A DNA stretch of 64,000 nucleotides from assembly GCF_900109575.1 (NCBI RefSeq), contig NZ_FOAF01000002.1, positions 496,001 through 560,000 of the forward strand, read 5' to 3'. The position numbers and the translations under genes were made by a program. This document shows positions 1 through 64,000 of the stretch, in pieces. Every line of letters begins with the position of its first letter. Positions within the stretch are counted from its first letter, which is position 1. The notes under the pieces were generated by a model. The model was not told the DNA's origin. It did no database searches and worked only from the letters and a program-made list of their open reading frames with translations. The DNA comes from Olivibacter domesticus (GTDB taxonomy: Bacteria; Bacteroidota; Bacteroidia; Sphingobacteriales; Sphingobacteriaceae).

Positions 1-1643
1 GTGAAGCTGCCTATTTTTCTCGCTGTACTAAGAAAAGATCCAACAGCATTACTTAGCAAATCATACACATCAAGATGCGCTGTTAGGAGAATAATCCAAA
101 TAAACACGGCTACATAGGTTATAATTTTTGAAAAATCTTTCGCAATAGTTTCCCATTCAAAATGATCAGGATAATTTTTTCGCATCCTGCTGCCCTTAAT
201 CTGTAAAAGAAAGGCTTCTATTATCAGCTGTAACAACACAATCAATGAAACAGTATGTAGTAAAGCATATACGCCTGTGGTATAAAATATTTGCATAAGT
301 GTTGTTCGACCGAACAGATTGGCTAATATCGCCAGACCGTTGAATAACATATATAAGGTTCCTGCGATTAATAATATGCTATATTTACCAGCAATAGGTT
401 TTAGTTTCCTTAAGGCAAATACAGCAAAAGCAGTTGAAATTAAATTAATGAACAGTATAAACCAACGCTGCGCATGCGGTGAAATACCAATAAGCCTCAC
501 GAACGATAAAGCAACAAATAAGAGAACGAAAACAGCCCATAGGATTAAGGGTTCTCTAGGGATACGTTTAAAGAACAAACCGGTGAGTACCAAGAGTAGT
601 AAAAACTGGGTCAGTTCAATATAAAGTGCCGGCGCATGTAGATCGAAGACAGGCGCCATTGTAAAGATTAAAACAAGTGATGCCAGTATTGGAACAGGGC
701 TAATTAATTTTAAATCCAAATCCTCCAAAATAGTCATTTTACCTTTATTCTTAAGGCTTCTGAAATTGTAAAAAATCCAGATAAAAAAAAGTGTTCCGAA
801 AAAAAGCAGTAAAACTCTGTTACTCCGAGTATTATTAAAATAGTATTGATTGATTTGCTGTTCACTATCGAGCATTTGGTTGAACTCGGGATATTTTAAA
901 TCAGTAGCCGACGATCTCTTTTCCCAGAGATATCTTTTTTCCTTCAGAAAGGCTTTAGGGCCAATAGATTTTAGCTGCACATTTGTTTGATATAGCAACT
1001 CTTGTACAGACAATGCATTTTCTGCCACATGTGCCCTCAGCTCATTAAGAGTTACCGTTGTACTTTTAATAAGGCTATCAGAGCCCATCCTTTTAATGCG
1101 TAAATCTTTCAGTTGGGTGCTAAAAGAATCGCGTAACGCTTTCGTTGTGAAAATTTGCCGTATAATAGAATCTTTCCGCAGCGCTGCGATTTCTTTTTTC
1201 ATGTCATCCAAGCTTTTATCATAAGATAAAATGACTTCATTATATATATCTTCATTGTCTGTCATTTCATCTAACAACGTGCGAAACATTTGCAAGTTCT
1301 GCAAATTAAAGGTACTTACGTTAAGAGATAATCGCTGTTTTAAAAGATTAATGGTTGAATCGTCCGACTTTAACTTGTTATTTATTTCGGGAATCCGTGT
1401 AAAGGAAGAAGTTACTGTTGGTACCTTATTTAAAGTCTGATAAACTCGTTCCAATCCTTCCAGATAATCACCCGTAGAAAGCATATTGGTATCGGCCAAT
1501 AGCGATTGATCGTATCCAGAACGCCCATTTCTTAGTTTAGATTGTGCATTCACCGAAAATGTTAAGTGAATAAACAATAAAAATAAACAAATGCTATAAG
1601 CTCCCTGGAAGCCCCTATAAGCTATTTGATTGGCTATATTCAT
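1..1643 (-). CDS. MscS-family mechanosensitive channel, N-terminal part (cut by window edge)
   Basis: An open frame runs without a stop from the ATG at 1643 leftwards off the window, 547 codons seen. It begins with a signal peptide (about residues 1-35, ending near NAQS). A polar, helical periplasmic region to about residue 270 follows, with short coiled-coil-like stretches. Then come about eight hydrophobic segments, the first starting near residue 274 (RVLLLFFGTLFFIWIF). The last visible residues (DLLSNAVGSFLSTARKIGSF) resemble the linker just before the MscS pore helix in large Bacteroidota MscS proteins. The pore and cytoplasmic domain lie outside the window. The role would be release of solutes through the inner membrane on hypo-osmotic shock. 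The family call is by resemblance; an open frame with a signal peptide and many membrane helices is directly seen. Confidence 0.8.
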   Translation of the reverse strand, partial: MNIANQIAYRGFQGAYSICLFLLFIHLTFSVNAQSKLRNGRSGYDQSLLADTNMLSTGDYLEGLERVYQTLNKVPTVTSSFTRIPEINNKLKSDDSTINLLKQRLSLNVSTFNLQNLQMFRTLLDEMTDNEDIYNEVILSYDKSLDDMKKEIAALRKDSIIRQIFTTKALRDSFSTQLKDLRIKRMGSDSLIKSTTVTLNELRAHVAENALSVQELLYQTNVQLKSIGPKAFLKEKRYLWEKRSSATDLKYPEFNQMLDSEQQINQYYFNNTRSNRVLLLFFGTLFFIWIFYNFRSLKNKGKMTILEDLDLKLISPVPILASLVLIFTMAPVFDLHAPALYIELTQFLLLLVLTGLFFKRIPREPLILWAVFVLLFVALSFVRLIGISPHAQRWFILFINLISTAFAVFALRKLKPIAGKYSILLIAGTLYMLFNGLAILANLFGRTTLMQIFYTTGVYALLHTVSLIVLLQLIIEAFLLQIKGSRMRKNYPDHFEWETIAKDFSKIITYVAVFIWIILLTAHLDVYDLLSNAVGSFLSTARKIGSF

Positions 1644-1779
1644 ATTTTAAATAGAAGACAATATTACATAACACAAATTTATAATTTATATTATCAACCA
1701 TTTAAAATATTCAACAGTATAGCGTAGCGTCTTTAATCGCTCAGTAAATGACTTACACTCGCTGATTAAAGATGCTTAT

Positions 1780-1871
1780 CCCTGATTAAGACAGACATGC
1801 TTCTACAGCATAAGGTGACATCTTAATCAGGGATTTTATCTTTTGGATTCTATGTAATAAAATCAGTAGTT
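1780..1871. repeat. Hairpin direct repeat, copy A
   Basis: About 92 bp that match 7710-7802 with about five differences. A perfect 12 bp outer stem (CCCTGATTAAGA at 1780-1791, TCTTAATCAGGG at 1821-1832, extendable by two bases in this copy) encloses a smaller stem ATGCT/AGCAT (1797-1801, 1807-1811). Both copies lie just after the 3' end of a minus-strand SusC/SusD unit, as a terminator or mRNA 3'-stabilising element would. However, the T-rich tract follows the stem on the plus strand (1833-1845), which does not fit termination of the minus-strand genes. Confidence 0.8.
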
Positions 1872-1889
1872 TTTTTGGTATCATAGTCT

Positions 1890-1924
1890 CTAACAGCGTT
1901 CTATTAGTACCAAAAAACTACTGA
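1890..1924 (+). pseudogene. Scrap of a second FAD oxidoreductase gene (3' end)
   Basis: Read on the plus strand, these 35 bases match the reverse complement of 7793-7827 at 31 positions. They would encode NSVLLVPKNY-stop, against NSVLFVPKNN-stop at the end of the FAD oxidoreductase gene. Two of the four differences are silent (GTG/GTA, CCC/CCA), which suggests divergence under coding constraint before decay. A shorter inverted copy of the same end lies at 1863-1880, next to hairpin copy A, so the remnant is present in both orientations. The rest of the gene is absent. Confidence 0.6.
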
Positions 1925-2041
1925 AACTTTAAAAAGTTAATGGAACAAAAATCACAATATACAACAATTTTAAGAGCATTTTTTGGTCTTTATAGGTGCA
2001 AAAATGATTCAAACAAAAATGCCCCAATAAGTAGAAAAATA

Positions 2042-2767
2042 CTATTTAATAGTTCCATATTCAATAACACGGTCAACCACATGAATAGGACCGTTTGTAC
2101 TGAGGATACCGGCCGTGCGTGCTTGACTAGCCCTTACTGAATTAAGAAAATCGTTAATTCTAAGTTTAGAGTCCCTGTCATTTCTGACTAAAAGTGTCAT
2201 TATACTCTCCGGATTACTGGCCTCAGCACCCTTAGGCAGAAATGTATTAACAGTCGTATTAAAATCTGTAAGGTTTTCGAAGGAGTACTCTCCCTCAATG
2301 ATAAGGTAAGTCAAAAAGTTCCGCACCTGGTCTACACTGTAATCTTCCCATTTCTCTGCCGATCGCAACACTGGTGATCCATCGACATTTAAAATCGGAT
2401 TTCCCGCGGCATCCCTGCTAATCACTTTGTATCTACCAAAATAACAATCATTGGTAATATCATTATTAGTCTTCCGCAAGACGGCATCATTATGTAGAAA
2501 CAAAAATGTTCTCCCTGCTTTTGTGTATTCTTCCTCAAGGCCTGCGTAAGCTATTCCTTTGAGCATCCAGAAAAACACGCTATCGGCATATACCGCATCT
2601 GAATTTCTCTTTTTCATCCACTCCAATGCATTTATATTAACATGCGGATCGAGTGTTGTGACTTTATGTTCGTGATCTTCTTGCAAGTCTAGTCCAACCA
2701 AACTACATGCACTAATTGACAACATACAGGTTGCAATACAAACGAATAAATATTTTCTCTTTTTCAT
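2042..2767 (-). CDS. FAS1-like (fasciclin-type) lipoprotein of a SusC/SusD unit
   Basis: A 241-residue protein starting at the ATG at 2767. An ATG 14 codons upstream is possible, but the start used gives a clean lipoprotein signal MKKRKYLFVCIATCMLSISAC with the lipobox cysteine at about residue 21. The C-terminal motif GPIHVVDRVIEYG is typical of the end of FAS1 domains, and LNSVRASQARTAGILSTNG fits the strand before it. Such lipoproteins often accompany SusC/SusD pairs in Sphingobacteriaceae and are thought to be surface exposed, possibly helping to bind glycan. It is the last gene of a SusC-SusD-lipoprotein unit, 123 bp after susD. The precise role is unknown. Confidence 0.72.
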   Translation of the reverse strand: MKKRKYLFVCIATCMLSISACSLVGLDLQEDHEHKVTTLDPHVNINALEWMKKRNSDAVYADSVFFWMLKGIAYAGLEEEYTKAGRTFLFLHNDAVLRKTNNDITNDCYFGRYKVISRDAAGNPILNVDGSPVLRSAEKWEDYSVDQVRNFLTYLIIEGEYSFENLTDFNTTVNTFLPKGAEASNPESIMTLLVRNDRDSKLRINDFLNSVRASQARTAGILSTNGPIHVVDRVIEYGTIK

Positions 2768-2890
2768 TAGAATAATTATTGATATATTATTGTTTTTTAA
2801 AAGCATCAATGAGACCGCTTTGCTAAGTCATCTTAAAAGGCAATTGTGCCACATTTCAAATACTGTTCTCATTTAGCCATTTCACCAAGG

Positions 2891-4342
2891 TTATCCGGTA
2901 TAAGGTGGGTTTTGCGTTATTTTCGGATTTCTATTCATCACTTCTCTGGAAATGGGAAATAACATCAACCGCTCGTCGGAAAATCCTGTTTCCTGCAATA
3001 GTAAATTTCGCTGCCGCTTTTTAATAATAGGATCCATGATTTTAATTACATTTTTTGTTCGAACTAAGTCAAACCATCTTTTCCCTTCGCCGAAAAGCTC
3101 TAATTGACGTTCATTAAGGATAGCGCGTTCTATATCTTCCTGTTCAGGATAATTTTCCATTCTTAGAGCGGTGGTTTTAGCTCTAGTTCTTACTTGATTG
3201 ATCAGCAGGAAGGCCCCTTGTTTGTCGTTTAATTTATTCAATGCCTCTGCTCTCATTAGCAAAATATCGGCATATCTATATAAAGGCAATTTCGCTTCAT
3301 TCGCATTATTATTTGGATAAATCGGTCTTCCATCTGCTCCCAATGCATAGAATTTACCTATTTTATCTAAACCTGTACTCGTTTGAAGCAATAGCGTATC
3401 GTAAGTATATTGTCTTCTAATATCTGCTTTGTTAGCTTCAAATAATTCGAAAGCGACGCTATCCATTCTATATTGAGATGTATTACTTCCTGAACCTATT
3501 TTAGAAATACCATTTGACCCATTCTGTGAAACATTCCAATGTAAGCTCCAAATGTTCTCTTTGATGCTTGTAGTGCCAGGATCAGTAAATAATTTCTTCC
3601 AATCCGAAGCGGGCGCAAGTCCATATGTATTTAATGTTATAATTTTATCAGTAGTAGCCACCGCTTCCTGATAATTGCCATTCCACAAATAAACGTCTGT
3701 CATTATTGCCAAAACACCGCCTATATTGATTTCCCAAACGGGCTCTATTATCGCTTTATCAATCAGCTCCTCTGCTTTTTTTAAATCCGGAATAATGACC
3801 TCATTCATAATTAGACTGGCAGACGTCCGCTCAATAGTTGGATCTTCACCTATATCCTCGTAGGGTTCTAATTTTAAAGGAACGTCTCCCCAGAGTCTAA
3901 TGGCATAAAAATACATATACGCCCGAATAGCATAAGCTTGAGCCAAATAGTGATTTTTTTGATTTTCGCTTAAGTCGGTAATAGTGGGCAGGTATTTTAT
4001 TGAACTATTAGCTCGTCCAATAGTCAGGTAAATGTTATCCCAATTCACTAATCCCATAGTCGGCTCTAAAGCATTTAGTGTCACCGTTAGCTGAAATTCT
4101 CCTGTCCCGCTATAGGTAAAATTATCTGAGCGTGCCTCGCCCCAATCAATATAGTTTCCATTAAGTGTACGTTGTACTCCATTATAAATGGCAGCATTTG
4201 CCAGTTTTGCGTCTTCTGCGCTTTTCCAGAACAGCTCCTTCGTTAAATCAGAAATTGGTTGTTGCTCAAGAAATTTGCTACAGCTTGAACAAAGAGTTAA
4301 GAAAAGAAATAAGCAGCTATATATTAAGTGTTTCGTGTTCAT
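2891..4342 (-). CDS. SusD/RagB-family nutrient-binding lipoprotein
   Basis: Surface lipoprotein that forms the lid of a SusC transporter and binds oligosaccharide or another nutrient. The start at 4342 gives MNTKHLIYSCLFLFLTLC followed by a cysteine lipobox (SSC) and lies four bases after the SusC stop; a longer start would overlap susC. Family signs are SKFLEQQPISDLTKELFWKSAEDA near the N-terminus, the TPR-like helices with AYAIRAYMYFYAIRLWGDVPL, and the C-terminal block with LPLYRYADILLMRAEALN and ERQLELFGEGKRWFDLVR. The length of 483 residues is usual. It is the second gene of the 7427-2042 unit. Confidence 0.95.
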   Translation of the reverse strand: MNTKHLIYSCLFLFLTLCSSCSKFLEQQPISDLTKELFWKSAEDAKLANAAIYNGVQRTLNGNYIDWGEARSDNFTYSGTGEFQLTVTLNALEPTMGLVNWDNIYLTIGRANSSIKYLPTITDLSENQKNHYLAQAYAIRAYMYFYAIRLWGDVPLKLEPYEDIGEDPTIERTSASLIMNEVIIPDLKKAEELIDKAIIEPVWEINIGGVLAIMTDVYLWNGNYQEAVATTDKIITLNTYGLAPASDWKKLFTDPGTTSIKENIWSLHWNVSQNGSNGISKIGSGSNTSQYRMDSVAFELFEANKADIRRQYTYDTLLLQTSTGLDKIGKFYALGADGRPIYPNNNANEAKLPLYRYADILLMRAEALNKLNDKQGAFLLINQVRTRAKTTALRMENYPEQEDIERAILNERQLELFGEGKRWFDLVRTKNVIKIMDPIIKKRQRNLLLQETGFSDERLMLFPISREVMNRNPKITQNPPYTG

Positions 4343-4346
4343 AATG

Positions 4347-7300
4347 TTAAAAGTTGATGTTAATACCAAAACCCATTTCCCTTTTGCGAGGGTAACGTCC
4401 ATTATCCAATCCCATTTCTAACGCATTATTAAATGCTACTTCCGGATCGTACCAAGAATAGTCGGTCCATGTTAAAAGATTATTACCAAAAAAGTAAATA
4501 CCGACCTGCTGAAGTTTTATCTTCCGTATCCATTCGGTGGATAAATTATACGTTAATCTCAAATTTCTTAAACGGATAAAAGAGGCGTCTTCCAGAAACA
4601 TGCTGCTCAATTCACGGGCATTTCCCATGCTATTATTAGCAGGTCTATACCAAGTGGCCACATCTCCCTGTTTCGCCCATGCTCCGTGGATATAACCTGG
4701 GTCTGGAGTTGCGTTGGTAGTTGCAATGGTTGCTCCTTGTTGCCTTGCTCTGTTATAAATCATGCCACCGTAGCCTCCATAAAGATTGAAGGATAGCTGA
4801 ATGTTCTTATATGAAATATTATGAGCAAAACCTGCCGTCCATTTGGGCTGCGCGTTTCCTAAAATCATCCGGTCCGCATCATCTATACTACCATCTCCGT
4901 TCAGATCTTTCCAGATTACATCTCCACCGTTCGATGTATTTCCACGAGTAGTTAGCTGTCTTACTTCTCCGGTGTAAGGTGTTCCGTTTAAAGCATATCC
5001 AGTAAAATCACCCGTGTTATCGAAGACAGGAGTAAGTTGATCTCCCTTTTCTGACCAAGCGTTAGATTCGTCATACTGATAAATACCTAGGGCCTGCCAT
5101 CCATAAAAATTACCTAGGCGCCCTCCTTCCTCTACGAGCCAAACACCATCTCCTGGCCCTCTACTAATCGGCACACCATCACTCAATTTTCTTACAGTAT
5201 TGTTATTAAACGTCATATTGTAGGAAACATCCCATTTCCAGTTCTTATTTTGAACAATTAAGCCATTAATAATAAATTCAAAACCTCTGTTCTGTATGGA
5301 GCCGACATTAACTCTAACGGTGTTAAATCCTGTTTCGACAGGTAAAGGTGCATTGTATAATAGGTCGTCGGTTATTTTATTATACCAGTCTGCTACGATA
5401 GACATTCGGCCGTCAAAAAAAGACAAATCTGCCCCTAGATTAAATTGTTTTGTAGATTCCCAGCTCAACGTGCTATTTCCAAATGCACTGGAAGGAGCAA
5501 CTCCAGATATCCCATTATAGAAATTACCTCCTTCATACCTTTGCAAAGCCATGTATTCTGGAATACGATCATTACCTGTTAAACCATAACTAATTCGGAT
5601 TTTCGCGTCATCTACCCATTTCTTCGTAAACTTCATAAATGACTCATCGGAAAATCTCCATCCCGCTGATATTGAAGGGAAAAAACCCCAACGATTATCA
5701 GCTCCGAAGCGAGAAGAGCCGTCATAACGCAGGTTGCTATTAATTAAATATCTTCCTTTATAAGAATAACCTAGTCGTCCAAAGACGGAAGCCGAAGAAT
5801 TTCGCCATCCATCAGTATAAATTTGATTCTGTAACAACTCCTGTGCGGAATTCATGGTAGTTACTTCTTCCGAAAGAAACATCCTTCCTCCGATGCTTGC
5901 CCCTTCATAATATTGCTGATCTGCCATAAATCCTAAAACAGCATTTATTGTATGATCATTAAAGGATTGATCATAGTTAAAATAACTTTGCGTTTGCCAA
6001 TATGTTCGGAAATTGTTCTGCGCACGCCCTTCATTTTGATCATTGGAATTACTAAGTAATTTTGGCACAAAAGAGTCTTGGCTATTGTAGGTACCACGTG
6101 CGTTTAAGTCGACGGTAAATTTTAGCGCATCGAAAATCTGATAAGAAAGATAATTATAAATGCTGGCATCGTAATTAGCATATTCATTTTTTCTTAATAG
6201 CGCCTCCGCTAGGGGATTTCTCCTTCCACCAATATTTGGAGCCAGCGTACCATCTGGCATATATACCCTAAATGTTGGTGGCCGTTGAATAGCTTGATTC
6301 AACGTGTTCCCTTCATTAATTCTATTTTCCTCACTATAAGAAAGCTGCACGCGGGTGCCCATTGAAAAACGATCATTAGCCCTATAATCCATATTGAATC
6401 GTCCTCTAATAATATTTGCCCAGCTATTGATAATGATACCTTGATCACGTAAATAACCTGCACTACCATAATAACTCAGCGCTTTATTTGCTCCACTAAC
6501 ACTTAAGTCGATCTGGTTACGTACAGCTGTTCGAGTAAGCAGGTCTTGCATATCATTGTCGGCATTATAAGAGGGATTTAGCGAGTCGGCTTGAGAACTC
6601 CAATTTCCCGTTCGCTTAAAATCAAACAGACGCCTTTCCGCTGCATTTGCTTGTGGAATTTTATTAGCCAACTCACTAAAGCTCTGCAAATACCTGGCGC
6701 TGATCTGTGGTTGCCCCTCTTTTCCTTTTTTTGTTGTTATAATAATAACTCCGTTGGCCGATCGTGCACCATATATAGCCGCGGAAGCGGCGTCTCTCAG
6801 CACTTCGATAGATGCTATGTCGGCAGGATTAATCCCATCTATATTAACTCCTTGTGCCCCATCAACGATATAAAGAGGTTCTGCTCCGCCTTCAAAAGTA
6901 GCGATGCCTCTTATTCTCACAGAACTACCTGCTCCTGGGCGACCAGATTCCTGTGCTATTTGTAATCCAGGAACCTGCCCCTGCATGGCATCGTATACAT
7001 CCAATGGTTGACGTTCAATAATTGCTTTTTCTGTTACAGAAGAAATTGCTCCAGTTACATCTCTCTTCTTTTGCGTACCATAACCTATAACCACTACCTC
7101 ATCCATCTGCGATACATCAAATGCTAGTATCACGTCAATTTGTTGACGGTTATTAACAGCTATTTCCTGCGAAGACGTACCAACTTGACTAAATACTAAT
7201 ACAGCATTATCGGCAGCTTCAATCTGATAGTGACCTTGATTATCGGATAGCGCGACTTGCGTGCTACCTTTTACCGAAATAGTTACACCGGGAGCTATAT

Positions 7301-7427
7301 TTCGATCCGACAGGGTTATTTTGCCTGTAATCTTTCTTTTTGTTTGCGCGTGAGTAGGTAGCGATCCCCAGCATAAAAACAATAAAAAAGCCATCAATGG
7401 CCATTTTAATGGATAAATAAGTTTCAT
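4347..7427 (-). CDS. SusC/RagA-family TonB-dependent outer-membrane transporter
   Basis: A 1026-residue TonB-dependent beta-barrel that imports a SusD-captured substrate. It has a signal peptide ending THAQ (about residue 28), a carboxypeptidase-regulatory-like beta-sandwich (about 32-110), then DEVVVIGYGTQKKRDVTGAI, the usual SusC linker and TonB-box region. A plug follows with VRIRGIATFEGG and YGARSANGVIIITTKKG, then a barrel ending in FGININF with the terminal aromatic residue typical of outer-membrane proteins. It has no STN domain, unlike the SusC at 11532-14816, so it is probably not a sigma-signalling transducer. First gene of the minus-strand unit running to 2042. Confidence 0.96.
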   Translation of the reverse strand: MKLIYPLKWPLMAFLLFLCWGSLPTHAQTKRKITGKITLSDRNIAPGVTISVKGSTQVALSDNQGHYQIEAADNAVLVFSQVGTSSQEIAVNNRQQIDVILAFDVSQMDEVVVIGYGTQKKRDVTGAISSVTEKAIIERQPLDVYDAMQGQVPGLQIAQESGRPGAGSSVRIRGIATFEGGAEPLYIVDGAQGVNIDGINPADIASIEVLRDAASAAIYGARSANGVIIITTKKGKEGQPQISARYLQSFSELANKIPQANAAERRLFDFKRTGNWSSQADSLNPSYNADNDMQDLLTRTAVRNQIDLSVSGANKALSYYGSAGYLRDQGIIINSWANIIRGRFNMDYRANDRFSMGTRVQLSYSEENRINEGNTLNQAIQRPPTFRVYMPDGTLAPNIGGRRNPLAEALLRKNEYANYDASIYNYLSYQIFDALKFTVDLNARGTYNSQDSFVPKLLSNSNDQNEGRAQNNFRTYWQTQSYFNYDQSFNDHTINAVLGFMADQQYYEGASIGGRMFLSEEVTTMNSAQELLQNQIYTDGWRNSSASVFGRLGYSYKGRYLINSNLRYDGSSRFGADNRWGFFPSISAGWRFSDESFMKFTKKWVDDAKIRISYGLTGNDRIPEYMALQRYEGGNFYNGISGVAPSSAFGNSTLSWESTKQFNLGADLSFFDGRMSIVADWYNKITDDLLYNAPLPVETGFNTVRVNVGSIQNRGFEFIINGLIVQNKNWKWDVSYNMTFNNNTVRKLSDGVPISRGPGDGVWLVEEGGRLGNFYGWQALGIYQYDESNAWSEKGDQLTPVFDNTGDFTGYALNGTPYTGEVRQLTTRGNTSNGGDVIWKDLNGDGSIDDADRMILGNAQPKWTAGFAHNISYKNIQLSFNLYGGYGGMIYNRARQQGATIATTNATPDPGYIHGAWAKQGDVATWYRPANNSMGNARELSSMFLEDASFIRLRNLRLTYNLSTEWIRKIKLQQVGIYFFGNNLLTWTDYSWYDPEVAFNNALEMGLDNGRYPRKREMGFGININF

Positions 7428-7792
7428 GTAAATGAGTTTATATGGTTAGCAATAACAGAGGTATCGATATTGTGATATGGATACTTCTATAGGTTTATTG
7501 CCTCAAATGTCTCAACTAAATTTGGTAATGGAGGGGAAATATTTGACCAAATGCAGGGTAAAAAATGGTTTTTCTTAGTAAAGACTATTTTTATTTATAA
7601 AAAGAGAAAGTTGAATAGATGGCAGTGCCTGAGAACAAACAGAAAAAAGTTCTTACAAATTCACTCTGTCGGGCCAATAATAATTGGTCATATCTAGAAC
7701 GAAAACTTACCCTGATTAAGACAGACATGCTTCTACAGCATAAGGTGATATCTTAATCAGGGATTTTATCTTTTGGATTCCATGCAATGAAA
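7428..7792. other. Intergenic region upstream of the SusC gene
   Basis: This 365 bp gap lies between the FAD oxidoreductase stop and the SusC start, both minus strand. It holds hairpin copy B at its right end and should contain the promoter of the 7427-2042 unit. I could not assign a convincing Bacteroidota promoter on the minus strand. A short inverted repeat CCAAT-AATA-ATTGG lies near 7674-7688. Confidence 0.5.
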
Positions 7793-7802
7793 TCAGTTGT
7801 TT
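7710..7802. repeat. Hairpin direct repeat, copy B
   Basis: Partner of 1780-1871. The outer stem CCCTGATTAAGA / TCTTAATCAGGG and inner stem ATGCT/AGCAT are kept exactly; the differences lie in the loop (gacat/gatat) and in the flank toward the oxidoreductase stop codon. The repeat abuts and slightly overlaps the 3' end of the FAD oxidoreductase gene (7793-7802), so the repeated unit includes both the gene end and the hairpin downstream of it. Confidence 0.8.
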
Positions 7803-9790
7803 TTGGGCACAAATAGAACGCTGTTAGCGGCTATAATGCCATTTGCATCTTCATTACTAAGTTCTACATAGCACTTTTTTTCATCGACAATTACAAAATT
7901 GCCCAGTTTAAGCCAATCTCCTGAAGTTTGGCCCTCTATTTTAACGGCTGTTAAGTCAATTGCCTTTTTTATTTCTTGTTTCCCATCGTGAATCTTATAA
8001 GTAACATGCGTGCTTGATCCGTCCAATTTTGGAAAATAGGTATAGATATCATAATTCCCCCGCTCTATACTGCCTGGTCTAAACTGGGCTGTGCTCAGTT
8101 TTTTATTATCCGGTGCGATCAAATAGGCAGATCCATAACCTCCTCTTTGTTCTTCTTGCCAACTACCGGATAGAATGACCTGTTGTTTATTTCTACTATC
8201 AATCCATACATCTACTTTTCTACCATCTCCTTTTGGATTATTTTCCCAAAGTGTTTTTATTCCCGCTAAAGGAACGTCTTGTACAGCTGATTTGGAATCA
8301 ATGGCCAGGCAAGCCGCGAAAGCAGCTGATTGTCCCAATACCATAAAAACAGGTTCCATACGAATAGAACCATAAGCGATATGACTAGCCGATAAACAAA
8401 CCGGAACTAGCAGATTAGAGACCTCATTTCTTTTAGGAATAATGGAACGATAGGAAATTGGAAATGGAGGAAACCCTCCCACCTCCACATTTCCTTCGTT
8501 TTTCACCATACCATTCACCACGAGTCGATCACAATTATGAGAATCCATGGTATATGCCGCATAGCCTACGTCATCTTTTATGACTTCTTTACCTTGACAA
8601 TGATTTTGTGTCATCACCAGTTCACCGATCATCCGCCGGGCCTCTCTGATATACAGTTGTGGGCTCCAATTTTCATTATCGGTATATTCATCCCTTGGAT
8701 AACCCCATTTCAACATCTCCTTTCTGACCTTTTCAGGTACGGAAGGATCATGACCCACAAAGTATAATAGTCCTTTTGTATAATCTTCATGCGCTTGAAT
8801 GATTTCCTTTCGTCGTTTGTAATCGGCTTCTGGATAGTCCCAATTCATGCCAATCATATCTGTTGAGAAGCCATTTCTGTTATTGATATCCGTTTTTCCA
8901 TTAGGCATCCGACTCCAGATAAACACATCATTCAACCCTTTCCAGGGATATTTTTCCTTCCATCTCTTCAGCAGTTCGTAGCGAGTAGGATCATAATTAG
9001 CTGGCTTGTTAATAGGAATACTATTTTCGGGTACATTGCTTAAACAAATTCGGAAATTGTAAGCCTGGACCTTTCGATCACCTGTGCCGTTTGACTGCAA
9101 CTCTTTAGGACTTATACCCCACAATAATCCACTGTTTTTATTTCCCTTCTCAATATAGGGATCAATATTATCAGGGAATTGATGCCCATCCATTAACTGG
9201 ATACCATTAATGGTTTCTCCGTAAGTGGCATTATCTTCTCTGCCTACGTGATAAGAAACTCCGGCTTTTGCCATTAAATCGCCCTCATAGGAACAATCGA
9301 TAAACATTTTAGCATTAATGGAAACCACGTTCTCTAAAGATTTACCAAGGGGAAGCACTTCAATTGCCTTAATAATAGCGTCTTTTTTATTTACCTTACT
9401 AAGCGTATGCTCATAAAGAACTTTTACTTGAGCGGCCTGTATATAACTTTGAAAAATACTGTCTGCCACTTTTGGTTCAAAGATCCACTGTTCAAACTTA
9501 TCATAGTGCTGCCCAATCTTTCTGTAAAAGTCCAACGCTAAACCTTTCACCACATATTTATTCCCAATATCCGTATATCCCAGGCCTCCTGAACTCATTC
9601 CACCCAAGCGCTTTCCAGGTTCTACCAGTAGTACGGATTTGCCAGCCTTGGCAGCTGTATAAGCTGCTATTACGCCGGCTGAGGTACCGCCATAGATGCA
9701 GATGTCATAATTATTCTTATCCTGTGCCCGCAATTCAACCTTAATTAAAACCAAGACTACTAGACAGAAAAATTTTATATTTTTTATCAT
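7793..9790 (-). CDS. Secreted FAD-dependent oxidoreductase (FAD_oxidored / xanthan-lyase-associated type)
   Basis: A 665-residue protein with a signal peptide (about 1-22, ending ELRAQ). A Rossmann FAD-binding start follows: DICIYGGTSAGVIAAYTAAK with GxxxxG spacing, the acidic end of strand two at VLLVEPG, then GGMSSGGLGYTDIGN. MFIDCSYEGDLMAKAGVSYHVGRE is characteristic of the FAD-dependent oxidoreductases found next to SusC/SusD pairs, some fused to xanthan-lyase-type domains. The last 130 residues look like a beta-rich accessory domain. It follows susD by 20 bp, so it is probably the enzyme of that utilisation unit, acting in the periplasm or outside the cell on an unknown substrate. Confidence 0.88.
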   Translation of the reverse strand: MIKNIKFFCLVVLVLIKVELRAQDKNNYDICIYGGTSAGVIAAYTAAKAGKSVLLVEPGKRLGGMSSGGLGYTDIGNKYVVKGLALDFYRKIGQHYDKFEQWIFEPKVADSIFQSYIQAAQVKVLYEHTLSKVNKKDAIIKAIEVLPLGKSLENVVSINAKMFIDCSYEGDLMAKAGVSYHVGREDNATYGETINGIQLMDGHQFPDNIDPYIEKGNKNSGLLWGISPKELQSNGTGDRKVQAYNFRICLSNVPENSIPINKPANYDPTRYELLKRWKEKYPWKGLNDVFIWSRMPNGKTDINNRNGFSTDMIGMNWDYPEADYKRRKEIIQAHEDYTKGLLYFVGHDPSVPEKVRKEMLKWGYPRDEYTDNENWSPQLYIREARRMIGELVMTQNHCQGKEVIKDDVGYAAYTMDSHNCDRLVVNGMVKNEGNVEVGGFPPFPISYRSIIPKRNEVSNLLVPVCLSASHIAYGSIRMEPVFMVLGQSAAFAACLAIDSKSAVQDVPLAGIKTLWENNPKGDGRKVDVWIDSRNKQQVILSGSWQEEQRGGYGSAYLIAPDNKKLSTAQFRPGSIERGNYDIYTYFPKLDGSSTHVTYKIHDGKQEIKKAIDLTAVKIEGQTSGDWLKLGNFVIVDEKKCYVELSNEDANGIIAANSVLFVPKNN

Positions 9791-9810
9791 TTTTACACAA
9801 ATTTATTTTA

Positions 9811-11271
9811 TTAATAACCAGGATTTTGGTCGCTCGGGCTCAAGGCATTGTTATTGTCCATCTCCACTTTAGGAATAGGCCATAAAAAATGACTGTCACT
9901 TACTGTTTTCCCTTTCGCCGATTGGATAATCGATCGCACGCCATCGCTACCCAAACGTTTTAGATCGTTCCACCGTTTGCCTTCTACCATAAACTCATAA
10001 GCCCGTTCTTGCATAACAGCATCACGAAAAGATTGCTGGTTTAATCCTGCCCAATCGACTTGCGGATTAGACGTATTAACGTCAACCCCATAAGCACGCC
10101 GCCTAATTTTATTCAAGGCATCGTAAGCTTCTGGAGAGGGCCCTCCTTCTAATTGGTTGGCCGCCTCTGCGTAAATCAACAATACATCGGCATAACGAAG
10201 CACCGGCATATCATTAGCACTGGCATCAACAGCTACCGACGCTAAATCTTTAAATTTTCTAAATTGATAAGGTTCATTGGCTGGAAGCTGAACAAGTGCG
10301 CCTGTTGATCGATGGATATAGGAATCGTAAAGATTAAATTCTTTTCGTAAATCGTTATCCGACCAATTGGCAATTAAAGGAAAAGTTTCCCGCGCATAAA
10401 TGGTACGGAAGCCAAAGGGGGCATAGAGTGTGTTTTCTCCGTGTATATATACCAAATATTGAAAACCAAGACCACCCAAAGATGAATATTTAAAGGAAAA
10501 AACATCTTCCGTGCTTGTTACCACACCTGCTCCAAAAACTTGCTCGAAATCATTGACAGTAGAAACAGGCACCAATTGATAAACTCCTGCATCCATTACC
10601 TCCTTTGCTGTATCTCGTGCCTGCTCCCAATTCTCCATTGTTAGATACACATAAGCTAACAACGTCTTTGCTGTCCATAAACTAGGTCGTCCGGGAATTG
10701 ATACCGTAGGTGGTAAATCGGTACTTGCAATGGTTAAATCAGAAATAATTAAATTATATACCTCCGCGTCAGTACCTCTAGGCAAATCTGCAGGGTCATT
10801 TAGCGACTGTCTTATAGGTACACCACCCCAATTTCTAACTAAATCAAAATAGGCCAAAGCCCTAAGAAACCGAGCTTCCGCCAATAACTGGCTTTTCTTA
10901 TTATCATCCATACTGATGGGTGGTACTCGTTCCAACACCGTATTCGCCCTTAAAATAGCTTGATAAGCAAACCTCCAAATAGTTTCGGCACGACCGATAT
11001 TGGCACCATCAAGCCCGTTATACTCACTTACTGGGCCAAACGAACCTCTGCCATTAGCGTAGTCCGAACAGGATTCCGTTAATAACATATAAAAACCTCC
11101 GTAATAACCTAATTCCCTAAACGGTGCATAGATAGCATTTACGGCTGTTTCGGCATCTTGGGCTGTTTGATAAAAATTTTCCTCCGATAGCCGATCTTTT
11201 GGAACTTCCTCCAAGGTTTTACTGCAAGCAGTAAATAAAATGATCGAAAATATATATATAAGCTTTTTCAT
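9811..11271 (-). CDS. SusD/RagB-family nutrient-binding lipoprotein
   Basis: Partner lipoprotein of the SusC at 11532-14816. The signal MKKLIYIFSIILFTAC ends in a lipobox cysteine at residue 16, followed by SKTLEEVPKDRLSEENFYQTAQD, a standard SusD opening. The TPR-like part carries ARFLRALAYFDLVRNWGGVPI, and the C-terminus has MPVLRYADVLLIYAEAANQ and ERAYEFMVEGKRWNDLKRLG. The length of 486 residues is typical. It is separated from its susC by an unusually long 260 bp gap containing a partial duplication of its own leader, and is followed after 20 bp by the FAD oxidoreductase gene. Confidence 0.95.
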   Translation of the reverse strand: MKKLIYIFSIILFTACSKTLEEVPKDRLSEENFYQTAQDAETAVNAIYAPFRELGYYGGFYMLLTESCSDYANGRGSFGPVSEYNGLDGANIGRAETIWRFAYQAILRANTVLERVPPISMDDNKKSQLLAEARFLRALAYFDLVRNWGGVPIRQSLNDPADLPRGTDAEVYNLIISDLTIASTDLPPTVSIPGRPSLWTAKTLLAYVYLTMENWEQARDTAKEVMDAGVYQLVPVSTVNDFEQVFGAGVVTSTEDVFSFKYSSLGGLGFQYLVYIHGENTLYAPFGFRTIYARETFPLIANWSDNDLRKEFNLYDSYIHRSTGALVQLPANEPYQFRKFKDLASVAVDASANDMPVLRYADVLLIYAEAANQLEGGPSPEAYDALNKIRRRAYGVDVNTSNPQVDWAGLNQQSFRDAVMQERAYEFMVEGKRWNDLKRLGSDGVRSIIQSAKGKTVSDSHFLWPIPKVEMDNNNALSPSDQNPGY

Positions 11272-11443
11272 CTGTATATAATTTGCTTTGTTAAGGCGAT
11301 GAAGCTATCATGATTTATTTTTCACTTTTTGTATGTTTTTCAGCAACGTTCAAGAGGACGCTACGCTTAGTTCATTTCACTGTGTGATTGGCAAATCATG
11401 ATGGTTTCATCTGTATAAATTGTTTTTTAATGGCCATGAAGCT
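11268..11443. repeat. Duplicated susD leader with inverted repeat between susC and susD
   Basis: Bases 11268-11306, which include the susD start codon, recur imperfectly at 11407-11443. The second copy keeps an ATG-AAA start that reaches a stop after four codons. Within the same stretch a 19 bp inverted repeat (11298-11316 with 11393-11411, about three mismatches) could fold the susC-susD spacer into a long hairpin. It may be a vestige of recombination or an RNA element tuning susD expression relative to susC. Confidence 0.55.
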
Positions 11444-11531
11444 TGCGTGAGCTTTTTATATCTTTTTTAGCGTAATACCTCATGCAGATCATTTTTTAAG
11501 TTTAAATAATTTAGGCTAAAGCATTTACAAT

Positions 11532-14500
11532 TCAAAATGTAGCACTTACTCCAATTGTAAAAGTTTTGGCTACAGGATAACTGGTTTGATCAATCCCCAA
11601 TGTAGTGGCCGAACCACTGGTGCGTGTACTTACTTCGGGATCGTACCAAGAATAATCAGTAATGGTTAGGAGATTTTGGCCGCTCACGTACAATTGCAAG
11701 GTTTTAATCTTCGTACTTTTGGCCATAGGAATGCTGTAACCAAGTCGGATATTTTTTAAACGGATAAACGAACCATCTTCTACAAAACGGTCAGATTCTC
11801 GAAAACTGGACCCAACACTAATAGCTGGGTAAGGTGCATTGGAATTAGCATTCTCAGGTGTCCATCTATTTAATATGTCCGCAATCTGGTTCTCCCCGAA
11901 ATTAAAGGAATTTGCTTGATTCGATAAATTAAAATTAAATAGATCTGCACCCTGCACACCTTGGATAAATATATTCAGTGAAAAATTCTTATAGCTCAGA
12001 TTATTATTAAATCCGAAAATAAAATCCGGGTTAGGGTTACCTAAAATGGTCCGATCCTCATTATTAATTACACCATTTCCATCGAGATCTCGATATTGTA
12101 TACGTCCCTGTTCATTCAAACCATCTTCCAAAAATCCGTAGAATACACCCACCGGTTGTCCTTCACGAACTAAATTCGGACTGATGCTCAGTGGAATAAG
12201 TAATGATGCACCAAAGACATCAGAATGGTTGGCCAACTCAATTACCTTGTTTCGATTGGCTGAAAAATTCACGGAAGCGTCCCATTTAAATACGCCGCGT
12301 GAAATATCGGCGCCTAAGTCAAATTCAAAACCGCTGTTTCGAATTCGACCGATATTTTGCATCTGATTTTGGTAACCCGTTGAAGTTGCCTGCGGAACGC
12401 TCGCTAATAAATCTCTTGTATTCTTGATATAGTAGTCTGCCGTCAAACGCAAGCGTTCATTAAATAACCCCAAATCAAAACCAATATTGGTCTGCGTAGT
12501 GGTTTCCCATTTCAAATCAGGATTGGGACGTGTATTACCTGGTGCAAAACCGGTATTCAAGGCATCACCAAGGATAATATTAAAGCCAGAGAGAACATTT
12601 AAGGATCCATATGGCGATATGGCTGTATTCCCCGATTGCCCCCAACTGGCCCTGAGTTTTAAATTAGAGATACTCGCAATATCCTTCAAAAATTCTTCTT
12701 CTTTTAGCCGCCAGCCAAAGGCCGCTGAAGGAAAATAACCCCATTGGCTACTCGTTCCAAAACGAGAGGAGCCGTCGGCCCGTATACTCGCTGTTAACAG
12801 ATATCTGTTTTTATAACTATAGTTTGCTCTAAATAACCCTGAAATCAGCTTCCATTCATTGATAGTTGATTCAGGCGTGCCAATTACCGTTCCGGAAGAA
12901 AGATTATTGTTCTGCAATACATCGGAGATAAAGCCACTGGCACCTGATATGTTTGTAGAGGTATTTTCTGACTGATAGGTTACCCCGGCAGTTAAATCAA
13001 GCTGATGGACGTCGAAGGACTTCGTATAAGTTAGAATATTTTCATTAAGAAAGTTGGTTCGTGTATCGTATCGTGTTTCTGCATTTCCCGCTGGTGTAGA
13101 ACGAATAAGCCGCGAAGAATAATAATCTCTTTTTGAATTAGCATAATCAATACCAGCAGATACTTTCAATGTTAAACCTTCGAAAAAAGTATACTGTAAA
13201 CCAAGGTTTGCTAATACACCGCTACCAGTGGTTTTGTTTAACCGTTCCTTTGCTAAGGCTACGGGATTCTCCGCAGCATTGGAACTAAAGGAATAAGGTA
13301 CTACATTAGAATAATTTCCGTTTTCATCGTAAACAGGTATTGTTGGAGGAGCAGCTAAAGCAGCAGATACCACGCCCGAACCTCTTGATTGATTATCATT
13401 TGTAATAGCATTATTGATGGTGCGACTCAATATTGTGCTCAGATTCACTTTAAACTTGTCTGATACCTGTTGCTCCAGGTTAGAACGTAAAGAACCTCTT
13501 TTGTAACCCGAGTTTATTACGATACCATCTTGTCCAAAATAACTTCCTGAAACAGAATAACGCGTTTTATCATTTCCACCGGCAATATTTAAACTATGGT
13601 TCTGAATGGGAGCTGTACGAAAAATCGCATCTTGCCAATCAGTTCCTTCACCGAAATCATTGATCTGTTCTTGGGTAAAATAGGCTGGCGCATTGTCATT
13701 GCGAGCCCGTTCGTTCGCTATTTCGGCAAACTGTTGGGCATTTAAGAGGTCTATTGTTTTTACCACATTCTGGAATCCCACATAACTGTTGATGGAAACC
13801 TGATTCACATCTTTCTTTCCACTTTTGGTAGTGATGATCACTACACCATTCGCTCCGCGCGAACCATATATAGCCGTTGCGGAAGCGTCCTTCAATACTT
13901 CCATTGATTCGATATCCGAAGGATCAAGAATAGTGGGACTACCCGATAGCGCAAAACCATCTACAACATAAAGCGGCTCATTACTTCCCAGCAAAGAATT
14001 CCCTCCTCTTATACGTACGTTCATGCTTGTACCCGGTGCACCTGACCCTTGTATCACTTGGACGCCAGCACTCCTGCCTGTTAAACTTTGCATGGCATTA
14101 GTAGAAGGTAAAGCGGTTATATCTTCCGATTTTACCGAAGAAACAGAACCAGTTAGGTCCCCTTTACGAACCGTTCCATACCCCACCACAACGACTTCAT
14201 CCAAAGCGGCTTCTTGGGGCATCATACTAACGTTAATCGCTGCCTGCCCCGAAACATTTATTTTCTGACTAGCGTATCCCGTATAAGAAAAAACGATTAC
14301 TGCATCATGTAGCACCTTTAATTCATAATTCCCTTGATTGTTGGTAGATGTTCCCCTTAATGGAGATCCTTTTACAGTTACTGAAACACCTATTAAGGGC
14401 TGCTGCTTTTCATCTACAACTTTTCCCCGCAATGTTTGTTGCACCTGTTGATTTGATAAATTAATGGTTTTCTGTCGCTCTAGCACAATCACCTTATTTC

Positions 14501-14816
14501 TCCTAATCTCATAGGCAATATTTTTATTCCTTAGCAGATATTCCAAGGCCTCCTCTAGTGAAGCGTCTTTAAAATTTACTGCTACTCGCTCTTTATCATT
14601 CAACAGCTCATTACTATAAAATACCGTAAGGCCCGTTTGCTTTTTTATAATACCAAAGAGCTCGCTAAGTGTAATACTTTCACCTTTTACTGTTAGCTTA
14701 TATTGCGCTAATAGAGGATTGGCATAAAGTTCAAACTGAAAAAGTAGAAAAAAGGCAATAAATACCTTAGAAAAATGCAGATAATAGATTCTGCGATTGG
14801 TTCGTTTTCTTTGCAT
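11532..14816 (-). CDS. SusC-family TonB-dependent transporter with N-terminal STN signalling domain
   Basis: A 1094-residue outer-membrane transporter. After a signal peptide (to about residue 38) comes an STN domain (about 40-110: YKLTVKGESITLSELFGIIK, YSNELLNDKERVAVNF, EALEYLLRNKNIAYEI). Next are a carboxypeptidase-like domain (RGKVVDEKQQPLIGVSVTVKG), DEVVVVGYGTVRKGDLTGSV, a plug with VRIRGGNSLLGSNEPLYVVDG, and a barrel ending FTIGVSATF. The STN domain normally touches a FecR-type anti-sigma factor; the gene directly upstream encodes FecR, preceded by an ECF sigma factor. This suggests substrate import turns on its own operon by trans-envelope signalling. Confidence 0.96.
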   Translation of the reverse strand: MQRKRTNRRIYYLHFSKVFIAFFLLFQFELYANPLLAQYKLTVKGESITLSELFGIIKKQTGLTVFYSNELLNDKERVAVNFKDASLEEALEYLLRNKNIAYEIRRNKVIVLERQKTINLSNQQVQQTLRGKVVDEKQQPLIGVSVTVKGSPLRGTSTNNQGNYELKVLHDAVIVFSYTGYASQKINVSGQAAINVSMMPQEAALDEVVVVGYGTVRKGDLTGSVSSVKSEDITALPSTNAMQSLTGRSAGVQVIQGSGAPGTSMNVRIRGGNSLLGSNEPLYVVDGFALSGSPTILDPSDIESMEVLKDASATAIYGSRGANGVVIITTKSGKKDVNQVSINSYVGFQNVVKTIDLLNAQQFAEIANERARNDNAPAYFTQEQINDFGEGTDWQDAIFRTAPIQNHSLNIAGGNDKTRYSVSGSYFGQDGIVINSGYKRGSLRSNLEQQVSDKFKVNLSTILSRTINNAITNDNQSRGSGVVSAALAAPPTIPVYDENGNYSNVVPYSFSSNAAENPVALAKERLNKTTGSGVLANLGLQYTFFEGLTLKVSAGIDYANSKRDYYSSRLIRSTPAGNAETRYDTRTNFLNENILTYTKSFDVHQLDLTAGVTYQSENTSTNISGASGFISDVLQNNNLSSGTVIGTPESTINEWKLISGLFRANYSYKNRYLLTASIRADGSSRFGTSSQWGYFPSAAFGWRLKEEEFLKDIASISNLKLRASWGQSGNTAISPYGSLNVLSGFNIILGDALNTGFAPGNTRPNPDLKWETTTQTNIGFDLGLFNERLRLTADYYIKNTRDLLASVPQATSTGYQNQMQNIGRIRNSGFEFDLGADISRGVFKWDASVNFSANRNKVIELANHSDVFGASLLIPLSISPNLVREGQPVGVFYGFLEDGLNEQGRIQYRDLDGNGVINNEDRTILGNPNPDFIFGFNNNLSYKNFSLNIFIQGVQGADLFNFNLSNQANSFNFGENQIADILNRWTPENANSNAPYPAISVGSSFRESDRFVEDGSFIRLKNIRLGYSIPMAKSTKIKTLQLYVSGQNLLTITDYSWYDPEVSTRTSGSATTLGIDQTSYPVAKTFTIGVSATF

Positions 14817-14902
14817 AATTGAGTGTTTACTCGGTTATTAGATTAGATTCACTATAACCACACTGAAGAATGCAAAACGGGTGAAGAAAAAATATTTTTT
14901 AT

Positions 14903-16054
14903 TTACCAAAGGTGTAAACCGTCTTGGCGAAGTTGGTAATGGATGCCAGTCGTTGTTTGCAGATCTTTTAAGAAGCCATCTAAATCTTTCTTGTCAAGCA
15001 ATCCGGTAATTGGTTTCTTTTTCAAGTTATTGTTATCAAAAATGACTGCAACATCAAACCAACGGTGCATGATCTTACCTATTTCCTGTAGCGAAGTATG
15101 ACGAAAATAATATAGTCCATCTTTCCATGCGATTATTTCGTTTATATCGAAAGATTCTTTCAAAAAGCCATTTAATGGATTATATATACCCTTATTTCCA
15201 GGGGAAAGCAACATAACTTCACCCGTTGGCGCTTCCATTTTTACCTTTCCCTCTAAAAGAGCGGTGCTTACATCTTCATTTCCATAAGCATTTAGGTTAA
15301 ACTTTGTACCCAGCACATGCACCTTGGCCTTTGCCGTGTGTACCACAAATGGCGCTTGCACATTTTGAGCTATTTCAAAATAAGCCTCTCCCTCCAAATA
15401 TACTTTTCTTGATGGGCCAGAAAAAGTCATCGGAAATTTCAGTTGAGAGGAAGAATTGAGCCAAACTTTCGTTCCGTCTGCTAGCACAAGTTTATAATCT
15501 TTAGTGGCCGGAACAATAAGTGTATTTGTTTTCTCTGATCTATCGGAATTACTATAAATCAGGGCATCGCCTTCTTTCTTAATGGTATTACCGGCTATTT
15601 CTATAGCATCATTTTTCTGATCTAAATGCAGTACCTTTTCATTATCGCCTACGATTAATTGTATCGCTATGTCTCCCTTCTTCCCCGTTGTTGATAGCAT
15701 GTCATCTACTTTCGATAGGTTGTTATCGACTGAATCTTGAACTAAATAGCCATAAAAGAAACCTCCTCCAACCAATATTAGAAAAACAGCTGCAGCATAA
15801 GGAAACCATTGCCTTCGTTGGCTATCATGATCGGATTCCTTTAATTGTTGCTTTACCCTGGAAAGATCGTCCCCCACTTCCAGCTTATCTGTAAAAGCGA
15901 TGAGATTGCTTTCTTCCTTTTCCAATTCTTCCCAAAGTTTACGACCTTCAGGATATTGTAATAGCTGCTCTTGCAACCACTTATTTTCTTCTTTAGTGAT
16001 TACACCCATTGTTTTCTCTAGGTAGAGCCTGCGTATGTCTTCCTCTGTTATCAT
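14903..16054 (-). CDS. FecR-family anti-sigma factor
   Basis: A 383-residue single-pass inner-membrane regulator. The cytoplasmic N-terminus (about 1-80; MITEEDIRRLYLEKTMGVITKEE) should bind the sigma factor. One membrane helix follows at about 85-105 (WFPYAAAVFLILVGGGFFYGYL). The periplasmic FecR domain carries LADGTKVWLNSSSQLKFP, VYLEGEAYFEIAQ and VHVLGTKFNLNAYG, and a DUF4974-like C-terminal domain (about 300-383) interacts with the STN domain of the transporter. It sits 39 bp after the sigma gene and 86 bp before the STN-SusC gene, a classic cell-surface signalling arrangement. Confidence 0.95.
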   Translation of the reverse strand: MITEEDIRRLYLEKTMGVITKEENKWLQEQLLQYPEGRKLWEELEKEESNLIAFTDKLEVGDDLSRVKQQLKESDHDSQRRQWFPYAAAVFLILVGGGFFYGYLVQDSVDNNLSKVDDMLSTTGKKGDIAIQLIVGDNEKVLHLDQKNDAIEIAGNTIKKEGDALIYSNSDRSEKTNTLIVPATKDYKLVLADGTKVWLNSSSQLKFPMTFSGPSRKVYLEGEAYFEIAQNVQAPFVVHTAKAKVHVLGTKFNLNAYGNEDVSTALLEGKVKMEAPTGEVMLLSPGNKGIYNPLNGFLKESFDINEIIAWKDGLYYFRHTSLQEIGKIMHRWFDVAVIFDNNNLKKKPITGLLDKKDLDGFLKDLQTTTGIHYQLRQDGLHLW

Positions 16055-16093
16055 TTTTACTATTACACGGATAACCTGAATTCAGGTTAATAC

Positions 16094-16636
16094 TTATTCC
16101 CTCTTTTTTATTTTGTCACGAAGATTTTTCAATCCGATTTTTAAATGTGTCTTTAAGGAGTTAATACTTATTCCCATCGCATTTGCAACATCCTGATATT
16201 TTTTATCTTCCAGATAAACAAGACTGATAGCTTCTCTTCTTTGTTTGGGTAATCTATCCAAATTGGTTTCCAATCTTTTATAGACTTGTTCCCTCAGTTC
16301 GTGATCTGCTACGTAATCTGTTTCTCGTATATGTTCCTCATAGTCAACTTCACGGCGTAATTTCGTTTCATTATTTCTGAGATAATTTAGGCACCTATTA
16401 TGTACAGACTTGTATAGATAGCTTTTTACATTTCCTTCTAAATATTCAAAACGTCTTTTCTCCCAAATTTCTATGAATAGATTTTGGACAATATCCTTGG
16501 CATTCTCTTCGTCCTTAAGAAATAGGAAGGCGTAACCGCAAAGCAGTTTATAGTATTTATGAAACAGTGCATCAAATGCTATTATGTTCCGGCTATTTAT
16601 TCCGGCAAGCAGTTGCGCGTCAGTTTTTGCTTCCAT
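16094..16636 (-). CDS. ECF RNA polymerase sigma factor (sigma-70 family, Bacteroidota FecI-like)
   Basis: A 180-residue sigma factor. Region 2 is DALFHKYYKLLCGYAFLFLK with the following NAKDIVQNLFIEIWEK. Region 4 is LPKQRREAISLVYLEDKKYQ and the helix-turn-helix VANAMGISINSLKTHLKIGL. It is the first gene of the minus-strand unit and should direct transcription of the downstream SusC, SusD and oxidoreductase genes once the FecR protein releases it. The 366 bp upstream gap is shared with the divergent SusC gene at 17003. Confidence 0.95.
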   Translation of the reverse strand: MEAKTDAQLLAGINSRNIIAFDALFHKYYKLLCGYAFLFLKDEENAKDIVQNLFIEIWEKRRFEYLEGNVKSYLYKSVHNRCLNYLRNNETKLRREVDYEEHIRETDYVADHELREQVYKRLETNLDRLPKQRREAISLVYLEDKKYQDVANAMGISINSLKTHLKIGLKNLRDKIKKRE

Positions 16637-16810
16637 AAATCGGCTTTTTAGGCAATGATGAATATAGATTATCGGAAAGACGGTTTACACTTCGGTTTAC
16701 GCCACTAAACTAATTCTTTTTTGGAAATTAACAATGCATCGTGAAAAAAAAACGCATATGATTCACTTTTTTTAAAAAATATTTTGATAAGTCTTTTTTT
16801 ATTATCTATC

Positions 16811-16838
16811 TTCGGGTACGTAACCGAAATTATAAACT
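16811..16838 (+). promoter_or_regulatory. Distal LacI-type operator of the plus arm
   Basis: TTCGGGTACGTAACCGAA (16811-16828) is an imperfect palindrome. The 21 bases at 16818-16838 (ACGTAACCG, one base, AATTATAAACT) recur with a single mismatch on the minus strand at 44207-44227, at the head of the opposing arm. The shared flank beyond the palindrome shows that the two promoters have a common origin. The likely ligand is the LacI protein encoded at 44285-45343. Confidence 0.75.
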
Positions 16839-16944
16839 CACACTGCGGAAATCACTTTATTGGAATGGGCTTAATGGCTGTAAATTGATCTATATGGATT
16901 TAGATATGCGAATACACGCTATTCTTCAGACATTTTTTAACATT

Positions 16945-16966
16945 TTAACGGTAACGTAACCGTTAA
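16945..16966. promoter_or_regulatory. Proximal LacI-type operator of the plus arm
   Basis: TTAACGGTAACGTAACCGTTAA is a 22 bp palindrome with only two unpaired positions, centred on ACGT as LacI/PurR-type operators are centred on CG. Its 14 bp core CGGTAACGTAACCG is the exact reverse complement of 44219-44232. It ends 36 bp before the SusC start codon, where a bound repressor would block transcription. Confidence 0.8.
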
Positions 16967-17002
16967 ACAAATGCAACCCTAAACTAACTTAAATTATTGA
17001 AT

Positions 17003-20000
17003 ATGAGCACTAAATGGTTAAAAACAAAAATTCTTATTTCTTTGCTTGCGACTTACCCCTGTCTAGGACAACTCTCCGCTCAAATACTGCGCATACAAGG
17101 TAAAGTTATAGATGAGAAGCAGCAACCCTTAATAGGTGTTTCAATAAAAGATACACTTAATAAAACAGGCACTACAACCGACTCAAATGGAAACTTTATG
17201 CTATCAACTAGCAAAACGGCCCATTTAATTTTCTCTTTAGTAGGTTACCTTAATCAAACACGGGAAATAGGCAACCAACCAAGTCTAACTGTGACACTAA
17301 AAGAAGATATCTCTACATTAGATGAAGTGGTTGTTATCGGTTATGGAACGATGAAAAAATCATCGGTTACTGCGGCGGTAACTAAATTAGAGAATAAAAA
17401 TCTGGATCAAATACCTTTAGCCAGACCGGAAGCCGCCCTACAGGGACGATTAGCAGGGGTAAATGTCTCCCAAACCAGAAGCGCTCCTGGGTCCGCTCCG
17501 CTGATCCGTATCCGCGGCGGTTCGGGTTCGATTGATGCAGGTAACAGTCCTTTGGTTGTGGTAGATGGTTTTCCGGGAGGTTCTTTTTCAAATGTAAATA
17601 TGAACGACGTAGCATCTATAGAAGTGCTCAAAGACGCTTCCTCCGCTGCTATTTACGGTTCAAGGGGCGCCGGTGGTGTCATTATTATCACTACTAAAAG
17701 AGGAAAAACGGGTAAACCATTGTTAAATATTAATATCAACGGGGGTTTTGCCAATGCAATAGGCCATAATGACTGGTTAGGTAAGGATGAGTATTATGAA
17801 TATGCGGTTAAATACCAAAATAGAGAATACAATTATGTTGGAGGAGACACGAGCATTCCGGTATGGGGGGATAACCGTAGACCACCACAATATCAGGTGA
17901 GCGATGCACTGCGCAATAATGCAAATACAAATTGGCAAAATGCTTTATTGTCGGCCGCACCTTTTCAAAATTATGATTTATCAGTAAGTGGTGGAACTGA
18001 AAATGTAAAATACTACGCCTCGGCAATTGTAAAGGACGTACAGGGCACTTTAAAAAATACCTGGTTTAAGAGTTATGGGGCTAGAGCAAATGTGGATGTG
18101 AAGGTGAATAAGTCGATTAATTTGGGACTGATGCTCAACCCGAATTATACGCGTAACCGTGTATCTCCACATGCCATGATCGATCTAGTGAAATATCCGC
18201 CATTTGTACCTGTACAAAATGCAGATGGTACTTATCCAAAAGCAAGAGATTTTTGGGGTTTAGTGGTCTCCGGCCAAACCAACCCAATGGCATTTTTGGA
18301 TGGCTCTTTTTACTTTGATGATGCAATGACGACGATAGGTGAAATGTTTGCCAGTATTGATCTCGCAAAAGGACTGAAAATAAGATCCTCCGTGGGTACT
18401 ACCATAGCCTATTCTACTTCCGACAGATTTAGAACTACTTGGGGCTCCACAAATGGTATTTCTACGGGAACAGCTTCGGATGCCAGAACAATCAACTTAC
18501 TGAATGAAAATGTGTTAAGTTATACAACGGATTTTAATGACAACCACTTTGACGCCATTTTAGGAGCCTCTTACCAAAAGGCAACTTCTCGATCCTCTGC
18601 GATGGGTGCCGTTCCAGGTTCTTTCAATAATGATATTATACACACACTGAACAATGCTATTATTGATCCGGCCCAAACACGTACCTCTAAAACAGAATGG
18701 GGTCTAGTTTCTTATTTTTCGCGGATTCACTATGCTTATAAAGATAAATACATATTATCCGCTTCTATGCGGACGGATGCTTCTTCCAGATTTGGCCCTG
18801 ACAATAAATGGGGTTGGTTTCCCTCTGCATCGGTGGCTTGGAGGGTTTCTCAAGAAGAATTCATGAAAAGCCTGTCGTCTATTAGTGATCTAAAACTTCG
18901 CGCTAGTTATGGGTCGACCGGAAATTTCAATATCGGAAATTTTGATTTCCTTGGCCAAATTGGTAATACTTATTATTCGCCTAATAATGAGTTGGCAAAT
19001 GCACAGGTACAAACAACCCTTGGCAATCCCTCCTTAAGTTGGGAAAAAACACATGAATATGATCTGGGTTTAGATCTTGGATTATTCCAAAACAGATTGA
19101 CTTTTACGGCTGATTATTATCGAAAAAACACCTCCAGCCTTCTTTATAATGTATCCATTCCGGCAATTACCGGTTTCACAAGTTGGCTAACAAACATAGG
19201 TGAAATACGTAATGAGGGTATTGAGCTGGAATTAACATCACAAAATCTTAAGGGGCCATTAACGTGGACAACATCTTTCAATTTAGCTCGAAATCGGAAT
19301 AAGGTAGTCGATCTAGGCGGTTTAACCGAACGCTTATATACGGATCGTTTCGGGATGAGCTGGCTGTTGCGGTTGGGAGAGCCTATGTTTTCCTATTATG
19401 GATACAATGCTATAGGGGTACTGCAAAATCAAGAAGAGGTAAACAATACGCCTATCCTGTCGGGATCAAAGCCTGGAAATCCAAAATATGAGGATGTAAA
19501 CGGAGATAAGCGCATCACGCCGGAAGATAGAGTAATACTCGGAAATTATATGCCTAAAATGATTCTAGGTATGGTCAATGATTTTTCATGGAAGAATTTT
19601 GATTTGAGTATTGCGATACAAGCCTCACTGGGAGCAAAAATGTATAATTTCGAAAACCAATATTACCAAGGTAATGTGCTGGGCGCCATGCGGAGATCGC
19701 TTGTTGAAGGACAATGGTGGTCGGAGAATGATCCTGGCGACGGGAAAATGCCGGCATCTGCGCTCAGTCAACTGGAATTTCAGGGAAACTCCAGTGTTTA
19801 CATCGAGAACGCTTCTTTCTTAGCAGTCCGCAATCTCAACTTCGGCTATACACTTCCGGAACATTTAGCCAATAAACTTAAGATGAAAAGGTGTAGATTC
19901 TATACCTCTATCAACAATCTCTTTATGATTACTGATAAAAATTTTCATGGTTATAACCCTGAAGGGTACACTGCTGGGGAGGTGGATGGCATAAATAGTA

Positions 20001-20071
20001 CGCCTGGTTATAATAGTGGCTCTGAGCCCATGAATAGGATCTTTACCTTAGGCTTAAACGTTAATTTTTAG
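17003..20071 (+). CDS. SusC/RagA-family TonB-dependent transporter
   Basis: First gene of the plus arm, 1022 residues from the ATG at 17003. It has a signal peptide ending QLSAQ (about residue 27), a carboxypeptidase-like domain (IQGKVIDEKQQPLIGVSI), DEVVVIGYGTMKKSSVTAAV, a plug with IRIRGGSGSIDAGNSPLVVV and YGSRGAGGVIIITTKRG, and a barrel ending FTLGLNVNF. No STN domain is present, so it should not signal through the neighbouring FecR; control is more likely by the LacI operators just upstream. The SusD gene follows after five bases. Confidence 0.96.
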   Translation: MSTKWLKTKILISLLATYPCLGQLSAQILRIQGKVIDEKQQPLIGVSIKDTLNKTGTTTDSNGNFMLSTSKTAHLIFSLVGYLNQTREIGNQPSLTVTLKEDISTLDEVVVIGYGTMKKSSVTAAVTKLENKNLDQIPLARPEAALQGRLAGVNVSQTRSAPGSAPLIRIRGGSGSIDAGNSPLVVVDGFPGGSFSNVNMNDVASIEVLKDASSAAIYGSRGAGGVIIITTKRGKTGKPLLNININGGFANAIGHNDWLGKDEYYEYAVKYQNREYNYVGGDTSIPVWGDNRRPPQYQVSDALRNNANTNWQNALLSAAPFQNYDLSVSGGTENVKYYASAIVKDVQGTLKNTWFKSYGARANVDVKVNKSINLGLMLNPNYTRNRVSPHAMIDLVKYPPFVPVQNADGTYPKARDFWGLVVSGQTNPMAFLDGSFYFDDAMTTIGEMFASIDLAKGLKIRSSVGTTIAYSTSDRFRTTWGSTNGISTGTASDARTINLLNENVLSYTTDFNDNHFDAILGASYQKATSRSSAMGAVPGSFNNDIIHTLNNAIIDPAQTRTSKTEWGLVSYFSRIHYAYKDKYILSASMRTDASSRFGPDNKWGWFPSASVAWRVSQEEFMKSLSSISDLKLRASYGSTGNFNIGNFDFLGQIGNTYYSPNNELANAQVQTTLGNPSLSWEKTHEYDLGLDLGLFQNRLTFTADYYRKNTSSLLYNVSIPAITGFTSWLTNIGEIRNEGIELELTSQNLKGPLTWTTSFNLARNRNKVVDLGGLTERLYTDRFGMSWLLRLGEPMFSYYGYNAIGVLQNQEEVNNTPILSGSKPGNPKYEDVNGDKRITPEDRVILGNYMPKMILGMVNDFSWKNFDLSIAIQASLGAKMYNFENQYYQGNVLGAMRRSLVEGQWWSENDPGDGKMPASALSQLEFQGNSSVYIENASFLAVRNLNFGYTLPEHLANKLKMKRCRFYTSINNLFMITDKNFHGYNPEGYTAGEVDGINSTPGYNSGSEPMNRIFTLGLNVNF

Positions 20072-20076
20072 CAATT

Positions 20077-21555
20077 ATGAAAACGACCTTATATACCATA
20101 CTGTTAAGCAGCGTCATTATTCTAAGCGGATGTCACGACAGCTTATTAAATCCAACACCGGAGTCTGTTTTAACAGAATCTAACTATTACAACACTTCTA
20201 ATGATATTAATCTAGCTGTATTGGGGATATACAATAGATTACAAAGCAGAAAACCATCCGATTATCAAATACTGGAAGTACCTACCGATAATTTGTATTT
20301 ATCTGCAAATACACTGATTGAAGGAACGCCTGAAATGGACATGCTCTCGGTCAATGCAACGAATCCGTTGATTGCTTCGTTCTGGGAAGCCTCCTATAAT
20401 GGTATTTTCCGTGCAAATGCAGTAGTGACTAATATTGACAAACCTACCGACTATAAAGAGGGGGAGCGAGCCCAATTCGATGGCGAAGCGAAATTTATGC
20501 GTGCCTTATTCTATTTTGATCTGGTTCGTTTGTTTGGTGCAGTACCAAAAGTGACCAGCATCTTATCTGTGCAAGAGGCCGTAAATATTGGCCGGTCTCC
20601 TGAAAACGAAATTTTCGCGCTCATTATAGCTGACCTCGAAGCTGCTGTTAACCAGCTACCATCAAAAGCCGCGATAGATAATGGAAGAGCTAACAAAGCA
20701 GCGGCCATGGGGTTACTGATCAAAGTATATGTCTATTTACAACAATGGGATAAGGCTAAAATTGAGTTAGACCGCTTTTTTGGTGAATTCGGTTCCTCTT
20801 TCAGTCTTTTAAATGATTTTGGTGCATTATGGAAAATTGCGTCTGAAAACAATCAGGAGGTCTTATTTTCTCTCAATTACATAGATGGATCTAATGGCCA
20901 CAATCTGTCTACCGCCTTTCTACCAAATTCAGGGGTCATAGGCATTGCTTCTCGCGGCAATGAAATAGCGTTGCCGTCCTGGAGCCTTCATAAAAAGTAT
21001 CTGGAAGATGATACACGTAAAAAAGCGACGATTACCGAATGGTGGATTCCACCAAATACACCTAATGTTCCTGCGATCTGGTATCCCTATGTAAACAAAT
21101 ATGCGGTACCACATACACAGGGGCAGTCAGGTCTTGATCTTCCCATACTTCGCTATGCCGACATTGTGCTTATGAATGCAGAAGTTCTTTCTCATTTAGG
21201 GCAATATCAAGAAGGACTGAATGAGATCAATAAAATACGTGAGCGAGCTTTCGGAAATAGTGATCATAATTATTCCATTGCTGACATCAATGGAGAAGAT
21301 AGCTTTCTTGAGCTGCTTTTTCTCGAAAGACAGTTAGAATTTGCTTATGAAAACGAACGGTGGTTTGACTTAAAACGGTCTGGAAACTTTGAGAAAATTA
21401 TGGTGGAAGAGGAAAGGTTATTTAATTATGCGAGTCAACAACCGGTAAAAATAGCACTCAAACCACAGGCCTATATGATGCTCTTCCCTATTCCGCAACG
21501 ACAAATAGATCAGTCGACCACCGGGGTCTTGACACAAAATGAGGGTTATAACTAA
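20077..21555 (+). CDS. SusD/RagB-family nutrient-binding lipoprotein
   Basis: Lid lipoprotein for the preceding SusC. The signal MKTTLYTILLSSVIILSGC ends in a lipobox cysteine at residue 19 and is followed by HDSLLNPTPESVLTESNYYN. The body has AKFMRALFYFDLVRLFGAVP; the C-terminal half has LPILRYADIVLMNAEVLSH and ERQLEFAYENERWFDLKRSG. The 492-residue length is normal. It starts five bases after the SusC stop and precedes the transporter gene by 23 bp. Confidence 0.95.
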   Translation: MKTTLYTILLSSVIILSGCHDSLLNPTPESVLTESNYYNTSNDINLAVLGIYNRLQSRKPSDYQILEVPTDNLYLSANTLIEGTPEMDMLSVNATNPLIASFWEASYNGIFRANAVVTNIDKPTDYKEGERAQFDGEAKFMRALFYFDLVRLFGAVPKVTSILSVQEAVNIGRSPENEIFALIIADLEAAVNQLPSKAAIDNGRANKAAAMGLLIKVYVYLQQWDKAKIELDRFFGEFGSSFSLLNDFGALWKIASENNQEVLFSLNYIDGSNGHNLSTAFLPNSGVIGIASRGNEIALPSWSLHKKYLEDDTRKKATITEWWIPPNTPNVPAIWYPYVNKYAVPHTQGQSGLDLPILRYADIVLMNAEVLSHLGQYQEGLNEINKIRERAFGNSDHNYSIADINGEDSFLELLFLERQLEFAYENERWFDLKRSGNFEKIMVEEERLFNYASQQPVKIALKPQAYMMLFPIPQRQIDQSTTGVLTQNEGYN

Positions 21556-21578
21556 TTAAGACATACATAAATTGAAAT

Positions 21579-22835
21579 ATGCAAGTACAAAAAACAGAAA
21601 CGATCGACCTTAATGGCAATAAAAAGAGCGCTTTTGGTCACATTAAAAATTGGTTTCTTTCTTTAGGTCCTGGTATCATTACAGCAGCATTGGTTTTTGG
21701 TCCCAGTAAAATGACCATTACTTCAAAGCTCGGTGCAGATTATGGCTTTCAGTTAATTTGGATTATCGTCATCGCCATTTTTTTTATGGTACTATTCACC
21801 AATATGGGTGCCCGAATTGGTCAAGTAGCGGATCAGTCGCTATTGAGCTTAATTCGTAACAAATGGGGTAAAGGATCTGCTATTATCATTGGTTTAGGAA
21901 TATTTTTTGTCGCCACCTCCTTCCAAGCAGGAAATGCAATAGGGGTTGGTATCTCAATTGCCGAAATAAGGGGTAGTTCTCCTACTGGGTGGATTATTCT
22001 TTTTAATGTTATTGGGGTTTTATTATTATTCTTTCATGGTTTTTATAAAATATTGGAAAAACTTATGATTGCCTTAGTCGCCTTAATGCTTTTTGCATTT
22101 ACTACTACCTTAATTTTTATTAGTCCTTCAGCTACCGACATTATCGAGGGCTTTATCCCCGCGGTTCCAACCGGCTCTTTAGGACTTGTGATAGCGTTTT
22201 TTGCTTCCTGTTTCTCTATCGTGGGTGCGTTTTATCAATCGTATCTGGTACAGGAAAGAAAGAAAAGCAATCCATTAAAAGCAGCGGATAAAAGTGGGAG
22301 TATTACTGGGATCATCATGCTGGGTATCATGAGCGCCATGGTGATGATATGTGCTGCAGCTGTTTTAAACAAACAAGGACTACAGGTAACCAATGCATCT
22401 GACATGGCAAAAGCACTAGAACCCTTATTTGGTAAATATTCTTCTACCCTATTCCTACTGGGTCTTTTTGGAGCATCTTTCTCATCGCTGATAGGAAATG
22501 CTACTGTAGGGGGAACATTACTGGGAGACGCTTTTGGGTTTAGTTATCAGCTCGATTCTAAGCCTGTTCGCTGTTTTATTGCCTTAGTTATGGTATTTGG
22601 AAGCATCATCGCGATAACTTTCGGTAAGCTTCCCCTAGAACTTATTGTGCTCGCACAAAGTGTCACCATATTTCTGGTTCCGTTTATTGGTATAGCAATG
22701 TACGCTATTTCCAATGACCCAAAAATAATGGGTGGGCGAGTAAACAGTAAAAGTATGAAAGTATTTGGAGCAATAGGTTTACTTATACTTGGCCTATTAG
22801 CTGTTAGCAATGCGAATGAATTATTTTTTCAATAA
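21579..22835 (+). CDS. Nramp-family-related inner-membrane transporter lacking the canonical metal site
   Basis: A 418-residue membrane protein with about eleven hydrophobic segments. The segment LGPGIITAALVFGPSKMTIT (about 29-48) aligns with the first helix of Nramp divalent-metal transporters, which normally carries DPGN; here positions 41-44 read GPSK. The sixth-helix region (about 203-225, CFSIVGAFYQSYLVQE) lacks the usual M-P-H that also binds metal. The fold is therefore Nramp-like, but binding of Mn or Fe at the known site seems unlikely. Between SusCD and catabolic enzymes, it may import an organic substrate or a different ion; that is inference. Confidence 0.85.
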   Translation: MQVQKTETIDLNGNKKSAFGHIKNWFLSLGPGIITAALVFGPSKMTITSKLGADYGFQLIWIIVIAIFFMVLFTNMGARIGQVADQSLLSLIRNKWGKGSAIIIGLGIFFVATSFQAGNAIGVGISIAEIRGSSPTGWIILFNVIGVLLLFFHGFYKILEKLMIALVALMLFAFTTTLIFISPSATDIIEGFIPAVPTGSLGLVIAFFASCFSIVGAFYQSYLVQERKKSNPLKAADKSGSITGIIMLGIMSAMVMICAAAVLNKQGLQVTNASDMAKALEPLFGKYSSTLFLLGLFGASFSSLIGNATVGGTLLGDAFGFSYQLDSKPVRCFIALVMVFGSIIAITFGKLPLELIVLAQSVTIFLVPFIGIAMYAISNDPKIMGGRVNSKSMKVFGAIGLLILGLLAVSNANELFFQ

Positions 22836-22851
22836 ATTAACTTAATCAATA

Positions 22852-23868
22852 ATGACTGATTTAGAATCGTTGGAACGGGACTTATTAAAACCATCTGAAG
22901 CCCTCATCGCAGATATCTCTCAAATTCAGGGTGATATCATGCTCTTGGGTGTAGGTGGAAAGATGGGTCCTAGCATGGCAAAACTCGCCAAGCAAGCAGC
23001 AGAGCTTGCTGGTGAAAAAAAACGTATAATTGGGGTTTCCAGGTTTTCGGATGAAAGTTCCAAACACTGGTTGGAGGCTGCTGGTGTAGAAACTATTACT
23101 GCCGATTTATTAAACGAGAAACATCTTCAAGCACTGCCAAAAGTGCAAAACATTATTTACTTGGCGGGCAACAAATTTGGTACAACAGGTAAAGAGCCTT
23201 TTACTTGGGCGATGAATACTTATTTACCAGGTAGAGTGGCGGAACACTACAAAGGGTCCCGTATTATAGCATTTTCTACCGGTAATGTTTATCCGTTTTC
23301 CGAAGTAACATCTGGAGGCTTAACAGAAGATCATCCTACAGAACCTGTGGGAGAATATGGTCAATCGTGCTTGGGTAGGGAGCGGATATTTCAATTTTTT
23401 GCTGAAAAATATCAAATTCCTACATTAATATACCGCCTTAATTATGCCATTGACTTACGGTACGGGGTTCTCTTGGAAATTGCAAAGGCTGTGTTCGAAA
23501 ATAAACCTGTTGATTTAACTACGGGAAATGTTAATGTAATATGGCAAGGCGATGCAAATGAAATAGCCATCAGATCACTTCTGCACTGCGATGTACCGGC
23601 TAAAATATTAAATGTAACTGGACCCGAAACGGTATCTGTTCAATGGCTTGCTACTCAATTTGGTATTTTACTCAACAAGTCTCCGATTTTTATCAATGAA
23701 GCCCAACGAACTGCTTTATTAAGCAATGCATCCTTAGCGCATCAATTATTTGGTTATCCGCATGTCACGCTGCGACAGATGATAAATATAACGGCGGAAT
23801 GGGTGCGAGCAGGTGGTAAAACGATCGACAAACCAACCCATTTTCAAGAAAGAAAAGGCAAATTTTAA
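22852..23868 (+). CDS. NAD-dependent epimerase/dehydratase-like (extended SDR) protein
   Basis: A 338-residue protein with a Rossmann start (IMLLGVGGKMGPSMAKLA, glycine motif at about 33-39) and the later SDR strand FSTGNVYPF (S142, T143). The catalytic YxxxK of the family is altered: residues 169-173 read YGQSC, so the lysine is a cysteine. It may bind NAD(P) but work by a changed mechanism, or not be a classical dehydrogenase. It sits 16 bp after the transporter gene and 26 bp before the aldolase-like gene. A sugar or sugar-acid oxidation or epimerisation step would suit the cluster, but the reaction cannot be read from sequence. Confidence 0.85.
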   Translation: MTDLESLERDLLKPSEALIADISQIQGDIMLLGVGGKMGPSMAKLAKQAAELAGEKKRIIGVSRFSDESSKHWLEAAGVETITADLLNEKHLQALPKVQNIIYLAGNKFGTTGKEPFTWAMNTYLPGRVAEHYKGSRIIAFSTGNVYPFSEVTSGGLTEDHPTEPVGEYGQSCLGRERIFQFFAEKYQIPTLIYRLNYAIDLRYGVLLEIAKAVFENKPVDLTTGNVNVIWQGDANEIAIRSLLHCDVPAKILNVTGPETVSVQWLATQFGILLNKSPIFINEAQRTALLSNASLAHQLFGYPHVTLRQMINITAEWVRAGGKTIDKPTHFQERKGKF

Positions 23869-23894
23869 AGGTTCATGTAAAAAACGATGTATTT

Positions 23895-24977
23895 ATGCGT
23901 ATTCAGAAATTATCAAAAGACAAAAAACACATTTTACAAACGGGCACCGTTATTCCGGCTCATCCCTTAGCATTGAACCCAGATAGATCATTGAATGAGC
24001 GTTACCAGCGTGTCCTAACTAGATACTATATGGCATCCGGGGCAGGTGGTATTGCGATAGGCGTACATAGTACGCAATTTGCTATTCGTTCTCCTCAAAT
24101 AAACCTTTTTGAAAAGGTATTGGATTTGGCTGCCGATGAAATCACCAAGGAAAAATTAGACAGACCTTTTTTAAAAATTGCCGGTATTTGTGGTGAAACT
24201 AAACAAGCAGTGATGGAGGCCGAACTGGCCAGCAAATATGGATACGATTTGGGCTTGTTAAGTTTAGGCGGATTAAATAACTGGACGGAAGAACAAGTGC
24301 TTGAACATGTGAGCATCCTTGCCGAACGCATACCAATAGTCGGGTTTTACCTACAGCCTAGCGTTGGTGGCAGAATATTTAGTTATGACTTCTGGTTAAA
24401 GTTTGCCGAAATCAAGAACATAGAGGCGATAAAAGTTGCTTCATTTAACCGGTATCAAACCTTGGATGTTGTGCGAGCCGTTTGTCATTCAAGTCGTAGC
24501 AATGAGATTGCCTTATACACGGGTAACGATGATAATATTGTAGCAGATTTACTTACCCCCTATTCTTTTGATATAAATGGAAAAAAGATAAAGAAAGAAT
24601 TTGTTGGTGGTCTGTTGGGGCATTGGGCGGTATGGACGCATAGTGCTGTTAAACTATTGCAAGAGATCAAGGATTGTAAGGCGAACGATTACAGAGGAAG
24701 CGAAGATCTACTATTAAAAGGAATACAGATCACCGATATGAATGCCGCCATCTTCGACCCTGCTCACAATTTCCATGGGTGTATTCCCGGCATTCATGAA
24801 ATATTAAGAAGACAAGGCTTGATGCTTGGTCGCTGGTGCCTGGATCCGGAAGAGAAGTTATCGGCCGGACAAATGGAAGAAATTGATCGTATTTGCAACG
24901 ATTATACTCACCTTATTGATGATGACTTTGTTAAAGAATTCTTGCGCAAAAATAGTAAAGTCGATGAAAAAATATAA
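23895..24977 (+). CDS. DapA-family (dihydrodipicolinate synthase / keto-deoxy sugar acid aldolase-like) protein
   Basis: A 360-residue TIM-barrel protein, longer than the usual 290-310. The likely Schiff-base lysine is K180 in IEAIKVASFNRY and the partner tyrosine is Y152 in FYLQPSVGG, matching the class I aldolase layout. The opening TGTVIPAHPLALNPDRSLN matches the family's first strand region. Members cleave or form 2-keto acids, for example 2-keto-3-deoxy sugar acids to pyruvate plus an aldehyde. Together with the enolase-superfamily dehydratase candidate that overlaps it by 14 bp, it suggests a non-phosphorylating sugar-acid pathway. Confidence 0.85.
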   Translation: MRIQKLSKDKKHILQTGTVIPAHPLALNPDRSLNERYQRVLTRYYMASGAGGIAIGVHSTQFAIRSPQINLFEKVLDLAADEITKEKLDRPFLKIAGICGETKQAVMEAELASKYGYDLGLLSLGGLNNWTEEQVLEHVSILAERIPIVGFYLQPSVGGRIFSYDFWLKFAEIKNIEAIKVASFNRYQTLDVVRAVCHSSRSNEIALYTGNDDNIVADLLTPYSFDINGKKIKKEFVGGLLGHWAVWTHSAVKLLQEIKDCKANDYRGSEDLLLKGIQITDMNAAIFDPAHNFHGCIPGIHEILRRQGLMLGRWCLDPEEKLSAGQMEEIDRICNDYTHLIDDDFVKEFLRKNSKVDEKI

Positions 24978-26259
24978 GACCATTCAGATTGCTAAAACGG
25001 ATTCAAATTTTGAACGTGAACCACTCATACGTCCTTTTGGCTTTAAAGGAGCCTATTTAACCGAATTATGGCAAATAATAACAAGGCTAACATCCACATC
25101 GGGAATAACATGTATTGGTCTTTCTACACAAAGTGTTTTGTACGGGGATGCAGATCTGTTCGTAAAAAATACGGAGGCTGCTGGTAATACCCTGATGTAT
25201 GCGTTAACAAATAAGGCATTGGAACTCGTAAAAGAAAGACCTTTCAACAATCCCATTGAATTAGTAGAGGCAATGCTTCCAAAACTTCTTCTGGCAGGTA
25301 AGCAGTTAACCAATAAAAGCGACCTGCATATTAATTTCAGTCTTAATTCACTCGTCAGTGTAGATCATGCTGCATGGCTCTTATACGCTGCCGAAAATAA
25401 CATCAGCACTTTTCGTGAATTAATTCCTGAAGATTATAAAACGGCATTATCAGCTCAAAACGACAAATTAGCCGTCATGTTTCAAATTCCTTATGGAATG
25501 CCTCTGGAAGACATTAAAAGCGCCGCACAGCAGGGTTATTTCGTCTTTAAAATCAAAACTGGTTTCCCAGGCAATCAGGAGACTATGCTGAAAAATGATG
25601 TAGACCGACTAACCCAGATTCATGACGCGCTTAAAGATGTTCGTACACCCTACACCTCGAATGGTAAAATTCTGTATACAATGGACGCCAATGGTAGATA
25701 TGAGCGAAAAGAAACACTTTTACGCTATCTGCAACATGCAGAAAAAATTGGGGCGTTGACACAAATACTATTTTATGAAGAGCCTTTCCCCGAAAGGAAT
25801 GACGAGCTTGTTTCTGATATCGAAATAAGAATTGCAGGAGATGAGAGTATTTACGATGAAAAAAGTGCTCTTAAACGCTTAGAGCAAGGATATCAGGCAA
25901 TTGTTTTAAAAGGAATTGCTAAAACACTAAGCTTATCGATGAAGATAGCAAAACTTGCGAGAGAAAGAAATATTCCCTGTTCGTGTTCGGATCTCACCGT
26001 GAATCCTATTCTAATCGACTGGCATAAAAACCTCGCCTGTAGCGTAGCTCCATTCCCGGGTATTAATATGGGTTTAATAGAGACGAATGGAGACATGAAT
26101 TATTTAAACTGGGATCAACTGTGTTCCTATCACCCTGCGAATAAGGCCGTTTGGACAAACATTAACGAAGGCACCTTCCATTTGAATCAAGACTTTCATA
26201 TGCGTAGTGGCGGTATTTTCGAAATGTCCAAACATTATGAGGAGGTACTATCCAATTAA
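24964..26259 (+). CDS. Enolase-superfamily enzyme (mandelate racemase / muconate lactonizing type), cytoplasmic
   Basis: A 431-residue protein; the ATG at 24964 overlaps the aldolase gene end by 14 bp and begins MKKYKTIQIAKTD. Active-site landmarks are complete: K196-x-K198 (FKIKTG), metal ligands D241 (MDANGRY), E272 or E273 (YEEPFPE) and D293 (AGDES), and K316 (VLKGIAK). The K-x-K plus late lysine pattern is that of the MLE-like subgroup, which includes epimerases, cycloisomerases and some dehydratases. No signal peptide is seen, so it acts in the cytoplasm. A close paralogue follows at 26293. The substrate is unknown; a sugar acid would fit. Confidence 0.88.
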   Translation: MKKYKTIQIAKTDSNFEREPLIRPFGFKGAYLTELWQIITRLTSTSGITCIGLSTQSVLYGDADLFVKNTEAAGNTLMYALTNKALELVKERPFNNPIELVEAMLPKLLLAGKQLTNKSDLHINFSLNSLVSVDHAAWLLYAAENNISTFRELIPEDYKTALSAQNDKLAVMFQIPYGMPLEDIKSAAQQGYFVFKIKTGFPGNQETMLKNDVDRLTQIHDALKDVRTPYTSNGKILYTMDANGRYERKETLLRYLQHAEKIGALTQILFYEEPFPERNDELVSDIEIRIAGDESIYDEKSALKRLEQGYQAIVLKGIAKTLSLSMKIAKLARERNIPCSCSDLTVNPILIDWHKNLACSVAPFPGINMGLIETNGDMNYLNWDQLCSYHPANKAVWTNINEGTFHLNQDFHMRSGGIFEMSKHYEEVLSN

Positions 26260-26292
26260 CATTTTTCTGATACGTGTTCAAAAACCACTCCG

Positions 26293-27669
26293 ATGAATAG
26301 AAGGTATTTTCTTAAAACAACGCTAGCTACTGGCCCATTTTATTTATACGCATCGTCCCTGCTGGCAACACGACACAGGTCTCGGGCAATTCATATTACG
26401 AAAGTGGCATTAACCGTAGAAAAAGAACCGCTATTAAAGCCTTTTGGATTTAAAGGTGGTAGCCTTACAGAATTGTGGCAGGTAATTGTGCAGTTAACGA
26501 GCAGCACCCATCATAAAGTTGTCGGTTTAGGTACACAAAGTGTACTTTGGTCGGATGAACATGTTTTTTCAACGTACTCGGAACAAAAGGGGAATGAACT
26601 CATGTATAACATCACCGCTTTCGCGCTTGGACTATTGGAAAATAGAACGTTTACAGATCCCATTACTGTGTTGGATGAAATTTTTGAAGATGTTTACCAC
26701 TATGGAAAAGAAATAACAAACAACGCAGCACTTAGAAAAACTTTTATATTGAATGCCTTAGTCGCAGTAGATAATGCACTATGGTTGCTTTATAGTAAGG
26801 AAAATCAAATTACCAATTTCGACGAGATGATTCCATCTTCGTACCGAAACACCCTTTCTTTTCAACAGAAAACACTCTCCAAGGTTCCTCTAATTTCCTA
26901 TAACACCTCTCTGGCCGAAGTGGAACGCTACGTTCAGCAGGGGGCCTTTTTTATCAAAATAAAAATTGGGCAATCAGGCACTCAACAGGAAATGTTAGAG
27001 AAAGATAAAAATCGGTTAACCCAAATTCACAAAGCCATTGGTAAAGCAAAAACCTTGCACTCGAACAATGGCCGCCTATGTTATTATTTAGATGCCAATG
27101 GCCGTTATGAGCACAAGGAAACGCTGCAACTTTTATTGAAGCATGCAAAAGACATTGGAGCATTTGAACAAATTGCCATTATCGAGGAGCCTTTTCCCGA
27201 AACAAGCCACATTCACGTGGGTGATTTAGGCATCCCCATAGCTGCCGATGAGAGTGCCCACACTGATGTAGATGTAGTTGAACGAATCAATATGGGGTAC
27301 CGGGCCATTGCCTTGAAACCGATAGCCAAAACATTAAGCATGACCCTTAAAATTCTGAAGGAAGCACATAAACACCATGTTCCCTGTCTTTGTGCAGATC
27401 TTACCGTAAATCCAATATTGGTGGAATGGAACAAAAGTATAGCCGCCCGCCTTCCGCCATTCCCAGGAACTAATACCGGGCTTATCGAAACAAATGGGCA
27501 ACAAAACTATAAGAATTGGGCTCTTATGAGCCGATACAGCCCTATGAACAATGAAAGTTGGACTAAAACTGATAAAGAGACCTTCCTACTAACTAAAAAA
27601 TACTATGAAAAAAGTGGTGGCATTTTCGAAAATGCAGCACATTACAGTACATTATTTGAAACGAAATAA
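26293..27669 (+). CDS. Enolase-superfamily enzyme, exported paralogue
   Basis: A 458-residue paralogue of the gene just upstream; shared blocks include the LLKPFGFKGG-type opening and TVNPILVEW. It keeps K222-x-K224 (IKIKIG), D267 (LDANGRY), E298 or E299 (IEEPFPE), D319 (AADES) and K342 (LKPIAK). The difference is the N-terminus: NRRYFLKTTLATGPFYLYAS looks like a twin-arginine or general export signal, absent from the first copy. The pair may carry out related steps in periplasm and cytoplasm, or one may have a new role. A tandem duplication is the obvious origin. Confidence 0.87.
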   Translation: MNRRYFLKTTLATGPFYLYASSLLATRHRSRAIHITKVALTVEKEPLLKPFGFKGGSLTELWQVIVQLTSSTHHKVVGLGTQSVLWSDEHVFSTYSEQKGNELMYNITAFALGLLENRTFTDPITVLDEIFEDVYHYGKEITNNAALRKTFILNALVAVDNALWLLYSKENQITNFDEMIPSSYRNTLSFQQKTLSKVPLISYNTSLAEVERYVQQGAFFIKIKIGQSGTQQEMLEKDKNRLTQIHKAIGKAKTLHSNNGRLCYYLDANGRYEHKETLQLLLKHAKDIGAFEQIAIIEEPFPETSHIHVGDLGIPIAADESAHTDVDVVERINMGYRAIALKPIAKTLSMTLKILKEAHKHHVPCLCADLTVNPILVEWNKSIAARLPPFPGTNTGLIETNGQQNYKNWALMSRYSPMNNESWTKTDKETFLLTKKYYEKSGGIFENAAHYSTLFETK

Positions 27670-27709
27670 TCATTAAAAACCACAAAACCATCGATAAAAC
27701 TAAATTGAA

Positions 27710-29089
27710 ATGAAAACACAAACAACAAGAAGGTCTTTTTTAAAAGATTCAGCCACCTTGGCAGCAACAGTTGGTTTATCCAATTTGGCCACCTATTCGT
27801 TTGGAAATCCTACTAAGATAAGAATGGGTTTTATAGGCGTAGGTAATCGGGGTACGCAGCTACTATCGGCCTTCATGAAACAAGCAACTTGCGAGGTAGT
27901 TGCTTTATGTGATATATATGAACCCTACCTTTCGAGAGATGATCACCAAGTAAATAGTCGCTTTAGAGAAGAAAACGGTGCACGAATTCCTAAGATGGGA
28001 GAACAATTTACAAATACTGTTAAGCGCTATAAAGATTATAAAGAGTTATTAGCAGATAAAAATATTGACGCTGTTTGTATTGCCACACCGGATCATTGGC
28101 ACGCCCTTCAAACAATTGATGCTATAAAGGCGGGTAAAGATGTCTACATCGAAAAACCGCTTGGCATGACTGTATACGAGGGGCAGAAGATGCTGGAGGC
28201 CCAAAAACAAAGCAATCGGTTAGTGACCGTTGGTTTGCACCGCAGAGCGTCTATTGTGCATCAAAAGGCCGCAGAAGTCATTAGATCAGGCCGCTTGGGG
28301 AAAATTACGGTAACGCGCGCATATACCTTCAATAATTTATATCCGAATGGAATCGGAAAGCGAACACAGGAGGCACCGCCGGCCGACTTTGATTGGAATT
28401 TGTGGTTGGGTCCGAGAGCGTTTAGACCTTATCAGTATAATATTGCTCCTTATAAATTTCGATGGTGGAAGGAATATTCGAGCCAAATGGCCAACTGGGG
28501 TGTTCACTATACAGATTTAATGCGATGGATGCTGGGCGAAACGACTCCTGTTTCTGTTTCAGCAATGGGCGGTAATTATGTCATAGATGATGATAGGACT
28601 ATTCCGGATACGATGCAAATATGTTTCGAATTCTCAAAAGGCACACTGGCAACTTTAGGTATATATGAAGGTTCAAGTGGTAGGCCTTTTCCTTTTGGAG
28701 AACTGGAGTTTAGAGGGACAAAAGGTACTATGTACGTGAGCGATAGGGGGTATCGTATTTATCATACAACGGAGGGACAGTTTCAAAAATGGGAAGAACA
28801 TATGGAAGATGAAGCATATGACTTGACGAAAGATAACCTGCCCGAAGGATACTCGCTCGACATTACAGAAAATATGGTTCGAGATTTTCTAAACTGTGTT
28901 CAAACCAGAAAACAACCCTGCTGCCCTCTACAGGAAGGACATTATTCGACCGTTTTTGCGCATCTTGCTAATATCGCGATGGAGCTAAAACAACAGCTCT
29001 ACTGGAATCCACAACAGGAAATATTTACAAATAGCGAGGAGGCTAACAAGCGATTACATTATGCTTACAGAAAACCTTATCATTTGTAG
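27710..29089 (+). CDS. Gfo/Idh/MocA-family oxidoreductase with twin-arginine-type signal
   Basis: A 459-residue protein starting with TTRRSFLKDSATLAATVGLS, a Tat-like signal, then the Rossmann motif MGFIGVGNRGTQLL. Family landmarks are CDIYEPYLS, DAVCIATPDHWHALQ and YIEKPLGMTVYEG (the EKP motif) and the (beta)-domain segment FRWWKEYSSQMANWGVHYTD. Exported members of this family in Bacteroidota carry NAD(P) and act on glycosides or 3-keto sugars. It precedes an SGNH hydrolase, a cytochrome-linked dehydrogenase and a GMC enzyme, so periplasmic sugar oxidation is plausible. Substrate not known. Confidence 0.92.
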   Translation: MKTQTTRRSFLKDSATLAATVGLSNLATYSFGNPTKIRMGFIGVGNRGTQLLSAFMKQATCEVVALCDIYEPYLSRDDHQVNSRFREENGARIPKMGEQFTNTVKRYKDYKELLADKNIDAVCIATPDHWHALQTIDAIKAGKDVYIEKPLGMTVYEGQKMLEAQKQSNRLVTVGLHRRASIVHQKAAEVIRSGRLGKITVTRAYTFNNLYPNGIGKRTQEAPPADFDWNLWLGPRAFRPYQYNIAPYKFRWWKEYSSQMANWGVHYTDLMRWMLGETTPVSVSAMGGNYVIDDDRTIPDTMQICFEFSKGTLATLGIYEGSSGRPFPFGELEFRGTKGTMYVSDRGYRIYHTTEGQFQKWEEHMEDEAYDLTKDNLPEGYSLDITENMVRDFLNCVQTRKQPCCPLQEGHYSTVFAHLANIAMELKQQLYWNPQQEIFTNSEEANKRLHYAYRKPYHL

Positions 29090-29163
29090 TGAATTCACTT
29101 AAGAATAATTTACACGCACAATTTAGAACATGAACCGTCCAATTGACGAATAATTATTTACAG

Positions 29164-29934
29164 ATGAAAGAACTAGTTAACCCTCGGCGCTCTTTTTTAA
29201 AAAAAACTTCTATTGGCTTTTTAGGCGCACTACCAATAGCTGAAATACTGTTATCTGCAAGCAAAATGATCGATAACGAAACGACTATTAAACTAACCTC
29301 TGCTGATGTTGTCCTTTTTCAGGGCGATTCCATTACCGATGCAGGTAGAAAAAGAACGGATAAATCCACCAATAATCCGCTTGCTCTTGGTTCAGGTTAT
29401 GCTTTTTTGATTACTTCGCACATACTTTTTAATCATCCACAGAAAAATGTAACATTTTATAATCGTGGAATAAGCGGAGAAAAAGTTCCACAGTTATCGG
29501 CAAGATGGAAAGAAGATTGTACTGACCTAAAACCTTCTGTTCTCAGTATTTTAGTAGGTGTTAATGATTTTTGGCATACAAAAACTAAAGGTTACAAGGG
29601 AACCGTTAGCACGTATGAAAATGATTATCGCCTATTGCTTGAAAAAACGATGGACAACTACCCAGATCTAAGATTAATCATCGGTGAACCTTGGTACCAA
29701 CCCGGCATGGCTGATAGCATGTACAAAGTAGCATATCCAGAATTTAAAGCTTATCAATCAGTTGCAAAACAGCTGGCGCATCAATTTAACGCTCCATTCA
29801 TACCCTATCAGTCTATATTCGATAAAGCGCAGGAAATAGCTCCAGATATCCATTGGAGCTGGGACGGGGTACATCCTACGGCCGCAGGAGCCCACCTAAT
29901 GGCAAACTCATGGTTAAAGGCAATTAACATTTAG
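29164..29934 (+). CDS. SGNH/GDSL-family hydrolase (lipase/esterase-like), exported
   Basis: A 256-residue enzyme. The ATG at 29164 gives MKELVNPRRSFLKKTSIGFL, a Tat-like export signal; the in-frame TTG at 29143 is less likely. SGNH blocks are present: I, LFQGDSITDAG with the nucleophile serine; II, GISGEKV; III, GVNDFWH; V, DGVHPTAAG with the catalytic Asp-x-x-His. It probably removes an ester group such as acetyl from the incoming sugar or glycoside. It starts 74 bp after the oxidoreductase stop, and the next gene starts three bases after its stop. Confidence 0.9.
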   Translation: MKELVNPRRSFLKKTSIGFLGALPIAEILLSASKMIDNETTIKLTSADVVLFQGDSITDAGRKRTDKSTNNPLALGSGYAFLITSHILFNHPQKNVTFYNRGISGEKVPQLSARWKEDCTDLKPSVLSILVGVNDFWHTKTKGYKGTVSTYENDYRLLLEKTMDNYPDLRLIIGEPWYQPGMADSMYKVAYPEFKAYQSVAKQLAHQFNAPFIPYQSIFDKAQEIAPDIHWSWDGVHPTAAGAHLMANSWLKAINI

Positions 29935-29937
29935 ACT

Positions 29938-31464
29938 ATGAATAAGCTTAGTACTTTAAAAAAAGTATCCCTCTTATTTTTTTTATTATGCTGCTTCATT
30001 TTGTGTGTTTTTCTCTACCGGAAAACGGCTAATAAGCAGGAAGTAGACCTACCTTATTATTTACTTGATTCGACTTATATAGGGGTAAGTACAGTTGCTC
30101 AAAATTTGGATGTGCCATGGGAAATTGCGTGGGGGCCGGATAATCAGCTATGGTTTACGGAACAATCTGGAAGAATCAGCAAGGTTGATCCGGGATCAGG
30201 AAACAAAAAAACCATATTAGTTCTAAGGGATGTATACAGAGAAAGGACAGCAGGTCTATTAGGTATGGTCTTACATCCTGATATGGCCAAAAATCCTTAC
30301 GTATTTATCGCCTATTCAGCATATAAAAATGACACTACCCATGTGTCGAAAATTGTACGTTATACCTACAAACAAGATACGCTCATTCAACCAGTAACCA
30401 TTTTGGAATATCCCGCTTGGAAGGGACATTTTGGTGCCCGGGTCAGTATATCTCCTGATGAGAAAGTAATAATAGCTACCGGTGATGGGGCACAAAATGG
30501 AAATGCACAGAATATCAGTTCGCCAAATGGTAAAATACTACGTTATAATATAGATGGTAGCATTCCAGCTGATAATCCTTTCCCCAATAATGCTGTATGG
30601 GCTTGGGGCTTCCGTAATCCCCAAGGTTTAGTATACAGCTCAAAAGGGTCACTATTTAATTCGGAGCATGGAGATGCTACCGATGACGAAGTAAATTTAA
30701 TAAACGAAAAAGGAAATTATGGATGGCCCAATGTTGAAGGTTATATTGATAAAAACAAAGAAAAGACCTTTTCAAACAATTCTACTATTGTTGAACCGCT
30801 AATTTCTTGGACACCAACCATTGCTCCTGCGGGTTTGGCTTATTATGCGTTTTCAAAAATTCCAGAATGGCAAAACAGCTTGTTACTTGCTACACTAAAA
30901 GGGAACAGTTTACGATCACTTAGCCTCAACAGCGCCGAAACTAAAATTACGCAAGACAATCATTTCTTTGAACGTGAATTTGGACGTATACGTGCGGTAT
31001 GTGTATCTCCTACGGGCGACGTGTACTTGTCGACCAGTAATAGAGATTGGAATCCAAATGGCTTTGCGGAAGAAAATGATGATCGAATACTTAGAATATT
31101 TAAATTGGATAAAAAACCAACGCATATCGCATCAGTCAAAAAAGCGAAAGCTAAACTGAGTAATCAAGAGACTGTGAGCAAAGGAGAAGCACTTTACACC
31201 AGCTATTGTTCCTCCTGCCATAAACCAAATGGACGAGGAGTGCCACAGATATACCCGTCATTGGTCAGTAACAACATTGTTAAGGGTGAAAAAACAAAAT
31301 TCATAACGTTAATTTTGGAAGGAAAGAACGAAATGCCTAACTTCTCCTTTCTTGAAGATAAGGAATTAGCGATCTTATTGACCTATGTCCGAAAGAAGTT
31401 TGCGCCAAAAACAACTAACATAACAGGAAAAGAGGTGATGGAGAACAGAAAAAATAAACCTTAG
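29938..31464 (+). CDS. PQQ-type soluble sugar dehydrogenase (GSDH/sorbosone) fused to cytochrome c
   Basis: A 508-residue protein with an N-terminal anchor or signal helix (about 8-28, KVSLLFFLLCCFILCVFLY). A beta-propeller follows with LDVPWEIAWGPDNQLWFTEQ, GLLGMVLHPDMAKNPYVFIA and VWAWGFRNPQGLVY, typical of glucose/sorbosone dehydrogenases. The C-terminal 90 residues are a class I cytochrome c: heme site C424-S-S-C427-H428 and likely axial M466 (NEMPNFSFLEDKE). It should oxidise a sugar in the periplasm and pass electrons to the respiratory chain through its own heme. It lies between the SGNH and GMC genes with gaps of three and eight bases. Confidence 0.9.
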   Translation: MNKLSTLKKVSLLFFLLCCFILCVFLYRKTANKQEVDLPYYLLDSTYIGVSTVAQNLDVPWEIAWGPDNQLWFTEQSGRISKVDPGSGNKKTILVLRDVYRERTAGLLGMVLHPDMAKNPYVFIAYSAYKNDTTHVSKIVRYTYKQDTLIQPVTILEYPAWKGHFGARVSISPDEKVIIATGDGAQNGNAQNISSPNGKILRYNIDGSIPADNPFPNNAVWAWGFRNPQGLVYSSKGSLFNSEHGDATDDEVNLINEKGNYGWPNVEGYIDKNKEKTFSNNSTIVEPLISWTPTIAPAGLAYYAFSKIPEWQNSLLLATLKGNSLRSLSLNSAETKITQDNHFFEREFGRIRAVCVSPTGDVYLSTSNRDWNPNGFAEENDDRILRIFKLDKKPTHIASVKKAKAKLSNQETVSKGEALYTSYCSSCHKPNGRGVPQIYPSLVSNNIVKGEKTKFITLILEGKNEMPNFSFLEDKELAILLTYVRKKFAPKTTNITGKEVMENRKNKP

Positions 31465-31472
31465 CGACGAAT

Positions 31473-33179
31473 ATGAATGATATAAAAGACAATATCTATG
31501 ATGCAATTGTAATTGGTTCCGGTATAAGTGGTGGTTGGGCAGCAAAGGAACTTTGCGAAAAAGGTCTCAAGACATTGGTAATAGAACGAGGCCGTATGGT
31601 TAAGCATGTTAAAGATTATCCAACTGCCATGATGGATCCATGGGAATTTAATCATCACAATACCAAAACAAAAAAAATGATTAATGATAATCCGGTTATC
31701 AGTAAACATTACGCTTTTGATGAGTCGACACAAAACTTTTATATCAATGATGCCTTACATCCTTATATCCAGGAGAAACCTTTCGATTGGATCAGAGGTT
31801 ACCAAGTGGGGGGGAAATCTCTTTTATGGGCCAGACAAACGCAGCGATGGAGTGATTATGAATTTGAAGGACCTAAGCGTGATGGTTTTGCCGTTGATTG
31901 GCCCATACGACATGCCGATTTAGCTCCTTGGTATAGCCATGTAGAAAAATTTGTTGGGATTTCCGGAAACCGCGATGGGTTGCCAAATCTACCTGACAGC
32001 GAAGTTCTACCGGCTTTTGAAATGAATATGGTTGAAAAACAGCTAAAAAAAAATATTAATGAAGCTTTTCCGGATAGACCGGTCATCATGGGTAGATGTG
32101 CACACATTACACAACCAAACGATATTCATCTTCAACAAGGACGAGCGAAATGCATGGCTAGATCTTTGTGTCAAAGAGGCTGTCCTTTTGGTGCTTACTT
32201 TAGTTCAAATGCCTCTACCTTGCCCTGGGCAGAAAAAACAGGAAATCTTACTATAAAACCCAACACGGTTGTTCATTCCATTATTTATGACGAAAAACTA
32301 GGTAAAGCTACAGGCGTAAAAACCATCGATGCGCATAGCAAAAAAGAAGTAATTTACCATGCACGCATTATTTTCGTAAACGGCTCCACGTTGAACACCA
32401 ATCTTATTCTTTTAAATTCCCGATCGGACAAATTCCCCAAGGGTTTGGGAAATTTAAATGGATTATTAGGCCACTATATTGCCTTTCATAATTATAGAGG
32501 AAGGATTACTGCTACGGTAGATGGTTTTGAGAATAGTTATTATTTTGGGCGAAGACCCACTCAATTATTTATGCCCTCCTTTAGAAATGTGTATAAACAA
32601 GAAACTGATTTTCTAAGAGGGTATATGATTGCTTTTAGCGCCAACAGAGAGGGTTGGAATAAAAGCGCAGATGGTATAGGCGCACAATTTAAAGATCATC
32701 TTACGGAAGTAGGGCCTTGGTCTGTTTCCATGATGATGCAAGGTGAGACAGTACCGATCTATGAAAATCATGTTCGTTTAAGTGAGGATCAAAAAGACCA
32801 GTGGGGTGTACCTTTACTCATTACTTCTGTTGAATATACGGCAAACGATGATAAGGTTTTGAACGACTTCTTACAGGAAGGCTCGGCTATGCTTGAAAAA
32901 GCTGGCTGCAAAAACATCAAAACAACTGATCAGAAAGCGATAGGGTACCGAAATCCTGGTCTGGAGGTGCATGAAATGGGCGGTGTACGTATGGGACATG
33001 ACCCCGAAACGTCTCTCTTGAATAAGTGGAATCAGCTGCACCATTGTAAAAATGTTTTTATTACAGATGGTGCATGCATGACATCAACGGGCAATCAAAA
33101 TCCTTCGTTAACCTACATGGCCCTAACAGCCAGAGCTGCAAATTACGCAGCAGATGAATGGAAAAAAGGCAAGCTCTAA
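31473..33179 (+). CDS. GMC-family FAD oxidoreductase
   Basis: A 568-residue flavoprotein. The FAD-binding start is YDAIVIGSGISGGWAAKEL with GSGISG at 15-20, and the conserved GxxxGGKSLLWARQTQR lies further on. A cysteine-containing patch CQRGCPFGAYFSSN is frequent in bacterial sugar-oxidising members. The C-terminal catalytic region reads GNQNPSLTYMALTARAANY. No signal peptide is seen. In related clusters such enzymes oxidise C1 or C3 of sugars and pass electrons to cytochrome c. It is the last gene of the plus arm; its stop lies five bases from the 3' end of the convergent deacetylase gene. Confidence 0.92.
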   Translation: MNDIKDNIYDAIVIGSGISGGWAAKELCEKGLKTLVIERGRMVKHVKDYPTAMMDPWEFNHHNTKTKKMINDNPVISKHYAFDESTQNFYINDALHPYIQEKPFDWIRGYQVGGKSLLWARQTQRWSDYEFEGPKRDGFAVDWPIRHADLAPWYSHVEKFVGISGNRDGLPNLPDSEVLPAFEMNMVEKQLKKNINEAFPDRPVIMGRCAHITQPNDIHLQQGRAKCMARSLCQRGCPFGAYFSSNASTLPWAEKTGNLTIKPNTVVHSIIYDEKLGKATGVKTIDAHSKKEVIYHARIIFVNGSTLNTNLILLNSRSDKFPKGLGNLNGLLGHYIAFHNYRGRITATVDGFENSYYFGRRPTQLFMPSFRNVYKQETDFLRGYMIAFSANREGWNKSADGIGAQFKDHLTEVGPWSVSMMMQGETVPIYENHVRLSEDQKDQWGVPLLITSVEYTANDDKVLNDFLQEGSAMLEKAGCKNIKTTDQKAIGYRNPGLEVHEMGGVRMGHDPETSLLNKWNQLHHCKNVFITDGACMTSTGNQNPSLTYMALTARAANYAADEWKKGKL

Positions 33180-33184
33180 ATAAC

Positions 33185-34387
33185 TTAGGAGCCAATGGTT
33201 GTTTGTTCATATAAGATCTCTCCGCCAACGATAGTATAGTGAATTTTGAACGCTTCGTCAAATATGACTATATCGGCATCTTTTCCTACGCTGATTGAGC
33301 CCTTACGGTCTAAAACACCCGTAATACGGGCAGGCGTATGGGAAAGCATTTTAACAGCCTCAACAAGCGGAACATCTGCTAAATTGACCATCATTTTTAT
33401 AAGCCGATCTGCAGTAGCAACACTTCCGGCGAAAGAGGTTCTATCAGGCAACTTTGCTACGTCATCTTCAATGATAACAGGCAATCCGTCGGCTAAACTT
33501 CCTAAAATGCTGGGTCCTGGCGGCATGGCCGCCCCACGCATCGCATCTGTAATTAATGCGATCTTATCAGGCCCCTTAATTTTGTATACCAGTTTTAACA
33601 AAGGTGCTGGCAGATGCACACCATCCGCAATAATCTCCACATCCATTTCATCGATAATGAAAGCACTTTCGATAACGCCAGCAAAACGAAAAGCATTTTT
33701 TCGCGTTACTCCTGACATGGCTGAATATAAATGGGTCGCTAAGGTGTAGCCATTTTCAAATGCTTCTACCACCTCTTCATAAACAGCGTCGGTATGTGCC
33801 ACCGACGGAATAACGCCATACTTACGAAGACAGCGACCAAATTCTATGGCGCCTTTTTTTTCTGGTGCAGCGCTCCAACGCACAATCGATTTCGAAGCAT
33901 TTAAAATTTCCAAATATTCTTCGGGATCCGGATCTCTAATATACCTCGGGTCTTGCGCTCCTCGCTGATTCATGGAGAAATAAGGTCCTTCTATATGCAA
34001 GCCAAGAAAGGATGCTCCTTTTTTATTTTTCAACGTTGCTTCTTCATAGATGTTAAGCGTATTTAATAGATTTTCCTTGTCGCTTGTCAACGTAGTAGCC
34101 ACCATAGCTGTTGTACCAAATTGTACATGTGTTTCAGCTACTTTTAGAAAGGCGTCCACATTGCCATCCATAAAATCTGCCCCACCTCCGCCATGGATAT
34201 GAATATCAATAAAGCCAGGCGAAACATATCTTCCCTTAGCATCTATGGATATCGCATCAGGAATTTCTATATCGTATTGATAAATACCATCTATCTTTCC
34301 ATTTTTTATAATGACGGTTGCCTGCTCTATCACACGTAACGGACTTATCACTTTCCCATTATAAATTTTTATTATCTTATCTATCAT
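33185..34387 (-). CDS. nagA: N-acetylglucosamine-6-phosphate deacetylase (NagA family)
   Basis: A 400-residue amidohydrolase. The opening IYNGKVISPLRVIEQATVII precedes the metal site H63-x-H65 (DIHIHGGGGADFMDG), then GLHIEGPYFS with the metal glutamate, SVAHTDA, THLYSAMSGV and LITDAMRGAAMPPG with the catalytic aspartate. The architecture matches NagA, which releases acetate from GlcNAc-6-phosphate in the cytoplasm. No NagB deaminase is visible, and no GlcNAc kinase apart from the PfkB protein at 45545. The real substrate may be a different N-acetylated sugar. Last gene of the minus arm, 29 bp after the transporter. Confidence 0.9.
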   Translation of the reverse strand: MIDKIIKIYNGKVISPLRVIEQATVIIKNGKIDGIYQYDIEIPDAISIDAKGRYVSPGFIDIHIHGGGGADFMDGNVDAFLKVAETHVQFGTTAMVATTLTSDKENLLNTLNIYEEATLKNKKGASFLGLHIEGPYFSMNQRGAQDPRYIRDPDPEEYLEILNASKSIVRWSAAPEKKGAIEFGRCLRKYGVIPSVAHTDAVYEEVVEAFENGYTLATHLYSAMSGVTRKNAFRFAGVIESAFIIDEMDVEIIADGVHLPAPLLKLVYKIKGPDKIALITDAMRGAAMPPGPSILGSLADGLPVIIEDDVAKLPDRTSFAGSVATADRLIKMMVNLADVPLVEAVKMLSHTPARITGVLDRKGSISVGKDADIVIFDEAFKIHYTIVGGEILYEQTTIGS

Positions 34388-34416
34388 ATGTTATTTTTAT
34401 TATCAGAATGTTGGCT

Positions 34417-35730
34417 TTAAATTAATTTCCATTTTTTTACCTGATGACCATGTATCGCATAAAAAATGAGGTACAAATAGCAAGGAAATAATACCCAATA
34501 TGCGGTCCTTAAACTGTAAGCATCAGCAAAATATCCGTATGCCAACGGTAAAATGGCATTTCCACAGAGCCCCATTATGAGCAGTGATCCCCCTAGTTTA
34601 GTAAAGCGTCCCAGACCATCGAGTGCTAACGGCCATATGCCAGCCCAAATAAGTGAGTTTCCAAAACCTAACAACACTACAAACCAAATAGATATATCCG
34701 TTTGATGCCCAAAAATAACGACATCACTTTTACAAAAAACAATTAAAAGTGTTAGCAAGGCTCCAAGAATCGTGCAGATTCTTAATGCATTTACTTGACT
34801 AATAAACCGGGGAATACAGATGATACCTAACAGATAACCGCAGATAGTAACGAATAATGTATAGGATGGGAATACTTTTGCTTCCAATAGGGGGATATCC
34901 ATCGAACCGGCGTAATTAATAATTGTGTCAATAGCAATTACTTGTGTGCCGACGTGAATAAATATCGCTACTGCACCAAGAATAAGATAAGGAAATTGAA
35001 AAATATTGGTTTTATCACTATTGGCCATGGCCAATTCTTCATTTTCTTCTTCTGTATTGATTTCTGGTAAGGGTGAATATTTAATGCCCAATCCGATTAC
35101 GATAAGGGCAATTCCTAAGATACTATAAGGAACAATAACCCTTCGTATCAATTCATCTAATTCATGTGCTCGTTCTATTGGCGACATATGTGTTAGCTGA
35201 TCAAACAACGCCTGATCAGTCGGGCGTAATATGACGGCAGCAAATAAAATTGGCGCTAAAATACCTGCCCCCTTATTACAGATTCCCATGATGCTGATGC
35301 GCTGTGCCGCACGTTCTTTCGGCCCTAGAATGGTAATATAGGGATTTGTCGCAGTCTGTAAAATTGCTAGTCCAATCCCGATTGTAAACAAGCCCAATAA
35401 AAACACCTCATAGGTGCGCGTAAGAGCGGCAGGCACAAAAATAAAAGCACCTAAGGCCATCGCAAAGAAACCGATCATCATTCCTTTTTTAAATCCCATT
35501 CTTTTTAACAGATAGGACGATGGTACGGACATCACAAAATAGGCAATATAAAAAGCAAAAGCTACGAGGTAAGACTGGAAATGAGTCAGTTCGCAGGCAA
35601 TTTTGAAATAAGGAATTAAAATGGAATTTACCCATGAAACAAAGCCAAAAATAAAAAACATCAATCCGATGATTAAGATTGAAATGGTTGTATCTTTTCT
35701 TGTTAATGTACTTACAGTTACTGTTTTCAT
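34417..35730 (-). CDS. FucP/GluP-type sugar:proton symporter (MFS)
   Basis: A 437-residue major-facilitator protein with about twelve membrane segments. Family marks are FFIFGFVSWVNSILIPYFKI near the N-terminus, LKRMGFKKGMMIGFFAMALG and GIGLAILQTATNPYITILGP, as in L-fucose and glucose/galactose permeases of Bacteroidota. The second half has GNSLIWAGIWPLALDGLGRF. It should carry the periplasmic product of SusCD uptake and hydrolysis into the cytoplasm. It is 6 bp after the Gfo/Idh/MocA gene and 29 bp before the deacetylase gene. Confidence 0.94.
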   Translation of the reverse strand: MKTVTVSTLTRKDTTISILIIGLMFFIFGFVSWVNSILIPYFKIACELTHFQSYLVAFAFYIAYFVMSVPSSYLLKRMGFKKGMMIGFFAMALGAFIFVPAALTRTYEVFLLGLFTIGIGLAILQTATNPYITILGPKERAAQRISIMGICNKGAGILAPILFAAVILRPTDQALFDQLTHMSPIERAHELDELIRRVIVPYSILGIALIVIGLGIKYSPLPEINTEEENEELAMANSDKTNIFQFPYLILGAVAIFIHVGTQVIAIDTIINYAGSMDIPLLEAKVFPSYTLFVTICGYLLGIICIPRFISQVNALRICTILGALLTLLIVFCKSDVVIFGHQTDISIWFVVLLGFGNSLIWAGIWPLALDGLGRFTKLGGSLLIMGLCGNAILPLAYGYFADAYSLRTAYWVLFPCYLYLIFYAIHGHQVKKWKLI

Positions 35731-35736
35731 ATAGAT

Positions 35737-37095
35737 TTAGTCAATAGTGGGTTCCCAGCCCGGTTCATACGTTCGTCTCCAATAATCAAGTGCGGCTTCA
35801 TTCTCTAGTATATGACCATTTGATGGATCGATTTTCAGTAATCCGCCAGAACGCTGTGCAATATTGCCTAATTGTACCAAAAGTGTACTTTGATGACCAC
35901 TTATTATATCTGAATTCAAGTTCGTTCCTTTTTTTATACTGTCAAAAAAATTCTGGATATGCAAGGCATCAAGTGCTTGGGAAGGATTAGTTAGATTTCT
36001 TGTATCAATAGTGGCAGCATTCTTAACTTCTTTCACTAACTTATTCTGTAAATCATAGATTTTATACCCATTATCTCCATTTATTTGCAAAGAACCTTTT
36101 TCACCGTAAAAAATCACGCCAACACTTGCTCCTTCAATGGTACGCCCATTACAACTTCTTCCTTCCCAAGTAATGGTTCCTTTATCGCCAAACTCAAGTG
36201 ATATTACCTGTGTATCAGGTGTCTCCCAATCATCTTGAAAACGATACCTGCCACCAGAAGAGGTCACTTTTGTTGGATAATCAACCTGCAAACCCCAACG
36301 CGCTAAATCTACCATATGTGTTCCATTATTCAATGCTTCTCCGGTACCCCAATGCCAAAACCAGTGCCAATTGTAATGTAATATATTATCCTTATACGAT
36401 TTCCGAGGGGCGGGTCCCTGCCATAGGTCAAAATTTAACCAATCAGGTATCGCAGCCTCTTTTCCTATACCTATTGATGCGCGATTATTTGTATACCAGG
36501 TCTTTGCAAAGTACGCTCTACCAATCACACCTGCGTGCAACTCCGCTATGCCAGCGGCCACATTTGGCCAAGAACGTCGCTGATTTCCCATCTGTATGAC
36601 ATTCTTATACTTTTTCACTACTTCAACCAGCAATTCTCCTTCATGAGGATTATGGCTACAAGGCTTTTCTAAATATACATGTTTATTTGCTTTGGATGCT
36701 AAGATCGCTGCCGGCGCATGCCAATGATCTGGTGTTGCAATTATCATTGCGTCTACATCCTTCTTTTCTAATACTTTTCTAAAATCTCCGTCGGCCTTTG
36801 GTTTACGTGATTGATTTTTCTCAATTTGACTTATACATTTATCAGCGGCTCTACTATCTACATCGCTGACATATGCCACTTCACAATTAGGCTGACTCGA
36901 AAAGTTATTAGCTAACGCGAGGCCTCTCGCGTTTACGCCCACCATCCCTACTCGCACCTTTTCATTCGCCCCTATAATATTTGCGTAACTTTTTGCAGAA
37001 AAGCCTGGCAAGATACCGCCAAACGTAATAGCTGATGCGCCAATGGCGGTTGACTTGATAAATGCCCGCCTTGAAGTATTGGTTCTATTCGTCAT
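35737..37095 (-). CDS. Gfo/Idh/MocA-family oxidoreductase with twin-arginine-type signal
   Basis: A 452-residue protein. The start at 37095 (MTNRTNTSRRAFIKSTAIGA) gives a textbook Tat signal and removes the overlap with susD that a longer start would cause. The Rossmann motif is VGMVGVNARGLALA, then VSDVDSRAADKC, DAMIIATPDHWHAPA and YLEKPCSHNPHEGE. WHWFWHWGTGEALNNGTHMV is typical of the glycosyl-hydrolase-like exported members of this family (GH109 relatives). It may therefore be a NAD-using glycosidase or a sugar oxidoreductase. It lies between susD and the symporter gene. Confidence 0.92.
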   Translation of the reverse strand: MTNRTNTSRRAFIKSTAIGASAITFGGILPGFSAKSYANIIGANEKVRVGMVGVNARGLALANNFSSQPNCEVAYVSDVDSRAADKCISQIEKNQSRKPKADGDFRKVLEKKDVDAMIIATPDHWHAPAAILASKANKHVYLEKPCSHNPHEGELLVEVVKKYKNVIQMGNQRRSWPNVAAGIAELHAGVIGRAYFAKTWYTNNRASIGIGKEAAIPDWLNFDLWQGPAPRKSYKDNILHYNWHWFWHWGTGEALNNGTHMVDLARWGLQVDYPTKVTSSGGRYRFQDDWETPDTQVISLEFGDKGTITWEGRSCNGRTIEGASVGVIFYGEKGSLQINGDNGYKIYDLQNKLVKEVKNAATIDTRNLTNPSQALDALHIQNFFDSIKKGTNLNSDIISGHQSTLLVQLGNIAQRSGGLLKIDPSNGHILENEAALDYWRRTYEPGWEPTID

Positions 37096-37123
37096 GATTC
37101 TTGTATTTAATATAATTATGAAC

Positions 37124-38638
37124 TTAAAACGTATAATTTGGATTTTGTACCAAAGCCTTATTGCGATCCCATGCCTCACGAGGTATTGGGAACAAGATAG
37201 GATGTGTATGGAGCCATGGTTTTTGATCGATGTTCAAATCATTAATATTTGGTCGTTCTTTCTTAATGAAATCGATGAAGCGACCGCGCCTATTAAGATC
37301 AGAAAAACCTCCGGTTGGCTCCCAGATAAACTCCATTCTTCTTTCTTTAAAGATAGCATCTAATATTTCTTCTTTTCCTAAATTTGATGAAAGCACATTT
37401 AAACCGGCTCTCTGTCGTACCACGTTAATCTGAGATATGGCTTCAGAGCCTCTACCAACTTCATTTAACGCTTCCGCATAATTTAAAAGTGCTTCGGAAA
37501 AACGCATGATCGGAGCATTAACTCCCGAATTATTAATAGTTGGTTTTTCCCAGTACTTCGTTACGATGTAGCCTGTTTTTGACCAGCCGGCAGGAACAGC
37601 CTGAGGCATTACAAAGGCGGGCATGTTTTGATGAGGCTCTCCTGGCCCAATAATGACCTGCCAATAACGTTGATCAATTATTTTCCCCTGCGCATCCCTT
37701 TCAAAAGCATTTACCCAATGTTGCTGTGGCACGAAGTTGCTCCAGGCAGCCCCTCCTGTAAATTCAGAGGGCGCCCCACGCGGCGCTGTTCTTTTAACTA
37801 GGTTGTTCCCCTCCCCGTCCTGTGAAGGCCTAAATTGTGTTGAGAAAAGTATTTCTTCATTATTCTCATGCTCTTCGCTAAACACATCTCTAAATTTAGG
37901 AACCAATCCATAAACTCCTTGTCCTATGAGTGCTTCTGCATAGCTTATGGCATCCTCATATTTTTCCTGCCATAAAGCGGCCTTAATCAATAAGCCCAAA
38001 GCCGACCCAGCGGTTGCCTTCCCAAGATCATTTCCCGTCCACGTTTTAGGCAAAGATGTTGTTGCTTCTATCAAATCTGTTTCCACTAAATTCCAAACCT
38101 CTGCGGCACTAGCGCGCGAAATCTCTAAATTTGAAGAAGCATCCAATGTTTCGGTTATCAATGGGACACCGCCCCAATACGTAACAAGGCGGTAATAGAA
38201 TAAAGCGCGCAGAAATTTAGCCTGCCCCACAATAAGCTTTTTAGCTTCATCAGAAATATTTTCCATTCCGTTCACTTTATTAATAACCATATTCGCTCTG
38301 CTCACTCCCAGATAGGCACCTACGTACATATCCCTTAAAATCGTATTCGTTGCCGGAAAAGCTAATGTATGTAATTCGATACGATTGGCACTTCCATCCA
38401 TTTCGTACATGTCGCCAGCGATAGCCCATTCAACGTCCGCGGCGTCTCTTACGTTACTAAAAGTTTCCTCTCGTTGTAATATGCTATATGCGCCAATTAA
38501 GCCCGCTTGGGCATCCGACTCGTTTAAGTAAAAATTCTCTTCAGTTAGTGTATCTTTTGGCGATAAGGATAGAAATTTATCACCGCAGGAAACCAAGATA
38601 AGAAAAGTTAATAAACCTATTATTTGGATTGTTTTCAT
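37124..38638 (-). CDS. SusD/RagB-family nutrient-binding lipoprotein
   Basis: A 504-residue lipoprotein. The start at 38638 gives MKTIQIIGLLTFLILVSC with a good lipobox (LVSC), then GDKFLSLSPKDTLTEENFYL. Internal marks are AKFLRALFYYRLVTYWGGVP and MRFSEALLNYAEALNEVG; near the end it has ERRMEFIWEPTGGFSDLNRRG and ILFPIPREAWDRN. Partner of the SusC ending 34 bp upstream. Third glycan-binding step of the minus arm, under the same LacI-type operators. Confidence 0.95.
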   Translation of the reverse strand: MKTIQIIGLLTFLILVSCGDKFLSLSPKDTLTEENFYLNESDAQAGLIGAYSILQREETFSNVRDAADVEWAIAGDMYEMDGSANRIELHTLAFPATNTILRDMYVGAYLGVSRANMVINKVNGMENISDEAKKLIVGQAKFLRALFYYRLVTYWGGVPLITETLDASSNLEISRASAAEVWNLVETDLIEATTSLPKTWTGNDLGKATAGSALGLLIKAALWQEKYEDAISYAEALIGQGVYGLVPKFRDVFSEEHENNEEILFSTQFRPSQDGEGNNLVKRTAPRGAPSEFTGGAAWSNFVPQQHWVNAFERDAQGKIIDQRYWQVIIGPGEPHQNMPAFVMPQAVPAGWSKTGYIVTKYWEKPTINNSGVNAPIMRFSEALLNYAEALNEVGRGSEAISQINVVRQRAGLNVLSSNLGKEEILDAIFKERRMEFIWEPTGGFSDLNRRGRFIDFIKKERPNINDLNIDQKPWLHTHPILFPIPREAWDRNKALVQNPNYTF

Positions 38639-38671
38639 TTTTCTTAGTTTAAATACTAGATTGTTCATCAG

Positions 38672-41600
38672 TTAAAATCCTACTCTTACTCCTAGCATGT
38701 AGGTTCGTGGAATTGGATACACACCATCGTCAATGCCCGAGGCTAAAGGACTTGTGCTACCTATTTCCGGATCAAACCCGGAATATTGGGTAAAAGTGAG
38801 CAAGTTTTGAGCATTTAGATAGATCCTGATTTTTTTAACCGGTCCGCTTTTTTCAAACAATTTTTCTGGTAGGCTATATCCTAACGTTAAATTTCGAAGC
38901 CTTAAAAAATCACCTTTTTCTATGTAAAAGGATGATACATTGGCATAATTACCATTTGCATCGGTATAAGTAAGCCGTGGGATAGTATTTCCACCATTTT
39001 CAGGTGTCCATCTATCTAACACATCCGCTGAGGCATTAATGACACCACTTCCACCAAAATATTTTATAGGATAAGTGGAAAACTTGTTTACATTGAAAAT
39101 TTCATTTCCTGCTACACCTTGAAACAACATATTAAGGTCAAAGCCCTTATACGAGAGATCTATACTCGCACCGTAGGTCATGGATGGCCAGGGACTACCG
39201 AGTTTTACGCGGTCCGCATCGGATAATACTTGATCACCATTCACATCTCTAAATTTGAAATCGCCAGCCATTGCATTGGGCTGTAAAGATTTGTTAACCT
39301 CCTCATTACTTTGATAAATTCCATCTACTATATAACCTCTAAAATAGCCGATAGGCTCACCAACTTCTGTATAAGAAGAGCTCATACTGGTAAAACCTAC
39401 CGTTGGTCCGGTAATTGGCCTCCCTGCACCTAAAGATAATACCTCATTTTTCAGGGTAGCTAGATTTACACTCACATCATATTTAAAGTCCCCTGAATTT
39501 CCGTTATATCCAACCAAAAGTTCTAGTCCTTTATTCCTTACTTTTCCCCCATTAACAGATGGAGCACTTTCAAAGCCTGCCTCCATTGATACTGGAAGGC
39601 TTACCAGCATATCTTTCGTATCTTTAATGTAGTATTCGGCCGTCAGGTAGGCATGATCGTTTAAAAAAGATGCATCAATTCCTATATTAAGCTGTTCACT
39701 CGTTTCCCATTTTAAATTTTGATTTCCTGGACGAATCATACTCGCTCCAATAGCTAATCCTTGGTTTAGACCAAGCACGTAATTGTCAGCTACTCTACCC
39801 AATCCAATGGTACTAGCATAACTAAATGCACCAATCGCGTCATTACCTAATTGCCCCCAACTTGCTCGTAGCTTTAATGAATTAATAGCACTAATTCCTT
39901 TAAAAAATTGCTCCTCTGAAATATTCCACCCACCGGAAAAAGAGGGGAAATTTCCCCATTTATGTGTCGGACCAAAATTGGAAGAACCATCTCTTCTGAT
40001 ACTGGCTGAAAACAAATATTTATTTTGATAGGAATAATTTATACGCCCGAGATAAGATGCTAAAGAATAAAGCGTTCCAGTACCATTCGCCCTACGTTCT
40101 AGCTCTGCACTACCATCAATAATCTGGAGATTTTCATTCTGAAAGTCGCGGGCAGTTACCCCTATCCAATCATTCGTATTCTTTTGAGCGGTTTGTCCAA
40201 TTACTGCTGATATATTATGTTGATTGATGGTTTTACTGTAGGACAAGGTATTTTCTATTAACCAGTTTAATCCTTGCGTATACGTTTCTCCCAAAATAGC
40301 TTGCAGGTTGCGGTAATGTCCTCTTTCGACTTTGGGTTCCCAAGTAGTGCTTCGATTGTTATTAGCATCTACGCCGATACTCGTTCGCCATTTTAAGCCA
40401 TTTGTAATTTCGTACTCGCCATAGGCATTTCCATACATACGTAGATTTTTTAGGTAATTTTCTATCGACTCGGCCCGTAACAGGGGATTATCTCCTTGTG
40501 TAGAATAATAGGCTGACGAGCCATTTACTACATCTCGCAGACCTAGCGTTGGATAAAACTGCTGGGCAAGATTAAAAATTCCTAAGCGAAAATCTTCATT
40601 ACGTTGTCCTTTAGAATGGGTATATGCAAAAGCCAGGGTTCCTCCGAACTTCAGTTTATTGCTGACCCGCACATCCACATTTGCCCGTCCTGTATATCTT
40701 TTGTTCCAGGTTTCAATTAGCGTCCCCTGCTGATCGCGATAGCCTAAAGAAAGAGCCGCCTGTATTTTCTGGGATCCCCCAGATACATTGACATCATAAT
40801 TTTGCAAAGGCGCTGTTCTAAATACCTCATTAATCCAGTCAGTACCCTGTCCTAAAGCCGCTGGGTCTTCCCATTCTGGATTAGGTGTCATATTAGAGTT
40901 TGTGTAGAGCTCATTTGCCAGCGTAGCAAATTCTTCGGCGTTTAAAAATCTAGGTTTTTTCCATAATTGCTGTAGGCCGGCATAGCCATTAAATTCAGCT
41001 GTTGTGACGCCCTCTTTACCTCTTTTTGTCGTAATTAGGACAACGCCATTAGCGGCCCTCGCTCCGTATATAGACGCTGCGGCTGCATCTTTTAAAATTT
41101 CTACAGATTCTATGTCATTAGGATTGACAATAGACATACCGTCTATTCTATCCGAACTTCCTCCTACTGCCATACTTCCACCGCCCACTGGAAAGCCATC
41201 AATTACGTATAAAGGTTCATTGCTTCCAGTAGTACCAACACCTCTAATTCTTACCGAGGCAGCCCCACCCGGTGCACCGGTTGTTTGGCTAATTGTAACT
41301 CCTGGAACTTTTCCCTGAATTGCACCTGTAAAAGAGCTAGAAACGACCTTTTGCAATTCCGTAGATTTAATTGACGACACCGAGCCCGTCAATTCCTTTC
41401 TCGACTGTGTACCATAGCCAATTACCACAATTTCTTCCAGACTGGTAAAGTCTTCTTGTAAACTAACCTTTAGTGAAGTTTTACCCTCCAAGGCAATTTC
41501 TTGTGGTTTATACCCGATAAAGGTAAAAACCAGCGTCTCCCGACCTGACAGCCGTTTTAGTTGAAAATTTCCATCCGTATTGGTAGAGGTTCCTGCTACG

Positions 41601-41788
41601 CCTCCTTTCACCTTCACACTCACACCAGGAAGAGGTGATCCGTCAGCAGCGGTTACGTTACCGACAACATCGATAAAATTTTGTTTCTCTTTTAATTTAG
41701 TTGATACGGTTCTTGCATTTACCCCATTTGTTACAAGACACATCCCTACTAAACTAAGAAAAATAAACACAGTAATTTTTCTGCTCAT
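38672..41788 (-). CDS. SusC/RagA-family TonB-dependent transporter
   Basis: A 1038-residue outer-membrane transporter with a signal peptide ending GVNAR (about residue 26), a carboxypeptidase-like domain (GNVTAADGSPLPGVSVKVKG), EEIVVIGYGTQSRKELTGSV, a plug with VRIRGVGTTGSNEPLYVIDG and YGARAANGVVLITTKRG, and a barrel ending YMLGVRVGF. There is no STN domain. It lies 57 bp after the alpha/beta hydrolase gene with no obvious promoter between, so it is probably transcribed from the LacI-type promoter near 44200. Confidence 0.96.
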   Translation of the reverse strand: MSRKITVFIFLSLVGMCLVTNGVNARTVSTKLKEKQNFIDVVGNVTAADGSPLPGVSVKVKGGVAGTSTNTDGNFQLKRLSGRETLVFTFIGYKPQEIALEGKTSLKVSLQEDFTSLEEIVVIGYGTQSRKELTGSVSSIKSTELQKVVSSSFTGAIQGKVPGVTISQTTGAPGGAASVRIRGVGTTGSNEPLYVIDGFPVGGGSMAVGGSSDRIDGMSIVNPNDIESVEILKDAAAASIYGARAANGVVLITTKRGKEGVTTAEFNGYAGLQQLWKKPRFLNAEEFATLANELYTNSNMTPNPEWEDPAALGQGTDWINEVFRTAPLQNYDVNVSGGSQKIQAALSLGYRDQQGTLIETWNKRYTGRANVDVRVSNKLKFGGTLAFAYTHSKGQRNEDFRLGIFNLAQQFYPTLGLRDVVNGSSAYYSTQGDNPLLRAESIENYLKNLRMYGNAYGEYEITNGLKWRTSIGVDANNNRSTTWEPKVERGHYRNLQAILGETYTQGLNWLIENTLSYSKTINQHNISAVIGQTAQKNTNDWIGVTARDFQNENLQIIDGSAELERRANGTGTLYSLASYLGRINYSYQNKYLFSASIRRDGSSNFGPTHKWGNFPSFSGGWNISEEQFFKGISAINSLKLRASWGQLGNDAIGAFSYASTIGLGRVADNYVLGLNQGLAIGASMIRPGNQNLKWETSEQLNIGIDASFLNDHAYLTAEYYIKDTKDMLVSLPVSMEAGFESAPSVNGGKVRNKGLELLVGYNGNSGDFKYDVSVNLATLKNEVLSLGAGRPITGPTVGFTSMSSSYTEVGEPIGYFRGYIVDGIYQSNEEVNKSLQPNAMAGDFKFRDVNGDQVLSDADRVKLGSPWPSMTYGASIDLSYKGFDLNMLFQGVAGNEIFNVNKFSTYPIKYFGGSGVINASADVLDRWTPENGGNTIPRLTYTDANGNYANVSSFYIEKGDFLRLRNLTLGYSLPEKLFEKSGPVKKIRIYLNAQNLLTFTQYSGFDPEIGSTSPLASGIDDGVYPIPRTYMLGVRVGF

Positions 41789-41845
41789 AAATTTGATCTA
41801 TTAAGTTAAGGTTAGAATGTTATTACATTTTTTCTGTTTAGCACG

Positions 41846-43048
41846 TTATTTCAAAAAATATTCGAAAAACAAATAAGCCAATTCATTGGATTCATCGTTC
41901 GGTTCATGTTTAAGTCTGTTTGTCATGGCCACCCTATTTTTATATCCTAAAAATTCATTAACCTCCATTGTCTTACTCAATGGAATCCACCGTGTGGGTG
42001 GATCTTCCGCACCACCTGAAACTAAAAAGGGCCTGGGAGCCATTAAAGCATGTAACTCGTGTAAATTATACCCTTCCTTTATTAATTTGGGATACAAACC
42101 TCTCGCCGGATTTCCCGCTGTTATCAGTCCCCTTTTTCGCCAGGGTTTTGGATGGTATCCTAAATACCAAGGTTCCCAATAATTAATGGATTCTCTGTCT
42201 TGTTGAAAAAGAATACCGGGATCAGACCATACCGCGCAGGCAAATTTGTCAAACAGACAGGAGGCAAACATTGCCCATTTCCCACCAAAGGAATGGCCCA
42301 TAATTCCTATTTTTTCTGGTATAACCTCCGGGAATTTGGCGAGTGCGTACCATGCATTTGCTGCCGCATAAGCAAGCATGGATAAGGGTTGAACGGCAGC
42401 ATCATGAATACTTGGATAATACAATGAAAATTCCTGTTTACGAGAAGCTTCTTTTGTTCCGATTGATAAGGTGATAAAACCGCGCTCCGCCAACTGCAAT
42501 GCAAAGTCACGATGTGGTTTCCCTTCGCCGATAGCCGTTTCTGGCTCATAAAAAACAGTAATAACAGCAGGTTTCTTTCCTTTATTTTTTGGAACCAGCA
42601 AATAACCTATTGTTTCTTCATCGGGAGTCCAATAAAAGCGCACCTTATATTGTACATAACGCTCTTTTTCGGTAGTATCGATAAAAATGAGCTGCTGATC
42701 CTTCAGTAAAGGTGGCCACTCCCCCATCATAGCATTCCATTGGCTTTTAATTTCCCTTTTTCTTGCATCCCAATCATGTATAGATTTTACTTTTTTCCCA
42801 CCGTAAAAGTTGGTCAATGGCCTAAGGTCATTGCCTTTATTTTTAAAGCTATCGGGAAGAACAAAATAGGGAGCGATCTTTTTCCATATAATTTCCTTTT
42901 CATTTGCTACTATGCTTCCATTTTTATCTTGGCCTAATACACAGGATATATTTGTCACAACAAGGCAAAACACTATTATTAAAATGGATCGCGTATCTAC
43001 GTCGATGGCTACACGCTTACACAAATGGTTTAAATTTCTTTTATACAT
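41846..43048 (-). CDS. Exported alpha/beta hydrolase (esterase of the acetylxylan/glucuronoyl esterase type)
   Basis: A 400-residue serine hydrolase with an N-terminal hydrophobic signal (about 20-40, ILIIVFCLVVTNISCVLGQ). The nucleophile elbow is GHSFGGKWA with S253. LMAPRPFLVSGGAEDPPTRW carries the likely acid, and the RLKHEPN region carries the likely histidine. The APRPFLVSGGAED segment resembles carbohydrate esterases such as acetylxylan esterases or CE15-like enzymes, though the elbow is GHSFGG and not the CE15 GCSRGG type. It probably de-esterifies the incoming sugar. It sits between a Gfo/Idh/MocA gene and susC. Confidence 0.82.
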   Translation of the reverse strand: MYKRNLNHLCKRVAIDVDTRSILIIVFCLVVTNISCVLGQDKNGSIVANEKEIIWKKIAPYFVLPDSFKNKGNDLRPLTNFYGGKKVKSIHDWDARKREIKSQWNAMMGEWPPLLKDQQLIFIDTTEKERYVQYKVRFYWTPDEETIGYLLVPKNKGKKPAVITVFYEPETAIGEGKPHRDFALQLAERGFITLSIGTKEASRKQEFSLYYPSIHDAAVQPLSMLAYAAANAWYALAKFPEVIPEKIGIMGHSFGGKWAMFASCLFDKFACAVWSDPGILFQQDRESINYWEPWYLGYHPKPWRKRGLITAGNPARGLYPKLIKEGYNLHELHALMAPRPFLVSGGAEDPPTRWIPLSKTMEVNEFLGYKNRVAMTNRLKHEPNDESNELAYLFFEYFLK

Positions 43049-43086
43049 GGAAAGAACCTTTATAAAGAATTCATTTTATCAATATC

Positions 43087-44112
43087 TTAGCCCTGCCTTA
43101 ACACTTTTTCCAATAAAATAGAAGCTCCTCCTTTGTCTTTACTCAAATCAGCAGCTTCCATAAAGGCTAATATTTCCAAGGTGTCAGCTTCTTGAACTGG
43201 GGGAATTTTTGTATCAAAAAATTCAACAATTTTTTCCAGTAGTGGCTGATACCCGTTGTAAGGCCCCACTCGTTGTATACCTGTTGTTCCAAAGGCCGTT
43301 CCTCCAAAATCTTTTTTCCCTTTTCGAATTCCCCTGAAAGTTCCAACCCGTCCATCCTGCCAAACGCCAACCACAATATCTGTATCGGGAGTAGACACGC
43401 TGCTAACGGACCTACACCCCGTCCCCATAATAGCATAAAGCGTTTCCACGCCATGAATGCCATACCAAAATAAGTCAGGGTGCGTACGTTCTAAAGTAGC
43501 CGGACTATAGGTATCTGCGCCTGTTATTTCTCCTATAAGATGATCTTCTACAATTTCTTTAATATGATCCGCATAACGCAGAGATGATGCCGAAAATATA
43601 GGAACCCTTTTTTCTCGTGCAAGATCAAATATTTTCTTTGCATCTTTAAAAGATGCGGCCATAGGCTTATCTATGAAGAGTGGTTTACCCGCTTCAATGA
43701 CAATAGTTGCCTGTTCCAAGTGCAATCGTCCGTCATTCGTTTCTAGTAAAATATAGTCAACTTTATTCAGCAAGGCTTGAATAGAATCAACTATCTCTAC
43801 CCCCAATTGCTTCACTTCTTCGATGTATCCCGGTATCCGTTTTGCGCTACTTTCAATATCCTTACTGCCGTAAGGATAAGCAGCTGTAATTTTATATCCC
43901 TTTAAAGATGGATCAGCAGGATTGCTATTCAACGCCTTTGTAAAAGCCACACTGTGCGAGGTATCGAGGCCTATAATACCAATTCTTTTGTCAGTCTCAC
44001 TTATTGAGTTTCCGAAAAGAATGGCAGGTTTATTCATCAAACCGACAGATAGACTAGTCAGCGCTGCTTTGTGGATAAAATTTCTACGGTTAATTTCCTT
44101 CATAATTTTCAT
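43087..44112 (-). CDS. Gfo/Idh/MocA-family oxidoreductase, exported; first gene of the minus arm
   Basis: A 341-residue protein. The opening INRRNFIHKAALTSLSVGLM is a Tat-like signal; an ATG at 44103 is an equally good start. The Rossmann region is shorter than in the two paralogues: IGIIGLDTSHSVAFTKALN, then DYILLETNDGRLHLEQA and LFIDKPMAASFKDAKKIF (DKP in place of EKP). The sequence suggests a different subfamily from 27710-29089 and 35737-37095. It lies directly behind two LacI-type palindromes, so its expression, and that of the genes down to 33185, is probably set by the LacI protein encoded next door. Confidence 0.88.
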   Translation of the reverse strand: MKIMKEINRRNFIHKAALTSLSVGLMNKPAILFGNSISETDKRIGIIGLDTSHSVAFTKALNSNPADPSLKGYKITAAYPYGSKDIESSAKRIPGYIEEVKQLGVEIVDSIQALLNKVDYILLETNDGRLHLEQATIVIEAGKPLFIDKPMAASFKDAKKIFDLAREKRVPIFSASSLRYADHIKEIVEDHLIGEITGADTYSPATLERTHPDLFWYGIHGVETLYAIMGTGCRSVSSVSTPDTDIVVGVWQDGRVGTFRGIRKGKKDFGGTAFGTTGIQRVGPYNGYQPLLEKIVEFFDTKIPPVQEADTLEILAFMEAADLSKDKGGASILLEKVLRQG

Positions 44113-44129
44113 TCTTCATAAGAATAACG

Positions 44130-44145
44130 GTTACGTACACGTAAC
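44130..44145. promoter_or_regulatory. Proximal LacI-type operator of the minus arm
   Basis: GTTACGT-AC-ACGTAAC is a perfect inverted repeat with a two-base centre, located 18 bp before the 44112 start codon. The flanking CGG on the left matches the half-site of the other operators. Its position relative to the start resembles that of the 16945-16966 site in the opposite arm. Confidence 0.7.
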
Positions 44146-44206
44146 TTAGTCTAAAAACTAAATTTACCACCTCTATTTGAGATCCTTACAATAGCTTATT
44201 CTGTTT

Positions 44207-44237
44207 AGTTTATAATTACGGTTACGTTACCGCAATT
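44207..44237 (-). promoter_or_regulatory. Distal LacI-type operator of the minus arm
   Basis: The core CGGTTACGTTACCG (44219-44232) is the exact reverse complement of the core at 16949-16962. On the minus strand, 44227-44207 match 16818-16838 at 20 of 21 positions, including an AATTATAAACT stretch beyond the palindrome. It lies 48 bp past the LacI gene's stop and about 105 bp before the 44112 start codon. Confidence 0.78.
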
Positions 44238-44284
44238 TACAAAAAGAAAAATAACTTCCAAGCAAATTCTCAAAAATAATTGTT

Positions 44285-45343
44285 TCAGTTATGATAGAAT
44301 CGATAATTCTCTTTTGTTACGATATCAATTGGCATAAATTGATCCTCGATGTTACGCTCATTCAGATCTGCATAACGATGCAAAGTCATAATACCTCTGT
44401 ACCCCTGCTCTTCAGGCTTTTGGCATATTAAAAATTGAATAAGTCCTAATTCAAGGTATTTAATATTCTCCTTCAAGAAGTCATAGCCAATTAATACCTT
44501 GTCCATTCCTTTTTGTTCAAAATAATGTGCAACTGAAGATACCCTCGAATTAGTAACAAATACGCCCTCAACCCCTTTTTCTTTTGTCAAAACTTCATCT
44601 AAAGCGAATGCTATGGAAGAAGCGTCGGTCTTTTTTATATCTATTTTAAGAATTTCCAGCTTCCTATTATTTTTTTCGAAATAAGCTCTGAAACCTTCTT
44701 CTTTCCTTAAAAGGTGATGATACTGATCTAGTTCTTTCGAAACATTTATGACTAATATTTTTCCTGATTTTACAGCGAAATCCATCAACTGTGCTGCTTG
44801 GTACCCACTACAAAAAAGGTGAGGACCGATATAGCACACGCTATTTTGTCCCGGCACATCGGAGTTTATAAAAACATAGGGTATCTTTCTTTCGCCGCAA
44901 ATAGACGCCAGTTGAGTAGCCTCCTCTATAAAGGAAGGAGCAACTAATATACCATCAATCTGTAATTGCATAATTTCTGCAACTTGTTTCAAGAAAGAAT
45001 TTTTATCGTTTAGATCGAAAAAAAATTTCCGAACCGTTATGCCATATTGTTTTAGATTTTTGGATGCTCGATCAATTCCGGAGAGCGGTGCCTCCCAAAA
45101 CCCTGTCTCTGTAGAACTTGGAATTAATACTGCAAAGGTGGAAGTTCTTTTGGAAGCTAATCTACTGGCGATGATATTAGGTTTATAATCAAACTCCTTT
45201 ATAATATCATTAATCCGCTTTTTAGTTGCTTCAGAAACGCCCTTTCGATTGTGAAGAACTCGATCGACCGTAGCGATGGAAACATTTGCCAATCGTGCTA
45301 TTTCCTTCACACCAAATTCTTTGTTTTCTAAAGATTTACTCAT
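44285..45343 (-). CDS. LacI-family transcriptional regulator
   Basis: A 352-residue regulator; the start at 45343 (MSKSLENKEFGVKEIARLAN) places the DNA-binding helix-turn-helix at about 12-35 (VKEIARLANVSIATVDRVLH) and the hinge helix at about 52-66 (DYKPNIIASRLASKR). The rest is a periplasmic-binding-protein-like effector domain. Unlike E. coli LacI, Bacteroidota members often sense a pathway sugar directly. It lies between the minus-arm promoter and the divergent kinase gene. The four matching palindromes at the heads of both arms are its most likely binding sites. Confidence 0.93.
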   Translation of the reverse strand: MSKSLENKEFGVKEIARLANVSIATVDRVLHNRKGVSEATKKRINDIIKEFDYKPNIIASRLASKRTSTFAVLIPSSTETGFWEAPLSGIDRASKNLKQYGITVRKFFFDLNDKNSFLKQVAEIMQLQIDGILVAPSFIEEATQLASICGERKIPYVFINSDVPGQNSVCYIGPHLFCSGYQAAQLMDFAVKSGKILVINVSKELDQYHHLLRKEEGFRAYFEKNNRKLEILKIDIKKTDASSIAFALDEVLTKEKGVEGVFVTNSRVSSVAHYFEQKGMDKVLIGYDFLKENIKYLELGLIQFLICQKPEEQGYRGIMTLHRYADLNERNIEDQFMPIDIVTKENYRFYHN

Positions 45344-45484
45344 AATTAACGAAAGTATCTTTTTATTAAATTTAAAACAAATAATCAATTCATGTCATGG
45401 CATAATAGTGCATTCTTAATAAGTTAAAAGAATTCACATACACTTATTTTACCAAAAAATTATTTATTTAGTTGAACGAATAGC

Positions 45485-45492
45485 TACATTTG
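45485..45492 (+). promoter_or_regulatory. Candidate -7 element for the kinase gene
   Basis: TACATTTG fits the Bacteroidota -7 consensus TAnnTTTG and lies 52 bp before the kinase ATG. No good -33 TTG is found at the usual distance, so this is a weak call. No LacI-type palindrome is visible in the 45344-45544 gap, which suggests the kinase and lacI itself are not controlled by the same operators. Confidence 0.3.
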
Positions 45493-45544
45493 CGACACTC
45501 GGAACTTATTTTTATCTGCTTCCGTAGCATTAAACGAATTGAAT

Positions 45545-46456
45545 ATGTTTGATATTTGTTGTGTAGGACACATCACGCTAGATAAAGTTGTTACGGCTAA
45601 TGCCGTAAAACACATGCCTGGCGGTACTTCCTTTTATTTTTCTAATGCCATTAAAAATATGGATGTTTCTTTTTCCTTAGTAACCGCTGTTGGTGAGCAG
45701 GAAAATTATATTGTAGAAAATCTAAAACACAAAGGATTAACCATAAAATCGCTTCCGAGCAGGCATACCGTCTATTTTGAAAACATTTATAATGACAACC
45801 AAGATCATCGAACACAAAGGGTGTTACAAGAAGCGGATCCCTTTACTATCACACATTTATCAGATGTTGAAGCCAAAATCTTTCACTTAGGTCCGCTGTT
45901 GACACAAGATATCCCGGTTGAAGTAATCCAACATCTCTCTGGAAAAGGAATAGTTTCGCTTGATGTGCAAGGATATTTACGCATCGTAAGAGAAAATAAT
46001 GTTTATTACACAGATTGGTTGGCTAAAGAAAAAGGACTTCAGTACATTGATATCTTAAAAGCTAATGAGTTTGAAATGGAAGCGTTAACCGGCACCAAAG
46101 ACATTTATAAGGGTGTAAAAATATTAGCAGATTATGGTGTAAAAGAAGTGGTCATTACACTGGGAAGTATGGGGTCTATCCTATTTAAGGATGATGTTCT
46201 TTATCAAATTCCTGCTTACATTCCGCTGGAAGTAACCGATGCTACCGGTTGCGGCGACACCTATATGGCCGGTTATTTATATAAAAAAATTAAAGGGGCA
46301 GGATTAGAAGAGGCAGGAAAATTTGCCGCAGCCATGTCTACATTAAAAATTCAAACTTCTGGACCTTTCACAGGTTATGTTGAAGATATAGCGCAAGTAC
46401 TCAAGACAAATAAACAGGTTATCTATAGTGATTTCCACATGTTGAGTAATACATGA
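45545..46456 (+). CDS. PfkB-family carbohydrate kinase
   Basis: A 303-residue kinase from the ATG at 45545; an in-frame TTG six bases upstream is less likely. It opens FDICCVGHITLDKVV with the family's GxxxxD element, then HMPGGTSFYFSNA (GG sugar-binding motif). The second signature is DATGCGDTYMAGYL with catalytic base D238. PfkB members phosphorylate sugars or sugar acids, such as 2-keto-3-deoxygluconate, ribose or fructose. It is divergent from lacI, so it could supply the sugar phosphate used by the NagA-type enzyme. Its stop overlaps the next start (ATGA at 46453). Confidence 0.9.
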   Translation: MFDICCVGHITLDKVVTANAVKHMPGGTSFYFSNAIKNMDVSFSLVTAVGEQENYIVENLKHKGLTIKSLPSRHTVYFENIYNDNQDHRTQRVLQEADPFTITHLSDVEAKIFHLGPLLTQDIPVEVIQHLSGKGIVSLDVQGYLRIVRENNVYYTDWLAKEKGLQYIDILKANEFEMEALTGTKDIYKGVKILADYGVKEVVITLGSMGSILFKDDVLYQIPAYIPLEVTDATGCGDTYMAGYLYKKIKGAGLEEAGKFAAAMSTLKIQTSGPFTGYVEDIAQVLKTNKQVIYSDFHMLSNT

Positions 46457-46971
46457 TTAAAATAGTTTCCATAGCGTTTTTATGTTTGGCATTAATGGTC
46501 TGTGAAACAACTTACGCTAAAACACTAGAAAAAGATTTTATTGAGAAACAGGTACTGCTCGCGGCTTTTAAGCAAGAAGTAAACCCAACAGCCCTTGTAT
46601 CATTTGCGCAAACGCTTTTAGGGATACCTTATAAATATGGTGGAAGCAACCCTAAATTGGGCTTTGATTGTTCGGGTTTTGTAAATTATGTATTTAAGAA
46701 CTTTCATTTTCCTGTACCAAGAAGCTCATCTGCATTTAGTAAACACGGAGAAAGAATCGTACTGGAAAAAGCTTCTCCAGGCGATTTAATTTTATTTAGG
46801 GGCACTAATCCCAAAGTTAAATCGGTTGGGCATATTGGAATAATTATATCAAACGCGGGTGAGCCAATACGGTTCATCCATGCCTCTTCAGGAAAAGCAC
46901 AATGCGTAACTGAAACGCCATTAGATGCTCGTTATCAAAAACGCTTTATAAAAGTCATTCGCTTACTTTAA
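46453..46971 (+). CDS. NlpC/P60-family (C40) cysteine peptidase
   Basis: A 172-residue secreted peptidase with a signal peptide (about 1-22, ending TYA). It carries the NlpC/P60 triad: C73 (FDCSGF), H127 (VGHIGII) and H143 (FIHASS). The YGGSNPKLGFDCSGFVNYV block is diagnostic. Such enzymes cut stem peptides in the cell wall. Its ATG overlaps the kinase stop by four bases, indicating translational coupling, which is surprising because wall hydrolysis and sugar phosphorylation are unrelated; the link may be transcriptional only. Confidence 0.92.
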   Translation: MIKIVSIAFLCLALMVCETTYAKTLEKDFIEKQVLLAAFKQEVNPTALVSFAQTLLGIPYKYGGSNPKLGFDCSGFVNYVFKNFHFPVPRSSSAFSKHGERIVLEKASPGDLILFRGTNPKVKSVGHIGIIISNAGEPIRFIHASSGKAQCVTETPLDARYQKRFIKVIRLL

Positions 46972-47060
46972 AAATATATATTTAAAACACTTTGTATCAA
47001 CATATTAAAATTCCTGACAATTTTATGTCATTGTTTTTAAAAAATAATTTCGAAGTTTGC

Positions 47061-47073
47061 CTAACACTGTTAA
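47061..47073. promoter_or_regulatory. Candidate TetR operator, tetR promoter
   Basis: CTAACACTGTTAA carries TAAC-N3-GTTA, matching the two sites at 47729 and 47867, and lies 21 bp before the tetR start codon. Autoregulation of the TetR gene is the simple reading. Confidence 0.55.
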
Positions 47074-47094
47074 ATTATTTAAGGGGGATGAAGA

Positions 47095-47694
47095 ATGGGA
47101 AGTAAAGAGCGTATACAGCGACTAAAGGATGAAAATAGAGTTAACATCCTTGATGCATCTCTTCAAATCGTAAAAGAAGAAGGATGGCAGGCATTGAGCA
47201 TGCGGAAAATCGCTGACATTATTGAGTATACTGCTCCTATGATCTATGAGTATTTTGCAAACAAAGAAGCAATTCTTTCTGAATTAGCGGGGAAAGGGTT
47301 TATGATATTAGCAAAAAGAGTGAAGGAAGCAAAGGAGAAGGAGGAGACACCTGAAAAGCAAATAGAGGCCATGTGGCTGACCTATTGGGAATTTGCTTTT
47401 GAAGAAAAAGAACTTTATCAATTAATGTTCGGTATAGGAACCCAGTGTTGCGAATTGGAAAAATCATTTAAATGTTTTGATTCGCATGGTGTGCAGATTA
47501 GTGAGGTTATAAGGAGGATAATGCAGGATCAAAATCCATCTGAGGAAATGATATGTAGGAAATACTTTACCTACTGGTCTATTATCCATGGATTAATTTC
47601 TATCAATCTCGTAAATAAAGGTAATGGCGACGAGACTAACCAACAAGTCTTAAAAGACGCCATTTATGGAATAACCCGATCACTGGTTGATTAA
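47095..47694 (+). CDS. TetR/AcrR-family transcriptional regulator of an efflux operon
   Basis: A 199-residue repressor. The DNA-binding domain (about 15-65) includes NILDASLQIVKEEGWQALSM and the helix-turn-helix RKIADIIEYTAPMIYEYFAN followed by KEAIL. The C-terminal half is an all-helical ligand domain of the WHG/TetR_C type (YWEFAFEEKELYQLMFGIG). It sits directly upstream of RND efflux genes on the same strand, with its own palindromes at the intervening promoter. By analogy with AcrR, it should repress the pump until a toxic ligand binds. Confidence 0.92.
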   Translation: MGSKERIQRLKDENRVNILDASLQIVKEEGWQALSMRKIADIIEYTAPMIYEYFANKEAILSELAGKGFMILAKRVKEAKEKEETPEKQIEAMWLTYWEFAFEEKELYQLMFGIGTQCCELEKSFKCFDSHGVQISEVIRRIMQDQNPSEEMICRKYFTYWSIIHGLISINLVNKGNGDETNQQVLKDAIYGITRSLVD

Positions 47695-47698
47695 TTTT

Positions 47699-47741
47699 TT
47701 TGCAAAAAAAATAACAACTATAAATTATTTAACGCTGTTAA
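47699..47741 (+). promoter_or_regulatory. Promoter and TetR operator of the efflux operon
   Basis: TTTG at 47699-47702 and TAAATTAT at 47721-47728, 18 bp apart, roughly fit the Bacteroidota -33/-7 pattern. Directly after them lies TTAACGCTGTTAA (47729-47741), a perfect 5 bp inverted repeat with a 3 bp centre. A protein bound there would cover the transcription start. The site matches 47061-47073 and 47867-47879. Confidence 0.6.
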
Positions 47742-47817
47742 AAATCTGCAAAAAGGATGTATTGGATTAAAAGAATTCCTTTTTCGAAATCATTAAAATT
47801 CTTATAATAACAACAAA

Positions 47818-49032
47818 ATGAAACATTTATTATCAACAATGGCACTCGAAACTTATCACCCGATATTTAACGTTGTTAAGTTATTTAATAACGTAAATAG
47901 GCTCGCTTTTTTAGCCTCTTCCATCTTTTTGCTAAGCTGCTCTGATCAACAGCAACAGGGAGCTCCGCCTCCTCCATCGCTCCCCGTGGTAGCTATTAGC
48001 TCCGGACAGCAAACAGTATATCAAGAATATCCTGCATCTATCGAAGGAACAGCCAATGTAGAAATCCGCCCACAGGTAGAAGGTACCTTAGATATTATTT
48101 ATGTAGACGAGGGCGCTAAAGTCAGAAAAGGCCAAGCACTTTTTAAAATAAACGATCGCCCTTATCAGGAACAATTAAATCAAGCTTTAGCCAATCTCCA
48201 TGCGGCAGAAGCGGCACTGGTAAATGCCGAAATAGAAGTAGAGAAAAAAACCAAATTGGTTAACAACAAAGTGTTAGCTGATTTTCAATTGAAAACGGCA
48301 GTTGCCGCAAGAAATGTTGCGAAAGCCAATTTAGAACAGGCAAAAGCAGGAGTAGGAAGCGCTCGGATCAATTTAGGTTATACAGTGATAAAGGCACCGA
48401 CAGATGGTTATATTGGCCGATTGCTAAAAAAACAAGGGAGCTTGGTTACCCCAGCTGACGCACAAGCACTTACTGATTTATCTGACATTCATGAGCTCCA
48501 TGTTTACTTTGCATTGGGAGAAAATGATTTTGTAAGTTTTAAAAACAATTTTGAAGGGGCTACCCTTGAAGAAAAACTTAAAAAACTTCCCCCTATCACC
48601 CTGGTTTTATCTGATCAAACGGAATATGCTCAACAAGGAAAAATCGATATGGTTGATGGTCAATTCGATAAGAACACTGGAGCCATTACGTTACGTGCAA
48701 CTTTCCCTAATAAAGAAGGATTACTTCGTTCGGGAAACACGGGTAAAGTCAGACTTGGCAAACAACATGCAAAAGTATTATTGGTACCGCAAATGGCAAC
48801 ATTAGAGATGCAAGACAAAATATTTGTGTATACCGTAAACGATAGTAACAAAGTAAATAAACAACCTATTGAGGTTATTGGAAAAAGCGGTGCAAGCTAC
48901 TTAGTTAAAAGTGGAGTCAAAGATGGCGACCATATTGTCTATAAAGGAATGGATCTTTTACAGGAAGACCAAGTTATTGCTCCACAACAAATAAGCGCAG
49001 ACAGTCTCAAACTAACTGCATACAACAAATAG
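47818..49032 (+). CDS. RND efflux periplasmic adaptor (AcrA/HlyD family), lipoprotein
   Basis: A 404-residue membrane-fusion protein linking pump and outer-membrane channel. The lipobox FLLSC comes late, at about residue 42, so the N-terminus is unusually long for a lipoprotein. The stretch before it contains the palindrome TTAACGTTGTTAA, and no ATG, GTG or TTG codon lies between that site and the signal. The body shows the adaptor order: EIRPQVEGTLDIIYVDEGAK (lipoyl part), a helical hairpin (about 125-190), VIKAPTDGYIGRLLKKQGSL and a beta-barrel domain (about 230-310). The pump gene starts four bases after the stop. Confidence 0.92.
   Translation: MKHLLSTMALETYHPIFNVVKLFNNVNRLAFLASSIFLLSCSDQQQQGAPPPPSLPVVAISSGQQTVYQEYPASIEGTANVEIRPQVEGTLDIIYVDEGAKVRKGQALFKINDRPYQEQLNQALANLHAAEAALVNAEIEVEKKTKLVNNKVLADFQLKTAVAARNVAKANLEQAKAGVGSARINLGYTVIKAPTDGYIGRLLKKQGSLVTPADAQALTDLSDIHELHVYFALGENDFVSFKNNFEGATLEEKLKKLPPITLVLSDQTEYAQQGKIDMVDGQFDKNTGAITLRATFPNKEGLLRSGNTGKVRLGKQHAKVLLVPQMATLEMQDKIFVYTVNDSNKVNKQPIEVIGKSGASYLVKSGVKDGDHIVYKGMDLLQEDQVIAPQQISADSLKLTAYNK
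47867..47879. promoter_or_regulatory. Third TTAAC-N3-GTTAA palindrome, inside the adaptor gene start
   Basis: TTAACGTTGTTAA matches the two TetR-type sites upstream. It lies 49 bp after the annotated adaptor start codon, with a further palindrome GTTATTTAATAAC (47880-47892) directly adjoining it. It may be a second operator acting as a roadblock, or the coding start may be wrong. Confidence 0.5.
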
Positions 49033-49036
49033 CGTT

Positions 49037-52000
49037 ATGTTAAAGAAATTTATTGAAAGACCGGTTTTAGCAACGGTAATATCCATATTGCTAGTTATAC
49101 TTGGTGTCATCGGAATAGTAAAGTTACCTTTGCAACAATTTCCAGATATTGCACCACCGGCTGTTTTAGTAACAGCCCTTTATCCAGGTGCAAACGCAGA
49201 AACGGTACTGCGTGCGGTAGCACCGTCTTTAGAAGAGTCTATTAACGGTGTTGAAAACATGAGCTACATGAGCTCTACCGCTAGTAATGATGGTTCGTTA
49301 ATGATAACCGTTTATTTTAAACTGGGTACTGACCCGGACCAAGCCGCCGTAAACGTACAAAACAGGGTTGCGCAGGCAACCAGTCAGCTACCCGCCGAAG
49401 TTGTACAAGCAGGTATAACCACGGCTAAGCAACAAAATAGTTTGATTATGGTGCTAGATCTTTATACAGAAGATGAAAATGCCTACGATCAGACTTTTAT
49501 GGCCAACTATGCACAGATCAACATCATACCGGAACTTAAACGTATTCCCGGTGTTGGACAGGCACTTGTTTTTGGTGGTAGTAAAGATTATTCTATGCGG
49601 GTTTGGTTAAACCCCAATCAAATGGCTAGCTATAAGCTTACACCAAGTGAGGTGATGGCTGCTATACAGGATAAAAATGTGGAAGCGGCACCTGGAAAAT
49701 TTGGTGAAAGCAGTACCGAAGCCTTCGAATTTGTAATTAAATACAAAGGAAAGCTTAATCAGCCTTCCGACTATGAGAATATTATTATTCGTTCTAATGC
49801 GGATGGTTCTGTATTGCGACTAAAGGATGTTGCTAGAGTAGAATTAGGGTCTTATACATACGCCAGTAATACGCGTATTGATGGAAAAGCAGGTCTTAAC
49901 ATAGGCGTAATGCAATTGGCAGGGTCAAATGCTAATGAAATCCAGATTGCTATCCAGGATTTTATGAAAAAAGCCGAAAAAAACTTTCCAAAAGGCGTAA
50001 AACAACTGGTTCTTTATAATACAAAAGATTCACTAGATCAATCTATTGACCAGGTGAAACATACCTTGTTTGAAGCTTTTGTTTTAGTATTTTTAGTTGT
50101 ATTTATTTTCTTGCAAGATTTTAGATCTACACTCATTCCGGCTATTGCAGTGCCTGTTGCAATTATAGGTACCTTCTTTTTTATGCAATTGTTTGGCTTT
50201 TCTATTAATCTGCTTACGCTGTTCGCATTGATACTGGCCATAGGTATTGTGGTAGATGATGCGATTGTGGTGGTAGAAGCAGTACATGCCAAAATGGAAC
50301 ATCAGCATCTTCCACCTAAAATAGCCACAACTTCTGCCATGAGTGAGATTACAGGAGCGATCATCTCTATCACATTAGTGATGTCGGCAGTTTTCTTACC
50401 TATAGGTTTTATGGAAGGCTCTACGGGGGTATTTTATCGGCAATTTGCCTTTACATTAGCAATAGCAATTGTTTTATCTGCTATTAATGCGCTTACACTC
50501 AGCCCCGCACTTTGTGCTTTATTTCTCAAGGATAATCATAGTCAAGGAGAGAAAAAAGAAAAACTAAGTTTCAAGGATAAATTCTTTACTGGTTTCAATA
50601 CTAGTTTTAATAGATTAACTAAAAACTATGTTGGTAGCTTACGTTTTCTAGTTCGCTTTAAATGGCTTAGTCTTGGCGCTTTAGCAGTTCTTATTGCGAT
50701 AACTGTTTTAATGATCAGAAAAACGCCAACAGGGTTTATTCCTTCAGAAGATCAAGGATTTATTGCGATCTCCTTATCAATGCCCGTTGGTGCATCATTA
50801 GATCGTACCAATAGCGCCTTAAAAGAAGCTGAAGGACAGTTACAGCATTCACCATTTACGAAGACACTTAATATAATTTCTGGTTTCAATATATTAACAC
50901 AAGCGACAAGTCCGTCTTCAGGGGTTGCCTTTATATTGCTCAAACCACATGAAGAACGTGGTGAAGTGAAAGACATCAACGATATAATGGGTGTAGTGAG
51001 TCAGAAATTAGCGTCTATCAAGGGAGCAAACTTTTTTGTCTTCACCTTCCCTACTGTTCCTGGTTTCAGTAATGTGGACGGTTTAGATATGGTATTGCAA
51101 GATCGTACAGGAGGCAAGCTTGATAAATTTGGCCAAGTTGGACAGACTTTCATAGGTGAGTTAATGAAACGTCCGGAAATCATGATGGCCTTTACCACTT
51201 TTAGGGCTGACTACCCTCAATATGAGTTACAGGTGGACGATGTTAAGGCAGAACAATTAAGTGTAAGCACAAGAGATATCTTACAAACGATGCAAGCCTA
51301 TTTTGGTAGTGCACAGGCCTCCGATTTTAATAGGTTTGGGAAATACTATAGAGTAATGGTTCAAGCCGATAAAACGGAACGTGCCGAACCTAACTCCATG
51401 GATGGGGTGTTTGTGAAAAATAAGCTGGGAGAAATGGTTCCAATGAACACTTTGGTAAAATTAAACCGCGTTTACGGACCTGAAACAGCTTCTAGGTATA
51501 ATCTATTCAATTCCATCGGGATAAATGCGATGCCAAACCCTGGATACAGTTCAGGCGATGCCATTCATGCTGTTGAAGAGGTTGCCAAGCAATACCTGCC
51601 ATCAGGCTTTTCCTATGAATTTTCAGGAATGACCAAGGAAGAGATCACTTCAGGTGGCCAGTCAACAGTAATCTTTATATTATGTTTGGTATTCGTCTAT
51701 TTCTTACTTGCTGCGCAATATGAAAGTTACATATTACCACTTGCGGTAATTCTTTCCATTCCGACAGGTGTATTTGGCGTATTTGCCGCCATTGGTTTAA
51801 CAGGTATTGAAAATAACATTTATGTTCAAGTTGCGCTCGTAATGCTTATAGGGCTATTAGCCAAAAATGCTATTCTTATTGTGGAGTTCGCTTCGCAAGG
51901 AAGGAAACACGGCAAGCCCATTGCTGTTGCCGCCCTAGAAGCTGCTCAGCTAAGATTACGTCCTATTATCATGACCTCATTGGCCTTTGTGGTTGGCATG

Positions 52001-52243
52001 ATTCCGATGATGAGTGCTAACGGACCTTCAGCACAAGGTAATCACTCTATCAGTATAGGTGCTGCTGGAGGTATGCTATCCGGTGTTGTTTTGGGACTTT
52101 TCATTATCCCCGTACTTTACATTGTGTTTCAACATTTACAGGAGAAAGTATCCGGCAAGCCTAAGCCGCATACACATCAATCACATGGTGATGGAGCGAC
52201 GGCACAAGAATTAACGGTAACAGATACAATCTCTTTAAGTTAA
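49037..52243 (+). CDS. RND-family multidrug efflux pump, HAE1/AcrB type
   Basis: A 1068-residue inner-membrane proton-drug antiporter. It begins MLKKFIERPVLATVISILLV and has the twelve-helix, two-loop layout of AcrB. The proton-relay aspartates lie in IVVDDAIVVVEAV, and PGANAETVLRAVAPSLEESI is a typical porter-domain segment. The second half has SIPTGVFGVFAAIGLTG and GLLAKNAILIVEFASQGR, the usual repeat of the first-half signature. It pumps hydrophobic or amphipathic compounds out of the periplasm and membrane with the adaptor and channel encoded on either side. Confidence 0.96.
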   Translation: MLKKFIERPVLATVISILLVILGVIGIVKLPLQQFPDIAPPAVLVTALYPGANAETVLRAVAPSLEESINGVENMSYMSSTASNDGSLMITVYFKLGTDPDQAAVNVQNRVAQATSQLPAEVVQAGITTAKQQNSLIMVLDLYTEDENAYDQTFMANYAQINIIPELKRIPGVGQALVFGGSKDYSMRVWLNPNQMASYKLTPSEVMAAIQDKNVEAAPGKFGESSTEAFEFVIKYKGKLNQPSDYENIIIRSNADGSVLRLKDVARVELGSYTYASNTRIDGKAGLNIGVMQLAGSNANEIQIAIQDFMKKAEKNFPKGVKQLVLYNTKDSLDQSIDQVKHTLFEAFVLVFLVVFIFLQDFRSTLIPAIAVPVAIIGTFFFMQLFGFSINLLTLFALILAIGIVVDDAIVVVEAVHAKMEHQHLPPKIATTSAMSEITGAIISITLVMSAVFLPIGFMEGSTGVFYRQFAFTLAIAIVLSAINALTLSPALCALFLKDNHSQGEKKEKLSFKDKFFTGFNTSFNRLTKNYVGSLRFLVRFKWLSLGALAVLIAITVLMIRKTPTGFIPSEDQGFIAISLSMPVGASLDRTNSALKEAEGQLQHSPFTKTLNIISGFNILTQATSPSSGVAFILLKPHEERGEVKDINDIMGVVSQKLASIKGANFFVFTFPTVPGFSNVDGLDMVLQDRTGGKLDKFGQVGQTFIGELMKRPEIMMAFTTFRADYPQYELQVDDVKAEQLSVSTRDILQTMQAYFGSAQASDFNRFGKYYRVMVQADKTERAEPNSMDGVFVKNKLGEMVPMNTLVKLNRVYGPETASRYNLFNSIGINAMPNPGYSSGDAIHAVEEVAKQYLPSGFSYEFSGMTKEEITSGGQSTVIFILCLVFVYFLLAAQYESYILPLAVILSIPTGVFGVFAAIGLTGIENNIYVQVALVMLIGLLAKNAILIVEFASQGRKHGKPIAVAALEAAQLRLRPIIMTSLAFVVGMIPMMSANGPSAQGNHSISIGAAGGMLSGVVLGLFIIPVLYIVFQHLQEKVSGKPKPHTHQSHGDGATAQELTVTDTISLS

Positions 52244-52277
52244 TTTTTTCAGAAAAAGGTTATTTAAAATTTAAAAA

Positions 52278-53696
52278 ATGAACACCAAATTTAGTCTACT
52301 AATAATTTTGTTTTTGCAGGTCCTTTTTTTGGCCTGCAAAACAACTGATAAAGCGCTGAACACAGAAGCGATAGCACCGAGTAGCTTTCGCAATGCCGAC
52401 GAAAACAGCCAGGCAGATTCAGCTGGTATCGCTTTAATAGCGTGGCGAGAGTTTTTCAACGATGCTATTTTACAGCGCCTAATTGATACTGCTATTGTGC
52501 ACAATATGGACATGCAGTTAGCGATAAAAAATATAGAAGCAGCTCAACAAACATTGAAACAGGCAAAAGCGGGCTATCTACCAGATGTCAATCTACAGGT
52601 AAGCGCTAATACGACCAGACCTTCGGATAATAGTTTGAACGGACTGAGTCTGAATCAATTTCTTGGCAGTAAACATATAGAGGATTATACCGCAGCGCTC
52701 GCATTATCATGGGAAGCAGACATCTGGGGTAAGATAAAAAATCAAAAAGCTGCTGCGCTTGCAGGTTATTTACAAACGGAAGAAGCTAAAAAGGCTGTAC
52801 AAACGCAATTGGTATCTTATGTAGCCCAAGGTTATTACAATTTGTTGATGCTTCAAGCACAATTAAAAATTGCCCAACAAAATCTGGCCTTGAACGATAG
52901 TACGCTAAATATTATCAAACAACAGTACGATGTTGGTGAAATTACTTTACTAGGATTGGAGCAAGCTGAGGCACAACGCTTGGCGGCAGCCTCCTTAATT
53001 CCTGACTTTGAGCAGCAGATAAATATTCAGGAGAATGCCCTTAGTATATTAAGCGGGAAATTACCTGAAGCCGTTGCCACCGAAACAACTTTAGATAAAA
53101 TTGAAATTCCTCAGAACCTGACAACGGGTGTGCCTTCTTTATTATTGAGCAGAAGGCCTGACGTTAAACGTGCTGAACTAGCGGTGGTTGCTGCTCGAGC
53201 AAATAAACAATATGCGAAGGCAAGTATGTATCCTTCTTTAACTATTAGTGCGCAAGCAGGTGTTAATTCGTTTAAGGCCAGCAATTGGTTTAATATTCCT
53301 GCATCTCTCTTTGGCACCGTTGCTGGGGGAATAGCGCAACCTATTTTGCAACGTAGACAATTGAAGACCAACTATAAGCTGGCTGAGATTGATCAGGAGA
53401 AAACAGTTATCCAGTTTAGACAATCTGTTATTACTGCTGTAGGAGAAGTTTCGGATGCACTTATTGCCTTAGACAAACTGGAGGAGAAGCAATCAATTGC
53501 CCTTAATCGCACAAGCAAATTACAAAGTGCCATTCATAATGCCGATTTATTATTTAATACCGGCATGGCTAACTATTTGGAAGTTATTACAGCTCAGAGC
53601 AATGTATTGCAAAGCGAACTCGAACTAGCTCAGATTAAGAAAGCGCAATTAGTAGCAATGGTTGATTTGTATCGGTCATTAGGTGGCGGGTGGTAA
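52278..53696 (+). CDS. RND efflux outer-membrane channel lipoprotein (NodT/OprM type)
   Basis: A 472-residue TolC-family protein with a lipoprotein signal ending LFLAC (cysteine at residue 20). The fold is two repeats of helices and strands: IALIAWREFFNDAILQRLID, then AALALSWEADIWGKIKNQ in the first repeat, and LLSRRPDVKRAELAVVAARAN and VAGGIAQPILQRRQLKTNY in the second. It forms the outer-membrane exit duct of the pump. Third gene of the efflux operon, 34 bp after the pump stop. Confidence 0.95.
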   Translation: MNTKFSLLIILFLQVLFLACKTTDKALNTEAIAPSSFRNADENSQADSAGIALIAWREFFNDAILQRLIDTAIVHNMDMQLAIKNIEAAQQTLKQAKAGYLPDVNLQVSANTTRPSDNSLNGLSLNQFLGSKHIEDYTAALALSWEADIWGKIKNQKAAALAGYLQTEEAKKAVQTQLVSYVAQGYYNLLMLQAQLKIAQQNLALNDSTLNIIKQQYDVGEITLLGLEQAEAQRLAAASLIPDFEQQINIQENALSILSGKLPEAVATETTLDKIEIPQNLTTGVPSLLLSRRPDVKRAELAVVAARANKQYAKASMYPSLTISAQAGVNSFKASNWFNIPASLFGTVAGGIAQPILQRRQLKTNYKLAEIDQEKTVIQFRQSVITAVGEVSDALIALDKLEEKQSIALNRTSKLQSAIHNADLLFNTGMANYLEVITAQSNVLQSELELAQIKKAQLVAMVDLYRSLGGGW

Positions 53697-53763
53697 TTAT
53701 TTAAAGCATCTGCTAAACAAACTGATTGTTTGATTGTTAAAAAAAGAAATCAATATTATTGCT

Positions 53764-53991
53764 ATGTGGGAGGAGATTAACAACAGTTTATACAAACGCT
53801 TTGAGTTTAAAGATTTCTCGGAAGCCTTCGGCTTTATGTCAAGAGTAGCTTTACTCGCTGAGACACATAACCATCATCCAAAATGGACGAATGTGTGGAA
53901 TACGGTAGAAGTTTGGCTTTCTACTCATGATCAGGGAAATGTTGTAACTGAAAAAGATAGAAAGTTGGCAGCAGCCATTGATGAAATATAA
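53764..53991 (+). CDS. 4a-hydroxytetrahydrobiopterin dehydratase (pterin-4a-carbinolamine dehydratase)
   Basis: A 75-residue enzyme from the ATG at 53764; an in-frame TTG at 53734 would add ten residues that other members lack. The catalytic motif is ETHNHHPKW (two histidines and the proline of the HHP motif), followed by VEVWLSTHD. It recycles the pterin cofactor after aromatic amino-acid hydroxylation. It follows the efflux genes by 67 bp but has no functional tie to them, and a strong hairpin lies immediately after it. Confidence 0.93.
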   Translation: MWEEINNSLYKRFEFKDFSEAFGFMSRVALLAETHNHHPKWTNVWNTVEVWLSTHDQGNVVTEKDRKLAAAIDEI

Positions 53992-54002
53992 AAAAATCAA
54001 AA

Positions 54003-54027
54003 GAGCAGCTTAAAGCTGCTTTTTTGA
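54003..54027. terminator. Bidirectional intrinsic terminator
   Basis: AGCAGC-TTAAA-GCTGCT forms a six-base-pair GC-rich stem (extendable) followed by TTTTTT on the plus strand and preceded by A-rich sequence that gives T-rich sequence on the minus strand. It lies between the pterin dehydratase stop and the convergent glycosyltransferase stop, so it can serve both. Confidence 0.85.
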
Positions 54028-54064
54028 TTAATACCTGAATCGTCTACCTTATTAGACCATCTAA

Positions 54065-55720
54065 TCACTGAATTTCAACCAGGTAGAAAGTTGATAAGGA
54101 TGAAGGCCTTGTTTTATGATTTAGGAAATTCAATGTTAGCTTCGTAATATGATAATGATCAAAACGCCGGAGTACTTTTACTTTGAAATTTTCTTTTAAA
54201 GCGGTCAATTCCTCTTCTTGTATAAAAAACAAGGTTGAATAAAGCTTACCTTGACTAAGTGTGGATAGATTATCAGCATATTTTACCTCTCCCGGGGCAT
54301 AGAAATCTAAGGCGAAGCTAGAAGCCTTATAGGCTATCACTTGTCTATGCGGCTCATATTTCTTTAACCAAACACCTGCCGACATCCCTGCTTGGTATCG
54401 GAGTAAAGCCGGATAAAAAAATCCATAAGCGAACACCATAAATGTAATCGACAAAAAGGCACTTCGAAAAATTAAATTTTTGAGGCTCGTATTAAAAAAT
54501 AGCATATAAGCAAGTATCGCTATTCCCACACTTAGGGCAATTGACAGTACTTTATGAGGGAAATTAAATACAAGGGCTATCAATATGAGTAAAATAGTTA
54601 CAATAGAAAAGATCACATGTTGCACAATAGATAGTGTTTTCAACATTCCTTTATCAATATCCTTCAAGTAAGAAGCGGTAATAATAGCAAAATGGGGGAA
54701 AATAATAATGATATAATGGGGTAGCTGAAACTTTGATAATGAAAACAGTAAAAATGCTATCAATGCGCTCATACTTATTATTAGCACCGAAGATTTTTCT
54801 TTGTTTTTCTTCCAGTTCGTCAAATTGTTAACTATGGCTATATAAAACACAATACACCAGGGCAAAAATGCCCAAAGAATGGTATGCAAAAAGAAAGAGA
54901 TATCACCTTTCCCTTTAATAGGCCCTGTATTAAAAAATCTCCCGAACTGGCTGTCCCAAAAGAAAAATTGAATTCCTGACACCTGCTGTCTATCAAATAC
55001 AAACTTTTCAGGGTGCATATCAAATTGAATATACAAAGTATATAATTCAGGCACAATGAATACCCCTATTAACGCAAATGCTGACCACCATTTAATCTTG
55101 AAGAATTCTTTGTATTGCTTACTGAACAACCAATAACATATGAAACTGCCCAAAACTGGTATGACGACAAAAATACCTTTTACCATTACGGCACAAGCTA
55201 GAAAAAACGATCCGGCAATAATATGAGCCGCAGAAGATTCGTATGCGCGATAATAATGGTAAGTTGATGCAATGGTAAATGTGCTCAAATAGATTTCTGC
55301 TCTAACATCGAAGTTTGAAATAGCAACATGAAATGCTGTCATATAAATCAGCGTCGCAATAAGACCAGTTTTTCTATCGTAGAACGTTGAAGTTAACAGA
55401 TACAAGTAATAGCAACCAATCCACCCAATTAAGAGGGAAGGCAGTTTATAAGCTAATCCATTTATACCTAGTAGTTCAAATGAAAAAGAAGCCAGCCAAA
55501 AAGTTAGATGAGGCTTATCTAACCAGTCCTGCCCTCGAACATACAGATTGGCCCAATCAGCATTCAACACCATATTCTTTGCTATGGAAGCATACAATGC
55601 TCCATCTGGTTCCATAATGCCCCCAAAAATAGAAAAGGCACTAACAAACATTATCAAAAGTATCAACAAGAAATATTGCTTTTCCTCCTGTTTCCCAATA
55701 TTATTTGCACTGATTTTCAT
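54065..55720 (-). CDS. Glycosyltransferase family 39 (ArnT/PMT-like) membrane protein
   Basis: A 551-residue membrane protein with about twelve hydrophobic segments. The first loop carries GGIMEPDGALYASIAKNMVL and GQDWLDKPHLTFWLASFSFE, the acidic-DKP pattern of ArnT-type transferases. These enzymes move a sugar from an undecaprenyl-phosphate donor to lipid A or a protein in the periplasm. The C-terminal 100 residues form a soluble periplasmic domain. It starts four bases after a GtrA gene, a common pairing for lipid-linked sugar transfer. The acceptor is unknown. Confidence 0.88.
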   Translation of the reverse strand: MKISANNIGKQEEKQYFLLILLIMFVSAFSIFGGIMEPDGALYASIAKNMVLNADWANLYVRGQDWLDKPHLTFWLASFSFELLGINGLAYKLPSLLIGWIGCYYLYLLTSTFYDRKTGLIATLIYMTAFHVAISNFDVRAEIYLSTFTIASTYHYYRAYESSAAHIIAGSFFLACAVMVKGIFVVIPVLGSFICYWLFSKQYKEFFKIKWWSAFALIGVFIVPELYTLYIQFDMHPEKFVFDRQQVSGIQFFFWDSQFGRFFNTGPIKGKGDISFFLHTILWAFLPWCIVFYIAIVNNLTNWKKNKEKSSVLIISMSALIAFLLFSLSKFQLPHYIIIIFPHFAIITASYLKDIDKGMLKTLSIVQHVIFSIVTILLILIALVFNFPHKVLSIALSVGIAILAYMLFFNTSLKNLIFRSAFLSITFMVFAYGFFYPALLRYQAGMSAGVWLKKYEPHRQVIAYKASSFALDFYAPGEVKYADNLSTLSQGKLYSTLFFIQEEELTALKENFKVKVLRRFDHYHITKLTLNFLNHKTRPSSLSTFYLVEIQ

Positions 55721-55724
55721 AGGC

Positions 55725-56111
55725 CTAAGCAGGGTCTACCAATTTTTTAAACGTGATATAATTGTTAATACTAAAATTCCAGACAAATACGAGTGCTATT
55801 GCCATTGCTTTGCTTAGATAAAAATGAAGACTAGCGTATTGGGTAAAAAGAAATAGAAAAAGAGAATTAAGTGCTAAACCGATAATACTAAATAGTAGAA
55901 AATAGCCAAACTGAACACCTATTTTCGTTCCTTTGTTGGCAAATGTCCAAGATTTATTCAGGTAGAAGTTATTCACGACAGCTACTGAGAAACCTATACC
56001 ATTTGCTAAATATTGGTTAGCACCTATCTTCTCTTTAAAAAGATAAGTAAAGGCAAAGTCGAGTATAAAGCCTATTCCCCCAATTATTCCAAATTTTATA
56101 AACTTCTGCAT
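55725..56111 (-). CDS. GtrA-family membrane protein
   Basis: A 128-residue protein with four membrane helices. It opens QKFIKFGIIGGIGFILDFAF with the usual first helix, then FSVAVVNNFYLNKSWTFANK, a GtrA signature. GtrA proteins are thought to help flip or present lipid-linked sugars for periplasmic glycosyltransferases. The GT39 gene follows after four bases, so the two probably work together. Confidence 0.92.
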   Translation of the reverse strand: MQKFIKFGIIGGIGFILDFAFTYLFKEKIGANQYLANGIGFSVAVVNNFYLNKSWTFANKGTKIGVQFGYFLLFSIIGLALNSLFLFLFTQYASLHFYLSKAMAIALVFVWNFSINNYITFKKLVDPA

Positions 56112-56266
56112 CTTTTCTTAAGATAAAGAAACAAATTATAGATTAAAATGCTCTAAGAAACAATGCTTTAACAAAAAGCTTAACGAAATAATAACGCAAT
56201 TTTAATACGAGCACAACTGCCGATAAGTTATTACATTCAAAAAGCAGGATAATATTGTATTTTATC

Positions 56267-56274
56267 TAATTTTG
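56267..56274 (+). promoter_or_regulatory. Candidate -7 element upstream of the acetyltransferase
   Basis: TAATTTTG fits the consensus TAnnTTTG exactly and lies 19 bp before the ATG at 56293, but no clear -33 TTG was found at the proper distance. It also overlaps a possible TTG start codon at 56272. Confidence 0.35.
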
Positions 56275-56292
56275 AAGGAAATGGTCGTAGAT

Positions 56293-56796
56293 ATGATAAA
56301 AATTATTCCAGCAAACGTAGGTCAAATAAAAATTATTCAAAAAATAGCCCAAAAAACCTGGCCTGCTACTTTCAGCAGTATACTTTCATCGAAGCAAATT
56401 GACTATATGTTAGATATGATGTATAGCGATGAAGCCTTGCAAGCACAAATAACGAATCTTAATCACTGCTTTTTATTGGCTGCTCAAGACGATGTATACC
56501 TCGGATTTCTTTCATACGAAACACCCTACAAAGGTGAAGCTAAAACTAAAATACATAAGATTTACATAATGCCTGAAGCCCAGGGATTAGGTATTGGCAA
56601 AAAACTGATGGGGGCTGTCGAAGCTATTGCCACAAATAAAGGCGATAAGCAGCTACTCCTTAACGTAAACAAACACAATGAAGCCGAGAAATTTTATAAA
56701 TATTTAGGTTTTGAGATAATCGCGACTGAGAATATTGATATTGGATCTGGATTTCTAATGGAAGATAAAGTAATGGCGAAGGAAGTAAACAAGTAA
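56293..56796 (+). CDS. GNAT-family N-acetyltransferase
   Basis: A 167-residue acetyltransferase. The start at 56293 (MIKIIPANVGQIKIIQKIAQ) gives the length and opening normal for the family; an ATG at 56281 and a TTG at 56272 are alternatives. The acetyl-CoA pocket is IYIMPEAQGLGIGKKLMGAV (Q/RxxGxG motif) with the later NKHNEAEKFYKYLGFE. The substrate cannot be told. It stands alone, convergent with the cupin gene. Confidence 0.92.
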   Translation: MIKIIPANVGQIKIIQKIAQKTWPATFSSILSSKQIDYMLDMMYSDEALQAQITNLNHCFLLAAQDDVYLGFLSYETPYKGEAKTKIHKIYIMPEAQGLGIGKKLMGAVEAIATNKGDKQLLLNVNKHNEAEKFYKYLGFEIIATENIDIGSGFLMEDKVMAKEVNK

Positions 56797-56806
56797 GATC
56801 TTTGAT

Positions 56807-56844
56807 ATATCTAACATAAATGAGTAAACGTTTATGTTAGATAT
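56807..56844. repeat. Perfect 14 bp inverted repeat between convergent genes
   Basis: ATATCTAACATAAA (56807-56820) and its perfect complement (56831-56844) are separated by 10 bases. The stem is AT-rich, with no T tract on either side, so it could be a weak bidirectional terminator or a protein-binding site. It lies just after the acetyltransferase stop, about 150 bp before the cupin stop. Confidence 0.6.
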
Positions 56845-56998
56845 CGAATTATAAATTAGCTTTAAGTACGGGATTAAATGTGCCACCCCAATTATCGTTT
56901 TGTTCAATTTTGGGATTTTAATCTATCACGCTTTCTTGAAACCACAAAGGTATTATAAGGAGCTCCAACGTTGAGCGAAGGACAGCTAGTGAAATTGT

Positions 56999-57319
56999 TT
57001 AGAGAAAGTCTTCCCTCATGGGAGTAAAAACATCAAGCAACTCTCCTTTCTCCAAACAAACACAGCCGTGTAATACGTTAGAAGGCATTAAACATGTGTC
57101 GCCGGCAGCAATAATTCGTTTCTCTTCTCCGATAGAAAATTCAAATTTACCCTGTACAACGAAAGTTGATTGGGTATGGACATGCTGATGAATAGCACCA
57201 ATAGCACCCTGCTCAAACCGTACCCTCACCACCATCATCTCATCGTTATAAGACATGATTTCTCTAGAAACACCCGCTCCCAGATCAGTCCAATTTTCTT
57301 CTTTAGCAAAATTAAACAT
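56999..57319 (-). CDS. Small cupin, KdgF-like
   Basis: A 106-residue cupin; the start at 57319 (MFNFAKEENWTDLGAGVSRE) matches the usual KdgF opening, while an ATG 11 codons upstream is also possible. Metal-ligand pattern: H44, H46 and H48 (AIHQHVHTQ) with H84 (NVLHG). The body MMVVRVRFEQGAIGAIHQHV and the end LLDVFTPMREDFL are strongly KdgF-like. KdgF converts 4,5-unsaturated uronates to linear keto acids in pectin and alginate breakdown. Here its neighbour is an alpha-mannosidase gene, 106 bp upstream on the same strand, so its substrate is uncertain. Confidence 0.82.
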   Translation of the reverse strand: MFNFAKEENWTDLGAGVSREIMSYNDEMMVVRVRFEQGAIGAIHQHVHTQSTFVVQGKFEFSIGEEKRIIAAGDTCLMPSNVLHGCVCLEKGELLDVFTPMREDFL

Positions 57320-57458
57320 AAGTGTTAACCTTTCATCTTTAGAAATTAGCATGAGCTATTTTCGAATATGATGCTTGATGTTATTATTTTTAAAATGCTT
57401 TAGCTCGAAGATCGAACTAAAACATTTTAGTAAACCATTTAAAAGAAAAATTAAAATA

Positions 57459-58877
57459 TTAGCTCAACAGGCTTTTTTTCCGTTGATAGGTCTCCCAAAG
57501 CAATTCACCAAATAAGGTATTTGTCCATGCAAACCAAGAACGGGTAAATTTAGTAGGATCATCTTTATGGAAAGACTCATGCATAAAACCTGTTCCTCCA
57601 TGACACTTTTGAAGTGTTTGTATGCATATTTTAATTTCATCATCGTCTGAACTGGTCAGCGCACGCATGACAATACTCATCGGCCAGATCATGTCTTTAC
57701 CGATATGCGGTCCGCCTACCCCTTCCCCTGCTGTTCCCTTATAGAAGAATGGATTATCTTCTGAAAGTATAAATTTGCGTGTATTAATATACCGGGGGTC
57801 GTCTGCTTTCACTGCTCCGAGATAAGGTAAAGACAATAGACTCGGAATGTTAGAGTCATCCATTAACAAATGTCCACCATAACCATCTGTTTCGAACACA
57901 AAAATTTCACCATATTTAGGATGGTTGGTGGTTGCATATTTAGTGAGCGCATCATCAACCTCTTGAGCCAAGGTTGTTAGTTCTTTTGCAAGGACATTAT
58001 CGTTATGGATCGTCTTCAGCATTTCTGCAGCCTGTCTTAGCGAAACCACAGCAAAAAAATTAGATGGAATTAAAAAGGATAAAACGGTCGCATCATCACT
58101 CGGACGGAAAGAGGAACAAATCAGTCCCACCGGATTTACGGGATAACCATAACCGTCCATAGGCAAGGTGTCAGTGGCTCTTCCAGTGACGCGCTCAAAA
58201 TGGTAAGGGCTTGTTCCATCCTTTCTTTGTTGTTCCTTAAATGTTTGCAAAATATTTTGAATTGCCTCTTTCCAAACAGCATTGAAAGGTGTCGTATCTT
58301 TTGTAGTCTTCCAATAATGATAAGCCAAACGGATTGGGTAACACAAAGAATCGATTTCCCACTTCCGCTCATGTACACCTGGACGCATATTCGTTTTATC
58401 TTTTGCCCATTCCCCTACTTTCTCAGGATCATCGTAAAAGGCATTCGCATAAGGGTCCTTTAAAATATAATCTACTTGTCTATTGATCACACCAGCTATA
58501 AGGTCCGCCAAGTGCTTGTCATCTTTTACCAAAGCCAAGTACGGCCATACCTGTGCACTACTATCCCTTAACCACATAGCATCAATATCGCCTGTAATCA
58601 CGTAGGTATCAGGCACGCCATCTGTGGATTGAAAAAACACAGTAGTATCCAGTGTATTAGGGAAGCAATTACCAAAAAGCCAAGCAAGTTCCTTGTTCTT
58701 TACTTTGCTTTGAAAAGTTTTAATTACTTTTTCTACTGCCGTACTTGTAAAATTCCGCATATTTTCTGCCACTCTTACTTCTGGAAGATTTTCAGACTGT
58801 GCAAATGCCAGATTATTACTTAAATAGTAGCCAGCACCAAGGGCCATTGTACTTTTGATAAAATTTCTTCTTTCCAT
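57459..58877 (-). CDS. Glycoside hydrolase family 125 (exo-alpha-1,6-mannosidase)
   Basis: A 472-residue enzyme of the metal-independent alpha-mannosidase family. RRNFIKSTMALGAGYYLS is an export signal of Tat type. GDIDAMWLRDSSAQVWPYL (about 96-114) is the family signature, and GVGGPHIGKDMIWPMSIVM lies in the C-terminal half. GH125 enzymes trim alpha-1,6-linked mannose from N-glycans or fungal mannan. No SusC/SusD pair is close, so it probably serves the cell's general glycan turnover or another distant locus. The KdgF-like cupin gene follows. Confidence 0.92.
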   Translation of the reverse strand: MERRNFIKSTMALGAGYYLSNNLAFAQSENLPEVRVAENMRNFTSTAVEKVIKTFQSKVKNKELAWLFGNCFPNTLDTTVFFQSTDGVPDTYVITGDIDAMWLRDSSAQVWPYLALVKDDKHLADLIAGVINRQVDYILKDPYANAFYDDPEKVGEWAKDKTNMRPGVHERKWEIDSLCYPIRLAYHYWKTTKDTTPFNAVWKEAIQNILQTFKEQQRKDGTSPYHFERVTGRATDTLPMDGYGYPVNPVGLICSSFRPSDDATVLSFLIPSNFFAVVSLRQAAEMLKTIHNDNVLAKELTTLAQEVDDALTKYATTNHPKYGEIFVFETDGYGGHLLMDDSNIPSLLSLPYLGAVKADDPRYINTRKFILSEDNPFFYKGTAGEGVGGPHIGKDMIWPMSIVMRALTSSDDDEIKICIQTLQKCHGGTGFMHESFHKDDPTKFTRSWFAWTNTLFGELLWETYQRKKSLLS

Positions 58878-59016
58878 TTCAATTATATATTAGCTACTGG
58901 GAATTAGGATTTAACAATTTTCCCTATTCCCTTTCCCCAAACAAAGGTTCATATCTGCCGTAAACATATATAATTTCCGCTATAAAACAAATTTAAAAGA
59001 GCTCAGGAGAAGTCGG

Positions 59017-59910
59017 CTAGACAAGCCGGTCAATATTTTTATTGTAAAAACTATTATACATCTGTTTAAAATAATTTAATGCAGGATGTATAGTATGTTG
59101 GTGATGCGCTAGCACAATTTCAGTACTCACATGAATATTAGAAAATTCCGTAAAAACTAATTTCAGATAAGGATATTGATCCTTTACTGATACCGGAACT
59201 AAAGCAATACCTAATTCATTTTCGACCATACATAAAATAGAATGCATATTATTACATTCATGCATTATTTCAGGATAAAACCCCAAACGATTGCAGCAAT
59301 CGAGCAATTTATTATGATAATCAGGTGCGTAATTACTATTATAGGAAATAAACGTTTGCTCTTTTAACCAAGCTGCATTAAGCTCATAGGGCATATTAAC
59401 CGGACAGACTAAAGCAAACTTATCTAAATCTAGTGATTCGATATGTAATTGAACGGAATGTATGGGCGCTCGGATAATGCCAACATCCAATTTACCTTCT
59501 TCCAACGCTTTTATTTGTTTGGAAGTTGACGCTTCATAAAGTCGTGTTTTTAGCAAGGGGTATCGTTGTCTAAGTGCCTTTAAAACATTCGCTAATGCTG
59601 TCTTCGGCGTGGAGCTAATATAACCGATTTTGAATTCCCCACTGGTCGATTCATGAATCTGCTTTACTAATTGTTTACTTCTTTCCAGCTGCCTAATTAA
59701 TGTATCACATTCCTTTAAGAAATAAGTTCCGGCTTCTGTTAATTCAACCCGTTTGTTGTTTCTACGAAACAGTAACACTCCCAGCTCTTTTTCAAGTTCC
59801 TTTATCTGTCTTGTTAGTGGAGGTTGTGAAATATGTAATTGGACCGCAGCTTTACTAAAATGCAAAAGTTCTGCAACAGCTTTAAAATAGAGAAGATGTC
59901 TTAATTCCAT
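59017..59910 (-). CDS. LysR-family transcriptional regulator
   Basis: A 297-residue regulator. The N-terminal winged helix-turn-helix is HLLYFKAVAELLHFSKAAVQ with the recognition segment HISQPPLTRQIKELEKELGV. The rest is the substrate-binding-like effector domain (FKIGYISSTPKTALANVLKA). It is divergent from the methyltransferase gene at 60008 with a 97 bp gap, the usual arrangement for a LysR regulator and its target. The effector is unknown. Confidence 0.94.
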   Translation of the reverse strand: MELRHLLYFKAVAELLHFSKAAVQLHISQPPLTRQIKELEKELGVLLFRRNNKRVELTEAGTYFLKECDTLIRQLERSKQLVKQIHESTSGEFKIGYISSTPKTALANVLKALRQRYPLLKTRLYEASTSKQIKALEEGKLDVGIIRAPIHSVQLHIESLDLDKFALVCPVNMPYELNAAWLKEQTFISYNSNYAPDYHNKLLDCCNRLGFYPEIMHECNNMHSILCMVENELGIALVPVSVKDQYPYLKLVFTEFSNIHVSTEIVLAHHQHTIHPALNYFKQMYNSFYNKNIDRLV

Positions 59911-60007
59911 AATACCTTAAAGGTATCAATAATTACATAAAATAGTATTTTTAAGATATAAATTATACAGGTAATTTTGTCATAACAGCATTAAATATAA
60001 AATCAAT

Positions 60008-60733
60008 ATGATGAATCAATTCTCAAGCAAGTCTACGGTACAAGAAATCAAAGAAAGATTTGACCAAGATGTGGAACGCTTTTCAAATTTAAATACTGGG
60101 CAGCAAACAACTATCGATGCCACTTTGAACATGGATCTTATTATTGATAGTATTGTGGCTTTATCACCAAACCTTAAAAACATTTTAGATGTAGGGTGCG
60201 GAGCGGGAAATTACACCTTAAAATTGTTATCAAAAAAAGCCCCGCTATCATGTACTTTATTAGACTTAAGCCTACCAATGCTTGAACGAGCAAAGGAACG
60301 AATTGAAAAAGTAAATAAAGGTGATGTCAATCTGATTCATGAAGATATCCGCACGGCTCCATTGAAAGAAAACCATTACTGCGCCATAATGGCATCGGCT
60401 GTTTTACATCATTTAAGAGATGACCAAGATTGGGAAGAGGTTTTCAGTAAATTATACCGCCTACTGAAACCAGGAGGTAGTTTGTGGGTTTCAGATCTAA
60501 TTGTCCAAGAAAATGCAGCGCTTCAACAAGTAATTTATAATGAACGTTACGGGAATTACTTAACAGCGTTAAAGGGCGCGCAGTATAGAAACGACGTTTT
60601 TGACTATATAGCAAAGGAAGATTCACCCCGATCTCTTAATTATCAATTAAAATTATTGGAAAAAGTTGGATTTAAAAGTGTAGAATTACTACATAAAAAC
60701 CTATGTTTCGCTTCCTTCGGCGCAATTAAATAA
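60008..60733 (+). CDS. Class I SAM-dependent methyltransferase
   Basis: A 241-residue methyltransferase. Motif I is ILDVGCGAGNYTLKLL (residues 59-74), followed by the acidic-loop region CTLLDLSLPMLERAKERIEK and AIMASAVLHHLRDDQDWEEV and the post-II strand LLKPGGSLWVSDLIV. These motifs fit small-molecule methyltransferases of the Methyltransf_12/25 type. It is divergent from the LysR gene and is probably its target. Its stop lies three bases from the 3' end of the convergent small gene at 60737. Confidence 0.92.
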   Translation: MMNQFSSKSTVQEIKERFDQDVERFSNLNTGQQTTIDATLNMDLIIDSIVALSPNLKNILDVGCGAGNYTLKLLSKKAPLSCTLLDLSLPMLERAKERIEKVNKGDVNLIHEDIRTAPLKENHYCAIMASAVLHHLRDDQDWEEVFSKLYRLLKPGGSLWVSDLIVQENAALQQVIYNERYGNYLTALKGAQYRNDVFDYIAKEDSPRSLNYQLKLLEKVGFKSVELLHKNLCFASFGAIK

Positions 60734-60736
60734 AGT

Positions 60737-61069
60737 TTATTTGCTCAGTAGCTCGAGTAAATCTTCCCACTCTTCTTCAAGTGGTTTTGTGGGCATCACT
60801 TGTTTAGCGCGATTATACCAATAATTTGCATTCCATAAATCTCCTTCTTTACGATGCAGATAGGCATGTACATGGGCGGAAGTTTTATCTTCCAGATGAT
60901 CAATAAGACTATGGGCATGATGCCAATTACCCTTTGCATCATACCATAGCGCTTGTAAGTGAACCGATATACCTTCTAGCGGTGTATCTTGTTTCAAAGA
61001 TCTTTTAAATGTTTCTAATGTCAAAATTGCGTTCGTTAGTAAAGAACCATAAAATTCAAAAAATATCAT
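60737..61069 (-). CDS. Conserved hypothetical small protein
   Basis: About 110 residues from the ATG at 61069 (MIFFEFYGSLLTNAILTLET); an ATG at 61150 would add a further 27 residues that look non-coding. A rich pattern, HLQALWYDAKGNWHHAHSLI, then HAYLHRKEGDLWNANYWYNR, is of a kind seen in short Sphingobacteriaceae proteins of unknown function; several aromatic and histidine residues look conserved. No signal peptide or membrane segment is visible. Function not recognised. Confidence 0.7.
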   Translation of the reverse strand: MIFFEFYGSLLTNAILTLETFKRSLKQDTPLEGISVHLQALWYDAKGNWHHAHSLIDHLEDKTSAHVHAYLHRKEGDLWNANYWYNRAKQVMPTKPLEEEWEDLLELLSK

Positions 61070-61282
61070 CAAAAAACCAAGAATATTTATCTTTAATGCC
61101 CAATAAATACAACACCTAGGGGTGTAATCTTCTCCAAAAAGATTGGCCACAATACGAAGTACCCCACTGATTTATTGGCGATTATTAATTATCAATGGTA
61201 CTTATAAAAATTTTGGCACAGTTTTTTCTTAATGGCAATCAATATGTTGTTTTTTGAAAACATATATAAAAGAATAAAAGTT

Positions 61283-61795
61283 ATGAATAAGATATTAGCC
61301 ATATGCTTGATAGCTGGAATCAGCTTTACAGCATGTAATAATAATAATGCAAAAGAAGAAGCGTTAGCGAAAGAAGCAGCGCTAAAGCAAGTAAAAGACA
61401 GTTTAGCTTTAGATAGTTTCAAAAAAGCTGAAGTTGCAGAAAAAGAAAGGTTAGAAAACGAAAGATTAGAGCAAGAAAGATTAGCAACACAAGCACGTCA
61501 GCAATCGAGCTCTAATGCTTCAAGTGCTAGTTATCAAGATGCCAATCAGGGCGACCAGTATTATGAAGCGAACGAGTCTGATGCACAACCGGTAGCTACT
61601 GCGCCTGAGAAAAAAGGTTGGAGTGATGCCGCCAAAGGTACTGCGATTGGTGCTGGAGCAGGTGCTGTAGTGGGGGCTTTGATTGATAAAGATAAACGAT
61701 TAAGAGGAGCGGCTATCGGCGCTGCTATCGGCGGTGGTGGTGGATATGCCATCGGACGAAAAAAAGATCGTCAAAGCGGCAGAGTTCAAAAATAA
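61283..61795 (+). CDS. Glycine-zipper (YMGG-like) lipoprotein
   Basis: A 170-residue lipoprotein. The start at 61283 gives MNKILAICLIAGISFTAC with a lipobox cysteine at residue 18. A charged, Glu/Lys-rich helix follows (about 25-85), then a Ser/Gln-rich linker and a glycine-zipper tail (about 130-165: DAAKGTAIGAGAGAVVGALI, then LRGAAIGAAIGGGGGYAIG). The zipper can insert in or pack against the outer membrane. It is a common envelope-stress or surface lipoprotein type; the precise role is unknown. A strong terminator follows. Confidence 0.85.
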   Translation: MNKILAICLIAGISFTACNNNNAKEEALAKEAALKQVKDSLALDSFKKAEVAEKERLENERLEQERLATQARQQSSSNASSASYQDANQGDQYYEANESDAQPVATAPEKKGWSDAAKGTAIGAGAGAVVGALIDKDKRLRGAAIGAAIGGGGGYAIGRKKDRQSGRVQK

Positions 61796-61820
61796 TACCA
61801 CAATTATATTAAACTGAGAT

Positions 61821-61852
61821 GCCCAATGGTTGAAAAGCCATTGGGCTTTTTA
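61821..61852 (+). terminator. Intrinsic terminator
   Basis: GCCCAATGG and CCATTGGGC form a perfect nine-base-pair stem around an eight-base loop, followed by TTTTTATT. It terminates the glycine-zipper lipoprotein gene 26 bp downstream of its stop. Confidence 0.92.
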
Positions 61853-61933
61853 TTGACATTCTAGTCTATTAACCTTATTCCCGGTCAAGCAAATTTCTTA
61901 CGACATAGATATAGCTGGCTATAGCCCATCTTT

Positions 61934-62620
61934 TTATTTACGTCCTTCATCTCTTGTAAGTATTTCATCGATCATGCCAAAGCCTTTTGCTTCTTCAGCG
62001 GTCATCCAGTAATCACGGTTTGATGCTGTGTGTACCCAATCGTATGTTTGACCACTGTGATCGGCAATGACCTGATAAAGCTCTTTCTGTAACTTCAATA
62101 TTTCCCTTGCATTGATCTCTAAGTCTGCTGCTGTACCTTGCATGCCACCGGATGGTTGATGAATCATAACTCTGGCGTGCTTTAAAGCAGCCCTTTTATT
62201 AGAAGCACCTGCACATAGAAGGACTGCTCCAAAAGACAACGCAATGCCTGTACAAATTGTCGCGACATCAGGATTAATATATTGCATGGTATCATAGATG
62301 CCTAATCCAGCATATACCGATCCCCCCGGACAGTTGATATACAATTGAATGTCTTTTTGATTATCTACCGACTGTAAGAATAATAGTTGTGCCTGAATAA
62401 TATTGGCTATACGATCGTCCACGGCTTCACCTAAAAAAATAATTCGATCGATCATTAGCCTTGAAAAAACATCCATTTGTGCCACATTTAGTTGGCGCTC
62501 TTCGGTAATATACGGTGTCATTGACATAGCTATCCTTTCGTCCATTTTCCTTGTATATACGTCAAAAGTGTTCCCACTCATCCCGTAATGGGATACAGCA
62601 AATTTTCTAAATTCATTCAT
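61934..62620 (-). CDS. clpP: ClpP-type ATP-dependent protease subunit
   Basis: A 228-residue serine protease. Its catalytic triad is S129 (ALSFGAVLLCAGA), H154 (VMIHQPSGG) and D203 (NRDYWMTAEEAKGFGMIDE), with the same spacing as in E. coli ClpP (S97, H122, D171). It carries about 30 extra N-terminal residues compared with the classical enzyme. The enzyme should form tetradecamers that degrade proteins with a Clp ATPase. No clpX gene is adjacent, so it may be a second ClpP copy or separately encoded. Confidence 0.9.
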   Translation of the reverse strand: MNEFRKFAVSHYGMSGNTFDVYTRKMDERIAMSMTPYITEERQLNVAQMDVFSRLMIDRIIFLGEAVDDRIANIIQAQLLFLQSVDNQKDIQLYINCPGGSVYAGLGIYDTMQYINPDVATICTGIALSFGAVLLCAGASNKRAALKHARVMIHQPSGGMQGTAADLEINAREILKLQKELYQVIADHSGQTYDWVHTASNRDYWMTAEEAKGFGMIDEILTRDEGRK

Positions 62621-62701
62621 TTCTTTGATTTTATTTATACGAGGAACAGATTCTTTATTGTTTATTAAGTAACCTGCTCATTACATATTGGTATTTCTTA
62701 G

Positions 62702-62971
62702 CTATTTTTTAAAAAAGTCTTTTATCTTATCTATAAATTTTTTGTGGACCGGATTAACGAACAGTTCATGTTCAACTCTTGTCAGCTGAGCTCTTAAATT
62801 CTCCCGACCATAAGCCCTGATAATTTGGTAAGTCTTCTCTTGACAGTATAGCTCATCTTTGAGTTCTTCATCTATTATTATACGTGCATCCAAAAGCAAT
62901 TTTTCTTCTGGTAACAGTTGGTTCTCGATGTAGTTTTCCAAAAATTTCAACTTATTCAATGAAGTCCTCAT
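62702..62971 (-). CDS. Small protein overlapping a sigma-factor gene (anti-sigma-like)
   Basis: An 89-residue protein whose start overlaps the preceding sigma-factor gene by 20 bp, indicating translational coupling. The opening LNKLKFLENYIENQLLPEEK and QEKTYQIIRAYGRENLRAQL resembles the cytoplasmic N-terminus of Bacteroidota anti-sigma factors; it has no membrane helix or periplasmic domain. It could be a soluble or truncated anti-sigma factor. This is inference from position and composition. Confidence 0.7.
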   Translation of the reverse strand: MRTSLNKLKFLENYIENQLLPEEKLLLDARIIIDEELKDELYCQEKTYQIIRAYGRENLRAQLTRVEHELFVNPVHKKFIDKIKDFFKK

Positions 62972-63497
62972 AATGCAGTGTTTTCTTTTTAATGAAATCC
63001 CGTACCTTTTCTAAGCATTTGAATTTTTGAACGGTTGCTGAACGCTCACTCGCAAAACCAAATCGTTCCGCCACTTCGGTCATCGAAAGTTTATCATAAT
63101 AAAATGTTTTCAATAATGCTACACATCGCTCACCGGCCTTCAATAAGAGCCGCGTTAGGTGTTTATCGGAAATTTGCTCGTCATTTACCTTTTCAACCAA
63201 TTCTATTTTATCGCTTAGGGGTTCGCAATTCACGCCCAATTTAAATTGATGGTTCCATAAATGCCTTGCTATGCCGAATATATAAGCTTTCTCCGTCTGT
63301 TCGATTTGTTTTTCAGTTCTTAAGACCTGTTCATAGTATATAATCAAGGCATCCTGGAAGATGTCTTTCGCCTGTTCAAGCGTACCTTGTCTTCTACTAA
63401 TATATTTAACCACCACAGGGAACACTTCTTTATAAAGTCGCATAAACAATCCATCAGAAATATTTGACTCCATAGCTACCTGACTTAAAGAATTCAT
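62952..63497 (-). CDS. Sigma-70 family RNA polymerase sigma factor
   Basis: A 181-residue ECF-type sigma factor. Region 2 is YKEVFPVVVKYISRRQGTLE, then AKDIFQDALIIYYEQVL. Region 4 contains LLKTFYYDKLSMTEVAERFG with the helix-turn-helix and a trailing FKCLEKVRDFIKK. It differs from the FecI-like factor at 16094 and has no neighbouring FecR or SusC gene. The small protein encoded in overlap with its 3' end may control it. Confidence 0.88.
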   Translation of the reverse strand: MNSLSQVAMESNISDGLFMRLYKEVFPVVVKYISRRQGTLEQAKDIFQDALIIYYEQVLRTEKQIEQTEKAYIFGIARHLWNHQFKLGVNCEPLSDKIELVEKVNDEQISDKHLTRLLLKAGERCVALLKTFYYDKLSMTEVAERFGFASERSATVQKFKCLEKVRDFIKKKTLHYEDFIE

Positions 63498-63780
63498 GTT
63501 ACATACTTTTTATACTATGTGCATTTTTTTGGCAAAATATCACTAAAAAATTTCATCGATATATTTTCTACTTTACCAAGCATCCAGTATCGCTTATTTA
63601 TTCCTAGATTGCAAATTTATGCTTAATGAGAATTCCTTGGTAATTTAGATTTTAAGTTTACCCCTGAAAACAAGGATTTGCCCGTCGAACATCCTTTATA
63701 CCACGAGCATAAAGAAGGCACTTAAATCAGCCGTCAGCTATTTTATCAGGTAGAACTGGCGATTGAGAATCACATCTATC

Positions 63781-64000
63781 TTAAAGTACACCTACTTCAA
63801 TATAAGAGGTATTTGTTTGATCATGATAAATACGATGTGTTGCCTTCTGGAAATCGCTATCGTTGGCTTCCTTATAGATATCTATAAATTTCTGTGGATT
63901 TCTGTCAACTAATGGAAACCACGAATTTTGAATTTGAATCATGATACGATGCCCTTTCTTGAAAGTATGGGCAATATCCGGTAAACTGTAATTAACAGCC
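63781..64000 (-). CDS. CocE/NonD-family hydrolase, C-terminal end (cut by window edge)
   Basis: Only the last 73 codons are inside the window; the stop is at 63781-63783. The visible sequence DIAHTFKKGHRIMIQIQNSW, FPLVDRNPQKFIDIYKEAND, then DFQKATHRIYHD and a final IEVGVL is the typical end of X-Pro dipeptidyl-peptidase-like (CocE/NonD) hydrolases, from their C-terminal jelly-roll domain. The catalytic alpha/beta-hydrolase part lies outside the window. Confidence 0.82.
   Translation of the reverse strand, partial: AVNYSLPDIAHTFKKGHRIMIQIQNSWFPLVDRNPQKFIDIYKEANDSDFQKATHRIYHDQTNTSYIEVGVL

Follow-up and report, generated by a model that had tools for sequence, protein, structure and literature searches.

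SusC/SusD pairs are the nutrient-uptake pairs of Bacteroidota, and two units of this kind lie in the window, the stretch of 64,000 nucleotides of Olivibacter domesticus DNA (contig NZ_FOAF01000002.1) analysed here. Both carry SusC and SusD genes with full Pfam domains. Unit B also includes ECF sigma factor and FecR anti-sigma factor genes, and unit A adds a fasciclin-domain lipoprotein as third gene and has no sigma factor of its own adjoining it; none of this is unusual.

Two described processes resemble what is seen at the ends of unit A. The first is insertion between long direct repeats, by integration of a circle or at a staggered break, in which a foreign unit comes to have flanking sequence on both sides. 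The present locus shares this arrangement, and in a related species the junction is uninterrupted. Unlike such insertions, its repeats have diverged by about 5% (a hairpin block) and 16% (the tail of a gene), the far copy is partly inverted and no mover gene is present. The second is the fold-back template switch that generates quasi-palindrome mutations, reported from microbes and from other genomes (PMC8794818, PMC7202029); template switching is an established source of mutations that create reverse-complement hairpins (PMC8794818). The likeness here consists of a reverse-complement copy beside its source and a short inverted match at the switch. Unlike the described cases, the copy lies at a rearrangement junction within a gene remnant, and its ancestral sequence is a reconstruction.

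We consider it probable that a SusC-SusD-fasciclin unit was inserted, in one lineage, just behind the oxidoreductase gene (Ox) that closes unit B, and that this duplicated the Ox tail together with the hairpin block. The event appears to have been an ordinary lineage-specific genome rearrangement, rather than the decay of a second, matched enzyme unit.

Organisation of the two units

On the minus strand, unit B runs from 16636 to 7793 in the order ECF sigma, FecR, SusC, SusD and Ox, followed by the right hairpin copy. The FecR anti-sigma and ECF sigma factor genes (14903-16636; PF04773/PF16344 and PF04542/PF08281) precede a SusC that Pfam finds to carry an STN domain (11532-14816) and a SusD homologue (9811-11271). 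Ox (7793-9790) is intact and encodes a 665-residue FAD-dependent oxidoreductase (PF12831, E 2e-111) with a Golvesin C-terminal domain (PF25275, E 2e-16).

Unit A, on the same strand from 7427 to 2042, consists of a SusC/TonB-dependent receptor without an STN domain (4347-7427; PF07715, PF00593 and PF13715), a SusD homologue (2891-4342; PF07980, E 8e-35, and PF14322) and the fasciclin-domain lipoprotein gene (2042-2809), whose PF02469 match (E 2.7e-4) is just under the curated cut-off. A receptor with plug and barrel domains is thus followed by a SusD lipoprotein, as in a SusC/SusD uptake unit. Next come a palindromic scrap, the left hairpin copy and a membrane-protein gene (3-1643, minus strand) which has no Pfam match and runs off the window; its open frame in the genome is 794 aa. 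The segment interpreted as inserted (1925-7709, minus strand) comprises unit A, its promoter side and its 3' flank, and holds no transposase, integrase or other mover gene. Base composition was ruled out as a sign of foreign origin of unit A: its GC content (0.38-0.41) and GC3 (0.33-0.36) are the same as those of unit B.

The sequence-only reading had taken these to be two related units, each ending with an oxidoreductase and a hairpin, one of which lost the enzyme and suffered a small inversion. The Ox tail and hairpin common to the ends of both units would agree with this. However, SusC and SusD of unit A show identities of only about 31% and 28% to the unit B types (unit A queries against the unit B orthologues of the congener G001), against 95% for the hairpins, so that units A and B are not duplicates. 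Moreover, relatives of unit A never end with Ox, and the scrap parted from Ox after the divergence of O. domesticus and G001, far later than the SusC/SusD pairs diverged from each other. Derivation of both units from one is therefore very improbable, and the claim of two related units, each closed by an oxidoreductase, was not upheld.

The hairpin block

The pair of hairpins reported behind the two SusC/SusD units is real, with blocks of 83 nt bounded at 1780-1862 (left) and 7710-7792 (right, directly downstream of intact Ox), identical at 79 of 83 positions with four differences. The stem is perfect in both copies, with 14 bp in the left (1778-1791/1821-1834) and 12 bp in the right, and 29 nt separate the arms in each. 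RNA folding gives z values of -3.3 to -5.2, and the fold is stable on both strands. The T-rich tail is found on the plus strand, the neighbouring genes being on the minus strand, and a simple terminator scan did not detect the block. The hairpin behind Ox may be a transcription terminator or a stabiliser of the mRNA 3' end, copied along with the Ox tail. A further inverted repeat (AGCGTCTTTAATC/GATTAAAGATGCT, with 25 nt between its arms) adjoins the left hairpin at 1726-1776 and has a TTAATC motif in common with the left stem.

A search of the whole 6.78-Mb genome returned exactly two copies of the block, and 398 other genomes sampled from the family gave no match (E <= 1e-4). It was found neither with the relatives of unit A nor at other loci of the genus; hairpin and Ox tail are confined to the two ends of unit A. 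With two copies only, a dispersed repeat of the REP or IS type, which would have told against the sequence-only reading, is ruled out, and a plasmid origin of the repeat was likewise rejected, the plasmid collection having yielded no match. The same distribution bears on another interpretation, according to which the hairpin block would be the folded single-strand target of an integrase, a recombination site at which SusCD units are inserted behind others, and removed again, as cassettes, the 83-bp direct repeats being the two cassette ends. A gene unit is indeed bracketed by structured direct repeats, which would remove unit A if they recombined with each other. In spite of this, the paucity of copies, the lack of an integrase in the insert and the inclusion of Ox coding sequence in the duplication, which a defined site would not need, make a recombination site scarcely credible.

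The Ox-tail scrap and its palindrome

A scrap on the plus strand corresponds to an inverted copy of the Ox 3' end, as had been noticed, and is longer than was claimed, extending over 1876-1924. It aligns without gaps to 7841-7793 on the minus strand, with 41 of 49 positions identical (84%; E about 1e-9) and a score of 25, against at most 10 in 300 shuffles. It reads GIIVSNSVLLVPKNY-stop, where Ox ends in GIIAANSVLFVPKNN-stop. The description of its changes as silent was half right, since it holds for four of the eight differences and the other four change the amino acid. Three of these four fall on positions conserved in most relatives, the scrap deviating at three positions from the AAN.VLFVP tail kept by most homologues, as would be expected of a non-functional copy free of selection. 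The identification of the scrap as the 3' end of a gene for a Golvesin-tailed FAD oxidoreductase, with the hairpin belonging to that gene end, is supported. A different source, the second, shorter oxidoreductase found behind Ox in the genomes G003, G004 and G031, was ruled out by its C-terminus, which is unlike the scrap.

The reported inversion at 1863-1880 was likewise confirmed, and a local inverted rearrangement is supported. This 18-nt stretch, which reads TACCAAAAAAACTACTGA on the minus strand, is what remains, in the original orientation, of the duplicated Ox 3' end, and touches the left hairpin exactly as the Ox stop codon (7793-7795) touches the right one. Together with the scrap it makes up a palindrome, the arms of which lie at 1863-1886 and 1901-1924, with one extra T in the direct arm. 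Both arms carry identical scrap-specific bases (TAC, CCA), which indicates that the scrap itself, rather than Ox, was the local source of the inverted piece. After the TGGTA that closes the direct arm, the sequence runs on as the reverse complement of the arm and of the next 27 nt. At the distant end of this stretch stands TACCA, with which TGGTA can pair, a 5-nt inverted match at the joint. A reverse-complement copy of adjacent sequence is thus associated with inverted microhomology at the switch point, and the palindrome fits the form expected of a fold-back template switch. Its position is exactly that of the junction with unit A, so that it may belong to the insertion event. A search of Rfam with 1855-1932 gave only sub-threshold matches to two microRNA precursor families; these were taken as chance, such as any long inverted repeat can produce, and a known RNA family was discarded.

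The tail also allows a history in which Ox and hairpin were first duplicated in tandem in the O. domesticus lineage, and unit A subsequently took the place of almost the entire second Ox, of which the tail survived. A second oxidoreductase gene would then have existed, though as a duplicate next to unit B instead of a component of unit A. Such a history would account for a tail abutting the hairpin exactly as in the intact gene, and for four silent differences and five third-position differences among the eight, as a formerly coding copy would show. The tail is, moreover, more diverged than the hairpin (8/49 against 4/83; Fisher p = 0.055). However, one extra event is required, and comparison with Ox reveals no further Ox sequence at either junction of unit A (1925-2041 and 7428-7709). 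The excess at third positions is not significant with eight differences, and the silent changes may equally lie on the branch of intact Ox: G001 and G003 have the same CCA codon as the scrap, so that this change most likely occurred on the Ox branch and the four silent differences cannot be assigned to that of the scrap. An earlier period of the scrap copy as a working gene is possible, and duplication in tandem before the arrival of unit A is on the whole unlikely. Since the tail does not by itself tell the length of the copied stretch, a full second Ox, deleted later, is kept as a reading that we regard as rather doubtful; it too would be a copy of the flank and not part of the inserted unit.

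The junction in related species

Unit B is kept in G001 (SusC 83%, SusD 88% and again beside Ox, Ox 74%), and its gene order, regulators included, is conserved in G001, G003 and G004; Ox is 69% identical in G003 and 66% in G004. In G001, a different species of the same genus from which the empty site is deduced, Ox (L072 8926-10917) directly neighbours the membrane gene (7194-8834). The latter is 74% identical to its homologue in the window, and 98 bp separate it from the Ox match. Where the intergenic region begins, it can still be aligned to window 1600-1691. The junction is uninterrupted, the segment containing unit A being absent between the two genes. The short gap behind Ox in G001 has no hairpin, which was thus either gained in the O. 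domesticus lineage or lost in G001.

In G003 and G004 the membrane gene was not found (E <= 1e-30), and the gene behind Ox is the second, shorter oxidoreductase. This succession, a Golvesin-tailed oxidoreductase followed by a shorter FAD oxidoreductase that is about 50% identical and has no Golvesin domain, occurs in G003, G004 and G031 and at a paralogous locus of the source genome on contig C3 (L073 7832-11535, L074 7175-10867, L075 7381-12482 and L078 9304-12934). The gene behind Ox is accordingly variable within the genus.

The duplication can be dated relative to the split from G001. Over 13 comparable codons, the scrap shares 32 of 39 bases and 8 of 13 third positions with Ox of its own genome, against 25 of 39 and 2 of 13 with Ox of G001; the two Ox genes themselves share 27 of 39 and 2 of 13. 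The duplication therefore took place after O. domesticus and G001 had separated, a dating that rests on few sites.

Relatives of unit A

Relatives of unit A are found outside the genus. No homologue of the fasciclin gene was detected in the four other genomes of the genus (E <= 1e-5), where the best homologue of the unit A SusD reaches 37%. In other genera, a SusC-SusD-fasciclin module in fixed order, with 34-61% identity, is present at all 19 loci checked, which represent 18 genomes, L081 and L104 being the same stretch of Parapedobacter composti; the fasciclin gene follows SusC/SusD in every related locus examined. At none of the 19 was an Ox match seen within about 7 kb. The uninterrupted junction in G001, the fixed module free of Ox and the low identity between units indicate that unit A was inserted behind Ox rather than derived from unit B by divergence, and that the second tail is most likely a duplication of the flank at the arrival of unit A.

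In Parapedobacter composti, about 5 kb past the module, there are homologues (59% and 68%) of an Nramp-like transporter gene and the gene next to it. In the source window this pair is part of another cluster, about 14 kb away from unit A (21579-23868 in the window; 20431-22639 in L081). The unit A and Nramp-like transporter clusters may serve one pathway.

A proposed course of events

The ancestral order, still present in G001, would have been sigma/anti-sigma, SusC, SusD, Ox and membrane gene. After the split from G001, the SusC-SusD-fasciclin unit would have entered the short gap behind Ox, so that the insert came to be flanked on either side by the last 49 nt or more of Ox and the hairpin block, a direct repeat of at least 132 bp. 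We infer that insertion and duplication were one event. Direct repeats at both ends with no mover inside would be compatible both with a circle integrated by homologous recombination and with insertion into a staggered break. The greater divergence of the tail might point to unequal histories of tail and hairpin and is counted against the insertion model. As a flank copy produced by insertion, the far tail would never, or only briefly, have been part of a functional gene. At its unit A side, a fold-back template switch, or some other inverted duplication of like effect, may have occurred, the TGGTA/TACCA match priming the switch and the tail being copied in reverse to give the palindrome at 1863-1924.

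The locus offers a dated example of the growth of SusCD loci, in which a SusC-SusD-fasciclin module, already complete, is inserted behind another unit and leaves a duplicated flank and a small palindrome. The broader value of the case is small. It illustrates that a scrap of a gene next to a repeat does not necessarily testify to the loss of a gene and may instead be a copy made at a boundary.
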